This document shows, piece by piece, positions 1-64,000 of a DNA stretch of 64,000 bases. This stretch comes from Alitta virens. Lineage: Eukaryota; Annelida; Polychaeta; Phyllodocida; Nereididae. Numbering within the stretch: position 1 is the first letter of the stretch; each line of letters begins with the position of its first letter. The notes beneath the pieces were generated by a model. The model saw only the letters and a program-made list of their open reading frames with translations, had not been told where the DNA came from and searched no databases. The translations under genes were made by a program, and so were the position numbers. Location: positions 37,904,685 through 37,968,684 of the forward strand of contig OW028578.1 of NCBI GenBank assembly GCA_932294295.1, written 5' to 3'.

Positions 1-555
1 AAGTACATTGCTCATTGCAATGCCCAGCATTCTACTGCATGCGTAAATGTGATAATAACACGCAAAATTGTTTTACTATTATGAATGCGGTATGAGGATG
101 GTTTGTGTATTTATCGTAGTATCTATGGTGAATATGGTAGCTTTGTTTTTATGTTACAAAACCTCAAAGTGAAAAGTGTTACCAGCACCATGTGTATTAC
201 TGTATTGTAACAGTATATAAAATTACTGCGAGTGCCACCCCTACGGGGTAGTACTAAAGACGCCTGCAGAAAGTTACGTAGGGCGCCACTGTCTTAAGTT
301 ATATTAATGGGGGAGGGGGGGGGGGGGGGTTGCACCGACTTATTCAATTTATGATATAGGCCTAAAATACCAAATAATTATGCTCTAGAAACCTTGATGA
401 AATGAATAACTTTAAAAGCCATGACTGACATAGGCCTAATGATACTAAGCAAAAGATTAGGTTATTTAGACCTAGGCCCTATAAAATATTGAGCATAAAT
501 TAGGCCTAACATTTTTTTAACGCCTAGATAGGCCTACCTAGTAGTAATTAGTAGT
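1..555. other. Non-coding left edge, TAGGCCT-rich with a G tract
   Basis: I see no gene here. A G-rich homopolymer lies at about 309-329. The word TAGGCCT or close variants recurs several times between 355 and 545. If the Harbinger exon on the minus strand at 562-818 is spliced, this stretch is the start of its first intron. Confidence 0.5.
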
Positions 556-561
556 ACCTAC

Positions 562-818
562 CTCAAGGTAAGGGCAAGTTGCTCCTTTGGAGATATTGTT
601 TCTCTTGACCTGCAGCTTTTCTCGAGTCGACTACTGATGCTCAATAGGATTTCATTGTAGGCTATTTTGTTAACACCAAAGTAGGAAATAAACATCTCAT
701 CATCCAGTTCCAGTTCTCTGAAGAGATGGTAGAAAGTTCCGTACTTCCGACGATCTTTGTCTCGGCGTTTCATTGCTATTAATAAGATGGGTAATAAATT
801 GCCATCTGGGCTGTCCAT
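562..818 (-). CDS. PIF/Harbinger-type transposase, first coding exon (partial)
   Basis: The minus-strand reading frame from the ATG at 818 encodes about 85 residues. They resemble the N-terminal helical region of PIF/Harbinger (HARBI1-like) nucleases: a basic start, then LFRELELDDEMFISYFGVN, then a stretch ending SPKEQLALTLR. In the family this region precedes the DDE nuclease domain (known family pattern). The frame ends at a good splice donor, TTGAG/GTAGGT, at 562/561, so later exons with the DDE triad would lie beyond the left edge of the window. The frame stays open upstream to 851, but only through a TTG codon, so the ATG at 818 is preferred. Whether this is a mobile transposase or a domesticated gene cannot be told here. 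The family call is fairly secure, activity unknown. Confidence 0.7.
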
Positions 819-865
819 TTTCAACAGGATTGTGCTTTTGTAAATAAACAAAAGAACGGACTACG

Positions 866-975
866 TATGACGTATATATGGAAAGGTATAAAACGGACGA
901 CGGATGACGGACAACGGATGGTAAAAAACAGAAAACGGATGACGGACATACGGACCGCAAAACGTGTATATGGAA
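866..975. repeat. CGGATGACGGA-type short repeat cluster
   Basis: Several near-copies of CGGA(T/C)GACGGA and ACGGATG lie between 889 and 958. They are flanked by two copies of a TATATGGAAAG-like word near 870 and 968. The cluster lies immediately upstream of the Harbinger transposase exon on the minus strand. It could be subterminal transposase-binding repeats, promoter sequence or a simple minisatellite; the sequence does not decide. Confidence 0.5.
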
Positions 976-1113
976 AGCCAGCTTTAGGCTGGACTAGACT
1001 ACTATTTCTTAAATTGTAGTTGGTGCCTCTTTCTTCGGGAAAATTTGAGGTTAATGGTGGCAACCCAAAATATCTTAATTTGTGAACATCAAATAAAATA
1101 TCATGTATGCGGC

Positions 1114-2110
1114 TCAAAGTGTCCTTCTATTTGCCTTTAACAGTAAATCTTTGTATTCTGAATTTAAATCATTATAAACATACCGAAGAGCTCGCTTAAA
1201 CAATTTTTCAAGTTGCATAGAGTCACTCACACTGCAGTAATGATAAACAGAGTTACAATACCTTAAGTTAGAACATATAAGAGCATCAACAATTTGTAAT
1301 TTAGACTTAGTGGTTAATACAGTACTGAGCCTACCAATAACATTTACTTGCCTACTACATTTTTTGATAAGATGTTTAATATGATGTGAGAATTTTAATT
1401 GATTGTCAATGTTGAAGCCCAAGAGTTTAACATAATCTGTACTTGCAATTAAAGTGTCACCAATATTAAATACAAGGGTTTGATGAGATCTACTTAATGT
1501 CATATACTGAAACTTAGAAGGATTTGCCTTCATAAAATTGTCCTGAAACCAGTTAACAGAAATTTGTGATGCTTTTTCAAGGACGGATTTTACAACATTT
1601 GGATCTTTGTGACAAAAAGCTAAAGTATTGTCGTCGGCATAATTAAAGACATCACACTTTGTATTCAATAACCATAGCAAATCATTAATAAAGACCTTAA
1701 AAAAAACCGGGCCAACTATGGATCCCTGTGGGACACCTCTTTCTAAATATAACCAATTGCTTTTGACATTACCTAATTTGACTCTCTGAGGTCTTCTGTA
1801 CAAATAACTTTTGATAAAATTTACAGCATTTAAAGAAAAACCATAATTTGCAAGTTTCATTTTTATCAAGCGCACACTTCCAACTTTCTACACACTTCAA
1901 AATAACATTTTCACATCAATAAGATTTTCTATATGCAGATAGATTGGCTGAAATAATGTTAGAAAAGTAAGTATTCATTTGGTCACACATTAAACACATT
2001 AAACCCTCAACTACGTTTGATATTATAGTAAGTTAACTAACAGGTCTGTAATTACCTTTATAATAACAATCCAATCGTCTTTTTTAAACAATGGAGATAC
2101 TTCCCGTAAT
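1114..2110 (-). pseudogene. LINE-D: decayed non-LTR reverse transcriptase fragment
   Basis: The longest open frame (1875-1114, 253 residues) has GVPQGSIVGP, the catalytic motif YADDNT and the downstream thumb region of a CR1/Jockey-like reverse transcriptase. It starts at a GTG with a stop just upstream, so it is not a true protein start. Reading further upstream on the minus strand (to about 2110) gives SPLFKKDDW, then after a frameshift KGNYRP, with internal stops. These are the RT segments that normally precede the open frame. The reading switches frame near 1865 and lacks the motif normally containing SKAFD, so a short internal deletion removed the first catalytic aspartate region. No endonuclease or ORF1 remains. 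A dead, 5'-truncated copy. Confidence 0.85.
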
Positions 2111-3280
2111 ATACCACCTGTAATTTTTATGCCTGGTGTATGATTTCACTCGTACACACATCTGTGAGTTTTTGCAGGTGCATCAAAGCACACTTACACG
2201 CCTGCTATTTTTTACAGCTATGTAATATATGACACTTTCACGAGAGTAAATTTATGCCATTAAATAATGTATAAAAAAAAGCATATGTTAGATGACATCA
2301 ATATGACAGCAATGATAGTACATGTCTAGTTGTACAATGAAAATGCTTCATTTATACTCCTAATAACATTTAAAGAATATATGTATGTATATCACGAAAT
2401 AATATGCATCTGTAATTTCTATTCAATCAAACTTTACAGTTAGTACTTATTATTGCATTTTTCTACCTTGTGCAGGTTATATATAATGGCCTAACTTGTT
2501 ATTCAACTATTCATGACTAACTTCTCAATATATTAGGTATAAGTGTATTTTTATTGTTTTAATCAATATAGATGATAAGAATGTTGCAAATGAACTAATC
2601 AGAAAAAAAGGCATTGTTCTATCATGTATAGAAGCCAAGTAATTGCCAGTTGAATTTTTGCACTCCTTCAATATCTTCAGGTGAGTTAAAGATGAACGTT
2701 TTTAGTTAAAGAAAGTCAGGTGAGAAGGCCAAGGGAAAAAATTAGCAGTTTCTGAATATAGGCCAAGGCCAAAGGTCTAGGCAAAGGCAAAAAGAGTTTC
2801 TCACAGACGTGAGAAAAATGTAGCTTTGCCTAATATTTAATTGTGATTGTGATTTGGATGGGGTGCAATATTCCCATACATGTACATTTATTTTGAAGAT
2901 GAAAAAATACAGTAATCTAGCCATTGGAGTAAGATATAAAATAAGTTAATGAACTTTTTATCAACAACACACATGGGTCAAGATGTGATGATGCAGGAGA
3001 TCTGCGCATTGGCGCGTTCATCCACTGTTATACTGTGCGTTGTTGTAGTTGCATACACACAAAATGCGCGTGCGAGCAATACTACGTTCATGAATGCGTG
3101 TATATGTCAGAAAGTACATTATACAGGTCAATCATGAGAAAAATGTGCTTGTATATGCAAGCTATGGCAGTTGTGTACATGCTAAATATGACAAAATATA
3201 TAGCTCTTATTTTCATGATCTATATCAACGGTAATTCACACACGTTTTTGATACATTTCAGGTAGAGATGATAACATAGT
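2111..3280. other. Gene-free stretch
   Basis: Only short open frames without recognisable domains occur here. The notable content is the dispersed repeat at 2610-2795. Confidence 0.5.
2610..2795 (-). repeat. Dispersed repeat, inverted copy at 33495-33690
   Basis: This segment, rich in AGGCCAAGGCCAAAGG, matches 33495-33690 on the opposite strand over almost its whole length. Shared landmarks include CTTCAGGTGAGTTAAAG, GAAGCCAAGTAATTGCCAGT and the AAGGCCAAGG word. The other copy is inside the TTAA transposon. The repeat class is unknown. Confidence 0.7.
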
Positions 3281-3992
3281 GTGACAGGCTGTAAAATATA
3301 CTCATTGTTCCCTTTAGTTCTTTAAGCTAGCACAGAATCATCTAATCAACTGTTCTATTGTGTGGTGTGCAAGATGACCTATATTTAGCTGGCCTAATTT
3401 GGCTGACCTGGTTTTGAATGGAACTTAGTGGAAGCAGTTCTGAAAGATTCTGCAACACTCTAGAACACTCTACACTTTTCTGAAATTCTCTAGACTTTTC
3501 TAGACTTTTCTAGAAATATGCAGATTAGTGGCCAAGTATAAAAGGGGGTGAGTGACAGGCAAGAGAAGGGAGATTTCATCAGAAGCCCTGGAGAACTTAC
3601 GTCACAACAAGAGCCTATTGCTATACATTAGTGTGGAGTTTGTGCCATCGTATTGCCTTGTTGGAATTCATCATCATAAGAGTAGAGCGTCCGTGAAACT
3701 GAGTGAAGAGACATTAGTCCAAGTACGGGAAGACATCAACGTAACATCAGGACTATCGTGAGACTTTCTCAACTGTGGAATGACAGCAGGACCACACCAG
3801 GAGGGACACCACACATAACTCTGCCAAAATAAGGACGATTTTGACATTGATAGACTGTGAGTGCAGAATATTGAATTATTTGTACATATTACTTCCTGTT
3901 GAGTGTATTAGTGTTTAGTAACCATTAAAGTGTTTAATTGTAAAATTTTGGGTTTGTCGTTTATTTCTGCTGAGTCGTAACAAAATCCAGCC
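3281..3992 (+). mobile_element. Solo LTR of an LTR retrotransposon
   Basis: The segment begins TGTGACAGGC and ends GTCGTAACA, an imperfect terminal inverted repeat of the TG...CA type. It carries, in the right order, a promoter-like upstream part, a strong TATA box (TATAAAAG at 3537-3544), about 380 bp of possible R region, and an ATTAAA polyadenylation-like signal near 3925. No primer-binding site follows the right end, and no polypurine tract or coding sequence precedes the left end, so I read it as a solo LTR. No clear target-site duplication was found, so the ends may be off by a few bases. A host promoter is the main alternative. Confidence 0.6.
3430..3545 (+). promoter_or_regulatory. 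TATA box with upstream heat-shock-like element cluster
   Basis: Upstream of the TATAAAAG at 3537 lies a run of TTC/GAA blocks. One perfect inverted heat-shock pair, TTCTAGAA, is at 3508-3515. Near-matches sit at about 3437-3450, 3479-3490, 3498-3506 and around the CTCTAGAACACTC words. A TTACGTCA half-CRE word is near 3598, downstream of the TATA box. This suggests stress-responsive transcription of the LTR; that role is inferred. Confidence 0.5.
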
Positions 3993-4524
3993 TTATTTTG
4001 TGCTTTGTTTTCTGCCAAGTAAGCATCCCTTGCACATCATATTAGGTAGAACTACATTAAAGTTCAAGTGCCAAATTTTAAATATAATGAATTGAATACA
4101 CATAATGTAAACACCAGTGGTAGGCTGCAATCTTAAAGATGAAATATTATACATCTTTATCAATCAAACAAGACAGAACAATTATTCTCAAATCATTATC
4201 ATGGACATGAAAGTGTCAAAGAATCGTTTTGTAACATGAATGTGGGTGTAATAATAGTTTAATTATAAGTACACTAAACCTTTCTGGGATGTATCTCAAG
4301 CAGAGGTGTAATTAACTATTTACCAGCCAAAGCACCATCGTTTACAGCGGCAACAAGAAAGGGATTGCCAATTTGCGTATAGCCAATTTCACAGATTTGA
4401 AAACCCATCTGATTGACTTGGGAACTAAACTCCAGAGTACTTCATGTGAATGCAGGGCTCCCATTGGTTGAGGCAGCCCTCTGGCGTATAGTTTCCAAGT
4501 ATTTGAAATCAGGGAATCATCTGA
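3993..4524. other. Gene-free stretch between the LTR and the inverted duplication
   Basis: Nothing recognisable; only unsupported short open frames. Confidence 0.4.
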
Positions 4525-5506
4525 TACACAAATATACAAAAGACATGCCCAACTGAAAGACCCACGGTATATTCTCAAACTGACAAATCACATGGAAAAC
4601 TATGTACTAAATAGTGACAGCAATAGCCTATCTTTTTTTAAACATTCAGAATTTTATATATACTTTGTTCTTTATACTCTTAAATAAATATCATAATGTC
4701 AATAACAAGTACTAAAAACAAAACTAGGTGATGCAATTTATTAAAAAGTCAGCTAAATATTAAATATACAAAAAAATACAAAAACAAAAAATATATAATC
4801 ACTTGAGTCATTTAATGTGCCAAATATTAGCACATTTGAAAAACTTCACAATCATTCTTTTCCTTAAATCAGTAGAATGTGCTTATAATATTCCAATGTC
4901 ACTGACAAACACATCAAACACAGTGTAAAATAGTCTCAAAAGTTTGCTTATATCAAATTTTTACAATTGTGGAAAAATTGCATAGGAAAGTAATTGACAA
5001 AGGTCTATACAAAATTTAATATGCTTGTCAATCAATTAAATAATGCTTGTCAAATGTGTCAAATATATACAATGTATGTCCACCATAGGAAATATGCTGG
5101 TGAATTGTTCATCTGTTATTCATATTATATGCAGGCATTTAGTTGAAGAAAAATCTATATATTGTAATCAATTCAATTAACCAATCAATAAACTTACTTA
5201 TGTTTTATTGTCTTTGTTTCCTTGACAATTGTCTTTTATATCATTGCAGTCATTCAAAGTGTATACATGCATTTTGGTTAAATAACAGTAAGCTATATGT
5301 TGGTGAATTGCAATAAAACAAAGTATATGCACATATTTAGTTGAATATAAATGTCATCAACTCAATCAATTAATACACTTTATTACTGTTTATTGTCTAT
5401 GACTCTTTGTCAATTGTCTTTTATATCATTGTTTAATAAATGAATGAATTTTATGGTCATGTAGAAGTCACAAAAGAGCTGTCTATCAAAACATTCTTAA
5501 TGTCAC

Positions 5507-5724
5507 TTATCCAAGATAGATTGTGCAAACTCCTTCAGGACTCCCTCTTGTATTTGGAATGTGCTGAAAGTGATAACATTTCTCATTCTGCACACACCAC
5601 AATGCACAATGTTCATGATCAGGTAGATCCACAATTAACTTGGGAATGCTGTTGCTGACATGTTGGTCGTTAGTGAATAAGATGCCCTGGTTGTCACGAT
5701 TTAATGTTTTCATAATCCTTGCAT
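5507..5724 (-). CDS. LRR-PAN secreted protein, exon 2 (PAN/apple-like C-terminus)
   Basis: This exon follows a splice acceptor (TTTATTTATTGACAG, ending at 5725) and ends with TAA at 5507-5509. Its phase (two bases completing a codon begun by one base) fits the phase-1 donor at the end of the LRR exon (7982). Joined, the two exons give a protein of 633 residues. The exon encodes about 72 residues with CALWCVQNEKCYHFQHI followed by GVCTIYL. That C-x3-C-x5-C spacing with a later cysteine resembles a short PAN/apple-type module, a fold that binds proteins or sugars in extracellular proteins. The intron would be 2.26 kb. The same exon occurs a second time at 14760-14977 in the other arm of the inverted duplication. 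The linkage is supported by phase and orientation only; a transcript would settle it. Confidence 0.65.
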
Positions 5725-7042
5725 CTGTCAATAAATAAATGTACAGTATTTATATCATTATCTGATTGAGTATTGACAATGGGCAGAACCATTTTCAAGT
5801 TAGCAGCAGAACTTTCCTTCAGATTAACTGATAATTAATTCAAAATTAAATGGGCATGAACTGAGATCGAAAAGCGATTACATTTATCTGGTTAGGCAAC
5901 ATGCTTTATTGGTGTTTATTCAGAGTTGACAACTTTGTTGTGGTCATGACCACGACAACTTACAATGACGACTGCCTGATAACTCCCTGATATCCCTGCT
6001 CAGCATATTCATTTGGCTCAGACGCTTTACTCAATCAAAACTGGTGATGCCATACTTTGAGACAACAGCAGCCATAATCAACAAATTATGAGAATGATGA
6101 ATAATGCTTATATGTAAATTTATTTTTATTATTCATAAGGTAAAGTACTTGCTTTTGGTTTTATTAAAAATATTGTCAAAATATTCTAGCTAAATAAGAT
6201 GCATTGAAGCATGATTGTTACGTTGCTTAGAAGGTTTGGTATCAGGCCCAATCAGCATTTGTTTGTATGTTTAATTGTTTACAGTTTCTTGCAATATATC
6301 TAAAACAGGTAAAGCTGGATTGTCACTCCATATGACAGTGGCTAAAATCTGTTACATTCATTTCATTGCTTCAGAAAGAAAAGGATTAAGTCCCACCAGG
6401 ACCTCGCTAGGTTCACTATATCTCTATAAAATTAATAAACTTCCCCTAGAATTTAATTTTTCATGCAATCAAAATTGCCGATTTGTTTATATTGCACTGT
6501 ACTTCTATGGCCAATGAGATGAAAATGAGGCATAAACAAACATCATTAGCGTCATCAGTTCGTAATGATTTTACTTTTCAGTGCCTTCAATGTGTGTCCG
6601 ATTTTCAAAATTCAAAGTTATTATGTACAAAAATTGGTAGATGTTTCACCTGTAGCATGAATGGAAACAATTTCGACCTTAATGTTTAATAAATTACTCT
6701 GAAATTGCGAATCAGCAACACCCTTAATTACATTTTAATTTATAATTAGCTTAACTGCAAATGTATATCCTATGGTAGATAGATGGCACTTCATTTGAAG
6801 ACCACTATTCAACTGTATCTGTAGGCTGAGGAGTGTACTATGGATGGGCAAGGATGGGCAAGAAGCAAGGATGGTGCCAGGGCGGACAGTCAGCGGAAGT
6901 AGGACGGGCAGGCCATGGAGGTGCAAAGAGCGTCTCCCGAGCGTCTTCCAAGCTGTCCAACAATGATAACGTATGGATGGCGAGTATACACTGATGGCCA
7001 GCCTCCCCTGTGTGTCTGAGGGGCCGCAAATGGCCACGTATG

Positions 7043-7100
7043 GTTGATTGACTCCTGATTGACTCCTGATTGATTCCTGATTGACTCCTGATTGTCACCC
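7043..7100 (+). repeat. 11-bp minisatellite (TTGACTCCTGA)
   Basis: About five tandem units of TTGACTCCTGA with small variants. The matching place in the other arm (near 13270) holds only one to two units, so the array changed length after the duplication. Confidence 0.75.
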
Positions 7101-7325
7101 GATTGACTTCAAATTGATTCAACTATGTATGAACAAGTATAAGCAAGAGTAAAAACATTTTTCCATCGGCACTCACTCCCCATGCCCATCTGTGACATGA
7201 GAACACCCCTTAAGCGTGCAACATGGACTTATGGAGCGCACACAAAGCCTATGCCATATCAAGGTTATGTCGGCTCTGGCATCTGGTAACTGAATCTAAA
7301 AAGTCAGGGTTAGGGTAGTAGTAGA

Positions 7326-7981
7326 GCACAAAATGCCAGATATTATTCCAAAATTTGGCATGTATCAGGATGTAATTCAGCAGAATATTAAGGTATAGAT
7401 TTAACCTACAATTATTGCCCAGATAGCACATCAAATAGGGGACGACATCATTGAAACATCAACCCATCGTTTTGTCACCAAATTGTCAGTCTGACAACTT
7501 GGCCCTTACTTGGTCATCTGTCCAGTGTCTGGTTAGCCCACGGTTGGCCTAGTGTTAGGTCAGCCCACTGCCTGGTTGATTCATTAATTTAACTGAATTA
7601 TGAGTGTTGTTTCCCTCTCTCACTCCAATTTTTTTCTCTTTGTTTGCTTTCTCTGTCAAATTGTAAAAGGCACTTAGCCAGCAAACAAAACCCACCAAGC
7701 ATGACTGTTTGTGACTTGGACATTCAAGCATGATGATTAGCTGGACTATTTTCGTCAAAGACAATAGAAACTGGTCACAACATCAAGTTCATGACAAATT
7801 CAAAGTTGTCAACTCTGAATAAACGCCATTGCAACCAAACTTTTAGTACCATTCATAATAATATTCTATGTGTTACATAATTGGTCAAATTTTTCAATAA
7901 CTAGATAGGGTACCGACAATTAAGCTGGACAAAATAAAATGTTCATACTGACAAAGATCAATCTAGTATAAGGAATCTTAC
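7326..7981. other. Intron sequence of the LRR gene, no other gene seen
   Basis: This stretch belongs to the proposed 2.26 kb intron. It includes a copy of the word GTTGTCAACTCTGAATAAACG near 7804-7824, also present inverted near 5925 and, with two bases missing, near 14557. Confidence 0.4.
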
Positions 7982-9665
7982 CTGGACATTTCAAGTCCTC
8001 CAATGTCACATAATTCCAAATTTTGCCAAAGCAACGTTCAAAATAGGAAACTTTAATTGGTGTAGGATGTCTCTTTGCCCAGCATATCATTTCATTACAC
8101 AACCCAGGGTTAGTGCCAAGGTAAACAGTCAGTTTATTGCATGTTACTCCAGTACACCAGCTGTATGGGTCTCCTAATTTGGTCAATTTATTTTCAGAGA
8201 GATGTATTTCAGTAAGTTGTGGCATGTATGCTAAACTATCAATAGGAAAATGTTCAAGAAGATTTCTTCTCAAATCCAATTTATCCAATTTAGAACAACC
8301 ATTGAGATAACCTGATGGAATGACAGATATTTTATTGCTGAACAGATTCAAAGTTAATAGGTTTGAACAGCTCTCATTAATATAAGGAGGTTCAGTCAGT
8401 TTGTTTTCAGAAATATCCAGTTGCATTAAGTTTTTGTTGAATCGAAAGGTTTCTTTAGGTAAGTATGAAATGTTGTTGTCATGGGCATCCAGTACTTGTA
8501 AGCTTGACAGGAGTGACAGATTTGGTAGCATTTGCAGCTTGTTACCATCAATGTACAACTTTACCAAGCTTGGTAGATCAATGGCTGCCTGATCTGTTTC
8601 CTTTGTGCCATTACTGCTGCAATTCTTTACAGGAATGTACTCTATGCCATTGTCTGATAAATCTATTAAAATAGCCTTTTTAATGGTATTTAAGGTGTTC
8701 ACTTGAAGGCAGGTGTCACCAACACCACTTAACGCTAACGTCGTAATGTCTTCAAGACTATTAAACATCTGGTTAAGATTAGCACCCCCCTGACCAGCCA
8801 TTGATAGAAAAAAATCAATAGCATAGGGAAAGCTAGAGCAATTTGATGGGAGTGAAGCTATCTTTGTATCCATGGCCCAAAAAGCTCTGATTTTTGCAAA
8901 TGGGCTGAAACATGGCATTGTAGTCAACTTTTTACATGAAGTGCATCTGAATGAGTTTAATAAAGGCAGGTCCGTAAAAGCATGCCATTCTGTCCTAACA
9001 AGTTCATAATTGTTTCTTATTTGGAGAACTCTTAATTTAATAAGTCCAGCAAATGTGTGATCTTCCAGGACAACAAACTTGTTTTCATCTAAGTACAATG
9101 AGTACAAACGATCAAATCCCATGAAATAATTAGGCTCTATTGCTGATATTTCACATCCAACTAACTCAAGCATTTTTAGAGTAGATTTTGTTCTTTGAAA
9201 GTCAGGCATCCTCATCAGGCTGTTGTGACTGAGATACACAAACTCGACTCCTGCGTAAGGAAACACCAGATTCCAGGTATCATTTGTTATTGAGCAGTAT
9301 TTCATGGAGAGTTTAGTCAGGATGCCATCAATGTTCTTGAAGAAAGGAACTGTCTTGATTGGGTTGTTATTCAAATACAATGTTTTAACTTTTGTTCCAT
9401 TGAAAGCATCTTCTGAGACATTTACAATTTTGTTCAATCCCAAGTCCACATGGATTATATTTGCCATTTTATTAAGAGTGTTGCCAGGTATCAATGTAAA
9501 TGCATTAGAAATTAATTCGACATTAGTTACTGAAGCATCTATATCAGTTGGAATATCCACTAATGCTGCATTATTTCTCTTGTACCATACCTCTCCATCC
9601 ACTTTGATAACAATTATATTGAATGCCAAAAAAATTAATTTTAAAATAATCCAAACAACCTCCAT
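7982..9665 (-). CDS. Secreted leucine-rich-repeat protein, exon 1
   Basis: The ATG at 9663-9665 opens a 561-codon exon. Residues 1 to about 24 form a hydrophobic signal peptide. The rest is a series of LRRs, about 18-20 by eye, of the LxxLxLxxNxL type, for example LSSLQVLDAHDNNISYLP and LTEIHLSENKLTKL. A cysteine-containing cap resembling an LRR C-terminal domain follows near the end (CNEMICWAKRHP with later cysteines). No transmembrane segment is seen. The exon ends in TGTCCAG/GTAAGA (donor at 7981), and the few residues after that in the open frame are intron. Phase matches the PAN-like exon at 5507-5724. Such proteins act outside the cell as adhesion or recognition molecules; the ligand is unknown. 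The gene occupies the loop of the inverted duplication. It may lack a 5' untranslated exon that I cannot see. Confidence 0.85.
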
Positions 9666-9681
9666 TTTCCTTCAATTATGA

Positions 9682-10600
9682 GCACTTATGGTAATGATAG
9701 TCTCTCCAGCTTGGAATGATAAACATAAATGCTTGACAACTGAAAAGCATTTACTTTTAGGCAATTAAAATCAGGCACCGCGCCAAGAAAATGTCAGGGT
9801 CGAAAAGTTTTATCTGAATAATTCAGACTTTTAACAATGGCTGTTGGACACACAATATTATTGGAGACACTTCTACAGAATATGTTTTGTTCAGACTTTT
9901 ATTTCTTTATGGTCCACTTGAAAATCTCTTTTTACTGCATCAGAGGCCACACTAGCTCAACTGTCAAACAAATGTGTTACATTTAATTGAGATAAACCTT
10001 TTAAAAATCACTTGCAGAACTCTCATGTTTATCAAGATCAAATAGATAAACAAATAGATAGATATATAGATAGATAGATAGATATGGAAAGTGCAGCCCT
10101 GAAAGACAAATTCTTGCCACTTTTGAGGGTTGATTGATGAGGTGAGAGGGAGGAGTCCATCCGTGTTAAACACTTACCCATGAGTGGCTGCCTTAGCATA
10201 GACACTGAGTAGAAGCGACCACCAATTTCTCATTGAATTTTTGTGGGCCTGGCCATAACCATACAGTGGTTTTTGTGTCAGTGGGCTCTATTGTGCTTGG
10301 AAACCTCAAGTGGGTGGTGGCAAAGGCTTTAACTCACAATTTGGAGGTGAAATTTTGCATGGTAGTTGATCTTTATCATTGAAATGGAAAAAGCGCTGGG
10401 GAGTGATCTGTTTGAGAACACTGAAAAAAACTAATTTTATAGTACCATAATGTCTGTAAGGATGGTTGACCGCTAGACAGACAAACAAAATGGAGCAACA
10501 GACACTGCCAGGCAGGTGTCATCACAATAAAATCTTTTACATGACGTTACGATACGACATGATACAATACAATATTATTTATTGGTCACAAAATGAAAGT
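9682..10600. other. Upstream flank of the LRR gene
   Basis: No coding sequence recognised. A clear TATA box for the LRR gene was not found. The stretch contains the SINE fragment at 10025-10240. Confidence 0.4.
10025..10240 (-). mobile_element. SINE-2 fragment with GATA tail
   Basis: The segment from GATATGGAAAGTGCAGCCCTG to about 10240 matches 41350-41520 and 51885-51960 in the same orientation. It begins (element 3' end) with a short GATA microsatellite at 10040-10083, as does the copy at 41325. The tRNA-like head is missing, so this is a 5'-truncated copy. Confidence 0.65.
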
Positions 10601-10619
10601 TGTTGCATTGGTATATCAA

Positions 10620-10975
10620 TACACAGGCAATTAACATATATATGGATAAATATATCTTACAGCAAAAACAATTAGAAATGCCATGGCTACGAATGTATGT
10701 CTGATTCTGGTAACAGCCACATTGTCCAGCCACAGTTCAATCTACGTAGGGTCAAAGTATAAAATCTTTACATGTATTTGCACAGCATCTCCATGGCAGG
10801 ACTATTTCGATATTTGTCAAATGAAGCCAAATACTGCATTTTTCATACTTTTGTCGATCAAATTTCAATTACTGTACAACAGTGTATCAATTTTGTAGGA
10901 CATGTAAATGATAAACATAGACATCTTCCCATGGCAGGATCATTTCGATATTTATCAAATGCCTGACATCTCTAC
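10620..10975 (+). repeat. Secondary inverted repeat, left copy
   Basis: Matches 12515-12850 on the other strand. Both copies keep the sequence around CATGGCAGGACTATTTC and the word ATGTATGTCTGATTCTG. Both can be read as a similar short peptide starting MAGLF and containing TFVDQISIT. I take the peptide similarity as a by-product of recent duplication, not proof of coding. A third partial direct copy is at about 10919-10965. Confidence 0.7.
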
Positions 10976-11934
10976 CTGAGTAGCTGATGGCTTTTGTTTT
11001 GTCCTCCCACATACATCGAAGACACAATGCCCTTTGCTGTCATGTATGGTGGCCCTTTACAGTGTTCTTGGCCCTTTACAGTGTTCTTGGTCCTCTATAT
11101 CTGACAAGGCTTTCTGGTGGCTATTACTAAAGGATTTTAATAGTTTTGGTTTGATAATCAGTACACCCTCTACTGAGGTATCACACTGTGTGAGTCTCTT
11201 TGTTGTGATACTTATCCAAAGCAAACTGTATCATCGTCCAGTGGCAAGCCCTTTTGCTGCATAGATAACTATCTGGCTTTCTTTCATTGTGAGTGGATTA
11301 GACTAAATTATCAGCCAATCAGAGACAATGCAATTAAACCCTTTTGTTTCATAGATAACTATCTGGCCTAGTATTGTTGTGGATGGGTCAGACTAAATTA
11401 TCAGTCCCTAAGACCATAGCATATAAGTATTGTTTAATGATATCATCTAAATTGTGCTGGTTTTGCAAAAGGTATCGTCAGACCATAAAAGGCATTTACC
11501 TCCAGATCAGGCATTGCACCAAAACCATCTACGTTTACATAATAGCCTTTAAAGTTGTAATTTTTAAGATGTGATGGCTTTTTTTCGAATGCAGAGTAAG
11601 GTATACATCACTCTCAAGTTTGCTGGATGGATACTCAAACTTCTATGAATCACTATATACAAGTTGTAAATAAAGAGCCGCTTACCTTGCAAATTAAACA
11701 TAAAACCACCGGCACCAGGACATCATCCTCCTTCCAGCAAAACCTAAGCTAACAAACTGGGATTTCCATAGTAACCAGCTTTCATGATATGATTTCACGC
11801 AGAGATGTATCTGGATCAAACAGCTTGTTTGCTGCCCTTCACTTTCTCAATTGCTAAAATTAATCTGCTCTGCTTGCTCCCTGCTATTTCTTTCATTCTT
11901 TCTTTTTATCCCTCAGCGAATGAAGTTCGAAAAG
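10976..11934. other. Gene-free stretch
   Basis: A direct repeat with the words CCCTTTTG, ATAGATAACTATCTGGC and ACTAAATTATCAG occurs at about 11247-11320 and 11338-11403. Otherwise nothing recognised. Confidence 0.45.
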
Positions 11935-12532
11935 GGTTTTTGTTATCATCAATGTCTGTCCGACGGCGGGCGGGCAGGCGGGGGCGGGCATAACACTTTC
12001 ATTTCTGGAGCAGAACTCTGACACTAATGCACTTACCCTAACAATATTTTTAGTAATAGTCTATTTATGGCCTAGTGGTGCCTTGTGATAGTCACATTGA
12101 CATATTGTAAAGTTCTCCCACCCACTTTGTGTATTTTGCTTAGTCTCTATCGTGTAGCCATTTTACATGGAAGCATGTCATCTTAGTGGACAAAAGTAAG
12201 ACTAAATACGGGCCTTACTTTTTACAAAAATTAAGTAAGACTTTATCAGACTTTGTAATAACCCATGGGAACACTGTATTATTTCAGATGTAACAGAATA
12301 TAATGAACAATTGAAGATATTCAAGAGTTAAAAAAAATAGGACATCTTGGACTCTAATTAGCATCGTGTAACAGGCTATGTAGACCAAGTGGCAATTGTT
12401 TCAGTTCATTGCACACACTATATAAACACTCAAGAAATAATATTTTTCCAAATTTTGTGAAACATAGCCGAGATATGTCAGTGTAGCTATCACAAGGCAC
12501 CACTCGGCCGTATAGAATGTCACTCTATAAAA
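11935..12532 (+). mobile_element. Foldback element copy 1 (inverted-repeat family FB)
   Basis: The left part (11935-12108) carries the family landmarks TTTCTGGAGCAGAACTCTGA, AATGCACTTACCC and GGCCTAGTGGTGCCTTGTGATAG. The right part (12472-12530) carries the last of these inverted (CTATCACAAGGCACCACTCGG). The interior (12196-12470) has the block with GTAAGACTAAATA, GACTCTAATTAGCAT and AAGTGGCAATTG, which recurs at 17058-17340 and 22920-23130, and inverted at 17690-17900. Inverted ends without coding capacity suggest a non-autonomous DNA transposon; no target-site duplication was identified. Confidence 0.55.
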
Positions 12533-12850
12533 CAAATTGATATAAGGTTGTATAGTAATTGAAATTTGATCGACAAAAGTATTAGAAATACAGTATTTGG
12601 CTTCATTTGACAAATATTGAAATAGTCCTGCCATGGGAAGATGCCGCGCTAATGCAATGTCATGTTTATATTTTGACCCTTATGTTATTGTACTGTAGCT
12701 GGACAATGTGGCTGTTAACAGAATCAGACATACATCTGTAGCTGTGACTGTAGAACCGCAGCAAGAACTCCTTTTTCTCATTTTGTTTGCTGTGTAAGAT
12801 ATATTTATTATTTATCCATGCATATGTTAATTGCCTGTGTATTAATATAA
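12515..12850 (-). repeat. Secondary inverted repeat, right copy
   Basis: Opposite-strand copy of 10620-10900. It ends exactly at the inner edge of the right arm of the large inverted duplication, which suggests that both rearrangements share a breakpoint. Confidence 0.7.
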
Positions 12851-12852
12851 TA

Positions 12853-15800
12853 ATGTTGCCCTCTACTACCACCCTAACCCTGACTTTTTAGATTAAGTTA
12901 CCAGATGCCAGAACAGACATAACCATGATATGGGTAGGCTTTGTGTGCACTCCATAAGTCAATATTGCACACTTAAGGGGTGTTCTCACTGTCATGGATG
13001 GGAGTGCGTGCCGATGGAAATAATTTTTTACTCTTGCCTATTATTGTTCATATGTAGTTCAATGGGCGAGAAATGTACAAATACTTGTGCTCTTCTGTAA
13101 AATGGTGCCGGTGAGTGCCGATGGAAAAATATTTTTATTCATGCTATTCAGTAGAATGGTCCTGGTTCCATTAAATTATCCGTGACTATCCGTGGAGAGG
13201 TCAAGAATTTTTAAACATGTTTAAGAAAATGGCACACTTTCTACGAGCCAATTGTTTACCTTTTTGCGGGAATCAATCAGGAGTCAATCCGCGAGCATTC
13301 TAAAACCATACGTGGCAATTCACGGCCACTCGCAGGTACAGCTCGGGAAATGCTGAAGAAACGCTCTTCGCACTTCCATGGCCCACGCATCGTACTTTCA
13401 CCGACCGTCCGCCCTGGCACCATGCCCATCCATGGCCCTCTCCTCCTCACGTACGTTTGCCAAAATGTTTTTTTTTTTTTCCATGTTTGGCGATTCTACA
13501 CTGAATTTGCCTTAATCTTTTCTATGAATAATCACATTACAGTTAAAGCTGGATTGTCAAATGGTTTTTGTACCACTAAAAAGCTATCCAAATGCAGGAA
13601 AATGCTTCTAACTGTTGAATTAAAAATCCTACATTGTCTAGATTGAGCTAAGTTAATAAATATCAGATGCAATGAATAATTAGCTAAAATGTACATCGAC
13701 TTTGTTAATATTTAAAGTAATTATTCATTTGCAACGTAATAAAGAGCATCGCTGCTATGCAATTTCAGAGCAATTTTATAAATTAAGGTTGGAATTGTTT
13801 CAATTCATGCTACAGGTGAAACATCTACAAATTTTTGAACATATTAAATTTTGAATTTTGAAAATCTGACAAAAATTGAACTGAATAATAAAATGCATTA
13901 CGAACCGATGACGCTAACGATATTCATTTATGCCTCATTTTTATCTCATTGGCCATAGATGTACAGTGCAATGTAAACAAATCTGCAATTTTGATGGCAT
14001 TACAAATTAAATGCTAGGGGAATTTTATTAATCTTAAGGAGATATAGTTAACCTCGCAAGGCCCTGATGGGGTTTAATCTGTTCTTTTAGAAGCAATGAA
14101 ATGAATGTAACAGATTTTGGCCACTGTCATATGGTGTGACAATCCAGCTTTAACTGCCTTAGACATATTGCTAACAAGAAACTGTAAACAATTAAACCAG
14201 GCCTAATACCAAACCTTCTAAGCATAGTAACAGTCATCCTTCAATGTATCTTATATGGCCAGAAGATTTTGACAATCTTTTTGGAAAAAAAACCAAATAA
14301 ATTACCTCATGAAAAAGAAAAAGAAATGCACATAGAAGCATTATTCATCATTCTTATAATTTGTTGGTGCTTCTGGCTACTGTTGTCTCAAATTAATGAA
14401 ATTGACCAGTGCACTACTGTTTGCAAGTGGATGTACGGCATGACCAGTTTTGATTGAGTTAAGCGTCTGAGCCAAATGAATATGCTGAGCAGGGATATCA
14501 GGGAGTTATCAGGCAGTTGTCATTGTAAGTTGTCGTGGTCATGACCACAACAAAGTTGTCAACTGAATAAACGCCAATAAAGCATGTAGCCTGACCAGAT
14601 AACTAATTTTTTTATCGATCTCAGTTCATGCCCATTTAATTTTGAATTATTTATTAGTTATTCTTAAGGAAGTTCTCCTGTTAACTTGAAAATGGTTCTG
14701 CACATTGTCAATACTCAAATAGATAATGATATAAATACTTTACATTTATTTATTGACAGATGCAAGGATTATGAAAATATTAAATCGAGACAGACAGGGC
14801 ATCTTATTCATTAATGCCCAACAAGTCAGCAACAGCTCTCCCAAGTTAAGTGAGGATCTACCTGATCATGTACATTGTGCATTGTGGTGTGTGCTGAATG
14901 AGAAATGTTTTCAATTACAGCACATTCCTAATACAAGAGGCAGTCCTGAAGGAGTTTGCACAATCCATCTTGAATAAGTGACATAAAGAATGCTTTAACA
15001 CATGGCTTTTTTGTGCCTTCTACATGTCCATAAAACTCATTCATTTATGCCATAAAAGAAAATTGACAAAGAGTTATAGACAATAAACAGTGATAAAGTT
15101 TAATAATTGATTGAGTTGATGACATTTATATTCAACTAAATATGTGCATATACTTTATATCATGGCAATTCACCAACATATAGTTCCTTGATATTCAACC
15201 AAATGTGTGTATATGCTGCAATGATATAAAAGACAATTGTCAAGGAAACAAAGACAATAAATAGTAGTTAAGTTGATTAATTGGTTAAGTGAATTGATGA
15301 AAATATATAGATATATCGTCAACTAAATGCTTGCATATAATATGACATACATTGTATAAATTTAACAAAACATTTGACAAGCATTATTTATTTGATTTAT
15401 ACAGTCTTTTGTCAATTACCTTCCTATAGAAATTTTCCACAATTGTCAATGTAAAAAACTGATATAACCAAACTTATGAGAAACAATTAGCAAGGATGAA
15501 GTTTTTCATATAATTGGTACATTCACATTAAATTACTCTGCTGAAGTGCATGTTTTCATTTTTTTTAATTGTTTTTTTTTTAATATTAAACTGACTTATT
15601 CAAATAATTGCATCCCCTAGTTTTATTATTTATTGACATTATATTTTTGTTGGAGTATGACAAACAAATTATACTGAATGTTAACAAAACATAGGCTGCG
15701 CTGCAGTAAACCCTCAGTGAAAGCCCACATTCAAGCTTATGTCACACTTAGATCATAATAAACACGCAATCATCATCCACTTGAGTTATGCTATTCATAA

Positions 15801-16180
15801 AAATAGGTCTAGTAAGTGATGCTCCTCTCCTAAAGCTGCAAGCTGTGGTGGAAGTTGCCAGAATAAAAAGGTGAGTAATCAAGTAAATAACACAAGCATC
15901 ACAAAGATAATTTTCCATCCTAGGGAATTGCAATGTGAATCTGATATCCTGAGATAATTACAAAACAACAGAAAGCACACATAAATACTGAAACAGTGTT
16001 TCTAACAGCTCAAATATGCGTTTGAATATCTTTAATAATTACTGCAAATATCTATTTAATATATTGCTGTCACTATTTAGTACATAGTTTCCATGTGATC
16101 CATCAGTTTGGCTGGCTTTATATTTGCGTTTAGTTTTAAGCCATGGGTTTTTCAGTTGCACATGCCTTTTGTATATTTAT
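12853..16180 (-). repeat. Right arm of the large inverted duplication
   Basis: Opposite-strand match of 4525-7325. The match runs continuously to about 15690, is interrupted until 16065, resumes at the word ATTGCTGTCACTATTTAGTA and ends near 16180. The arms are separated by a 5.5 kb loop holding the LRR exon. Confidence 0.8.
14760..14977 (+). pseudogene. Orphan duplicate of the PAN-like exon
   Basis: This 218-base segment has the same length, acceptor site (TTTATTTATTGACAG, ending at 14759), phase and stop position as exon 2 of the LRR gene, on the opposite strand. It still reads open, with CALWCVLNEKCFQLQHI and GVCTIHL; the cysteines are kept. No LRR exon lies upstream on the plus strand within the duplicated arm, so no partner exon is visible. 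It may be an unused relic, or an exon recruited by another gene beyond the arm. The intact frame and cysteines argue for a fairly young copy or for selection. Listed as a pseudogene because no start or promoter is seen. Confidence 0.6.
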
Positions 16181-17620
16181 ACTTTTTCAAACCGCCATAT
16201 AAAAGACACTATTTACATGCTGATGACATAATAATGGAAAATCAGAAAAAAGGCTAAAATTGTTGTTAAATTGTGTTTCCGGAGTAGAACTCAAGCATTA
16301 ATGCACTTACCCCAACAACATTTTATATGTTTTTACTCTATTAAGCTTAGTTGTGCATTTTGATAGTCACACTGACATATCTCAGCTGTCTTTAAAAATA
16401 TTAAGAGAAAAAAAAAAAAAAAAAATCCAAATTTCTTTGCACACTACTGCACGTACGTGCATAAAAAACTTAAAAAACAATATGTCTAAAATAGTGTAGA
16501 GATATCTGTTTGTGGTTTCATGACCATTAATGACAAATAATTTTATATATTAAGGAAAATATGAAAAATTTGGTACTCTTTCAAACCCTCATATCAATGA
16601 CTCTATTATCCTTACATCAGAAACATTTTGCCAATGATATATATCTAGATTATTATACTTTTACTTTTAAGCTCTATGATCCTTACATCAGTAACATTTT
16701 GCCAATGACTTCCTTCATATTCCTCAGCATCCTATGCTTAGCAATGACAGCTGTAAATGTCTTACAATTTATGTGCCTACAATTATTAAATATTTGATCA
16801 TATTATTGCCATAAGATATTTGTAAGATATTATAATATCATAGGCACATGAAAAATAAGATCACTAATATAGTAATATGCACCAATTGTCCAAAAATCAA
16901 TCAGGAAATGGGCCATTAAGTAATAAAATAAACACAATTCTTGTGTATCAAAGAAAGTCAATAATTTATATTCATTCATAAATACCAAATTGTCTGAATG
17001 TTACAATGTGGATGTTAATATCCAAGTATATTTGCATCAAAATAAGACAATGTAAGACTTAGATGACAAAAGTAAGACTAAATATGGGCCTTACTTTTTA
17101 CCAAAAAAAAAGTAAGACTTTATCCGACTTTGTAATAACCCACGGGAACACTGTCTTATTTCATACATAACCGAATATAATGACAAAATGAATAAATTTA
17201 AGAGTTAAAAATAGGACATCTTAGACTCTAATTAGTATGTTGTGTAACAAGCTATGTAGGCCAAGTGGCAATTGTCTTGGTTCATCGCACACTATATATA
17301 ATTAATCAAGAAATAATTGTCCAAATTATGTAAAACATAAACAAGATATATGTCAGTGTGGCTATCACAAAGTACCACTAGGCCATATAGAGTGTTACTG
17401 TATACAATTTCAATAGGGTAAGTGCATTACTGTTAGAGTTCAGCTCGAAATGAAAGTGTGTATTAGAGTTCTGCTCTGGAAATGAAAGTGTAACGCCCGC
17501 CCTCCTGCCTGTCGGACAAAAACTTATTAATAATAACAATTTTAATGATGCCTGTGTGCTATGTGGGATTCTCTGAGGGTTTAGCTGCAGCGCAGCCTAT
17601 GTTTTATCTTGTAAACCACA
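15690..17620 (+). mobile_element. Foldback element copy 2 (family FB)
   Basis: The outer ends are inverted: ATAGGCTGCGCTGCAGTAAA at 15690 and its near-complement near 17585-17610. Inner landmarks are also inverted: GGAGTAGAACTCAAGC and AATGCACTTACCCC at 16275-16310 versus GGTAAGTGCATTACTG and TTCTGCTCTGGAAATG near 17415-17480, and the TGTGATAGCCACACTGACATAT-type block at both sides. The left end overlaps the interrupted part of the right duplication arm, so at least part inserted after the duplication. No transposase frame is visible. Confidence 0.5.
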
Positions 17621-17689
17621 TTTTCCCAGTAACAATCTGGTTCATCGACAGCATGGCTGTCAAAGAAGGGCCCTGCTGTTCTTTGTGAT

Positions 17690-17900
17690 AGCCACACTGA
17701 CATATATCTTGTTTATGTTTTACATAATTTGGACAATTATTTCTTGATTAATTATATAGTGTGTGCGATGAACCAAAACAATTGCCACTTGGCCTACATA
17801 GCTTGTTACACAACATACTAATTAGAGTCTAAGATGTCCTATTTTTAACTCTTAAATTTATTCATTTTGTCATTATATTCGGTTATGTTTGGGTTATTAC
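17690..17900 (-). mobile_element. Foldback family FB, partial inverted copy
   Basis: From TTGTGATAGCCACACTGACA to TTATATTCGGTTATG this is the opposite-strand copy of 17165-17375. Together they could form a long hairpin about 200 bp in the stem. Confidence 0.65.
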
Positions 17901-19715
17901 AAAGTATATAAATAATTATTGTCAAGTAAAGTCTTCGAAGTTCTGGGTTCTTACAGCCTTACAAGAATAAAATCAATCCCCTTGAACTGGAAAATATACA
18001 ATTTAATTCTGTTACAAATCTATGTCACATCAACATTCAGCCAATTTAGCAAATAATGTGATAGTAACCATTGTAGCGTTATATTTTGATCGACTGCACG
18101 TTTTTCTTTTATATTTTCTAAAATCTAAATTGTGATTATGATTGGTGTTGGATAATACTATAAATCGATGCTGCTATCTTCCTTGTTCCTTTCAAATTTC
18201 TTAACAAACTGTGATTTTTATTGTTGTTCTATATCTTAATTGCATCTATACTTTTTTCAGCTTTTGCTTTCACAATACGATGTAATGCGCCTGACAGTTT
18301 GTTAATTTTTTCTAAAACTTTCACAAAATATATCGTATTATACATACTTTTTTGTGACATAAAGGTCTTTTCTAACCTCTACATGCCATTAAGATGCATC
18401 CATTGTAGTTAGTGTTTTTTTTTCTTAAATAAAAGAGTGTCAAATGCATTTTTGTAAAATCAAATTGAATTGATTTGCTTTGTAGGAGACATTTCAAACA
18501 TATCAAAAAAAGATTTACAATAGAAGAGGGAGAAAAAAATAAGTAAAACTCAATTAAATCAAATATATCCAAAAGTCAACTTAAGGAACAAAACCTAGAG
18601 GAATATACCTAAAAGCAAAGTTAGTTAATAGTGCACACCATAAATTCGGTAAAGAAAGTCCAAGGGAGAAAAGAAGCGAGGGAAACATAAGAGAAAAAAA
18701 ACATTATAATAGAAGAGGGATAAAAAACTAAGTAAAAATGGAAAAATTAAGGACCAGATTTAAATATGAAATTTGGACTGTACTTTGGGGTTAAAATAAT
18801 TAAACACGAATTAAGTCAATGTAGTAGAAGTTTATTCTGGATCTCTGTGTGTACAGATGGGTCAAAATTACCATTTTCTAAGGTTATACTGTATTTATAC
18901 ACTAAACATTCTGTGTAAACATACTTAGTGTAGGGTTTTCTCAACGGCTGCCGTTTGCATGCTAATTGCTATTTAAAGGTAGCTTCCACAGGGTCTAAAT
19001 GACAGGATAATCACATAAAAGCCCCTTAAAGACACAAGTAAGTAACAGGTATCCATGGCAACATTCACTGCATAATTCGGAGTGAACACCTATAAAACTG
19101 AACTGCTGGCACATGAATGACTCAACTGGCTTTTTCAAAGCATCTCTGAACAGTTTGAGGACAATTTTCACTGTATATACACTGCCAGTCACAAAACAAT
19201 GACCGGACAATCCCACTTAGGAAAATAAATAAAATTACATATGCAAAAACTGATGAAATATTGATTGATGTATATTCATAATTAATAGAGTAGTTACGCC
19301 TCTTATTATTTACATATTATTAAGTTAAAGTTTTTCGCTTTTCAAGTGTCTTAAATTGGTATTCTTCTGTTTCTTTTTTATTAAATTTATCGTCAAATTT
19401 ATTATCATTATGCGTAAACATGTAAATGAGTGTATCTCTACCTTGGTCAATAGATTATATCAAGTTCTGTCACAAAAAGGTTCTGTATTGCATGCAAAAG
19501 GCCGACTAGGATAAACTATGCACACGAATCAGGGATATTTTGCTTACAGAAATTTGGACCGTTTGATGTATGGGCACAATTTCTAAATATTGAAAAAAAG
19601 AAAAGAATCAAAACCAGCAGTAAAAAATCAAAAGCTAAATTTTGATATTAGTGCATTTTGATTATAACATACAATAGTTACTTTCATTCGAGGGAAATGT
19701 ACAAATGTACAAAAG
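17901..19715. other. Gene-free stretch
   Basis: No supported gene. A short AGAAGAGGGA(G/T)AAAAAA motif with downstream AAGTAAAA occurs twice (about 18523 and 18711). Confidence 0.45.
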
Positions 19716-19994
19716 AGGGGTGAGGGTCTAGCTTAGTGGTACAAACTATAGTTGTGCGATGGGCTTCCAACCACTGGGCCCCAGGTTCGATTCCCAGTCG
19801 AGCCTAAGTTGTTTATTGTTTATTGCTGAAAAGTTCTCCTCCCTAAGGCAATTATAGCATTCTAATATTGTTCATGGCATTTTCTATCTTTTCAAGTTGG
19901 GTGGCTGTTTCATTCATCATCGCATTGCAATGTTCCCTGCCTGTCTTAATTAGCCCATCAAGTGCAGAAATACAGGACGTAAATCCCTAATACA
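19716..19994 (+). mobile_element. SINE-1 copy 1 (tRNA-Gly-like head), older
   Basis: The head has a divergent A box (TAGCTTAGTGG), the word GGGCTTCCAACCACTGGG and a B box GGTTCGATTCC. The body word CAGAAATACAGGACGTAAAT near the end matches the other SINE-1 copies. It contains extra bases between A box and anticodon region and within the body, and no target-site duplication is apparent, so it is older than the copies at 37162 and 54849. Confidence 0.8.
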
Positions 19995-20769
19995 ATCACT
20001 TACTTTTCAATACATATATATATATACAGCTTTTATTGACATTTTTTCATAAATAAAATATTTAACATAACGATGACAGATAATTTTATATAAATTTTAA
20101 TAAGGAAAATTTCCTTTCCAATATCATTTTCTCAAGCACCATTCACAACCTGAAATAACATCCCATTCTGTTCAGCGTTCTCGAGTCTGTTTACGGGATA
20201 ACATTTGATATTTGTTTGATGTTTATTGAAAAAAAGTACATAAAATCAAAAATGATGTAGAATAATAGAACACTTCACAAATTGCAGTTCAGAACTCTGG
20301 ATCATTTTATTCTTATTACACATATATGTTATATCGCTACTGAGGTGCCACCCATGATTTCAGAGGATTCCCTTCCAATCCATGTTTATAATGACTATTG
20401 TTAAAAACATTTATTCATGAATTATTGAAAGCACAGATTTATATTTATATAATTTACCTTAACATACTAATAAGTGCATGGCATGATATATAAAGACAAC
20501 CGTAAATGAATCCTGAGGGAGATGTTGGTCGACACAAAGGACAAAATTAGGAAGGGGTGAAAGAGGAATCCCAGAAGAACCATAGACATATAATGTGAAA
20601 GGGCAAAGAGGACCAAAAAGGAAGATAGGCAGGAAAGCAACAAATGATACTTTTCGAAAGCTGGAGCACCCAAGAGAAATATTAAATTTTGCTCAAAAAA
20701 AAAATTCTCATGGTTATTAGAAATTCCGTTCAAAATATCGATAAACCGTGACTCCTTTTAATCCTCACA
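19995..20769. other. Gene-free stretch
   Basis: No supported coding sequence; a short TA microsatellite lies near 20015-20027. Confidence 0.45.
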
Positions 20770-23370
20770 GAAGGAGGTTTCGAAAAGGGTTTTGGTTATC
20801 ATCAATGTCTGTCAGGCGGGCTGGCGTAACACTTTCGTTTTCCGGAGCAGAACTCTTACACAAATGCACTTACCCAAACATAATTTTGTACAGTAATACT
20901 TTATATGGCCTAGTGGTGCCTTTTGAATAGTCAGATTGACATATTATTTAAGCTATGTTTTACAAATAAAAAATAAAAAATAGAAATCCTTTTTCCATTT
21001 CTGGAGCAGAACTCTGACAATACTGGACCTACATGCTTAAAACTTTGTCAGGATATGTCTAAAATAGTGTAGTAGTGCCTTTTGGGGGTCTCATGGCCGT
21101 ATATACTATAGAATTTTCAACATAAGGGCTAGGTAGGGAAAATTCCTACTTTTTCAAACCTCCATGCAAAAGACACTATTTACCCTACATGAATGAAATT
21201 GTATCAATAACATTTGTAAATTATAGTATTTTCACTTTTCAAACTTCATTTTGATATTCATTTCATGCTGATTACATAATAATGGAAAATCAGAAAAAAA
21301 TGCTGAAAATTGTGTTTCCAGAAATTAATGCACTTTCCCTAACAACGTTCTAATGTTATTACTCTATATAGCTTAATTGTGCATTTTAAAAGTCACATCG
21401 ACATATCTCAGCGGTGTTTTAAAATATTTAGAGAAAAAATAAATAAATTAATAAACATTTCTGTTTCCAGAGCAGGACTCACACACTACTGCACCTACAT
21501 GCATACAAAACTGAATAAAAACATGTCTAAAATAGTGTAGAGATACCTTTTTTGTGTTTCATGATCATTAATGACAGATAATTTTATATAAATTTTAATA
21601 AGGAAAATATGAAAATCAACCCTCTTATTAATGACTTTATGTTCATTACATAAGTAAAATTTTGCCAACGATATATCTAGATTATAGTAATTTCACTTTA
21701 AGGCTTAATTTTGACATTTGTTTCATCCTTCTTTGTTCTTTTTTTTTAGATACTGGAAAATCTGGAAAACAAATGTTTCCTTCATATTCCTAAGCATCCC
21801 ATACAATGACAGCAATAAATGTTGTACAATTCATGTGCATACAATTATTAAATATTTGATCATAGTATTGCCATGCTCAACCAATTTAACAGTTTTTGTT
21901 TATAATTAGCAATTTCATAAATATTATATTATATAATACACTTGTAAAGTATTCGGTTATAAATACTAATTTAATGCCATAGATTTAATGCAAATTAACA
22001 ACCCAACAATTCACGAACTGTTGAAGGGACTATGGCAATTGATGATATATAATTCCTTCAGTTGCCAACTAAATGTAAACAGCAAGCAAAATATATTTTG
22101 ATTGATAAAGGGATTAAAATGGGTGTGTTGAGTAATAACAGAAAATATGGAAAAAATGCTTCAAGTTGCGTTGCTTCCTTCATATTTGTTAGCATCCCAT
22201 GCTTAGCAATGACAGCCATAAACATTGTACAATTCATGTTCATGCAATTATTTAATATTTGATCATAGTATTGACATGCTCAACCCATTCAACAGTTTTT
22301 GTTTATAATAAGCAATTTCATAAAAATTAGTTGCATAATGATCTAAATTACTTTCACTTGACTCCAATACTTATTGTTTTCTTCATATACACCTGTAAAG
22401 TGTTCGGTTATAAATAATAATCTACATGCCATAGATTTAATGCAAATCAGCAACACAACAACTCAGTAACTGTTGAAGGGAATAGCTAAATGTAAAAAGT
22501 AGGCATTAAAATGGGTGTGTTGAGTATCATATCATACAAAATAAACCTTTAAGATTTGTATTTATTTGTATTTAGACTTTATTTATTTGAATACAAGTAA
22601 ATACAAACCTTAAAGGTTCATTTTGCATGAAATTATACCCGACATCTTTATGTGGCATAACATTGTTGCTGAATTGCATGTATATTCCTTAGGATCATTG
22701 CCATATTCCATATATTACTATTTTGGACATATAAATGATAATCGCAGTTGTAGATTAGTTAGGGGAACATGCTATTGTGTTGATAATTCTAGCGAACTGA
22801 ATACTCCTTATTGTGCATAAAATCTTTGAAACAGAATGATTAAATGGCAGGAAAAGGATAGACAATACTTTTTATGCTCACTTGGCTTTACTCTGAACAG
22901 AATGGATTGCTGTTAATTAGTAAGATGTTTGTAAGACATTATAACCTACGGGAACATTGTATTATTTAACACTTAACGGAATATAATGAACAATGAAAAA
23001 ATTCAAGAGTTAAAAAAAAAGGACATCTTGGACTCTAATTAGCATTGTGTAACAGGCTATGAAGGCCAAGTGGCAATTGTTTTGGTTCATCGCACACTAT
23101 ATAATCACTCAAGAAATAATATTTTCAAAATTTTGTAAAACATATCCAATGCACCACTAGGCCATATAGAGTGTTACTGTATAAAATGTCAATAGGGTGA
23201 GTGGATTAGTGTTAGAGTTCAGCTCTAGAAACAAAAATGTGTGTTAGAGTTCAGCTCTGGAAATGGAAGTGTAACGCCCACCCTCCTGCCTGTTGGACGA
23301 ACAATTTTAATTATGCCTGTGTGCTATGTGGGAGTCGCTGAGGGTTCAGCTGCAGAGCAGCCTATATTTT
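20770..23370 (+). mobile_element. Foldback element copy 3 (family FB), composite
   Basis: The left end (20775-20950) starts TTCGAAAAGGGTTTTGGTTA as copy 1 does and carries GGAGCAGAACTCTTACAC and GGCCTAGTGGTGCC. The right end (23150-23370) carries the same landmarks inverted, down to CTGCAGAGCAGCCTATA. Between them lie further family fragments at about 21000-21110 and 21270-21440, and two copies of a block with CATCCCATGCTTAGCAATGACA and TTAAATATTTGATCATA (21779-21880, 22174-22290), also seen at 16709-16808. The element seems to have grown by nested insertion. No transposase frame is visible. Confidence 0.5.
22540..22632. repeat. Long hairpin, MITE-like
   Basis: The segment from CAAAATAAACCTTTAAG to its near-complement CCTTAAAGGTTCATTTTG is an imperfect palindrome of about 90 bp. 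The arms are rich in TTTGTATTTA and the loop is about 8-10 bp. Confidence 0.65.
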
Positions 23371-23438
23371 TACTGAAAATAAGCATGAATACAAAATCCA
23401 CTGAAACTAAATTTTCAAAAGTTTCTAATACTGTAATC

Positions 23439-23498
23439 AAATTTAGCATCTGTTGATAGGACAGTGCAAAATTTAGCATCTGTTGATAGGACAGTGCT
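23439..23498 (+). repeat. 30-bp tandem duplication in the LINE-A 5' region
   Basis: Two perfect adjacent copies of a 30-bp unit containing TTTAGCATCTGTTGATAGGA. They precede ORF1 by 56 bp and may be part of the LINE 5' untranslated region. Confidence 0.85.
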
Positions 23499-23554
23499 AA
23501 AACGCAGCTTTCATTCCTCTGAAGACCAATGCCAGGCAATAATTTCAGCAGATT

Positions 23555-24910
23555 ATGGTGCTAACGCGACAGGCAACTCATGCATCTGAAAATTCCACAC
23601 AAGAAGAAGCCACGACTCAAGAAAATAGCCAAGGATTGTACAAATGCCCTCTGGACACTTTGGATATCAATATGGCTACCCATGAAAACACCACTGCTCC
23701 AATGCAACAGCCAGAATGGTTCAAAGAGGTGAGAGAAAAACTCTCTAACATTGATATACTTGGCGATAAACTTGCAAATATCAGTAATAAGCTGGATGAA
23801 GTGAAGGATTCCGTAAACTTTGCATGTGAATCTGTTAAAAATGCAATTGAAAGAGCAAGCAATGCAGAAAAAATTTCAATTACACTGCAAAATGAAAATT
23901 CTCAACTCAAAAATGATATTGCTTCAATGCAAATTAGACTTGTTCAAATGGAGTGTCAATCATGTCGAGACAATTTTATATTTAATGGCATTACGGAAAA
24001 GATAGGCAAAGAGACGTGGGAAGATTGTGAGACTTCAGTAAAATATATTTTGTGCAAAACTTTGGGCATTAATGGTGCCCCTACCATTAAATTTGAACGT
24101 GTCCACAGATTAGGCCCAAAAAAAGCTGACAAAACAAGACCAATAATACCAAGATTTTCAAGCTTCAAAGACCGTGAATTGATATGGAAAAGCCGACATA
24201 AACTGTCAAAATCAAACTTTAGTATACTTGAGGATTACCCGGTTGAAATTCAAAATGAGCGCAAGCTGCTATTTCTAATCCTCAAGATGCTAAAAACTCT
24301 GGATCATGTTGAGTCTGCTTCATTGAAACTGGACAAACTGTACATAAATGGAAAGTGGTACACATCAAAAACACTCCACGAACTGCCTGCCAATCTCAAG
24401 GTGCAAACTTTATTCACCAGAAGTGAAAAGGGTGTAACTCTTTTCTGCTCCAAGTACTCACCTTTAAGTAACCTGTATTCTGAGGCAGAATTCACTATTG
24501 ATGGTGAGCACTACATTTCTACTGAACAATATATTCAGCACGCAAAAGCTACACTATTTCATGATGACCTTACTGCTGTCAAGATAAAAGCTGAAACTAA
24601 CCCCTACACAATAATGGGACTAGGCAAAATGGTGAAGGGCTTCAAGCCAGCTATATGGAAGAAAGATGTGCTTTCTGTCCTGAAGAAAGCATGCTCAGCT
24701 AAATTCCACCAGGTGGCCTTTGCTAGAGAGACCCTGTTGGCAACTAATAATGGCCTGATTGGAGAGGCTACTCTTGACAAAACCTATGGAATAGGGCTGC
24801 ACCTTACAGATGAAGCTGCCAAGGACCCTTCAAACTGGTTGGGAGAAAATACTTTTGGCAATATCCTGCAGGAAATTCGAAATGAACTGAAAAAACACTT
24901 TACCAAATGA
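23555..24910 (+). CDS. LINE-A ORF1 protein with C-terminal NADAR domain
   Basis: An intact 451-residue protein. Residues 1-55 are polar and probably disordered. Residues 55-135 are a coiled coil with heptad-like leucine and isoleucine. Residues 138-230 are an RRM-like region with RDNFIFNGI and RVHRLGP, as in L1-type ORF1 proteins, followed by a C-terminal subdomain to about 280. Residues 295-447 then match the NADAR (YbiA-like) superfamily motif by motif: SPLSNLY (302-308), TEQYIQHAKA (323-332), W368, KF (383-384), ETLLATNNGLIGEA (392-405), YGIGL (411-415), GENTFGNIL (430-438), R442. NADAR proteins act on ADP-ribose-type or N-glycosidic substrates. In a LINE the first parts should bind the RNA as a chaperone, and NADAR may remove ADP-ribose from nucleic acid or protein; that role is inference. 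The usual Trp of the WGIG motif is Tyr here. Confidence 0.88.
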   Translation: MVLTRQATHASENSTQEEATTQENSQGLYKCPLDTLDINMATHENTTAPMQQPEWFKEVREKLSNIDILGDKLANISNKLDEVKDSVNFACESVKNAIERASNAEKISITLQNENSQLKNDIASMQIRLVQMECQSCRDNFIFNGITEKIGKETWEDCETSVKYILCKTLGINGAPTIKFERVHRLGPKKADKTRPIIPRFSSFKDRELIWKSRHKLSKSNFSILEDYPVEIQNERKLLFLILKMLKTLDHVESASLKLDKLYINGKWYTSKTLHELPANLKVQTLFTRSEKGVTLFCSKYSPLSNLYSEAEFTIDGEHYISTEQYIQHAKATLFHDDLTAVKIKAETNPYTIMGLGKMVKGFKPAIWKKDVLSVLKKACSAKFHQVAFARETLLATNNGLIGEATLDKTYGIGLHLTDEAAKDPSNWLGENTFGNILQEIRNELKKHFTK

Positions 24911-25887
24911 TTTCTGTAATTTGGATTTCCCTCAAACATTGACCCCCCGATTACCATTTGAATTATTGTGTTATTTTTAATTGTATCAAATGTTTCAATT
25001 ACGTGTATCAGGTGATATTTTCACAATGTATTTATAAATATAATGTTGTGTATTATTGATGAGGAATAACTCTTAACACAGAGTATAGCTTGGCATAGAA
25101 AGGGTGGCTTTTAATCCAACATATAATGCAGTGTATGTCATGTAATGGTACAAGTATCAAGCTCAGCTACAGCTGGTAAACTGATTAAACTTAAGGTTAC
25201 ACAAGTATTTCAAAGCCCCTTTTTCCAGGGGTCAGTTTGCTATTGGTTCTCTCTACTCCAGTGCACATGTACATGGCCTGTTCTTATTGGCTTGTGCCTT
25301 GGGGTGGACAGTGGTCACTACCTCTTTTTCTGGTTCACTTATCTTTGTCTAAGTTTTAGACTTTAAATGCCTTAAAGCAGGCTTGCTTAAAGTTCTTATT
25401 AAAGTTCTCTTAGGTCATAGTTCAGTAATACATAATAGATTGATATTTTGTTACATTAATACATTTTGACTATATGACAATAAAACGCCTTTATTTAGAA
25501 AACACTCCAAAAAAGTTAGTGACCTGTCTACACTAGCAAAATATGTTATTCAGATTCAAATTTATGCTAGTATTGCATCCTCTAATCTATGTACATTATG
25601 AATCATATTTGGAAGTTTGTATTTTGCAGGGCAGAACTCTGCTGCCTACTTTGCTCTTTGAAGTAATATTGATAAGAATTCTTATTTTTATTTATTATTA
25701 ATCTGATAATTATAGCTATTTTTTTTTATTACTTTTGTTTTCTTCTTCTATGATGTATGCCACTAAATATTAAGGTTAATTGTTCACAAAGCAATCAAAT
25801 ACTCAGCCATGCTACTTCACTTTGTATTTTTAAGTTTCAGACAGATCCTTGCAGACCACTGCCAGCACTTGTATTTAAACCAGAAAT
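24911..25887 (+). other. LINE-A inter-ORF region
   Basis: 977 bp without supported coding sequence between ORF1 and ORF2. This is long for a LINE and almost three times the spacing in LINE-B (344 bp). ORF2 probably needs its own initiation mechanism, or the stretch holds an unnoticed insertion. Confidence 0.5.
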
Positions 25888-27983
25888 ATGGAATCCCCAC
25901 TTGATATTCTAAACACTGGAGATGGTGATGATGACAATAATCATGATGAGATGCCAAATCTTTTTACCCGTTCACCTTATTTTGATAATGCTTCTGCTAT
26001 AAAAGTTATGAAAAGTACAAATGGTTCACCTTCAATACTAAGTTTAAACTGTCAGTCGTTGCAATCTAAATTTGATCAACTACTAATATATCTACAATTA
26101 TTTGAAGATGCTAACTGTCCTTTCTCTATTATTTGTTTACAAGAAACTTGGTTAAAAGATAATTATGATGTGTCTCTTTTGCAGCTTGAAGGCTACAACT
26201 TCATCCATGCTACAAGCTCCTGCAGTTCACACGGTGGAGTTGCCATGTATATAAGAGATAACTTGGAATATAGAATCTTACATATAAATGGTGATAGAAC
26301 TATATGGGATGGTCTATTCATTGAAATTTTACTCGAAAATGAAGGAATTCAAAGAAAAATTATAATTGGAAATATATATAGACCCCCTAGAGATACTTCT
26401 GACAATTTTAGTACCTTCTTTAATGATATTGATGAACTACTTACCTCATTTCATAGAACAAATGATGTCATATTGGTGGGTGACTTCAACATTGACCTGT
26501 TAAAAATTTATCATAAACCTCAAGCTAAAGAATTTTTTGATATTGTACTAGCTAATAGTTTCCTACCTAAAGTTACCATGCCAACCAGACTAACTGATAC
26601 GAGTGGTACTCTTATTGATAACTGCTTTGTTAAAATTACAGAAAACATTTCAGAAACTACAGCAGGAATACTATATCATAATATCTCCGACCATCAGCCA
26701 TATTTCATATTATCAAACCACTTGACAACATCGCGAAATAACAGAAGGAAAATTAAAACATATTCTAATTCCTATGAGGCCATAAGTAACTTTAAAAATG
26801 AAATTCTACTTACCTGTGATACTCAAAACTTTGAAAACTCTACAAACACTGACCCAAATACAAATTATTATAAGTTAGATCAAATATTACAAAATGCACT
26901 AGATAATCATATGCCGAGTAGAATAATGAAGTATAACAAACATAAACACAAGAAAGGCTCATGGATTACTAAAGGTATAATTCGATCTATCAAATTCAGG
27001 GATAAACTTTATAAAACACTGAAGTCAACTGATATTAATTCCGAAAGATGTAACACATACAAAATAAACCTACAAACTTACAACCGCATACTAAAACAAA
27101 ATATACGTTTAGCAAAAAAGACATATTATCATTCTTGTTTTGAAAAAATTAAAAAAAGACATCAAGAATACATGGCTAACAATAAAGAATATTTTGAATA
27201 CACAACAAAATGTCAAAGAATTTCCTAAGTACTTTCTCATAGATAATATTAATGTTAATGACCCTAAATTAATTGCAAATAAATTTAACGATTACTTCAT
27301 AGAGATAGGTCCCACCCTAGCTGAATTCATAGGGCCACCAACTAGAAAATCATTTAATGACTATCTTATGAATCCAGTACACACTAACTTTGAATTTAAA
27401 GTGGTGACTGAAAAAAACTGTTAAAGAAATTATAGAAAACCTAAAACCTAAAACAAGCTGTGGGGTAGATAGATTATCCAATAAATTACTAAAATTTATA
27501 AAAGATGAAATAGCCAAACCATTAACCATGATCATTAATCAATCATTACAAACTGGTATATTCCCTGATAAATTAAAATTAGCCAAAGTTTTGCCCATAC
27601 ATAAGAAAAATGATGACAATATTCTGGATAATTATCGTCCAATATCAGTTCCTCCCACCATCTCTAAAGTATTAGAAAGAATAATGTATAATCAAATATA
27701 TAATCACTTCACTGAACTTAAACTTTTCTTAGACAGTCAATATGGTTTTAGGACTAAACATTCAACAGAACCTGCGGCACTTGAATTAATTGGTATAATA
27801 GTTGTTAAAATGGACCAAAATAAAATCCCTCTAAATATTTATCTAGATCTATCCAAAGCTTTCGACACCATAAATCATGAAATTCTTATATATAAATTAA
27901 AACATTATGGTATTATTGGAAACTCACTAAATCTACTTAAAAGTTATTTAACAAACCGTAAACAATATATTGAATTAGGATAA
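25888..27983 (+). pseudogene. LINE-A ORF2, 5' part: APE endonuclease and RT fingers/palm
   Basis: From the ATG at 25888 the frame encodes an APE-type endonuclease with LNCQSL, CLQETWL, HGGVAMYI, GDFNID and ISDHQPYF, all the metal-binding and catalytic motifs of the family. A frameshift at the A run 27151-27157 moves the reading to the +1 frame (KNTWLTI, KEFPKYFL). Another at the A run 27411-27417 moves it again to the RT region (NLKPKTSCGVD, NYRPIS, SQYGFR, LDLSKAFDTINHE). The reading meets a TAA at 27981-27983, and 17 bases later the TTAA transposon begins. Both frameshifts are single extra bases in homopolymers, so sequencing error cannot be excluded. The catalytic YADD lies on the other side of the insertion. 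Confidence 0.88.
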
Positions 27984-28171
27984 ACTATATCTAATTATCT
28001 TAAAGGTCACAGGCAATCACTTTCAAAGTAAGTTATAATATAGATAATGCTTAAAAATACACATGTGCGCAATTTGGGATTTTAATCTCAAATAAACACG
28101 TTATTATAAACAATTTAATAACGCTGCCCGCCTCGCCAACCTGCTTCACGGCAAAAGTAGGTCACGTGATT

Positions 28172-28293
28172 ATGTGTGACGTCATCGGTGTGATGGATCT
28201 GCCAGCTGTCTGTGTTGACAATAGTCAGTTCCACGTGTTTGACTGCAAATCCTGCTCAGAGAAGCTCAATTTCTTAGAAGACATAAACTGGAG
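28172..28293 (+). CDS. Possible exon inside the TTAA transposon (a)
   Basis: An ATG at 28172 opens 40 codons ending in CTGGAG/GTAAGT, a strong donor at 28294. The peptide contains CVDNSQFHVFDCKSCSEKL with a CxxC pair. GC content and codon use look more exon-like than the surroundings. The first codons overlap the subterminal inverted repeat. No family was recognised. Weak evidence; could be the first exon of a transposon-encoded or captured gene. Confidence 0.3.
28176..28207 (+). repeat. Left subterminal inverted repeat with CRE palindrome
   Basis: Contains TGACGTCA at 28177-28184 and matches the complement of 35167-35199 over about 32 bases. It lies 173 bp inside the left end of the transposon. 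Confidence 0.75.
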
Positions 28294-28487
28294 GTAAGTA
28301 ACCTACATAGATGATAATGCTCATGTATCAATGACAGTTGGGCCAGTTATTTGATGGCTTTTGATGTTTAGCGCTACCGGCCGAGCAGGCCTACCATCAT
28401 AATTTAAGCATTGACATTGCTATTATAAATGCCTATGACCAGTTGCTTTTGGCCTTTGTATTTGCTCCAATTAATTAACAGTACTAA

Positions 28488-28685
28488 ATGTACAATTGCT
28501 CAATTACAATTGGGTTATTGGAAGGCTACTTGAATGTCCATTGTAGAAGCCCGAGGTGTGAATTGCACTTAAAACTTGAGTCTTACTTGACACTTGTTGA
28601 GCAGTGTGGACAGTTTGACACCAAGTGCCAAGAATTGCAATTAAAAAAGATTGATTTTAAAATGGAGAAAATAAAGAGGCTTTAG
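28488..28685 (+). CDS. Possible exon inside the TTAA transposon (b)
   Basis: A 65-codon frame after an acceptor-like TTAATTAACAG (ending about 28481). It reads with an ordinary composition (RSPRCELHLKLESYLTLV) and ends in TAG. Its frame does not join simply to the donor at 28293. No homology recognised. Low support. Confidence 0.2.
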   Translation: MYNCSITIGLLEGYLNVHCRSPRCELHLKLESYLTLVEQCGQFDTKCQELQLKKIDFKMEKIKRL

Positions 28686-28723
28686 CTTTAAGTTGGTAGC
28701 ACTGGTTTATCAAAATGTCTGTT

Positions 28724-28982
28724 ACAATTTGTATATTATACATGACCTGTGACTTATTCTGCATGTGTGTGAATAAACATGTTTAAAAAATGATAATGTG
28801 GAACAAATTTTGAAGAACTTTGCAATTTAATTAGCTGCAATAGGACACTTGTCACTATCAATTAATTTTTTGTCAATTTTCTTAAAAGTGACATATATTT
28901 TTAAGAAAATTGACAAAAAACTGCAGAAATTGACAAAACATGCAGAATAAGTCACAGGTCATGGTGTATAATATACAAATTA
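28724..28982. repeat. Foldback (hairpin) element of 260 bp
   Basis: Outer arms TTTGTATATTATACA-CATGACCTGTGACTTATTCTGCA (28725-28763, with one small gap) and its complement (28940-28982) are nearly perfect. An inner palindrome, TTTTTTGTCAATTTTCTTAA with its complement, lies at 28866-28921. It is a MITE-like foldback nested in the TTAA transposon. Confidence 0.75.
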
Positions 28983-29136
28983 AAATACTGCAATAATTGG
29001 TAATTAAAATAATTTGTAAAAATTACTAGAGTTTAAATACATAACAGAACAAAAGAAAGTGAGTAAAGCAAAAAATGAACCTTAATTCCCCTTTGAGTTA
29101 AATATAGGTACAAAAAATTTGTCATGTTTGGTGGAA

Positions 29137-30140
29137 CATGGAGTCACTAGAGAAGGAGGAGAAAGCTAAGGTTTTATTGCATTCTATGTAAGTCGCGATG
29201 GTCTTTTAATGATGAGCATTTAATCTGGTGACTGTCTTTAAGACCCAAGCTGATAAACATTCCTGGGGTTTAAACCAAAATAACTGTGTAATGATTGGCC
29301 AAATAAAGTGGGAGGTTTCCAAAATTTTTATAAATGTGCTCTCATGTTTTTAACTAGATTGTATTCACAACATTGTTGTCCCAACTCATTCAAAAATCAA
29401 AAATGATTCAATAATACAACATATTGTATTATAAATAAAGAAGGAAGCTTTTTAAGGTATTGTTCGAACATTTTATGTATTTTCTATGATATGTCACATT
29501 ATATTAATATAATATATGTCTTGTCTGACATCCAAATGAAAATCAATAAATTTATAAATGAAAAATCATGAATTTATAAAAGCAAAGTTCAGCCTGATAG
29601 AAATGCGTTTTATTTGACAGACAATGAATTTCTAAATTAACATAACTCAGGCTGACATCGACCGACACAAATAAAATAAATATTGGCATGTAGCCAAAAA
29701 GTTGCTCTTTCCAAGCAGCAGTTAGGATATGACAAATAGAGCCAAGTAAAATACACCTAACGTTGTCATATTGCAGTTGTAATTTGCTTAAAATGCCTTA
29801 ATTAGCTTAATTCTGGGCGGATTTTCACAGGAAAACTAGTATTCCCTACTATGCGCACACAATGACTAAAATATTTTTGGGAAATCCTTACATTAAAAGT
29901 GAGGCTCTCAATGTCTGCTAGGACCCAAGATTTAAAAACCCCTCTGAAAGGGGTTTGGATTGGCTGCTGCAGCAGTCAGACAAACATAGGACATCAAAGA
30001 GGACTTGCATGAAATTAAATGGTCATTAATTCTACGGCTCTCTGGGCCTAATTAGCCTTGGAACTATTTTAAATGGCCATTAAAAATATGGATGCATGTG
30101 TGTGATAACAGAGCTTTCCCCTCCTTCTCTAGTGACTCCA
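29137..30140. repeat. Foldback of 1 kb with GAGTCACTAGAGAAGGAGG ends
   Basis: GGAGTCACTAGAGAAGGAGG near 29139 recurs inverted as CCTCCTTCTCTAGTGACTCC near 30119. The interior has no supported gene. Probably another nested inverted-repeat element. Confidence 0.6.
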
Positions 30141-30300
30141 TTGGTGGAATAATTTTAAGTTTATATTATAGCATAAGTAAATAATAAATTTTTATTTATT
30201 TTTAACAATGAACACATTTTTAGCAATATTAATTGTGAATTTTAATGCTTTTCTAAGTTCCAGATTTACTCATTCCCAATTCTAAATTATTTTTTCCAGC

Positions 30301-30487
30301 TGATTATGAAGCTCCACCTGTGGATACTTTGTTGCTCTCTGTAGATTGTCCTGATAAAGAAACCAAATATCCATCTAACAGAATGTCTGTTAGCCAAATG
30401 TCTCGTCAACAAACCCTCAGTGGTTTTTTCATTTTAACTTTTGGAAAATGTTATAGTGGTTACGAAAGAGCAAATAAAGAGTCTTAA
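30301..30487 (+). CDS. Possible terminal exon inside the TTAA transposon (c)
   Basis: After an acceptor-like TTATTTTTTCCAG (ending at 30300) one frame stays open for about 61 codons (DYEAPPVDTLLLSVDCPDKE at its start) and ends in TAA at 30485-30487. The composition looks coding. The phase does not match exon (a) directly, so a middle exon would be needed. No family recognised. Confidence 0.3.
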
Positions 30488-30659
30488 GTCTATATGATAT
30501 TTTTCTTTTTGTATTAAACAAAATATAAAACTTTTTAAAGGTTGTATAAAAATACCTTAAAGTAGGCACATCAAATACATATACACTGTAAAGCTAACTG
30601 GTAAACACATAATTATCCTGAAAGAGGAGATGCCTGGTGCAAGTCTTTAGGTCGCACCC

Positions 30660-30735
30660 TGTAGACAAAGGTAGACAACTTCTGCTATATGATGCTACCT
30701 GTCACTAAACGGAACTGTTTGGCTATAGCTGGCTA
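30660..30735 (+). repeat. Dispersed repeat, inverted copy at 38040-38105
   Basis: TATGATGCTACCTGTCACTA and TAGCTGGCT are shared in the same spacing with the opposite strand of 38040-38105. Confidence 0.65.
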
Positions 30736-30860
30736 CACTACAGAGCCAAAACAGTCTAAGCTAGGGCACTGCTTCTGGAATGTAGTGCTAATTAATAGGT
30801 AAAATTGCTGATAGCCCAGTACTGCATCCGCAGTGCCAATACTAACACCCAGATGAGTGC

Positions 30861-32760
30861 TTAAAGGTCATGGGCAATCAAAATCTAACATTGCTGTTGT
30901 GTAGTAGTAGCACAGACAACATACAGATGTTTCACTCCCATTTCCCGCCATTCAACTGACAGGTGCTGCCCTCTTTGGGCTGGTGTGGAGCAGGCAGGGC
31001 TGTTGTATCATTTGTATGTGATATACAAGCATGAAAACACTAAATCTTGCAAAAACATGTGATGAATATTACAAATTCTCCATAACCAGAGGTTAATAGA
31101 TTTAAAACACAGTTTCCAGCTGCACTGTATAGTCTGTAGCAGCACATAATAGTTATTTATCTGTCAAGTCAAGCATAAATCAGAGAGCAGAGGATCCAAG
31201 ATCAAAAGGCTGGCAGGGACTGTAGGGAATGTTTGTCAACCCCTAACATTTTCATTCAACCTCAGTTCACTCTAAACCATATAACCCTTGTAATATTTAC
31301 AACTTGTAGCAAACAAATTTAACCTAGTAGGTTATTCAGTCTGTCTTTCCTGAAGCAAGGATATGTTGAGACCAACAGTTCCAGCCTTGGAATTTATTGC
31401 TATTGATTTGTAACAATTTTGAAGTTGAAAGGATACAGATTTCCAAACTTGTTAGAGAAAATAAGATGAGTTTTTAGCTTTTGTTAATTGAAAAAACAAA
31501 TTATGTTGACTGTCCATTTCAAACTGTCAATCATACATGTGAACAATCTGAAATACAGTTTTCTTTTTAATTCTTCCCTTTCATTGAAAAGCAAAGAATT
31601 AATGTAAGAGTTAAATGATTAAAACTATTTTAATAGCAAAAATGAGCTATTTTTTAGACTAGACTCAGACTCTGTTTATTTGTCTTATATATGAGAGGTT
31701 CAACGTACTTTTTCTAAGCGCATTGGAGACCCCTCAAAAAGTTAATTGCTGGCCAGCGATACAAGAGACTTTATTGGAATACGTAAATAATTATATGCAT
31801 AATAATGATAATTTGAAAATATGGTATAATATATTTGCAAAAAGCACTACTGAGATAACCTTGTGAAAATTTAAGCATAAGGGGGATATTCTTATTTCTG
31901 ATAGTTGGTATAAAATCTGTCATGGGACTCTAAACTCAACATATGTATGTATATATATATATATATTATTTACCCATGAACATAATTTATTATGTGCAAT
32001 CTTTTTATTTTTCATAACTCTCATAATTTGAATTATTCTTTTTATCTTTCATAATTTTCATAATTTGAACCATTCAATATTAAATTTCTTACTATAATTG
32101 TATGTATATACTCTTCTACATCATGGCTTATCATAATAATAGAGCATCATTTACATTTCTGATCTGGATTTTAGAAATTATTAATTGTATGAGACATTCT
32201 TATGTATCTCCTGATCAACCCAAGAATATATTCTTGAATCTTGAATATATTGTATTTCCTAAAATAAAAAAGAGCCATTTCTTTAATGCACAGATTTAGA
32301 GCAGATATGTTCATAGTAACAAGTTCATCATGTATTTAGTATATGGTGGTTATATATTACATATGGCCGTTAACTCACTAATAGCAGCTCATTATGACTG
32401 TATTCTAAGGTGAATCAAAGGATGTATAACTTGTAGTTGTTTCACAGACTATATCAAGTTATTGTCAACCCAAGTGATAGTTCATGGATAATTATATCAT
32501 AATAATGTTGTGTATGCATATTTATGTTTAAATATTTTGAGCATAATTATTAATCCCCCCTCCCCCAGTGGTTGTGGTTGTCATACTTGATCATTGGTCA
32601 TGAATGACATGTAACAGCTGTATTTTGATATCTTTTCCCCATATATATTAACACCCTGCCTCAGCCTGCTCCACACCACCCACTAGATGTCGCTATCTAG
32701 GTCAGTGGCACTATAGGTTTCAATGGGAGTGAAACGTCTGTATGTTGTCTGTGGTAGTAG
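30861..32760. repeat. Nested inverted-repeat element with TTAAAGGTCA end
   Basis: The left end TTAAAGGTCATGGGCAATCA (30861) resembles the terminus of the host TTAA transposon. About 45 bp inside it, the block with ACAGACAACATACAGATGTT and, further in, GTGTGGAGCAGGCAGGG are repeated inverted at 32645-32757. The right terminus has no AGGTCA-type end, so it is truncated or rearranged. It looks like a related non-autonomous element inserted into the larger one. Confidence 0.6.
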
Positions 32761-33494
32761 TAGTAGTACAGGGAACTAAAAGCTCGAATATTAATATATT
32801 TGACTATTGTGAAGAGATATTAGCATTTATTTATACCAATTCCCCCAGTTACCAAAGCAAGGAAATTTAAAACTGCACAATGCGATGGTTGCTTAAATAT
32901 GAAAATATTTAGTTTGGCAGGTAATTAGGTGTAGGCCTATAACAAATCTCAGAACAATATTGTTGTTAAAGCATATTTAAATAAATTATGTATGGCTTAT
33001 ATGTAATTGTTTTTTTTTCCTTTAATTATGATTCTCAATACTATTAGGAGTATTAATAACTACATTTTCTGATATTTGGCAACATGATGTAAAACACAGT
33101 ATTATAATATAAACATCATTTGAGCATGTATCAAGCACTAAATTGCTACACTAATTTAATAAATATACTGAATTTCAATCAGACTATTTTCCTTGGTGAA
33201 TACATAAGAAAGAAATGCAAACCTCACAATTAAGACCTTGGTTAGAATAGACAGAGTATATATATATGCCATGAATATTCATTCACAGTATAAAGGCTAT
33301 CCATTTTCATTAGACCACAATGACAGTTAAAGATAGGGAAATTATGAATATAAAACAAATACATAAAGAAGATGCTCAGGAATATGCTGTAATTTTAAAA
33401 TGAACACTATTTAACTAATCTAATGTCTTCCTTCTAGACACCTGGAATTCATCATTTTACTGTTTAGCTAATAACATGACATTTAGTTTGCACT

Positions 33495-33690
33495 TCAGAA
33501 ACACTTTTTGCCTTGGCCTAAATCTTTGGCCTTGGCCTATATTCAGAAACTGCTCACTTTTTGCCTTGGCCTTCTCACCTGACTTTCTTTAACTAAAGAC
33601 ATTCGTCTTTAACTCACCTGAAGATGTTGGAGGAGTGCCAAACTTCAACTGGCAATTACTTGGCTTCTATACATGATAAAACAATGCGGT
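33495..33690 (+). repeat. Dispersed repeat, inverted copy of 2610-2795
   Basis: The opposite-strand partner is at 2610-2795. The unit with CCTTGGCC is partly duplicated within the copy. Confidence 0.7.
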
Positions 33691-33885
33691 TTTTTTCTAA
33701 ATAGTTCAATTGTAACTATCTTATCATCTATATCCCTTTAAAGCAACACAATAAAAAAAATACACTAATACCTTATTTTTTTGAGAAAGAAATGCTGATG
33801 ACAACCCTAAGGTTTATGTCACTGAATCTACAATTTGCAAATTATATTTAAGGTACAAGAATAAAACCACTGTCCGGTTGCCTAA

Positions 33886-34070
33886 ATGACTGACTAGTTG
33901 TCAGCTGGTATGTTATGTTGTGCTGACTGACTGACAGACAGACTGACATGACTGAACTGACTGACTGAACGGATGAGCTTAACTGACAGACATAATTGAC
34001 TGAGTTCAACAGACTGATTTAACTGACTGAACTGACTGAACCTGACTTGGCTGTACCGACTGATTTGGCT
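33886..34070 (+). repeat. ACTG-rich degenerate minisatellite
   Basis: Irregular tandem runs of CTGA/ACTG (for example GCTGACTGACTGACAGACAG) over about 185 bp. Confidence 0.75.
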
Positions 34071-35166
34071 GAATAAAATATGGCCAATTTGTTAATTAAT
34101 GTGTGCAGTTGAATTCCATATTTAAAAAATCCTTGCTTTTTCAAATTTTTTGTCAATAGTCTTACATGTTTTACTTGACCTTTGATAAAGAATTAAAAAA
34201 AAAATTATTAATAGATTCTATGTATACTTTTTTTTTTATATAGTTATTCTGCATTATGCCGAGGTAGGTTACGCACCATGAAACTGACCATACTTGTAAG
34301 AAAGTTCACACCCAGTTAATAAAAAAAGATATCTGGTGTTTTGTGAATGCCAGCAGCACTATAGGCCTACAATGTAAATATCTTAATATAGTATTATGAT
34401 TATACTATGGATCAGCACAAAATAGACAGAATCAAATATAATCAAACCCCAACTTGTAAGGTGATGAAAATAGGCTATTATTGTAATTTTAGTAAGTTGG
34501 CTGCTTTGTATATTGGTATCCAAAGTACTACATAATATACAAATCAACAACTGTCAAAAGTTCATTGAACCCAACAAAATTGAGCCGTGAATCATTTACA
34601 TGATCTACATGTTTTTAATAGATCTAGGCATGGTTTGCATTATTAGGTGCTTGGTAAACAATTACACTTGACTGGCTATTCAGTTAACAGTCGTTACAAT
34701 TAGTTGGTGTTTTGACTGGGCCCGCTCACATTAATTATCGTAATCATTTCAATGTGGTTATGTCACTGCAGGGGGCGGAGCTTAAGTTTGATTGAAATCG
34801 CTGTTTATTCATTAATCACGTGTGTTGTTTTAATAACTCTGCAAAAATACTTAATTTTTTGTGAATTTCCCTTTACTTCATGTTAAAATCTTTGACCTTA
34901 AAATGATTTAAATTAGAAAAAATTAAGTCTAAGACCCCAACTCTGAATGTGATCTAAAGAAAAAAAAAAAGTGTTTCTGTTGTGAACCTATTTCTAGGCC
35001 TTCTGAGCACTTCTGTAGACCTAGGCTTGTCATATATATATTAAAATTAAATATATAGGCCTCTATAATCTCTAATATATCTACAATAAATGAATATATC
35101 TATGTAACCTAATTGCCCTATATACCATGCCTATGTTACTGGGCCCCATACGCCTGCAGATTGTTT

Positions 35167-35199
35167 AGCTGCCGGATCAAATCACATCGATGACGTCAC
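35167..35199 (-). repeat. Right subterminal inverted repeat with CRE palindrome
   Basis: Contains TGACGTCA at 35191-35198, 203 bp inside the right end of the transposon. It is the complement of 28176-28207 with few mismatches. Confidence 0.75.
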
Positions 35200-35405
35200 G
35201 ATTAGCACCTGGTGGGCATCAGCAGAAACACTGCAAATAATGGCGTTCATGATGGCGATGCGCCGCAGGTGTGAAAAACAAGCATTGAGATGAGATAACG
35301 GCGGTTTTCCACATTTTTTGTCATGCAGAGGACAAGGTATGTTCCGGCTGAACTGATATTCCCAATTTCAGAGGAATCACGAAGTTTATTGCCTGTGACC
35401 TTTAA

Positions 35406-36300
35406 TATAACGACAGAAGTTCCACAAGGCTCGATCTTAGGCCCTTTACTTTTTATGATTTATTTAAATGATTTAGTTAATGCAACAGACAAATTTTATC
35501 CAATAGTATATGCAGATGACACTGCCCTCTCTACAACACTAAATGCTTTTAACTCCTTAAATGTAAATGCTGAAGTAGAAATAAATCAAGAACTTAATAA
35601 CATAAATGATTGGTTTAAGCTTAATAAACTCTCTTTAAATCTAAATAAAACAAAGGCGATGTACTTTCACTTTCCAAATAAAGTTGTAAGACCTATGAAC
35701 TTAAAAATTGACAATACTGACATTGAATTTGTCACTCATTTTAATTATTTAGGTATCATAATTGACACACATCTGTCGTGGAAGTCACACACCAATATGA
35801 TATCCCAGAAAATAGCAAAAACAATTGGTATAACGTGTAAAATGAAAAAGTTTGTCCCTTCAATTATTTTACAAACAATATATAGTTCACTAATAACTCC
35901 TTATTTAAATTATGGAATTTTAACATGGGGCACTCAAGCATCAAAATTATGCAAGTTACAAAAAAAGGGCTGTCAGAATTATTTCAAACTTAAAATATAA
36001 TGCCCATACCGACCCACTTTTCAAAAAATTTAATGTTCTGAAGGTAACAGATCTGTGTGCTCTGCAGGAACTCAAGTTTGCCTTCAAGCTGGAAAACGGA
36101 ACTCTTCCATCTTATTTCACAAATTCTATGTACCAAAGACACTCTGAAATTCACTAATATGAAACCAGAAATGCAAATAATTTGGTCACCCCACAGAGTA
36201 AGCATTATTTCACAAACAAAAGTATAAGATTTCGTTTGCCCAATATATATAATAATTGTCCAGCTAATATAAAGAATGAAATTACACACATAGTTTCCAT
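35406..36300 (+). pseudogene. LINE-A ORF2, 3' part: RT palm, thumb and C-terminus
   Basis: Starts directly at the right TTAA with the segment containing VPQGSILGPL, then the catalytic YADD at 35509-35520, the LSLNLNKTKAM region and YLGIIIDTHLSWKSH. A single extra base near 35966 (AAAAAAGGG) shifts the frame. The reading continues as AVRIISNLKYNAHTDPLFKK to about 36300, with one in-frame TAG at 36156-36158. The ATG at 35323, upstream of the junction, lies in transposon sequence and is not a real start. Closely related to LINE-C. Inactive as it stands. Confidence 0.88.
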
Positions 36301-36690
36301 AGCTTTGTAAATTACATCAAATTCAATTAGCAAGTATGTATCAAACACTTTGCTCTGTAAGAAACTGTTATATATGCCATTCCTCTTAATCAACTGTGAC
36401 ATACACATATATATATATATATATATACTTAAGTGTAATCTTCAAAGTGGCGTCTCATTATGATATACAGTGTCTCTCATTGCCTTCTCCAAACTAAATA
36501 TTTAATCTTATCATAAATAAATTTATTTAAAATACTAAAATCTGTCTGGTAGGGTCTGCTGGGATCGGGATGAAGAATATTCTGGTGGCACCCCGGTAGC
36601 GATAAGAAAGTATCTTAGGGGTGTCTCCACCTGTATATACCGTTTGTATATGTATAGGAAATAAAATGAGTCTGAGTCTGAGTCTGAGTC
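36301..36690 (+). other. LINE-A 3' untranslated region, stem-loop and TGAGTC tail
   Basis: GGTGGCACCCC (36584) pairs with GGGGTGTCTCCACC (36618-36631), forming a stem-loop. AATAAAATGAGTC follows, and the element ends in four TGAGTC units. This is the usual 3' anatomy of CR1/L2-like LINEs, where the stem-loop and short repeat are recognised by the RT. Confidence 0.7.
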
Positions 36691-37092
36691 AGTGGGTTTT
36701 CCATTTTAAGCCAGCGAAAATTTAAAGCTTCACGGAAGTTGTGCCACTTGTACTTGACAAACTGGAAACAGAGCACAATTAAGAAAACAAATTTCATTAA
36801 AAATCATGGTGGTAATGAAAGGATTTAAGTGCGTTTCAAACTGTTTCCATTAAATTTAACTTGAAAATAAGTGTTGGGAAATGAATTATCGCTTCTGTCG
36901 GAATCATTTATTATTGTCGATTAACACCATTTTGGTTTAAGCGGCTTAGAATATGAGAAGCATGCGGAATACCTACATGACATGACAATGGCTGCCTGGA
37001 ATAGAGAATGGATTCCAAATTAAGACAAATTACCAAATTAAGACAGTTGCTAATGGACAAATCTTTAATTTCAAGGTAATGTATAGTATCAC
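36691..37092. other. Gene-free stretch right of LINE-A
   Basis: Nothing recognised. Confidence 0.4.
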
Positions 37093-37133
37093 ATTGTATT
37101 GTATTGTATTGTATTGTATTGTATTGTGTTGTA
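37093..37133 (+). repeat. (TATTG)n pentanucleotide microsatellite
   Basis: About eight units of TATTG, the last ones degenerate. Confidence 0.9.
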
Positions 37134-37161
37134 TCATACTGCTTTGTCTTGTATTATACAC

Positions 37162-37346
37162 AGGGGTGGGGCCTAGCTCAGTGGTAATGCTGGGCTTCCA
37201 ACCACTGGGTCCCGGGTTCAATTCCCGGTCGAGCCTATGTTGGATGGCTGTTTCATCCTTCGTCTCATTGCCATGGTCCCTACCTGTCCTAATAAGCCCA
37301 TCAGTTGCAGATATACAGGACGTAAAGCCCTAAACCACCACCAACA
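37162..37346 (+). mobile_element. SINE-1 copy 2 with perfect 14-bp target duplication
   Basis: 185 bp flanked by CTTGTATTATACAC at 37148-37161 and 37347-37360. The head is tRNA-derived: A box TAGCTCAGTGG (37173-37183), anticodon-like loop CTTCCAA (anticodon TCC, as in tRNA-Gly), and B box GGTTCAATTCC (37215-37225). The body contains CATGGTCCCTACCTGTCC and TACAGGACGTAAAGCCCTAA. The tail is an ACCACCACCAAC-type repeat. The perfect duplication shows a recent insertion by LINE machinery. Not a functional tRNA gene, because the acceptor stem does not close. Confidence 0.92.
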
Positions 37347-37360
37347 CTTGTATTATACAC

Positions 37361-38513
37361 TCTTAGAACAGTTTGTCTGTTTCAGACAATCAATAGTTTC
37401 ACTGGTGTCCTTCCAAACTTTGGTTTAAAATAAGCCAACATATAGTTTGTCCTTATAAGAAAATTATTGTAGATAGCAACAATTATGTTTGTTAGCTTGC
37501 ACGTTCAATGTCTAAGTAAGACAATCCTTTTTGTTTAAAACAGACAATTATTTCTGAGAGCATAATGTCTCAGGACGACTAATTGGTCTGTATCTTAATC
37601 AGCTCATTCAAAAAATCATGTCGTCAATTTTATTATTATAATTTTTTTGTAATGGCTTATTATAGCACAGCTACATATCTTACCAATGAAATTGTCTAGG
37701 AATAATAGTTATTCTCTGTTGTCAACATATTTACTCTTTACCTTGAATAAATGCATTTTATCAATCAATCAATTAATCAGTCAGTCAATCAATATAATTA
37801 CGCCTCCTTAAGCCCTTGTCCTTAAGCCCTTGTCCTTAAGCCCCCACCTTTACCAGCGAAGATAACCTGCTTGACAACATACAGTTAGTTTAATAACATA
37901 TGGTGGACTCTAGCTGCTTCTGTCTACTCCTAGCTTATGGTCAGCTTACAAATACCACCATTGAAAAAATATAAATGTTGGTGAATGTAAGAAACTAATA
38001 TATCATAAAATATGTACTTTTAGATCCGGCTTTATTAGCCAGCTACAGTCAGACAGTTCTGTTTAGTGGCAGGTAGCATCATATGGCGGAAGTTGTTTAG
38101 GTTTTATTTGACAGTCCGTTTTCAATGAAACTTACTGTGCTTTGCTTTTCACATTGGGTTTGCTTCAACATTTGGAAACAGAATAGCTCATTTTAAATTA
38201 GATTCCATTAAATACGGGGGGGGGGGGGGATGCCAAATGGTTAAAGATGCCTAAAATATAAAGTGACTCATCGGTTCTAAGTCAGTAATAATCTTACTTA
38301 TCAAAGAAGTCATTAAGCATCTTTGAAGTAACTTAAAATCCCAAAGTAACTTAAGAATTATTTGGAGGTTTACAAAATGTGTCCCCATTAATGGACTCCT
38401 TCCAATCGTTCGTAAAGTTTTGGGTTTTGCTGCTGAAGTTTGATTATTAGATTAAAGAAATTAATATAAAGGCTCTGGAAATGTTCTACATGTACTTGTA
38501 CTCATCAAATTTG
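37361..38513. other. Gene-free stretch
   Basis: Includes a CCTTAAGCCCTTGT direct repeat (37809-37848), the dispersed repeat at 38040-38105 and a G tract near 38216-38229. Confidence 0.45.
38040..38105 (-). repeat. Dispersed repeat, inverted copy of 30660-30735
   Basis: Shares ATGATGCTACCTG and TAGCTGGCT on the opposite strand with the segment inside the TTAA transposon. Confidence 0.65.
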
Positions 38514-39239
38514 AGATAGATAGAAGATAGATATATAGATAGATAGATAGGTAGGTAAGTAGATAGGTAGGTAGATAGGTATACATACAAATGGTGCATA
38601 GTTAGATAGATAGATAGATAGGTAGGTATACATAGATATGTATATGTAGATAGAAGATAGATAGATAGATAGGTTGGTAAGTAAATAGGTAGGAAGATAG
38701 GTATACATAGATATGTATACGTAGAAAGATAGATAGATAGATAGATAGATAGGTAGATAGATAGGTAGGTATACATAGATATGTATATGTAGATGAAGAT
38801 AGATAGATAGATAGGTTGGTAAGTAGATAGGTAGGTAGATAGGTATACATAGAAAGGGTGCATAGATCGATAGATAGATAGATAGATGGATAGGTAGGTA
38901 AGTAGATAGGTCGGTAGATAGGTATACATAGATATGTATACGTAGATAGATAGATAGATACATACATACATAGACAGATAGACAGATAGATAGATAAACA
39001 GATAGAAAGATAGATCGATAGAGAGATAGATAGACAGATAGACAGATAGGTAGGTAGGTAGATAGGTAGATAGATAGGTAGATAGATAGGTAAAAGTAGA
39101 TAGATAGATATATAGATAGATAGATAAACAGACAGGCAGACAGAGAGACAGACAGGCATACAGATAGACAGACAGATAGATAGGCAGATAGGCAGATAGA
39201 CAGATAGACATATAGATAGATAGATAGATAGATAGATAT
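38514..39239 (+). repeat. GATA-type compound microsatellite with higher-order structure
   Basis: About 725 bp of GATA/GGTA/CAGA tetranucleotide repeats. In the left two thirds a longer unit recurs, ATACATAGATATGTATA(C/T)G separated by GATA and GGTA runs, near 38629, 38703, 38771 and 38926. The right third is GATA/CAGA without that unit. The long open frames on the minus strand (Ser-Ile-Tyr-Leu repeats) are artefacts of the repeat. Confidence 0.95.
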
Positions 39240-40423
39240 GTTGTTCACGTCAGCCACATAAATCCACCTGAATTGGCCGGAATGGAATGAGCTATTTGAG
39301 TTCTTAGAACTTTCAAGCATTTGAAGCTAATGCTTAGGCACAATGGTTGCCCATCAAGAAAGGACCTACAGTTGTCTGTTTTTCTTTCAAAAAGAGACAT
39401 TGTGATGACGGCCTGAATGCAACTTTCTAGCTCCACTTAGACTGTCTGCCAAATGATAAAAGACACAATTAGACCTGTGTTGTGTATCCATCAGTTTGAC
39501 AATCTGACATTTGTATCACTTCAGAAAAGAAGGTGAACAGGAAAAGAAGAAACAGTTTTCACAGCTAGAACTAGAATCTTACAAAACAGTTCAAATGACC
39601 TAGGTAGATTTCCTAGTGGTCATTGGGTTCCAATGATGATCACTGTATATCAGATCAGTGATCATCTATCACTATACAGTATGTTAAAAATGTATGCGCA
39701 CTGTACACCCTAGAGCGACATCAGTATACTCTTGAATAATTTTAAAAATGTCCGTTTATTTGGCTTTTTTTTAATATTTAATTTTACGGAATGTAGTGTT
39801 TGTCTTTGTAGACTAAGATAGCATTCCAAATCGTTTCAATGTTAAGGTAGGTAGGTAGATAGGTAGGTACCTATATCTTAATCAGTTAATTAAAGGTAGG
39901 TACCTAGACATATCAACAATATAAAGCTACCCGCTGTGAGACATGAATTTGCCAGACACTGTATATCCTATACCTATCCTAAAACGTTAAACAATATGCC
40001 AAGTATTTTTAAAGAAACAAATTAACACACATAGCTTCCACTGTTTTAAATTATATGTGAAAAAGAAGGCAGTTGAGGCTTATATTGATGATTGCAATAT
40101 ACAAATTGTTACTCATGCCAATTTAATAGGCCTACAAATCAAAATAGCTTGTCATAATCTTCTACTCTTACGCAAATTTCATTTTATTACATTACATTTG
40201 TAACTGTATACTCTTCCCTAAAGCGGCATGTCATTAAGCCTTTGGGAAGAGTAGCTTTATTCAATAAACAATAAACAATCCATAATCAGGTAATTATAGG
40301 TAGGTACCTATATCTTAATAAGTTGACTTATTATCTTAATTGTAAAATAGATCTGACTCTATCACATAGATACCTACCTGTCTACCTACCTATCTATACC
40401 TATAGATAACATTTTTCTATCTA

Positions 40424-40459
<36 letters not shown>

Positions 40460-41324
40460 ATGAAAGTAGCCTAGTATATGAAACGATGCTGGGCCGATTT
40501 GGGATGATATCTGGGAATCAATTTAGCCTCATTTACTACTTTTGTTTCTTGAAGGATCTAGCTATCGGGAGATAGGATTTGGATTAAGGCCAGGCGCTAG
40601 GCAACTCTTTAAAGCTAATCTCATCAGGGTCGGTTGATAAAATGAGAAATAGGGATGTGGGGGTGGATTCAATACGAAGTTTCCTATAGTATCAATTGGA
40701 ATTAAGACTGGTCCTAGTATAATTATCAGACGTAACTCAAGTGAAGACATTCATTGAAAAATATAATATTATGTTGCTCATTATTGGCAAGTTTGATAAA
40801 GCATTTTTATTTATTTAGCATTTCTAATTAAAGAAGTAAACTTTATTTTGAATATCCTTTTTTATTAAGATTATTAAGATGAAATGACATTTTTAGTTAC
40901 CATGCACTTAAATGGAACATTTTCGTGCTATTTCTACAGCATATTTGTGTCTTTTTAAGCTGATTCAAGAGCAACACCAACCTACCCCACAAGACAAACA
41001 ACACACAGTGGTAAATGTAAAGTGCTTCAAACAGACGTTTCAGATCAATTTACTTTGTAATTCGAGAGTGCAAAGAGACCTCAACGTCCTTTTAATTCTC
41101 TTTGAACTCCGGCCTTTTTTGTTTTTATGTATATATCCTTTTCTTTTATTGTATTTTGTGTTTTATATCTTTCGTCTCACTGATATGGCTCAAAAGCCAG
41201 GTTTTTAGCTTATGTAAGCCCAGCTATCAAAGACATAAAGCACCCACAATGATGGCACTGGTGTGAACTCTTAAGCCCCTGCGGTTAACCCCGTGTTTAA
41301 GGCTGACTCCCATGCGGTAGATAT
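39240..41324. other. Gene-free stretch
   Basis: No supported gene. A GGTAGGTACCTATATCTTAA word occurs at about 39862 and 40302, and short (TCTA)n/(TCTG)n runs lie at 40420-40460. Confidence 0.45.
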
Positions 41325-41650
41325 ATTTATAAATAGATATATAGATAGATAGATATGGAAAGTGCTGCCCTGGAAGGCAAGTTCTTGCTGCTATCGAGGG
41401 TTGAATGATGAAGTGAGAGAGAGAGGAGGAGTCCACTAATGTTAAACATTTCCCCCATGGGTGGGGTATTTTACTTGCCCCAGCATAGACACCGAGTACA
41501 AGGGACAGCCAATTAAACTTCTCATCTGAACTACATCCAGCTGGGATGTTGCTCATGAAGGGTGCTCATAAAGGGTGCCCGGGCCTGGGATAAAACTCGG
41601 GTCCCTCTGAGGAGCAGGCGAGCATCTTACCACTAGACCACCCAGCTGTA
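41325..41650 (-). mobile_element. SINE-2, most complete copy
   Basis: Read on the minus strand, it starts with a tRNA-like head: GGTGGTCTAGTGGTAAGATG (A-box type) and CGAGTTTTATCCC (degenerate B box), close to a tRNA-Gly or tRNA-Glu pattern. The body with CATCCCAGCTGGATG and CTATGCTGGGGCAAG follows, ending in a short (TATC)n tail at 41355-41325. Other fragments are at 10025-10240, 41870-41975, 51885-52080 and 55490-55760. Confidence 0.7.
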
Positions 41651-41869
41651 GGAATTTCAGATTGACTCTGGATTGGCCTGCCAAGGGTATAAATTGTAAA
41701 GACTATTGGAACTGCTTTAGTGTTGATTCTAATCTATAATCGCCTACATTTACATTTATTTCTTAAGTATGAAATGCTGTCCATGTTTTTCTACACATTA
41801 CCCCATTCATATTTGGTGGGTTCTTTAATTATCTAATTGACCCAGTACAGAGGCTTGTTTTAAGGTATA

Positions 41870-41975
41870 CTGTGGAACCTCTGCATGCTAACTGAAGGTC
41901 CCAGGTTCAATCCCCAGCCCAGGCACTTTTCATGAGCTACATCCCAGCCGGATGATCATCGCATGAGATAATAAA
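41870..41975 (+). mobile_element. SINE-2 fragment, plus orientation
   Basis: Has the B box AGGTTCAATCCCC, CCCAGGCAC, and the body word ATGAGCTACATCCCAGCCGG. It ends at the 10-bp array that starts at 41980. Confidence 0.6.
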
Positions 41976-41979
41976 TAGG

Positions 41980-42185
41980 ACAGACAGACAAAGACAGACA
42001 AAGACAGACAAAGACAGACAAAGACAGACAAAGACAGACAAAGACAGACAAAGACAGACAAAGACAGACAAAGACAGACAAAGACAGACAAAGACAGACA
42101 AAGACAGACAAAGACAGACAAAGACAGACAAAGACAGACAAAGACAGACAAAGACAGACAAAGACAGACAAAGACAGACAAAGAC
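41980..42185 (+). repeat. 10-bp tandem array (AAAGACAGAC)n
   Basis: About 20 units, essentially free of variants, so recently expanded or homogenised. On the minus strand the array starts directly after AATAAATGTCTTTGTCTG, the 3' end of LINE-C, so it is continuous with that LINE's tail. Open frames here are artefacts. Confidence 0.95.
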
Positions 42186-44015
42186 ATTTATTTGCACAAA
42201 GAGACACACATTTCATATACAGACATTGTTTGAAACATACATAGACAAATAGACAAATAAACAAGTAAAGAAATATTTAAAATGTATTTTTCTCTATGTG
42301 TGGGAGGCCTCTCTAAGGTCTTAAGACCGCTATCGAGAGGCCACCCAGGCGTTTAAAGGTAGGCTGAAATCTCCTGAGTCACCGATTACAATTTATCAAG
42401 TAAATAAAATATTTTAAGAATAATAATAGTAACAATAATGATAATAGAAATGACTGAACAGAAACATTGATGAACAAAATACTAAATGAAATTCACATGC
42501 CATTGTTACAAGCATTTTCTATTTAGAACCTGATTAAATGAAATTCACATGCCATGTTGAGGTTACTGAAACGAAAATCACATGCTACTTTTACAAGCAT
42601 TTTCTGTGCAGTGAATGACTTTTGGTTCATCACCTCCGAATAAAAAGTATACTGGATATCTTAGAACCCCATAAAATAAGATGAACTGTATAAAATTAGT
42701 AATTAAAATTCACAAAAGGGATGTAATGAGTGCAACACAGGCATTTATGAAGCAAAGCTCACCCTGAAGAGGACTGACAAATGTAACAATTTCTTATTAA
42801 GCAATTTTTTTTATAATTGTTTAGATAGTCATTGTTGATATATTTTGCGAATCCAGAGAGACTGTGGGTGTAAATTTTGTTTATGATAAGCGGAACACTA
42901 TTATTAAAAGCCATGGGAATTATATAATGAATGCCATATTTGGCAAATTCATGCCCAACTCTGGGAATATGGCATGCATTGGCAGATCTGGTGTTGTGTC
43001 GATGAATCTTTCTATTTTTTACAAATATGTTGTCTTGAAAGTAAGCGGGTACCAATTTGTTCTCTAATTTGTAACAACATTTTAATTCTTGAAGGTTACA
43101 TAGATCATTAACTTTCAGAAGGCTTAGATACTTAAAAATTGGTTCTGTGTGAGCATTGTATTTCGCACCCATTATGATTCTGACAGCTTTCTTTTGAAAC
43201 TTTACAACTGAATTAATCTTTGATTTCCAACAAAGAATCCCATAATTATTGAGATATGGCATGAATAAGCTATAATATAAAACGAGAAGGATATCCTTCG
43301 AGATAAAATTTTTCCTTTTTAACATTATTCCTATAATTTTAGACATTTTCAAGGATATCTTATGAATATGAGACTTCCAACTAAGATGTTTATCTATTGT
43401 AATTCCTAGATAGTTAAAAGAATCCAGAAAGTCTATAATTGTACCATTTATCATAATATTTGGATAATTCACATTTTTGCGTACAGTATGAAAATGCATG
43501 GCCTTTGTCTTGGAAGAATTTAATGATAATTTATTAAGTTTTAGCCACAGAGAGATATTTTCAAGTTCTGTATCTATATTTCTATCCCTGTTTTGACCTG
43601 CACTGTCAAAGGCATTTAAAGTTGCAGATATTGCTGTATCATCAGCATAGATGATGGGTTTAAAGATAGGGCTAGACAAATTAAGATCATTTATATATAT
43701 TATGAAAGGTAATGGCCCTAATATTGATACCTGAGGGACACCTGTTTTAATTGGTAATAATTCAGAACTGATATTGTCCATATAGATATATTGCTTTCGA
43801 TTAAATAAGTAATTCGTAATCAGCTATAATGACTTGTCTTTCACACCATATTAACATAATGTGTCAAAGGCCTTAGATAAATCAAGGAAAATAGCCAGAG
43901 GTACTTCTTTCTTTTCCATACTATTGATGATTCTGTTAGTAATTTCTAATGCTGCCAATTCAGTTGAATGTGATATCATAACATAAATTGAATCTTGAGA
44001 AGTAGGAGACCAATT
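42186..44015 (-). pseudogene. LINE-C: 5'-truncated non-LTR element, RT 3' half
   Basis: On the minus strand the reading starts near 44000 with HSTELAALEITNRI and LDLSKAFDT, passes a frameshift and stop near 43830, and runs open from 43781 to 42759: TGVPQVSILGPL, YADDTAIS, LSLNSSKTKAMHFH, YLGITIDKHLSWKSH, then the C-terminal region ending in a cysteine pair. The 3' untranslated region has a stem-loop, GGCCTCTC paired with GAGAGGCC (42306-42343), and a polyadenylation-like AATAAA just before the 10-bp tail array. It is the same LINE group as LINE-A. Endonuclease and ORF1 are absent, so whether this family also carries NADAR is unknown. Confidence 0.88.
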
Positions 44016-45461
44016 GTGAATGGCATTTAGGTTTTATTTTCCTATGTCATGCATATGACCTTAGTATTGCAATGGCCTGCACGTCTGTCAGTTTTTCTCT
44101 CACTTTTGTCGCTATCAATCACATTTTTGGACATGATAACTCCAAGTCTATTGATGCTGAATTCAAGAACTAGGCCTACACACTATGTGTCATCACCTGG
44201 GCGACCTAATTTGTACATTTTGCTTGTTTTCTCATCTAAAGTAAATTAATCAATTACTCTTATATTCTATAGGATTGCCTATGGTATTCAAGGTCTGACA
44301 ATGAAATTACAGAATAATTAGAATTTCATAAGCTGAGTTTTAGCAATTCTTGTTCTGAAAAGCAGGCAATTCAGAAAAATTGCCTAAACTAAAAAATATG
44401 AATTGATTTCTCTTATTTTTTTAAGAGAAGATTTCTTAAGTCTATACTCGGCCTATCGGCTACATAGTTTAACAAATCATTTTGTTTAACTAGGTGAACT
44501 AGCAAAGAATGTCCATAATTAGGTCGCTTGGCTTGTCATAATTTGGTAATTTTGGCTGTATTTCAGGTCGCTGCCAGCCAAACATGTGGTACTTAATTTG
44601 CAGGACAGACCCTAAAGAAACTCTTTTCAAGGAGAATGCTATGACCAAAATCATCTATTTCAAAGTTTCCTAAAAAGTTCATAATTTTCTGATGACCTTG
44701 TTTTGTTATGCAAATATTATTTCAGGTTTCCTTAATGTTCATATGTACCCAGCTATTACAAAGAACTTTCAGAATATTTCTTGAAGGAACCTACTTCATT
44801 GACATGTTTCAGTAACCAATGTAGTGTCCTCACGAAGTTCTTGTTAAATTATATTTGCTAAATGGTCAGATAAAATGCTCTCTGAGTTTTTAACAGATTC
44901 ACTAAAGTTCTCAGCTTGAATGGTGTGTATTTAACTTCGTGAGTCATTGCTGATCTTTTCTCAAGTTAAATTGCAAAGTTAGTCCTGGAATATTGGCAGG
45001 TTTTGCGACATCAATTGACAGGTTTTGCGACATCCATTTCAGACATCTTTCATCTTACAAAGAATCAAAGAGACACGAAACGCTTAAAATTGTAAGTCTC
45101 AGAACATTTTCTTTATTGATTTACACAATAAATACAATGGCTAAACGTTTTGATCACATTTTCAATTACCAAGGTAAAACCAACCTTTTAATGACAATCT
45201 TTTGAATTCAACTTCAGCTTAAGTTTGACACTTAAAATTGACATGCCATTGGTTATAGTGATCTTAATGCTAACAGATTGTAACAAACATACCACAACAT
45301 ATAAGGTAGTCTTAACTGTCCACTTAAACTTAACTGTTAAGGCATGATTGCAAAAATGCAATTCCCCCAAGAATATCATCAAACATTTGACATGATATTT
45401 AAGTATTTAAACTAAATGTAAGGGCAACTGTGGCACAATGAATACTTTTTTGTATCAGAAT
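44016..45461. other. Gene-free stretch
   Basis: Contains a direct repeat of GGTTTTGCGACATC at about 45000 and 45023. No domain recognised in the short frames. Confidence 0.45.
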
Positions 45462-45564
45462 CACTGGCGGATCCAGCAAAAGCTCTACAGGGGGCCCAAA
45501 TGTCCCTGTTAGTCATTTCATAGGCCACGATTAGAATCAATGCCCCTCCCTGGATTCGCCAGTG
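45462..45564. mobile_element. MITE with CACTGGCGGATCCAG termini
   Basis: A 103-bp element whose ends CACTGGCGGATCCAG (45462) and CTGGATTCGCCAGTG (45550-45564) are inverted copies with one mismatch. AT flanks both sides. No coding capacity. Small DNA transposons with this kind of end occur in many animals; the superfamily is not assigned. Confidence 0.75.
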
Positions 45565-47096
45565 ATACCAATCAAAATCCTTATTAATAAAGTATCCTAT
45601 ATGTATTAGAACTCTTATGGATTATGATACATACTACAGTCCAAGTAACCAAGTTTTGGCACAGTTCTGTGAAGATTGGCTGTGACATCACTGGTGTTTG
45701 TGCACTTTCAAATTCAGGTCTGTTCTACAACTAATTCTGATACAGGTCTCTTTTTTAAAGAGACGTTTACTTGTTGCATCTTTTAATGCCTCAGCGCTGC
45801 TTTTTTTGGCTGCAGCGGCTTCTCTGCCATCTCACATAAGATTTGGTATATTTCCATCTTAAGACACCTACAGAAAACTGATAAACTATTTTATACATTG
45901 AAGTGATTAACTTCAATGTTTGTTGCCTCTCTGCTGCATAAAATTACTTAAAAATTGTCAAGTACGTGACGCTCTTCATGATGTTGGCCAGGACGTTGGA
46001 GACTTTTGTACCAATTGTGAACTTAAAAAGCCACACATTACTGTGTTGCTGCGGCCACCTTCTAATGGAGTTCATTTCGGCCTTTGGCATATAAGTCTAT
46101 GGTTTCAGAATGTATCTTGCCTTTCATCAAAAATGCACGTCATTACTCTTAACTATCAAAAACAACTTTGTGCTGCATTGTATAGATTCAAAATACCCCG
46201 TCTGCATTGGCAAGATTTAAGTTTGCATTTAATCAGGTTGTTTGAACTATAGTAAGTTTATTGACAGGTTGTATTTGTGCATAATAAATAAAGAATCATG
46301 ATATGTACAGGTTTCATCTTCACAATTGCACAGACACTTTCAAAACAATATCAAATATGTATATAAACATTATATTAGGTATACAAGTAATCATACAAGA
46401 CATCAATTCACAATGTACATTATATAAAGATAAACAATGTATGGACAGATGCAGTGTTTTTGATGCCCCTTATTGTAAACACAGGTGTCAGCCGGTTAAT
46501 CTAATCAAAATATACAGTATATTAATAATACAGGCACAACAAAGAGGGACTGAGCAGATCCTCCTTCAACCAATGGCTTCACTTCACCCAGGATGTAAAT
46601 GAGGAGGCTGGCTGATGGTACTGGGTTGCCTACTGTACACTCTCTAGAGAGTTGAGAAAATGTCAGAGAGAACAGAGCCTAGCAACAAAGGTATTGTGGG
46701 AAGTCAGTTGATAGCTATATGCACCTTACAGGCTAACAGCACTAATACACTAGTTATCCTTTCTCTGGGGAATCTGCTGTCAGATTCCCCTTGAGGAAGG
46801 AGAACTAGTGTACGTAAGAAATGAGACATTTATATACCCAACCGTTACCTTTAAGAAGGCTGCACACCATATTTGGCTGTATCAGAATGCTCAAGTGCCC
46901 AGCAGGAAGCCTCTGATAGACCAGAAATGGTTACAAAGACTTCTGAGGAGCCACATGCGGACAGAACAGATACTTGTAATTGTTATGCAAATCCAGATCA
47001 AGTCATACAAGGTGACTGATTATTCCCCAGACCCACTGGAGTGCAGAACCTTATGATAGGGTGGCCAATTCTTGTGTGACCTTGAACCCCAGAAGT
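45565..47096. other. Gene-free stretch with unsupported frames
   Basis: Frames at 45920-46252, 46303-46602 and 46808-47056 have no recognised domain and no splice or promoter support. I do not call them genes. Confidence 0.4.
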
Positions 47097-47223
47097 ACAT
47101 GGCCAAGGATAAACGCATGGAAAACGAATGGTTTTTAGCTAAATATAATGAGGCAAAAACCATGCGTTTTCCATGCATTTATCCAAATGCATGGAAAACG
47201 CATGCGGCACAATTGGCCATGTA
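47097..47223. mobile_element. Palindromic 127-bp MITE
   Basis: Perfect 11-bp ends TACATGGCCAA and TTGGCCATGTA. The interior holds AACGCATGGAAAACG-type words in both orientations around a TAGCTAAATATAATG loop. A TA target duplication included in the ends is possible. Non-coding. Confidence 0.8.
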
Positions 47224-47474
47224 ATACATTACCAATGCACAATCCTGGATGATGTCATCCATGATCGGGCTGCGGTGACGTCATGTATTGCCCTATTACT
47301 TCCGGGTCCTAGGTCACACATGAACTGGTCAGCCCTATTAGTATACTGCATCGTTCAAATATAATTTATTAAAATAAATTTAGTTAAACGTTAATGCTCC
47401 CTTCGTTTCCGGGCGCCTCCGATTCTCATACTGCCCAATCATAGCCCATATCACTGCATGTCGTGTCTTCATTC

Positions 47475-47612
47475 GCCTTCACTCCTTCTTCACTCCTTCT
47501 TCACTCCTTCTTCACTCCTTCTTCACACCTTCGTCACTCCTTCGTCACTCCTTCGTCACTCCTTCGTCACTCCTTCGTCACTCCTTCGTCACTCCTTCGT
47601 CACTCCTTCGTC
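47475..47612 (+). repeat. 11-bp tandem array (CACTCCTTCNT)
   Basis: About 12 units. The first four read CACTCCTTCTT, then after one CACACCTTCGT unit all following units read CACTCCTTCGT, so the array consists of two homogenised blocks. Confidence 0.92.
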
Positions 47613-48271
47613 GACTAAATACCTGTGTTGTAATACAATCATCAGCTGATCACTTTTTCAATGACATGCTATAAATCTTTACAGGTAACATGCTTAGTAT
47701 CAAAAGGTGATAGCTACCAAACAATGCAGTTCCATGAGAAAAAGTTACAATATTACACACAATATATACAGACTATGCTAGCAATGAATAAACATGCCCA
47801 TATCCAAGAATTTCGTAACACATCATGAAAAATGTCAATAAATTAAATGCGCTTGTAAAAGTCCACAACACTAGAAGTCGGACGAATGAACATATTATGA
47901 TGTTAAGAACTTTCACAAAATACATTTTTCCTCTTAGAATTGATGTAATTTTGTTATATACACCTCATAGAGTGTCTGAGTTAACATAAAATATATCAGG
48001 AAAATATCTTGGCCTTGTGCAAGTCATGTAAATCGTTAATCTACAATAAATTTAGTTTTTATGATGGCATGTAGTGTTATCTCTGGTATGATTCAAACAT
48101 TGTATGCAAATTGTTTTCAAATTTAGCTGGTAATGCTTTTGAGTCAACATATTCAGCGATTTGAGCTTTGATCTGACGACCTCATGCTAACGGTATCAAT
48201 ATTTCATAAAAAGCAGTTTGATTGATTGATGTTTTTGCACCTGATAACCATCCCGGTTCTGCCTTATTTTC
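47613..48271 (-). other. 3' flank of the GPCR gene
   Basis: No coding sequence; probably includes the 3' untranslated region of the minus-strand GPCR. Confidence 0.4.
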
Positions 48272-49408
48272 TCATACCATGTTACTATCCCATGGACTAT
48301 TTGTCCTCTTTAAGACAATCTTCGTTGTTTGCAATGACATATCCCGATAATGAGTGCGCGATCGCTGTGTGCATCCACGGCATTTTTGAAAACACAATGT
48401 GTCTGCTAATTCTGATCTAAACTTGTTTCCAGTTAAGCAATATAGGAGAAAATTGATGCCATGATTGGTGTACATCAGCAGAAAATATACGGTGCGAATC
48501 AACAAATTTCTTGCGCGTTCGTTCATGTCTTTCTGTGTGATCTTCTGGCTGTCCATAAGAGAGCGAGCCGTGAAGGGAGCGGTAAGAGTCAACCACACAA
48601 AAGATACAGTTAACAGCATGACAGTGATTCTATACTGAGCCATTTTGTTAGCGGAGCTCTCTGTACTTCTTCGGAGACTGTCTTGCTGGAAGGCCTTACG
48701 CGACTGCCACAACTTGCAAGTAATCAAAACATTAAGGATGATTACTATGATAAAAGGCACAATGGTATAAGAGGCTAGTTTGAGTAACGGATAGGTGTTC
48801 ATCATGAAATGGGATTGAGATGCACATTTCATACGTCCACGTACGTGCAGCAAGTCTATGGTCCAGAACAAATGTAGCTTGTATAAACATATCGCGATGA
48901 ACAGGATGGCCGTAATGATTCGCGCTCTCCGAATGTCACATAATCTGTTTGCTCGCAATGGGCACCATATGACAATAAATCTATCCGTTGTCATGGCAAC
49001 CACTAACCAAGCACTAGAATGGGTCGACACCATGAAAATGAACATCAACGTCTTGCACCCCACCCAGCTTACGTGCAGCAATTCGAAATCTGTAGTGACG
49101 CGAATCCATGTTCGAAAAGCGCTCGAGTACAACACGCACGTGTCGGTGACAGCTAATATCGCCAAGTAGAAATAGACAGATGTGTTTCTCATCCTCTTAC
49201 GTATCAACACCAGGAAGGAGAGCAAATTACCTATGGTCCCACATCCCACCACAAGGGGAAAACCATAAGTGACAATTGCCATGGCGATATGGTATTCCGG
49301 AATGCCATCCATTGGATTGGTCCTATAGGTGGCAGCGGTGTGTTGGGTGTTATTGTCTAATGGAACGAAGGCCAACAGGTCCACTTCTTCAGTGTCATTC
49401 GATTCCAT
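48272..49408 (-). CDS. Class A (rhodopsin-like) GPCR, probably peptide receptor, intronless
   Basis: A single open frame of 378 residues with seven hydrophobic segments: TM1 about 43-69 (N61), TM2 79-100 (D89), TM3 115-142, TM4 163-182, TM5 207-231 (P218), TM6 259-280 (W272, P278), TM7 300-323. C118 and C195 can form the usual disulphide. The DRY motif is DRF (142-144) and NPxxY is NFLLY (319-323). N5 and N19 are possible glycosylation sites. The tail has C339, C343 and C346, possible palmitoylation sites. Overall pattern resembles FMRFamide/sex-peptide-type receptors; the ligand is unknown. The receptor should sit in the plasma membrane and couple to G proteins. The start is the first ATG after an in-frame stop region; length is normal for the family. 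Confidence 0.9.
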   Translation of the reverse strand: MESNDTEEVDLLAFVPLDNNTQHTAATYRTNPMDGIPEYHIAMAIVTYGFPLVVGCGTIGNLLSFLVLIRKRMRNTSVYFYLAILAVTDTCVLYSSAFRTWIRVTTDFELLHVSWVGCKTLMFIFMVSTHSSAWLVVAMTTDRFIVIWCPLRANRLCDIRRARIITAILFIAICLYKLHLFWTIDLLHVRGRMKCASQSHFMMNTYPLLKLASYTIVPFIIVIILNVLITCKLWQSRKAFQQDSLRRSTESSANKMAQYRITVMLLTVSFVWLTLTAPFTARSLMDSQKITQKDMNERARNLLIRTVYFLLMYTNHGINFLLYCLTGNKFRSELADTLCFQKCRGCTQRSRTHYRDMSLQTTKIVLKRTNSPWDSNMV

Positions 49409-50340
49409 TATTGGTAGTTTTATTCCACGGGGAAAAACTTCACGGAAGTCGTTTCATGAACAACCACAATGATGGTCTCAAGTTGTTTCTTTGTGATTAC
49501 AACAAAATTGTCTAGTCGTAATACAATATGCATCCAATTTGTAGTCTTAGTCTCTCTCAATTAAATTGTGATACTGGTAGGGTTCTCATTTTATTCCAGG
49601 AGCTCAGTTTGATGGCTGCTGATGGTTAATTTTGTGCTTGATGCCTCATCTTCTAAGATATCTCTCTGAAATAGAAAAATAAATGCACAACTTTAAAACC
49701 AATTTCATGTAATTGGCTAACTTCTACACAATGATTATGGAAAAAGGCAGCCAATTGATGGCACAGGAAAATGTTATCAAATAACTACCTAGATCATGCT
49801 TCAGTTGTTCCCAGACGGGTTTTTACACGGGAAACTCATCTAATCGTGAATTCAATTCGATCTGTGAGCATCCATTCAGAAATATCCATTATCGTAAGCC
49901 TTTTATCTTGATAATATTAAAGATACTGTGATTCGTGTAGCTCTCTGCATAGTCATTTATAGGAATTGATTTGTAAATTTATATTTCAAACATTTCATGT
50001 GGGAGCGACATTAACTCTTGGAGATTCCTAACTCTTTAAGGAAAGTTTGTAGCACTTGTGATAATGTTCAAAGTATTTGCTTTATTTAATGCAGCATATC
50101 CTTTGGTTGTTCATTAAAAATCATTTTTAAAACAAAATGATAATCAGCATTAATCCCTTGAAATAATGCATATCTTATGTTTCAGCAAAACGGTTTTGAT
50201 CTATCCAAATTGCACATGCAATTAGTGTATTCTGAAATGCCTTGCTAAGAACAACGTAATTAAGCTTTTTCCCCCTGCTTTGCCTTACTATAAAATGGAA
50301 CTCAATATTTTCTCAACACAGCGACAATATGTTGAAAGAA
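49409..50340. other. Upstream flank of the GPCR gene
   Basis: No coding sequence. Probably 5' untranslated and promoter sequence; no clear TATA box. Confidence 0.4.
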
Positions 50341-50824
50341 GGAGATATGGCAATCCAATGCACTTTAAGAAATAAGGAGATATGGCAATCCAATGCACTT
50401 TAAGAAATAAGGAGATATGGCAATTCAATGCACTTTAAGAAATAAGGAGATATGACAATCCATTGCACTTCAAAAAATAAGGAGATATGGCAATCCAATG
50501 CACTTTAAGAAATAAGGAGATATGGCAATCCAATGCACTTTAAGAAATAAGGAGATATGGCAATCCAATGTGCTTTAAGAAATAAGGAGATATGGCAATC
50601 CAATGCACTTTAAGAAATAAGGAGATATGGCAATCCAATGCACTTTAAGAAATAAGGAGATATGGCAATTCAATGCACTTTAAGAAATAAGGAGATATGA
50701 CAATCCAATGCACTTTAAAAAATAAGGAGATATGGCAATCCAATGCACTTTAAGAAATAAGGAGATATGGCAATCCAATGTGCTTTAAGAAATAAGGAGA
50801 TATGGCAATCCAATGCACTTTAAA
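50341..50824 (+). repeat. 35-bp satellite array with higher-order duplication
   Basis: Fourteen units of GGAGATATGGCAATCCAATG followed by CACTTTAAGAAATAA. Variants recur in order: the CAATTCAATG unit is 3rd and 10th, the ATGACAAT unit 4th and 11th, the AATGTGC unit 7th and 13th. So a block of six to seven units was itself duplicated. Confidence 0.95.
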
Positions 50825-51714
50825 ACAATCATTATGTATACATACAGTCATGAGTGCAATAACACATTGTGATATTACCATGCCCTGTGTTACACCTTTA
50901 TACTGCTACCTTGTAACTAATTAGCATATGAATGACGATGGTTATGGCGTCATCTCCTTGAGCAGTGACGTCTCAACAGACCATAATTTAAAAAACATGT
51001 GAGACTAACTATCCTTTTATCAGTAATGGTGCAGTAATGGTGGAAACGGTTGTAATCAATCAGCCAGTTACTTTGTTTTCCTGCTAATATTTTTTTTATA
51101 TTTCATAAATGGGACTCACTTTCCTTTCTTGGTATTAATTACCCTCGCCACCCATCAAGGTAAATTGTTACTACATCCTTCATTAAGGAGAATATAATAA
51201 TTTATCTTGATAAATAGCTTCATAAAAGGTGGGTAGATACCATAATCACTGCATAAAATTGATGGATTGTACTTAATTTTGTCAATGTTTCGGAAGGTAT
51301 CAAATTATATAACGATTATCCAGTTCTACATCTCAAATGCAATAATTAACAGCAAAATTACAGCAAAAATGTTTACAGTAAAAATATTTACAGCAAGGTT
51401 CATGTGGGAATGGTCAAGGTGATGCAGGTGGAACTTCATACCATTTGTGATTTATTGTTCCAGAAATTATTAGTTGATGTTTTGCTCGATAAATAAGCAT
51501 TTATTGTCTCAATGACGAACACTGATTTATTGTAGTTGGTGAAAGAGTTATACAATTCAAGCAGATATGAAATAATGTGTTTTCATACAATGCTTGTGTT
51601 TTTTCAGTGTTATTTGGGGAAAAAATGTTATACTATCTAATATATGTGTCAATATTAAGATTTATATAAACATTTAACTGTGGGGGCAACTTAATATAGT
51701 TTATATGGACTCTG
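50825..51714. other. Gene-free stretch
   Basis: Nothing recognised. Confidence 0.4.
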
Positions 51715-51830
51715 TTGCAGCCCTTCTTGGTACCTGATTATATGTCATTGTATGTTCTATTTATACATGTGTATTTGTATGTTTTTTTGTACCAAGAAAA
51801 AATAAAAAACTTCAAACTTCAAACTTCAGA
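51715..51830 (+). mobile_element. 3' end of a LINE-like retroposon, ACTTCAA tail
   Basis: CTTGGTAC (51726) pairs with GTACCAAG (51789-51796), followed by an AATAAAA-rich run and three ACTTCAA-type units (51809-51829). This stem-loop plus short tandem tail is the same anatomy as the ends of LINE-A and LINE-C. How far the fragment extends left is unclear. Confidence 0.5.
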
Positions 51831-51884
51831 TTGCCTCAATGCTACCAGTCTGATGCTTAGATTAGGTAAATGCCAAATTTAGAC

Positions 51885-52080
51885 AGAAACATTTACCCCA
51901 TGAATGGGGTTTTACAATTGCCCCATCATAGACCCAGGGAACAAGGCACCACCAATTTAACGGCGATTATACTCCACTGAGGCTGTTTTCCTATTGTTCT
52001 GAGAGGAATATAACCAATGGAAATGTAAGGTAATACCCTCCTGAGTGCTAACTGAACTAGTGTTGTGCAATAGAGGCATT
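51885..52080 (-). mobile_element. SINE-2 fragment
   Basis: AACATTTACCCCATGAATGG, CATAGAC and CAAGGCACCACCAATTTAA match the copy at 41447-41520. The rest is diverged. Confidence 0.55.
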
Positions 52081-52249
52081 AAAACAAAACCAACAATCAA
52101 ACAAATTAGCAAATATGCCTAATGAAGTATAAGCGAGTTATAGCCCTCAAAGTCAGGAGTTGACAAATATATTTGTTTTCGCCTTCGGTGTCGGCTTATA
52201 ACCAACAAAAATATTAGTTAACTCCCTCCTACTCTGGATATAACTATTA

Positions 52250-53385
52250 TGCATTTGTATCTGAGAGCTCTGACTGAGATTATCTTCTAACCTGAGACTT
52301 GTAAGTTGCAGTTTGGCTCAAACTATCTTGAAAAAGTGAACATAAAGTATGAGTTGAGTGGCAATGGAGTTAGTCAATTATTGACTTGGGCCTTGTTCAA
52401 AAGGCACCCCTAGATGTCATCCCGAATTGGGATAACATCGGGGCACCATCAGAGATATTGATACAATGTTGATACGATGTTGATACGATGTTTATACAAT
52501 GTTGATACGATGTTGATACGATGTTTATACGATGTTGATAAAATGTTTATACAATGTTGATACGATGTTGATACAATGTTTATACGATGTTGATACAATG
52601 TTTATACGATGTTTATACGATGTTGATACAATGTTTATACGATGTTGATACAATGTTTATACGATGTTTATACGATGTTGATACGATGTTTATACAATTT
52701 GATACGATGTTTATACGATGTTGATACAATGTTGATACAATGTTGATACGATGTTGATACAATGTTTATACGATGTTGATACAATGTTTATACGATGTTG
52801 ATACGATGTTGATATGATGCTTATACGATGTTGATACGATGTTGATATGATGTTTATACGATGTTGATACAATGTTTATACGATGTTGATACAATGTTTA
52901 TACAATGTTTATACGATGTTGATACGATGTTGATTCGATGTTGATACGATGTTGATACGATGTTGATTCGATGTTTATACGATGTTTATACGATGTTTAT
53001 ACGATGTTGATACGATGTTTATACGATGTTGATACGATGTTGATACGATGTTGATACGATTGCGGCCAATGTAGACACAATGTTGGCATGAATTGCAGCG
53101 AGAAATACATTGATGAATAAATCTGCAAAAATGCAAGACCTAAAATCAATTTTACCACCCATCCCAGTCAACATTTGAAAAGTTGATTTGCAAGAAGCTC
53201 AATTAAAACCACTGACAGTTAAGTACCGACAAGTTTTGTGAGATGTTAAAATCTTGGAGCAGAATTTCCGTTAAATAACATATATATATATTAAGCTGCA
53301 TTGCTATATATTAACAGAAATTGCAGAGAGTAGTTAATTTTGAAATGGTCTCTAAAATATCTTCATTATTTCGTGTGATAGTAAT
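52250..53385 (+). repeat. 1,141-bp tandem duplication, unit 1
   Basis: From GCATTTGTATCTGAGAGCTC (52251) to TCGTGTGATAGTAA. Repeated in unit 2 at an offset of 1,141 bp with hardly any change; one difference is seen within the array (GATGCTTATACG near 52817 versus GATGTTTATACG). Confidence 0.95.
52456..53060 (+). repeat. 11-bp minisatellite (TTGATACGATG), unit 1 copy
   Basis: About 55 units of TTGATACGATG with frequent TTTATACGATG and TTGATACAATG variants. The variant order is the same in the second copy (53597-54200), so both arrays come from one duplicated segment. Confidence 0.95.
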
Positions 53386-53390
53386 ATATA

Positions 53391-54526
53391 TGCATTTGTA
53401 TCTGAGAGCTCTGACTGAGATTATCTTCTAACCTGAGACTTGTAAGTTGCAGTTTGGCTCAAACTATCTTGAAAAAGTGAACATAAAGTATGAGTTGAGT
53501 GGCAATGGAGTTAGTCAATTATTGACTTGGGCCTTGTTCAAAAGGCACCCCTAGATGTCATCCCGAATTGGGATAACATCGGGGCACCATCAGAGATATT
53601 GATACAATGTTGATACGATGTTGATACGATGTTTATACAATGTTGATACGATGTTGATACGATGTTTATACGATGTTGATAAAATGTTTATACAATGTTG
53701 ATACGATGTTGATACAATGTTTATACGATGTTGATACAATGTTTATACGATGTTTATACGATGTTGATACAATGTTTATACGATGTTGATACAATGTTTA
53801 TACGATGTTTATACGATGTTGATACGATGTTTATACAATTTGATACGATGTTTATACGATGTTGATACAATGTTGATACAATGTTGATACGATGTTGATA
53901 CAATGTTTATACGATGTTGATACAATGTTTATACGATGTTGATACGATGTTGATATGATGTTTATACGATGTTGATACGATGTTGATATGATGTTTATAC
54001 GATGTTGATACAATGTTTATACGATGTTGATACAATGTTTATACAATGTTTATACGATGTTGATACGATGTTGATTCGATGTTGATACGATGTTGATACG
54101 ATGTTGATTCGATGTTTATACGATGTTTATACGATGTTTATACGATGTTGATACGATGTTTATACGATGTTGATACGATGTTGATACGATGTTGATACGA
54201 TTGCGGCCAATGTAGACACAATGTTGGCATGAATTGCAGCGAGAAATACATTGATGAATAAATCTGCAAAAATGCAAGACCTAAAATCAATTTTACCACC
54301 CATCCCAGTCAACATTTGAAAAGTTGATTTGCAAGAAGCTCAATTAAAACCACTGACAGTTAAGTACCGACAAGTTTTGTGAGATGTTAAAATCTTGGAG
54401 CAGAATTTCCGTTAAATAACATATATATATATTAAGCTGCATTGCTATATATTAACAGAAATTGCAGAGAGTAGTTAATTTTGAAATGGTCTCTAAAATA
54501 TCTTCATTATTTCGTGTGATAGTAAA
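53391..54526 (+). repeat. 1,141-bp tandem duplication, unit 2
   Basis: Near-identical copy of 52250-53385, including the 11-bp array and both unique flanks. Confidence 0.95.
53597..54200 (+). repeat. 11-bp minisatellite (TTGATACGATG), unit 2 copy
   Basis: Same unit and same order of variants as 52456-53060. Confidence 0.95.
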
Positions 54527-54848
54527 TTACAAAAGATAATATGGCTGTTCGAAATTATCTGGTATTGTGCTTAGTTTTCAAACCTTCCCATCCTCTGAGC
54601 TTTGATGTGTAGAATCCCAAGCAGAGAGGACCCTGTTTAAAAATGTTTACAAACATCAAAGGAATACGTTTTCCAATAATCTGCTTTTGCATGGTGAAGT
54701 TTTAGTTTTGTTTGCTGAAACCTGTTCAGTACGTAATGGAAAGAAGATTGAATCATGATAACAGCGGATATGAAACGTTTAAGTGTTCAGGTGGTTTGCA
54801 AAATTCTAAAATGATATTCTTAAACGTCACAGAATTAAAGTGATCAAT

Positions 54849-55037
54849 GGTGGTGGTGGTGGATTAGGGCTTTATGTCCTGTATTTCTGCACCTGATGGG
54901 CTAATTAGGACAGGTAGGGACCATGGCAATGACACGAAGGATGAAACAGCCATCCAACATAGGCTCGACCGGGAATTGAACCCGGGACCCAGTGGTTGGA
55001 AGCCCGCGCTACCACTGAGCTAGGCCCCCACCCCATG
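54849..55037 (-). mobile_element. SINE-1 copy 3 with perfect 12-bp target duplication
   Basis: Flanked by AAAGTGATCAAT at 54837-54848 and 55038-55049. The minus strand reads A box TAGCTCAGTGG, CTTCCAA anticodon-like loop, B box GGTTCAATTCC, the body, and a (CCACCA)n tail. A young insertion. Confidence 0.92.
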
Positions 55038-55049
55038 AAAGTGATCAAT

Positions 55050-55489
55050 CAAATTTACAGACATACAAATGTAAGACAGACAAACAGGTGACAACATTGG
55101 CCAAAGAGGATAGTATTACTTAAGAACTTTAGGCAATTAAATCTACAGCTTTCTCTTCTCTGTCATCTATGGTCTCAGCTTGTTCAGAAAGACTTTGACC
55201 TTTCATGCAGATTTTACTTCTTATTAGATTATTCTGCAAAGAAAGAAGCACCTTCTTAAGTAGAAATATATGTAGCTCCGTTGCATCAAAAGCATCAGAG
55301 AATTGCGGTATTACATAATGAGTTCTTGATCTGATGAGAAATATCTTATTAAGATGAATGTGAGGAGCTTTAGATCACTGTCCAAAAGGCCCTTATTGGA
55401 TACTAAGTTTCTCAAACTCATTTTCCAAAAGTCTCTTTGAACTGCCCTAAGATACTGTTGATCAGCTTTACTTTTTTTCTAATTCTATA
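55050..55489. other. Gene-free stretch
   Basis: Nothing recognised. Confidence 0.4.
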
Positions 55490-55760
55490 CAGTCCTACCA
55501 TAAGAAGATGGTGGCTTAATGCCTAAGGCATCCGCCAGTTCTATATTGGCCAGCTCTGCTAAGGTACCGTGTTAAAACTGTGGTCCAGGTGCTCTTTATG
55601 AACTATATCTCAGCTGGATGTCGATCGCATGAGATGTTATTTTGGAGGTGCCTCGTACTCAGTGTCTATGCTGACTCAAAAAAAAGAACCAACTCTTGGG
55701 GTAAATGTGTAACATGGTGTTGACTCCAAGCAGCTTCATCATCTCATCATTATGCCAGTC
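55490..55760 (+). mobile_element. SINE-2 copy, plus orientation
   Basis: GTGGCTTAATGCCTAAGGCATC is a degraded tRNA-like head. ATCTCAGCTGGATGTCGATC, CTCAGTGTCTATGCTG and TTGGGGTAAATGTGTAACAT are body words shared with 41325-41650. Confidence 0.6.
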
Positions 55761-55812
55761 TCTAGCAGCTGGTCATGTAAGTTGACTAGGCTTTAGACCC
55801 AGTAGCATTGAG

Positions 55813-55999
55813 TGTGTGTGTGATTAGGGCTTTACGTCCTGTATTTCTGCACCAGTTGGGCTAATTAGGACAGGCAGGGACCATGGCAATGAGACGAAGG
55901 ATGAAACAGCCGTCCAACATAGGCTCGACCGGGAATTGAACCCCAGACCCAGTGGTTGGAAGCCCAGCGTGCTACCTCTGAGCTAGGCCCCCGCCCCGG
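55813..55999 (-). mobile_element. SINE-1 copy 4, inserted at a 12-bp array
   Basis: Same head and body as copies 2 and 3. The left flank TAGCATTGAG (55803-55812) is one unit of the 12-bp array that continues to the right from 56000, so the SINE lies within or at the edge of this array. Confidence 0.88.
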
Positions 56000-56235
56000 T
56001 AGTATTGATACATAGCATTGATACATAGCATTGAGACCTAGCATTGAGACCTAGCATTGAGACATTGTATTGAGACAGAGCATTGAGACCTAGCATTGAG
56101 ACATTGTATTGAGACATAGCATTGAGACATAGCATTGAGACCTAGCATTGAGACCTAGCATTGAGACATAGCATTGAGACCTAGCATTGAGACATAGCAT
56201 TGAGACCTAGCATTGAGACATAGCATTGAGACACA
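56000..56235 (+). repeat. 12-bp minisatellite (ATTGAGACATAGC)-type
   Basis: About 19 units of TAGCATTGAGAC with C/A variants (GAGACCTAGC, GAGACATAGC) and a few TGTATTGAGACA units. Confidence 0.9.
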
Positions 56236-56851
56236 GATATGGCATGTTTACCCAAATGATGACTTTACTATGCCAAATTGGTTCAATGTTGGCTTAACGT
56301 TGGCCACAACATTGTTTCAATGACCACAACATTGTCTCAATATCTCACACAGTTATTAGATACTGAAGATGTCTGGAATAGCTGTCCTTGATAGCAATTG
56401 TTTAATTGAATTAATTAAGAGATACACTGAAGGGGGGGTCTGGAGGTGGGCACGTTGTCAGACTGCTCCTGACTTTCTGGATTTTTTTTCTATTTCTGGA
56501 TTATTGATAGTTTTCATCTTCGCACAACTGATGTGGGAATATACCAGGAATGCACACCTTAATTTTCAAGTGAATTGTAACTGGATGACATGTGGAGTTA
56601 CATACATTTTAATTTTCATGTCATGGAATATTGAAAGGATTGTACCATGTGGTTGTTGACAACAGTTAGACAACAGTTGACAACAGTTAGACAACAGTTA
56701 TATTGTGATTGCTGATCCTATAAGCATGTTACTGTGGACATTCATTGGGCATAATCCTGTCTAATATCATAATAACAACAATCATTAATGTTGGTATGTG
56801 TTTCTTTCATGCTTTTCACACCAAATCAAGACAGTGGAAGGTAAATAAACA
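56236..56851 (+). other. Region upstream of LINE-B ORF1
   Basis: Probably includes the 5' untranslated region of LINE-B, but the exact 5' end was not found. A frame at 56369-56659 has no recognised domain. GACAACAGTT is repeated at 56658-56700. Confidence 0.4.
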
Positions 56852-58207
56852 ATGATGGAAGTTACAAATTCTCATGAGCAGAGTGCAAACAAAGATGGTA
56901 CTGAGTCACGAAAGAGACAGTTGTCTGACAATGTGGAGCCAACTGGAGTATCTCCAGAGGCTAAGAAGCCAGTTATGGTTGACAGAATGAGTTTGAAGAT
57001 GCCAGATGATGATGCTCTTCCATTAGATTGGTTTAAAGCTCTCTTTGCTCAGATGGAGACCATGTGTGAACATTATGAAGAATTTAAACAGTCCCTTGAA
57101 TTTAACCAAAATGAATTGGCTGATTGTAAAAAAATGGTTAGTAACATTTCAAAAGAAACATGTGCTTTGAAAACTGAGTTGAGCTTCCTTAAGTGTGAAA
57201 ATCAAGACCTTAAGGTACAGTACACTGCCTTGGCTGAAAAACAAATAAAAACTGAAATCCACTTAAGAGAAAAAAACCTGATTTTTGAAGGGATTATAGA
57301 AACATATGATGAAGATTCAGCCATGTTGTATGGCAAAGTTGTTCGAGCACTTAACAACATAAAGGCATTCAATGGCAATGCAGAACGAGTGTTTATTGGT
57401 AAAGTCCACAGGGTTGGTCCATACATCAAGGGACAGATGCGTCCAGTGGTTTGTCACTTTATCAGGGATAATGACATTCAGTTTATCATGAAGAACAGAT
57501 CCCAGTTACCCCAGAATATTTTTGTACATGATGATTTCCCCCCAGAGATCGATAATAGGAGACGTATCCTTCGCCCAATTTTCAATAAGGCCAAAGCAAT
57601 GGACAATTATAAAGGGAAATGCAGACTAGTCCAGGACAAGTTTATTATACATGGCAAAGCCTTTACTGTGGAACCAATAAACAATTTACATCAATTGCCT
57701 CCTGAACTGCATCCAAGATCTGCTGCAGAAAAGCAAAATGATGACGTTATTGTGTTTTTTACTAAAGGCTCACCCTTTAGTAATTTTCATTTCTCTCCAT
57801 TTGTTAAAGAAAACACAAAGTACTGTTGTAATGAACAATAAATACAGGCCAAAAAAGCTAAACTGTTCAACGATGACTTGTCGCAGTCAAAAATCATGAA
57901 AAGTATGGATCCGTACGTAATCAAGAGACTTGGCAGAGCGGTAAACAATTTTGTACAACAGAAATGGGAGCGAGTAGCAAAGCAAATTGCACTGGATGGT
58001 TGTCTTGCGAAGTTCACTCAAAACAAAGAACTGTTGGATGCTCTGTTAAAGACTGGTTCTAAAACCATTGGTGAAGCATCGAAAGACTCTTTTTGGGGTA
58101 TAGGCAAATCTCTGGATGATCCCAGTGTTTTTGACTCACATGCATGGCCTGGTGAAAACTTGCTGGGAAATGTATTGACCTATGTCCGTGAACAATTAAA
58201 AGATTGA
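56852..58207 (+). pseudogene. LINE-B ORF1 with NADAR domain, one nonsense codon
   Basis: One frame of 451 codons, the same length as LINE-A ORF1, with a single TAA at codon 330 (57839-57841). Residues 1-55 are polar and basic; 60-135 are a coiled coil; 138-230 are an RRM-like region with EKNLIFEGI and KVHRVGP; a C-terminal subdomain runs to about 285. The NADAR domain follows: SPFSNF (307-312), EQ-stop-IQAKKAKLF around codon 330 (Tyr is usual at the stop), a Trp in KWERVAKQ, LAKF, LLKTGSKTIGEA, WGIG, GENLLGNVL and a final VREQL. The stop removes most of the NADAR domain unless read through; one base change from a Tyr codon explains it. Sequence identity with LINE-A ORF1 is low, so the fusion is old in LINEs of this genome. 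Confidence 0.85.
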
Positions 58208-58551
58208 TTACACAATGCAAAGCCCTAAAGAAAATTGACTGGTATATTTTACATTGTCCTTATGCATAGTTTATTAATATTGCAAGGAAATTTGTCCAGA
58301 AAACTGGTCATTAATCTTGCCCAACTGATTAATGACTTTTTTTTTGATTTTTTTTTTTTTGTTTTTTTGTTTTTTTCTTTTGTTGTAAACATGAAGAAGC
58401 CTATATATATGATTTGGTTGTTGACTATGGTTATTTTTGTTACATTTGTTACATTCATGCACCTTTGGGTGTTTTATGTGGATTGCACAATGCTGAGGTT
58501 TCATAATATGCATAGTTGGTTTATTGATATTGATTTTCAAAACATTAATAC
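58208..58551 (+). other. LINE-B inter-ORF region with ATGA overlap
   Basis: A T-rich tract (58328-58385) and a small frame that from the ATG at 58391 encodes a single hydrophobic segment. It ends in TGA overlapping the ORF2 start as ATGA (58552-58555). Such overlaps permit reinitiation in some LINEs. Whether the small frame is translated is unknown. Confidence 0.4.
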
Positions 58552-61500
58552 ATGACTGACTTGAATAGCCTTGAAAATGATGAAAAATTTAATTTTGCAA
58601 AGTTAATAGATGTAGAGGATGCATTATATACTGACTGCACATACTTGAATTTAGATGACAATTGTGATTATCCTGAAACAGGAAGTTCCTTTACTGTAGC
58701 TCATTTTAATATTCATAGTATCCCAAATAAGTATGATGACTTCCTTGGATTATTAGACAAATTAAAGGGTAAATGCATATTACCAAATGTAATTTTACTC
58801 TGTGAAACTTTTCTCAATGTAAATAATTTTGACAGATTTAATTTTCACAATTATGACCTCCTCAGTGAATACAGAAAAAATAAATCAAAAGGAGGTGTTT
58901 CGATAATGGTAAAGTCTGATCTGAAATATTATGTAAGGAATGATCTTGTTATTTTTCATGAACTATAACTTGAATCAATTTTTATTGAAGTACCATGGAA
59001 TAATAAGCCAAATATTGTAATAGGTGAAATATACAGGGTTCCTGGTACTAATGAGACTGAGTTTTTGACTACATATGAAAATGTAATAATCAAGATTAAG
59101 AATGAACACAAGAGAGTAATTATTGGTACAGATCAAAATTTAGACTACCTAAAAATAAATATGCACAATAAAACCATGGAATTTTTTGATATGAATATGT
59201 CATATAATCTGATGCCAGTAATATATAAACCAACACGTGTGACCCATTCTACAGCTACGCTGATAGATAACATTTATATTGATGTTGAAATATGTCATAA
59301 TGTGAGGTCTCATATTGTAGTAACTGATATTTCTGATCACTTTTTATGTATAGCCACAATCAAGGATAATAGTATTGCACACAAATTTGCTAAAATATTC
59401 ACAACTAGGAAAATTAATGATGGTGTTATTCGTAATGTCAGGGGTGCACTGTACAATAAGGACTGGTCCTATCTTGAACAGTTTTCTATAAATGAAGCAA
59501 CTGATGTTCTTAACAAAGAGATTAATGAAGTGATTGAGCATTATGCTCCCTTGAAAACAGTGAATCTAGGTAAAACAAACAAACACAGTGAATTGCCTTG
59601 TCCATGGTTTACAACAGGATTAAGAACTTCAAGTGTGAAATGTTATAAGTTGTTCAAAAAAGTATTACATAAACCACGTGACAGTCCAGAATATAAACTC
59701 TATAGAGAATATAGAAATATGTATAATATATTAAGGAGAAAGGCAAAATTTAGATATTATAATGAGATAATCTCTGATACACAAAGAGACTCCAAAAAGT
59801 TGTGGGCAACATTGAACAGAATTACGGGAAAGATAAGAAATAAGAAGGATATTAGTGAGGAAATAATTGTAAATGGTATTAAAGAAACAGATGAGAAAAC
59901 AATTAGCAATGCTTTCGCCAAATACTACAGTGAAATAGGTAAAAAATTGTCAGAAAACTTAAGCCATGAAGGTGGCTCTGGTGATCCATATTCAAACATT
60001 ACAGAGAGAGTTAATTCAAATAGCTTTTTATTTCCAACAACCCAGAATGAAATAGAAAAGATAATTAAGAATTTAAAATCTAAAAACAGTAAAGGGTATG
60101 ACAATGTATCAAATAATATTCTTAAAGGTATATATCCCAGTATTCTTAAAGCATTGTGGATTATATTTAATAAGTCTTTAATATCTGGTGAATTTCCAAA
60201 TAGTATGAAATTAGCTATTATTAGACCACTATATAAAACAAAAGACATTTATGAAATTTGTAATTACAGGCCAATATCACTACTACCAGTAATTTCAAAA
60301 ATTTTAGAAAAATTAATTAGCAATAGATTAGTAAAATTTTTCACAAAGCATAAAATTCTATACGAGGGGCAATATGGGTTTAGGAGACAAAGAAATACAA
60401 CAGATGCTATTATGGATTTAACTGGTAACATATTACATAGTTTTAATAAGGGAATGTTTACAATAGGAATATTTTTAGATATGACTAAGGCTTTTGATAG
60501 TATTAAACACGAAACATTATTATATAAATTACAGAATTATGGCATTAGAGGTACAGTTTTCAATTGGTTAAAAAGTTATTTAAGTAATAGGAAACTGCAA
60601 GTAAAATTTAAAAATACCCTTTCAGATCAGTACACAGTTGATTTTGGTATTCCACAGGGCTCTGTATTAGGCCCTTTATTGTATATTGTCCTTGCAAATG
60701 ATTTGATCAAATGTTTAAAATTTTGTTCCTGTGTATCATTTGCAGATGACACAACAGTTTTTGCATCAGGTAGAAATATTAAATTCCTATTTAAAAAAGT
60801 AAATGAAGATCTTAAAAGATTAAATTTATGGTTCGTAAGTAATTCCTTATCCCTTAATGTAGAAAAGTCTAATTATATCTTGTTCAGAATGAAAAGTAAG
60901 AAAATAAATTGTAACAACAAGATTGAGATTGGGGGCAAAGAAATAAGGAATGTTAGAGATACAAAATTTTTGGGGGTAGTTATTGATGAAAATCTTGACT
61001 GGAACAGCCATGTTAAACATATGTTATCTAAACTGACTGCAGGAATTCACAGTTTAAATATGGTAAAAAATATTGTTCCTTTTTATTTAAAGCGCATAAT
61101 ATATTTAGCAAATATACAGAGTCATTTGAATTATGCCGTGTGTGTTTGGGGATCTATGTTAACTTCAAGTAATCGAAATAAAGTAAAAGTAAAGCAAAAT
61201 CATGCAATTAGAGCCATTTTTAATCTCAATAGAAGAACATCTGTGAAACCATTTATAAAAAAGGCCAGACTATTGAATTTTGAAGATTTGATGAATTTGT
61301 CACTTTTAAATATTTCATATAGATATGTAAATGATTATCTCCCACTTCGTATTACTAATTTATATGAGATACAAACACATGATCGAATTACTCGCAATAG
61401 AAACTCACTGCTTACACCTGTTCACAGTTTAGAAATATATAATAAAAGTTTTTTGGGTAGAGCACCTCATCTTTGGTTACATTTATCAAATACTCTAAAA

Positions 61501-61563
61501 TCAGCTAAAACTAAAAAACTGTTTTCTAAAACTTACACACATTCTTGTATAAGTTCCTACTAA
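58552..61563 (+). pseudogene. LINE-B ORF2: APE endonuclease and reverse transcriptase, one nonsense codon
   Basis: A frame of 1,003 codons with one TAA at codon 139 (58966-58968), inside the endonuclease. Endonuclease motifs: HFNIHS, LCETFL, GGVSI, GTDQN (the D-x-N of the usual GDFN is kept) and ISDHF. RT motifs: KSKNSKGYDNVSNN, NYRPISLLP, YGFRRQ, LDMTKAFDSI, IPQGSVLGPL, FADDTTVF (FADD at 60739-60750) and LGVVIDENLDWNSH. The rest continues to a normal C-terminus. The stop fits a single C-to-T change in CAA. Except for the two stops in ORF1 and ORF2 the element looks intact, so it is a young copy. The family differs clearly from LINE-A and LINE-C. Confidence 0.9.
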
Positions 61564-61915
61564 AGTATGTACATGTATTGAAATAATTGGTGTGACATAT
61601 ATTTACTTATATTGAAATTGATTGATATGAATGTCAAATGTTCGATAATTATTTTTGCTGTATTGAATTGTATTTCTTCTTCTTTTTTGTCTTTGCTTCT
61701 ATGTTAATACATAATTATTAACTATTTTTCATTTTGATTAAACTTTTATAAAAGGGAGCACCCACCCTATCGGGTGATAGTATATGATACTCGGGTGTAT
61801 CCCTTGCACCAATCTGATATGTTATATATTGTTACTATGTTGAATATGATTTGCAAAATGTACTCACTTTGTTTGGTGCAAATAAAAAATAAAATAAAAA
61901 AATAAAAAATAATCA
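61564..61915 (+). other. LINE-B 3' untranslated region and A-rich tail
   Basis: ACCCACCC-TATC-GGGTG (about 61761-61777) can form a stem-loop. The element ends in AATAAAAAATAAAATAAAAAA-type repeats at 61882-61912. The ending unit differs from those of LINE-A and LINE-C. Confidence 0.65.
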
Positions 61916-62012
61916 GCTTTATTCAATGCAATCTACATCTGATATGAAAAATCAATGATTTAGATCCGAAAAGATCGACGCTTGAAAGTTATATCCCAGA
62001 TAGCATACCAAA

Positions 62013-62632
62013 TCAGTATTCATCTCCCTCATACTCCGCCACTGCCTTCATGGCATCCTCACAGATGATAGGTTTCGTCTCCCTCACCATTCGCTCCACC
62101 AAGTGCTTGTCCCGGAGGCCATAGAGATATGCCCCTAGCAGGGCCCTCTCCTGGTCAGCATTCCTGGTTAGCCCAAAATGGCCGCTTCCCGATACCTTCT
62201 TCCATAAGCAGCGGTGGACTCATAGGCCCCTGGTTGCACTTTCTCCACTTTATCTCGTAGCCGGTCTACCTCGTGTTTAGACAAAAAATTATCAGAAAGG
62301 TATTTCCTCAATCCCGCCCAATCCGCAGTCCTCTGGTCTGGGAAGGCAGACAGAAATATCTCTTCCGCTCGCAGAGGTCCCTCAGCAGTCTGCCCAGCCA
62401 CATATACAGTTCTTTCTGTGTAAGGCAGAGTTAGTTCCACTTCCTGGAACCACTGTCGCAGCCGGCCTGTAGAGGAGCCATCACATGCTGTGACTCTCTT
62501 GGCTTGGGAATCTGCCTTGCTTCTTTCTCCGTTCTCCTTTAACTGTTTCTCCTGATTTTGTAACAAAACCGCTGTGTTTCTATGCCCATCGGTTTGGCTC
62601 CTAAGGAACTGTCGGAACTGGTCTTCATTCAT
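62013..62632 (-). pseudogene. Gag capsid fragment of a Ty3-like LTR retrotransposon
   Basis: The ATG at 62632 opens 154 codons to a TAA at 62168-62170. A one-base deletion there shifts the frame; the adjacent frame continues to a TGA at 62013-62015. Together about 205 residues have the helical pattern of a Ty3/Gypsy capsid (WAGLRKYLSDNF, YESTAAYGRRYREAA, LLGAYLYGLRDK). Gag forms the particle that packages element RNA. No zinc knuckle, protease or pol follows; the 3' end of LINE-B lies 100 bp further, so the rest was lost or separated. The LTR and primer-binding site upstream are in correct order. Similar capsids have been domesticated as cellular genes, but the frameshift argues against that. 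Confidence 0.75.
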
Positions 62633-62921
62633 CCTTGCGAACGTGAGATTGGTCTTGGTGCGAGACTGTACTTTCTTTTAACAATTCATCTTTTACACCA
62701 ACCTGGCTGCGTTCACTTCAGAGTTGTTATGCACATGAGTGATGAAGTTGCACTCCTTAGTTGCTCCACAGCTACCAAGCTGGGTTGTCATGAAGACACA
62801 CATTTCCCCTCGTGTCTAGAGTAAAAACAGACTTCTCTATCCATCTTTCAAGTATCCATCTTGTTCACACCAAGATATATTCCTTGATAACACAGTTCTG
62901 CACTCAGACTGGAAATCACAT

Positions 62922-62933
62922 CAGGGTCACCAA
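62922..62933 (-). other. Primer-binding site of the LTR element
   Basis: TTGGTGACCCTG directly follows the LTR end (ACTTACA) on the minus strand. The TGG start fits pairing with a tRNA CCA end; the tRNA is not assigned. Confidence 0.65.
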
Positions 62934-63539
62934 TGTAAGTCTCATCACCATTCTCCAAGTTAGGTCCTTAGGTGAAAACTCATCATAGTCCACAATTCAA
63001 TATGTATATAAGTGTAATTTCTTTTCTCAGAATAAAGCAAGACAAAGGTCAAGGGTAAAGTATATGACTGGTCTCTCCTGCTCAAATTCAAAGATGCAGG
63101 ATTTTCCTCTTATTATCTTATATAGGGAATGACTCTGCATGGTCACTCCTCTCTCTCTCCATTGGCCAGAGGCCCACATCCAATCATAAAATTACAACAA
63201 TTTCACATCTAACCAATAAGCAATTGTACAATTTCAAAATATCTCAATTCATTACATAACTTTGCTGTTGGAATCATTCCCACCATTTCTGGCATCTAAT
63301 TACTGTGGATGACAATGGGCATTGTGGCCAAGGGTTTTAATTAAACCCCCTTTCTTATCAAACCCTTTTTGGCTGTAGTGGCTTCTTTGTCCCTGTAGCC
63401 AGATTTGGACAGTCAAAGAAATCAACTGCCCACCTGGTCAGCCACAGCCATTGTCTTGGCCACCCCAGAACCCATTGTCCCAGTTCCCATTGTGTTCTGA
63501 GAACACCCTTCAGTGGACGCATTAAACTTCATCCCAACA
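62934..63539 (-). mobile_element. 5' LTR of the Ty3-like element
   Basis: On the minus strand it starts TGTTGGGATG (63539) and ends ACTTACA (62934), 606 bp. It has a TATATAAG box at 63124-63117 and is followed by the primer-binding site and gag. The second LTR is not in the window. No target-site duplication can be checked. Confidence 0.7.
63117..63124 (-). promoter_or_regulatory. TATA box of the LTR
   Basis: TATATAAG on the minus strand, about 183 bp before the end of the LTR. Confidence 0.5.
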
Positions 63540-64000
63540 GCCAGTGAAAACATTAAATACATTATATTCAAACTTTAAATGCTTATCTTATAGGTACAGA
63601 TATATACAATCACACACATAATAATCACACACATAAAAATCATACATATAAAATCAATACATACAAATAACTAATAACATACATACATGGAAATAATAAT
63701 CAACACATATAAACAATAAACAATTAATCAACACATAGCCTACAAATAGAAATATTAATCAGTTGTAGTTTGGGCAGAGATAAAAGCCTAGTGCTTTTTA
63801 CAATGTGTACCAAGTTATTATTGCATTCGCGTGATATTAGCATGATACTTTTTAAAAGTCGTCATGTTGCTGATCTCGTGCAATAAACTTGGTTAGAAAT
63901 GATTGTCTTACAGTGCTACATTATCCTTACAATTAGTTTATCACATTAGCAGAACAATTTCTAATTTAGCAAGTTATAGGTAAAATACAATGACACAGTC
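63540..64000. other. Gene-free right edge
   Basis: AT-rich, with ACACACATAATAATC-type short repeats near 63610-63660. No gene seen. Confidence 0.4.

Follow-up and report, generated by a model that had tools for sequence, protein, structure and literature searches.

Two LINEs in the 64,000-nucleotide stretch of Alitta virens DNA analysed here (the window) carry a NADAR domain in their ORF1. These are two-ORF LINEs, in which a Type II ORF1 bears a C-terminal NADAR of the YbiA kind and lies upstream of an endonuclease-RT ORF2; we regard this anatomy as practically certain. For the role of the domain we favour, at a probability of about 0.5, that the ORF1-borne NADAR would remove ADP-ribose from guanines of the element RNA, the cDNA or the target site. 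The features are collected in Table 1.

Table 1. Features of the two NADAR-bearing LINEs, with positions counted in the window.
Feature	Position	Strand	Evidence
Element 1, 5' part: short 5' UTR and ORF1	23495..24947	+	5' end common to L041 (C14, 97.7%) and L042 (C3, 98.0%)
Element 1 ORF1, 451 codons, open	23555..24910	+	Frame, Pfam
Predicted coiled-coil helix, residues 54-136	23714..23962	+	AlphaFold model; LINE-1 ORF1p profile match
RRM and CTD of an L1-type ORF1p (about residues 140-286; limits set by eye on the model)	23972..24412	+	2yko/2ldy profile matches; model
NADAR domain, residues 299-446; pocket E324, K331, W368, E404, D408	24449..24892	+	PF08719 E 6e-30; residue mapping
Insertion of about 610 bp, not in L041; L042 lacks the whole of 24941-26160	24948..25556		Alignment break
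Element 1 ORF2, 5' part, frames broken	25557..28003	+	Endonuclease and RT matches
Element 1 endonuclease frame	25888-27228	+	PF03372 4e-12
Element 1 RT frame	27528-27983	+	PF00078 3.2e-17
7.4-kb insertion with terminal inverted repeats, arms 27995-28024 and 35381-35410	28004..35401		Alignment break, terminal inverted repeats
Element 1 ORF2, 3' part (RT fragment), and 3' end with (TGAGTC)n tail	35402..36696	+	96.7% to L041 (to 36687), 94.2% to L042 (to 36696)
Element 2, second LINE with NADAR-ORF1; 98.5% to L036 (contig C1)	56419..61909	+	5' end 56419-56424 from L008, L012 and L015; 3' end from L036
Element 2 ORF1-NADAR, 451-codon frame, one in-frame stop	56852..58207	+	31% to element 1 ORF1 over 405 positions, E 1e-51
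Element 2 NADAR domain	57758..58201	+	PF08719 E 4.1e-29 (3' piece alone); 4.4e-39 in L036
Element 2 ORF2 (endonuclease and RT), 1003-codon frame, one in-frame stop	58552..61563	+	Frame, domain matches

The ORF1 frame of element 1 runs from ATG to stop with zero internal stops and encodes 451 amino acids. The initial annotation had read it as a LINE ORF1 fused to a complete NADAR in a single frame, and had proposed a Pfam search against PF08719 as a check. This search gave a significant match of residues 299-446 of the 451 to profile positions 8-163 of 163 (E 6e-30, 105.1 bits; cut-off 35.1 bits), and NCBIfam TIGR02464 was also matched over its cut-off (E 8.4e-29). In addition, a profile made from the ORF and 14 homologues matched the solved NADAR 8bau (8.6e-26) and YbiA 2b3w (3.8e-18), which confirms the fusion. 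The same profile matched LINE-1 ORF1p (2yko, 3e-8; 2ldy, 2.1e-6). In the AlphaFold model of the protein (15 sequences, mean pLDDT 83.8, pTM 0.64), residues 1-52 were predicted to be disordered and to be followed by a long helix (54-136), while pLDDT was near 90 in the RRM/CTD region and, in ten-residue blocks of the NADAR, 94-97 for residues 301-440 and 89 for residues 441-450. The L1-like ORF1 half with coiled coil and RRM, likewise part of the initial annotation, is thus borne out by the profile matches and the helix, which together give the Type II layout of LINE ORF1 (coiled coil, RRM, CTD). The full-length NADAR match places the domain in the YbiA subfamily of the NADAR superfamily.

The ORF1-NADAR layout was found in 14 of 17 homologous proteins (P0001-P0014, 35-87% identity). 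This count includes P0010, which is cut off within the NADAR and lacks a Pfam call, as well as P0006 and P0012, whose sequences start where the coiled coil ends or beyond it. With these proteins and many dispersed genomic copies, the fusion is far above chance. Protein P0016 is ORF1-like (coiled coil, RVHR motif) and has a precomputed PF01205, which we take to be UPF0029, where its relatives have NADAR; the C-terminal modules of these ORF1s may thus be exchangeable. Protein P0017, which is also ORF1-like, runs directly into an endonuclease-like start (VAWNINGL, by eye) and is possibly an ORF1-ORF2 fusion.

The plus-strand frame at 23555-24910 given in the initial annotation was correct, but its extent was not that of the element, which is much longer (23495-36696), and a further LINE with a NADAR-ORF1 occupies 56419-61909. 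The window copy of element 1 is split by two insertions that are missing from copies on two other contigs. L041 (contig C14) aligned at about 97-98% over 23495-24947, 25557-25966, 26043-28002 and 35402-36687, and L042 (contig C3) at 94-98% over 23495-24940, 26161-28003 and 35402-36696. The 5' end near 23495 is common to all three copies, as is a 3' tail of (TGAGTC)n. Because the alignments of L041 and L042 skip 24948-25556 and 28004-35401, these insertions are later than element 1. The 7.4-kb insertion is, to judge from its sequence, probably a DNA transposon; in the ORF list of the window, no ORF of 150 aa lies wholly within it. The open frame 35323-36000, which carries the RT fragment of element 1, starts within this insertion, and its RT fragment paired with the RT of L041 in the RT tree (support 100/100). 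An RT motif and a gap of 978 bp had raised the option that the ORF2 at 25888 belongs to an unrelated element; this was excluded, as L041 and L042 define one LINE with insertions.

The ORF2 of these elements combines an APE endonuclease with an RT and lies on the same strand downstream of ORF1, a linkage also found in L041, L042, L036 and L037. Moreover, the dispersed copies have a common 5' end and a short-repeat or A-rich 3' tail, as LINEs do. The search for target-site duplications gave one weak 7-bp candidate, in L041, and none that was convincing in L042 or in the two element-2 copies tried. The frame at 23555 could instead be a domesticated host gene outside any mobile element, since ORF1 of element 1 is open while its ORF2 is broken, and L035 encodes a 100% identical protein without an ORF2 within the 6 kb examined. 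However, the identity to L035 (23207-25401, 99.86%) starts upstream of the element 5' end at 23495 and therefore reflects a segmental duplication, and copies at 94-96% were found on C3, C10, C13 and C14, with an ORF2 in L041 and L042. A host gene is thereby largely refuted and retains hardly any credibility.

One copy of element 2, L009, begins later than the border in Table 1, at 56559. In L036 the ORF1 and ORF2 frames are both open, and therefore intact copies of the element 2 family exist. A further occurrence of each element lies on C6 (37.93-38.12 Mb), about 99 kb past element 1 (L035) and about 112 kb past element 2 (L007); the identity extends beyond the 5' ends of the elements, which marks a segmental duplication. 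Elsewhere in the window, a long simple repeat of the SIYLS type (38486-39320) is open in three overlapping minus-strand frames, and two further minus-strand frames resemble, by eye, a leucine-rich-repeat protein (7920-9665) and a seven-helix receptor (48272-49408).

A first look at the genome (671 Mb, 23 contigs) gave 762 NADAR candidates. All 150 of these that were scored passed the Pfam cut-off, and 66 of the 150 matches lie in open frames of at least 380 codons with no stop inside the match (counted from the table of matches). Each of the 30 best loci yielded a NADAR row; in 26 of them the best ORF1 match reaches upstream of the NADAR (by only about 30 residues in L031), and in the other four (L020, L023, L024 and L030) it covers the NADAR only or nearly so. 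ORF1 relatives of element 1 with 73-100% protein identity were located on C3, C6, C7, C9, C10, C13 and C14, among 95 matches listed and with 94 of 523 candidates scored. When matches to the RRM half that reach residue 270 or beyond were followed (n=99), 59 were succeeded by a NADAR match and 14 more ran at least 30 residues into the NADAR, so that at least 73 of the 99 continue into this domain. The remaining 26 had no NADAR in that search, and two of these have one in another search. Several RRM halves have no NADAR match in the lists compared, for instance five alike on C3 (43.7 and 49.1-49.6 Mb), and are possibly NADAR-less relatives. Groups of equal score, such as 11 NADAR matches at 93.4 bits, eight of them in 549-codon frames, suggest recent movement.

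The genome holds two architectures. In the A-type (elements 1 and 2, L037), the order coiled coil-RRM-CTD-NADAR is combined with an RT of the kind found in the window. In the B-type (L038, L039 and L040), ORF1 is 549, 562 and 641 codons long, has a low-complexity N terminus, a NADAR in the middle of the protein and an esterase-like C terminus, and is adjoined by endonuclease/RT frames. PF13472 was matched in L038, L039 and L040 at 0.0013, 0.046 and 0.0044, respectively, which is under its cut-off, and is precomputed for the relative P0162. PF08719 is present in each of the 43 relatives listed for the L038 ORF1, in a search that scored only the 7999 candidates with the largest number of shared words. 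Against L1 ORF2p, in a comparison with no Tx1 reference, the B-type RT of L038 scored 92 bits and the A-type RTs of L036 and L037 scored 56 and 69 bits. In a ten-row RT tree, with few references, none of them a named CR1/Jockey one, and with long branches flagged, the A-type RTs and three other RT fragments of the window were split from L038, L1 and R2 at 97/95. Of these three fragments, those at 42759 and 1114 were placed among the RTs of the A-type, and the one at 35323 belongs to element 1 itself. The A-type RTs have the motif GxPQGSxLGPLLF, presumably Jockey/CR1-like.

To compare constraint, dN of the NADAR was set against dN of the rest of ORF1. It was lower in the NADAR in eight of eight between-family pairs, which reuse seven sequences and are not independent; dS between families was mostly saturated, and one of the eight pairs was close (0.612 versus 0.583). 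Within families (four pairs), dN/dS ranged from 0.09 to 0.87 in the NADAR and from 0.50 to 1.08 in the remainder of ORF1, where one pair gave no defined value. Such near-neutral values on few changes are as expected of dead copies, and because of them the constraint rests on the between-family comparison. A YbiA-like metabolic N-glycosidase riding as a passenger, with no part in transposition, would agree with the best NCBIfam match of the frame, a riboflavin-intermediate N-glycosidase. A passenger would, however, be expected to erode, whereas this NADAR stays in frame and, between families, evolves less rapidly than the remainder of ORF1, and we consider such a passenger very improbable.

In the sequence alignment with 8bau, E43, K50, W89, E125 and D130 of the P. 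nicotianae NADAR correspond to E324, K331, W368, E404 and D408 of element 1. Among the rows reaching each site, these are conserved in 15/15, 15/15, 14/14, 14/14 and 13/14, respectively; other ADPr contacts of the P. nicotianae protein differ (R93 to V372, D86 to P365, W133 to Y411). The last-strand Glu (E404) with the pocket E and K (E324, K331) is that of the YbiA subfamily. As E43, K50 and E125 have been tied to guanine-ADP-ribose hydrolysis (PMC11543638) and are present as E324, K331 and E404, catalysis by the element 1 NADAR is plausible. The combination E/K/E/W was read in 13 of 13 A-type proteins and in 34 of 37 A-type genome rows, which are partly redundant (L008 and L036 are the same place, as are L014 and element 2, and L035 duplicates element 1). 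In the other three rows, which seem to form one family, K is replaced by Q. Stand-alone NADARs, too, show this combination most often (99 of 120), and thus E/K/E/W alone does not point to a guanine-ADPr substrate. Rows with fewer than 80 filled columns were dropped from the pocket count.

In the search with the L038 ORF1, His replaced the last-strand Glu in 34 of 43 hits (17 E/K/H/W, 14 E/M/H/W and 3 E/C/H/W) and nine kept Glu. Hits P0170-P0180, the last 11, align to only 22-32% of the query and are possibly not of the B-type. These replacements, with M or C for the Lys in 17 of the 43, and the Q for the key Lys in one A-type family would be in line with a NADAR that now serves as a binding module for ADPr or RNA and does not require catalysis. 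Against this, the A-type E/K/E is otherwise invariant across families that share about 30-45% of residues, beyond what binding would seem to need, and we judge a pure binding module to be unlikely.

In a tree of 48 rows hand-picked from a set of 130, the 13 Glu-type (A) NADARs were placed away from the 10 His-type (B) ones. The A rows were separated from stand-alone and B rows at 99/94, and at 92/92 when phage-like rows were also kept out; support for B was 100/99. The A-type NADARs grouped with those of the IMG/VR contigs L001-L004 (99/94), which were called phage-like from the collection and by eye. As these contigs were fetched with an A-type pattern, their nearness is partly due to sampling. 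In a quick tree of all 130 rows, the fork with all 25 A rows also included four phage-like rows and one stand-alone row, and the B label needed five changes. Since an AU test did not reject A and B as one clade (p 0.139), independent capture by the two types is not established.

For phage NADARs, a catalytic role on small ADPr derivatives from host immunity, such as cyclic ADPr-type signals or RNA-repair by-products, has been argued (PMC9503650). The grouping of the A-type with the phage-like contigs would extend this role to the LINEs, if the pattern used to fetch those contigs is set aside. Fusion to an RNA-coating protein suggests a nucleic acid or RNP as substrate instead, and for animal RNA viruses the same source prefers macromolecular substrates (PMC9503650). 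We therefore think it rather unlikely that small derivatives are the substrate.

We prefer the removal of ADP-ribose from guanines. LINE-1 ORF1p trimerises and coats LINE RNA. If the ORF1-NADAR protein likewise formed trimers on element RNA, many NADAR copies would therefore be present per RNP. The NADAR would hydrolyse the N-glycosidic bond of guanine-ADP-ribose on bound RNA, nascent cDNA or the nicked target site, and the template would thus stay readable during target-primed reverse transcription. The likely opponent would be an ADP-ribosyltransferase of the host, either a guanine-specific enzyme like pierisin and CARP-1 or an RNA-directed one not yet described. This proposal is based on the hydrolysis of guanine-ADPr described for eukaryotic and stand-alone NADARs (PMC11543638, PMC11125620) and on the guanine-N2 ADP-ribosylating activity on DNA, of pierisin/CARP-1 type, described in six edible clams (PMC11209040). 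The PARP-type host defence named in the initial annotation is not the best-fitting opponent, as NADARs act on guanine-ADPr and its animal source is of the pierisin/CARP-1 type (PMC11209040).

The NADAR might also strip ADP-ribose from proteins. These could be ORF1p or, at the target site, host factors modified by PARPs. ZAP, a PARP-family protein, reportedly restricts human retrotransposition, and the fusion to ORF1 would place the enzyme at the RNP. The published NADAR activity is, however, on guanine-ADPr and riboflavin intermediates, with no protein substrate reported in the account of it in PMC11543638, and we rate a protein substrate as decidedly unlikely.

More tentatively, and with considerable doubt, we suggest that LINEs of this lineage may have captured different NADARs repeatedly (the Glu-type C-terminally in a Type II ORF1, the His-type within an esterase-like one), and that guanine ADP-ribosylation by the host is the restriction which such a module would counteract. 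If true, there would be an undescribed ADP-ribosylation-based defence against retrotransposons, with the shellfish CARP-1/pierisin-like enzymes as candidate effectors. To our knowledge, the production of guanine-ADP-ribosylating enzymes by clams has no settled explanation. PMC11125620 describes the roles of animal NADARs as open. Abundant and apparently recently active LINEs with a catalytic-looking NADAR would point to nucleic-acid ADP-ribosylation acting on retrotransposons, and their ORF1-NADARs are ready proteins for testing it as such a force.

The initial annotation knew of no description of the fusion. A NADAR has, however, been noted by Repbase query in the ORF1 of several Crassostrea gigas Tx1 LINEs, and also in Pol of Ectocarpus (brown-algal) Gypsy elements, with processing of RNA intermediates as the suggested role in retrotransposons (PMC12477816). 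The fusion is thus not wholly new, being known from one short mention of oyster elements. This was the sole mention of a LINE NADAR found in searches whose scope excluded most subscription journals and bioRxiv. As far as these searches reach, the new aspects are the combination of a Type II ORF1-NADAR and a non-L1-like RT, the abundance of such elements, the conserved pocket, the constraint and the second architecture in one genome.

The C. gigas elements share with those of the window a YbiA-family NADAR inside a LINE ORF1. They are called Tx1, with no ORF1 architecture given in that mention, whereas ORF1 is of Type II in the elements of the window and their RT is apart from L1 and R2 (97/95). 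The architecture of L038-L040, with its more L1-like RT, may be the published C. gigas kind (PMC12477816). The Ectocarpus Gypsy elements are likewise retrotransposons with a conserved YbiA-family NADAR (PMC12477816). Type II ORF1s of L1, CR1, L2 and R1 clade LINEs have the same order of coiled coil, RRM and CTD, and ORF1 modules shuffle in the CR1/L2 lineages; unlike those in the window, the ORF1 types described there are without NADAR, a word absent from the main text (PMC4120745). The P. nicotianae NADAR and E. coli YbiA resemble the element 1 domain in sequence profile, and E43, K50 and E125 of the former are conserved in it, but neither is fused to an ORF1 and some P. nicotianae ADPr contacts differ. 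The DarT1-associated NADAR antitoxins (PMC11543638) belong to the same superfamily and have a last-strand Asp and a DNA-recognition Lys (K115 in that of E. coli C7), whereas element 1 has Glu404 and Met354, the latter position being Lys in 3 of 14 aligned rows. Finally, positive-strand RNA viruses of animals carry a NADAR in another RNA-based animal parasite, there in a polyprotein and here in a retrotransposon ORF1 (PMC9503650).
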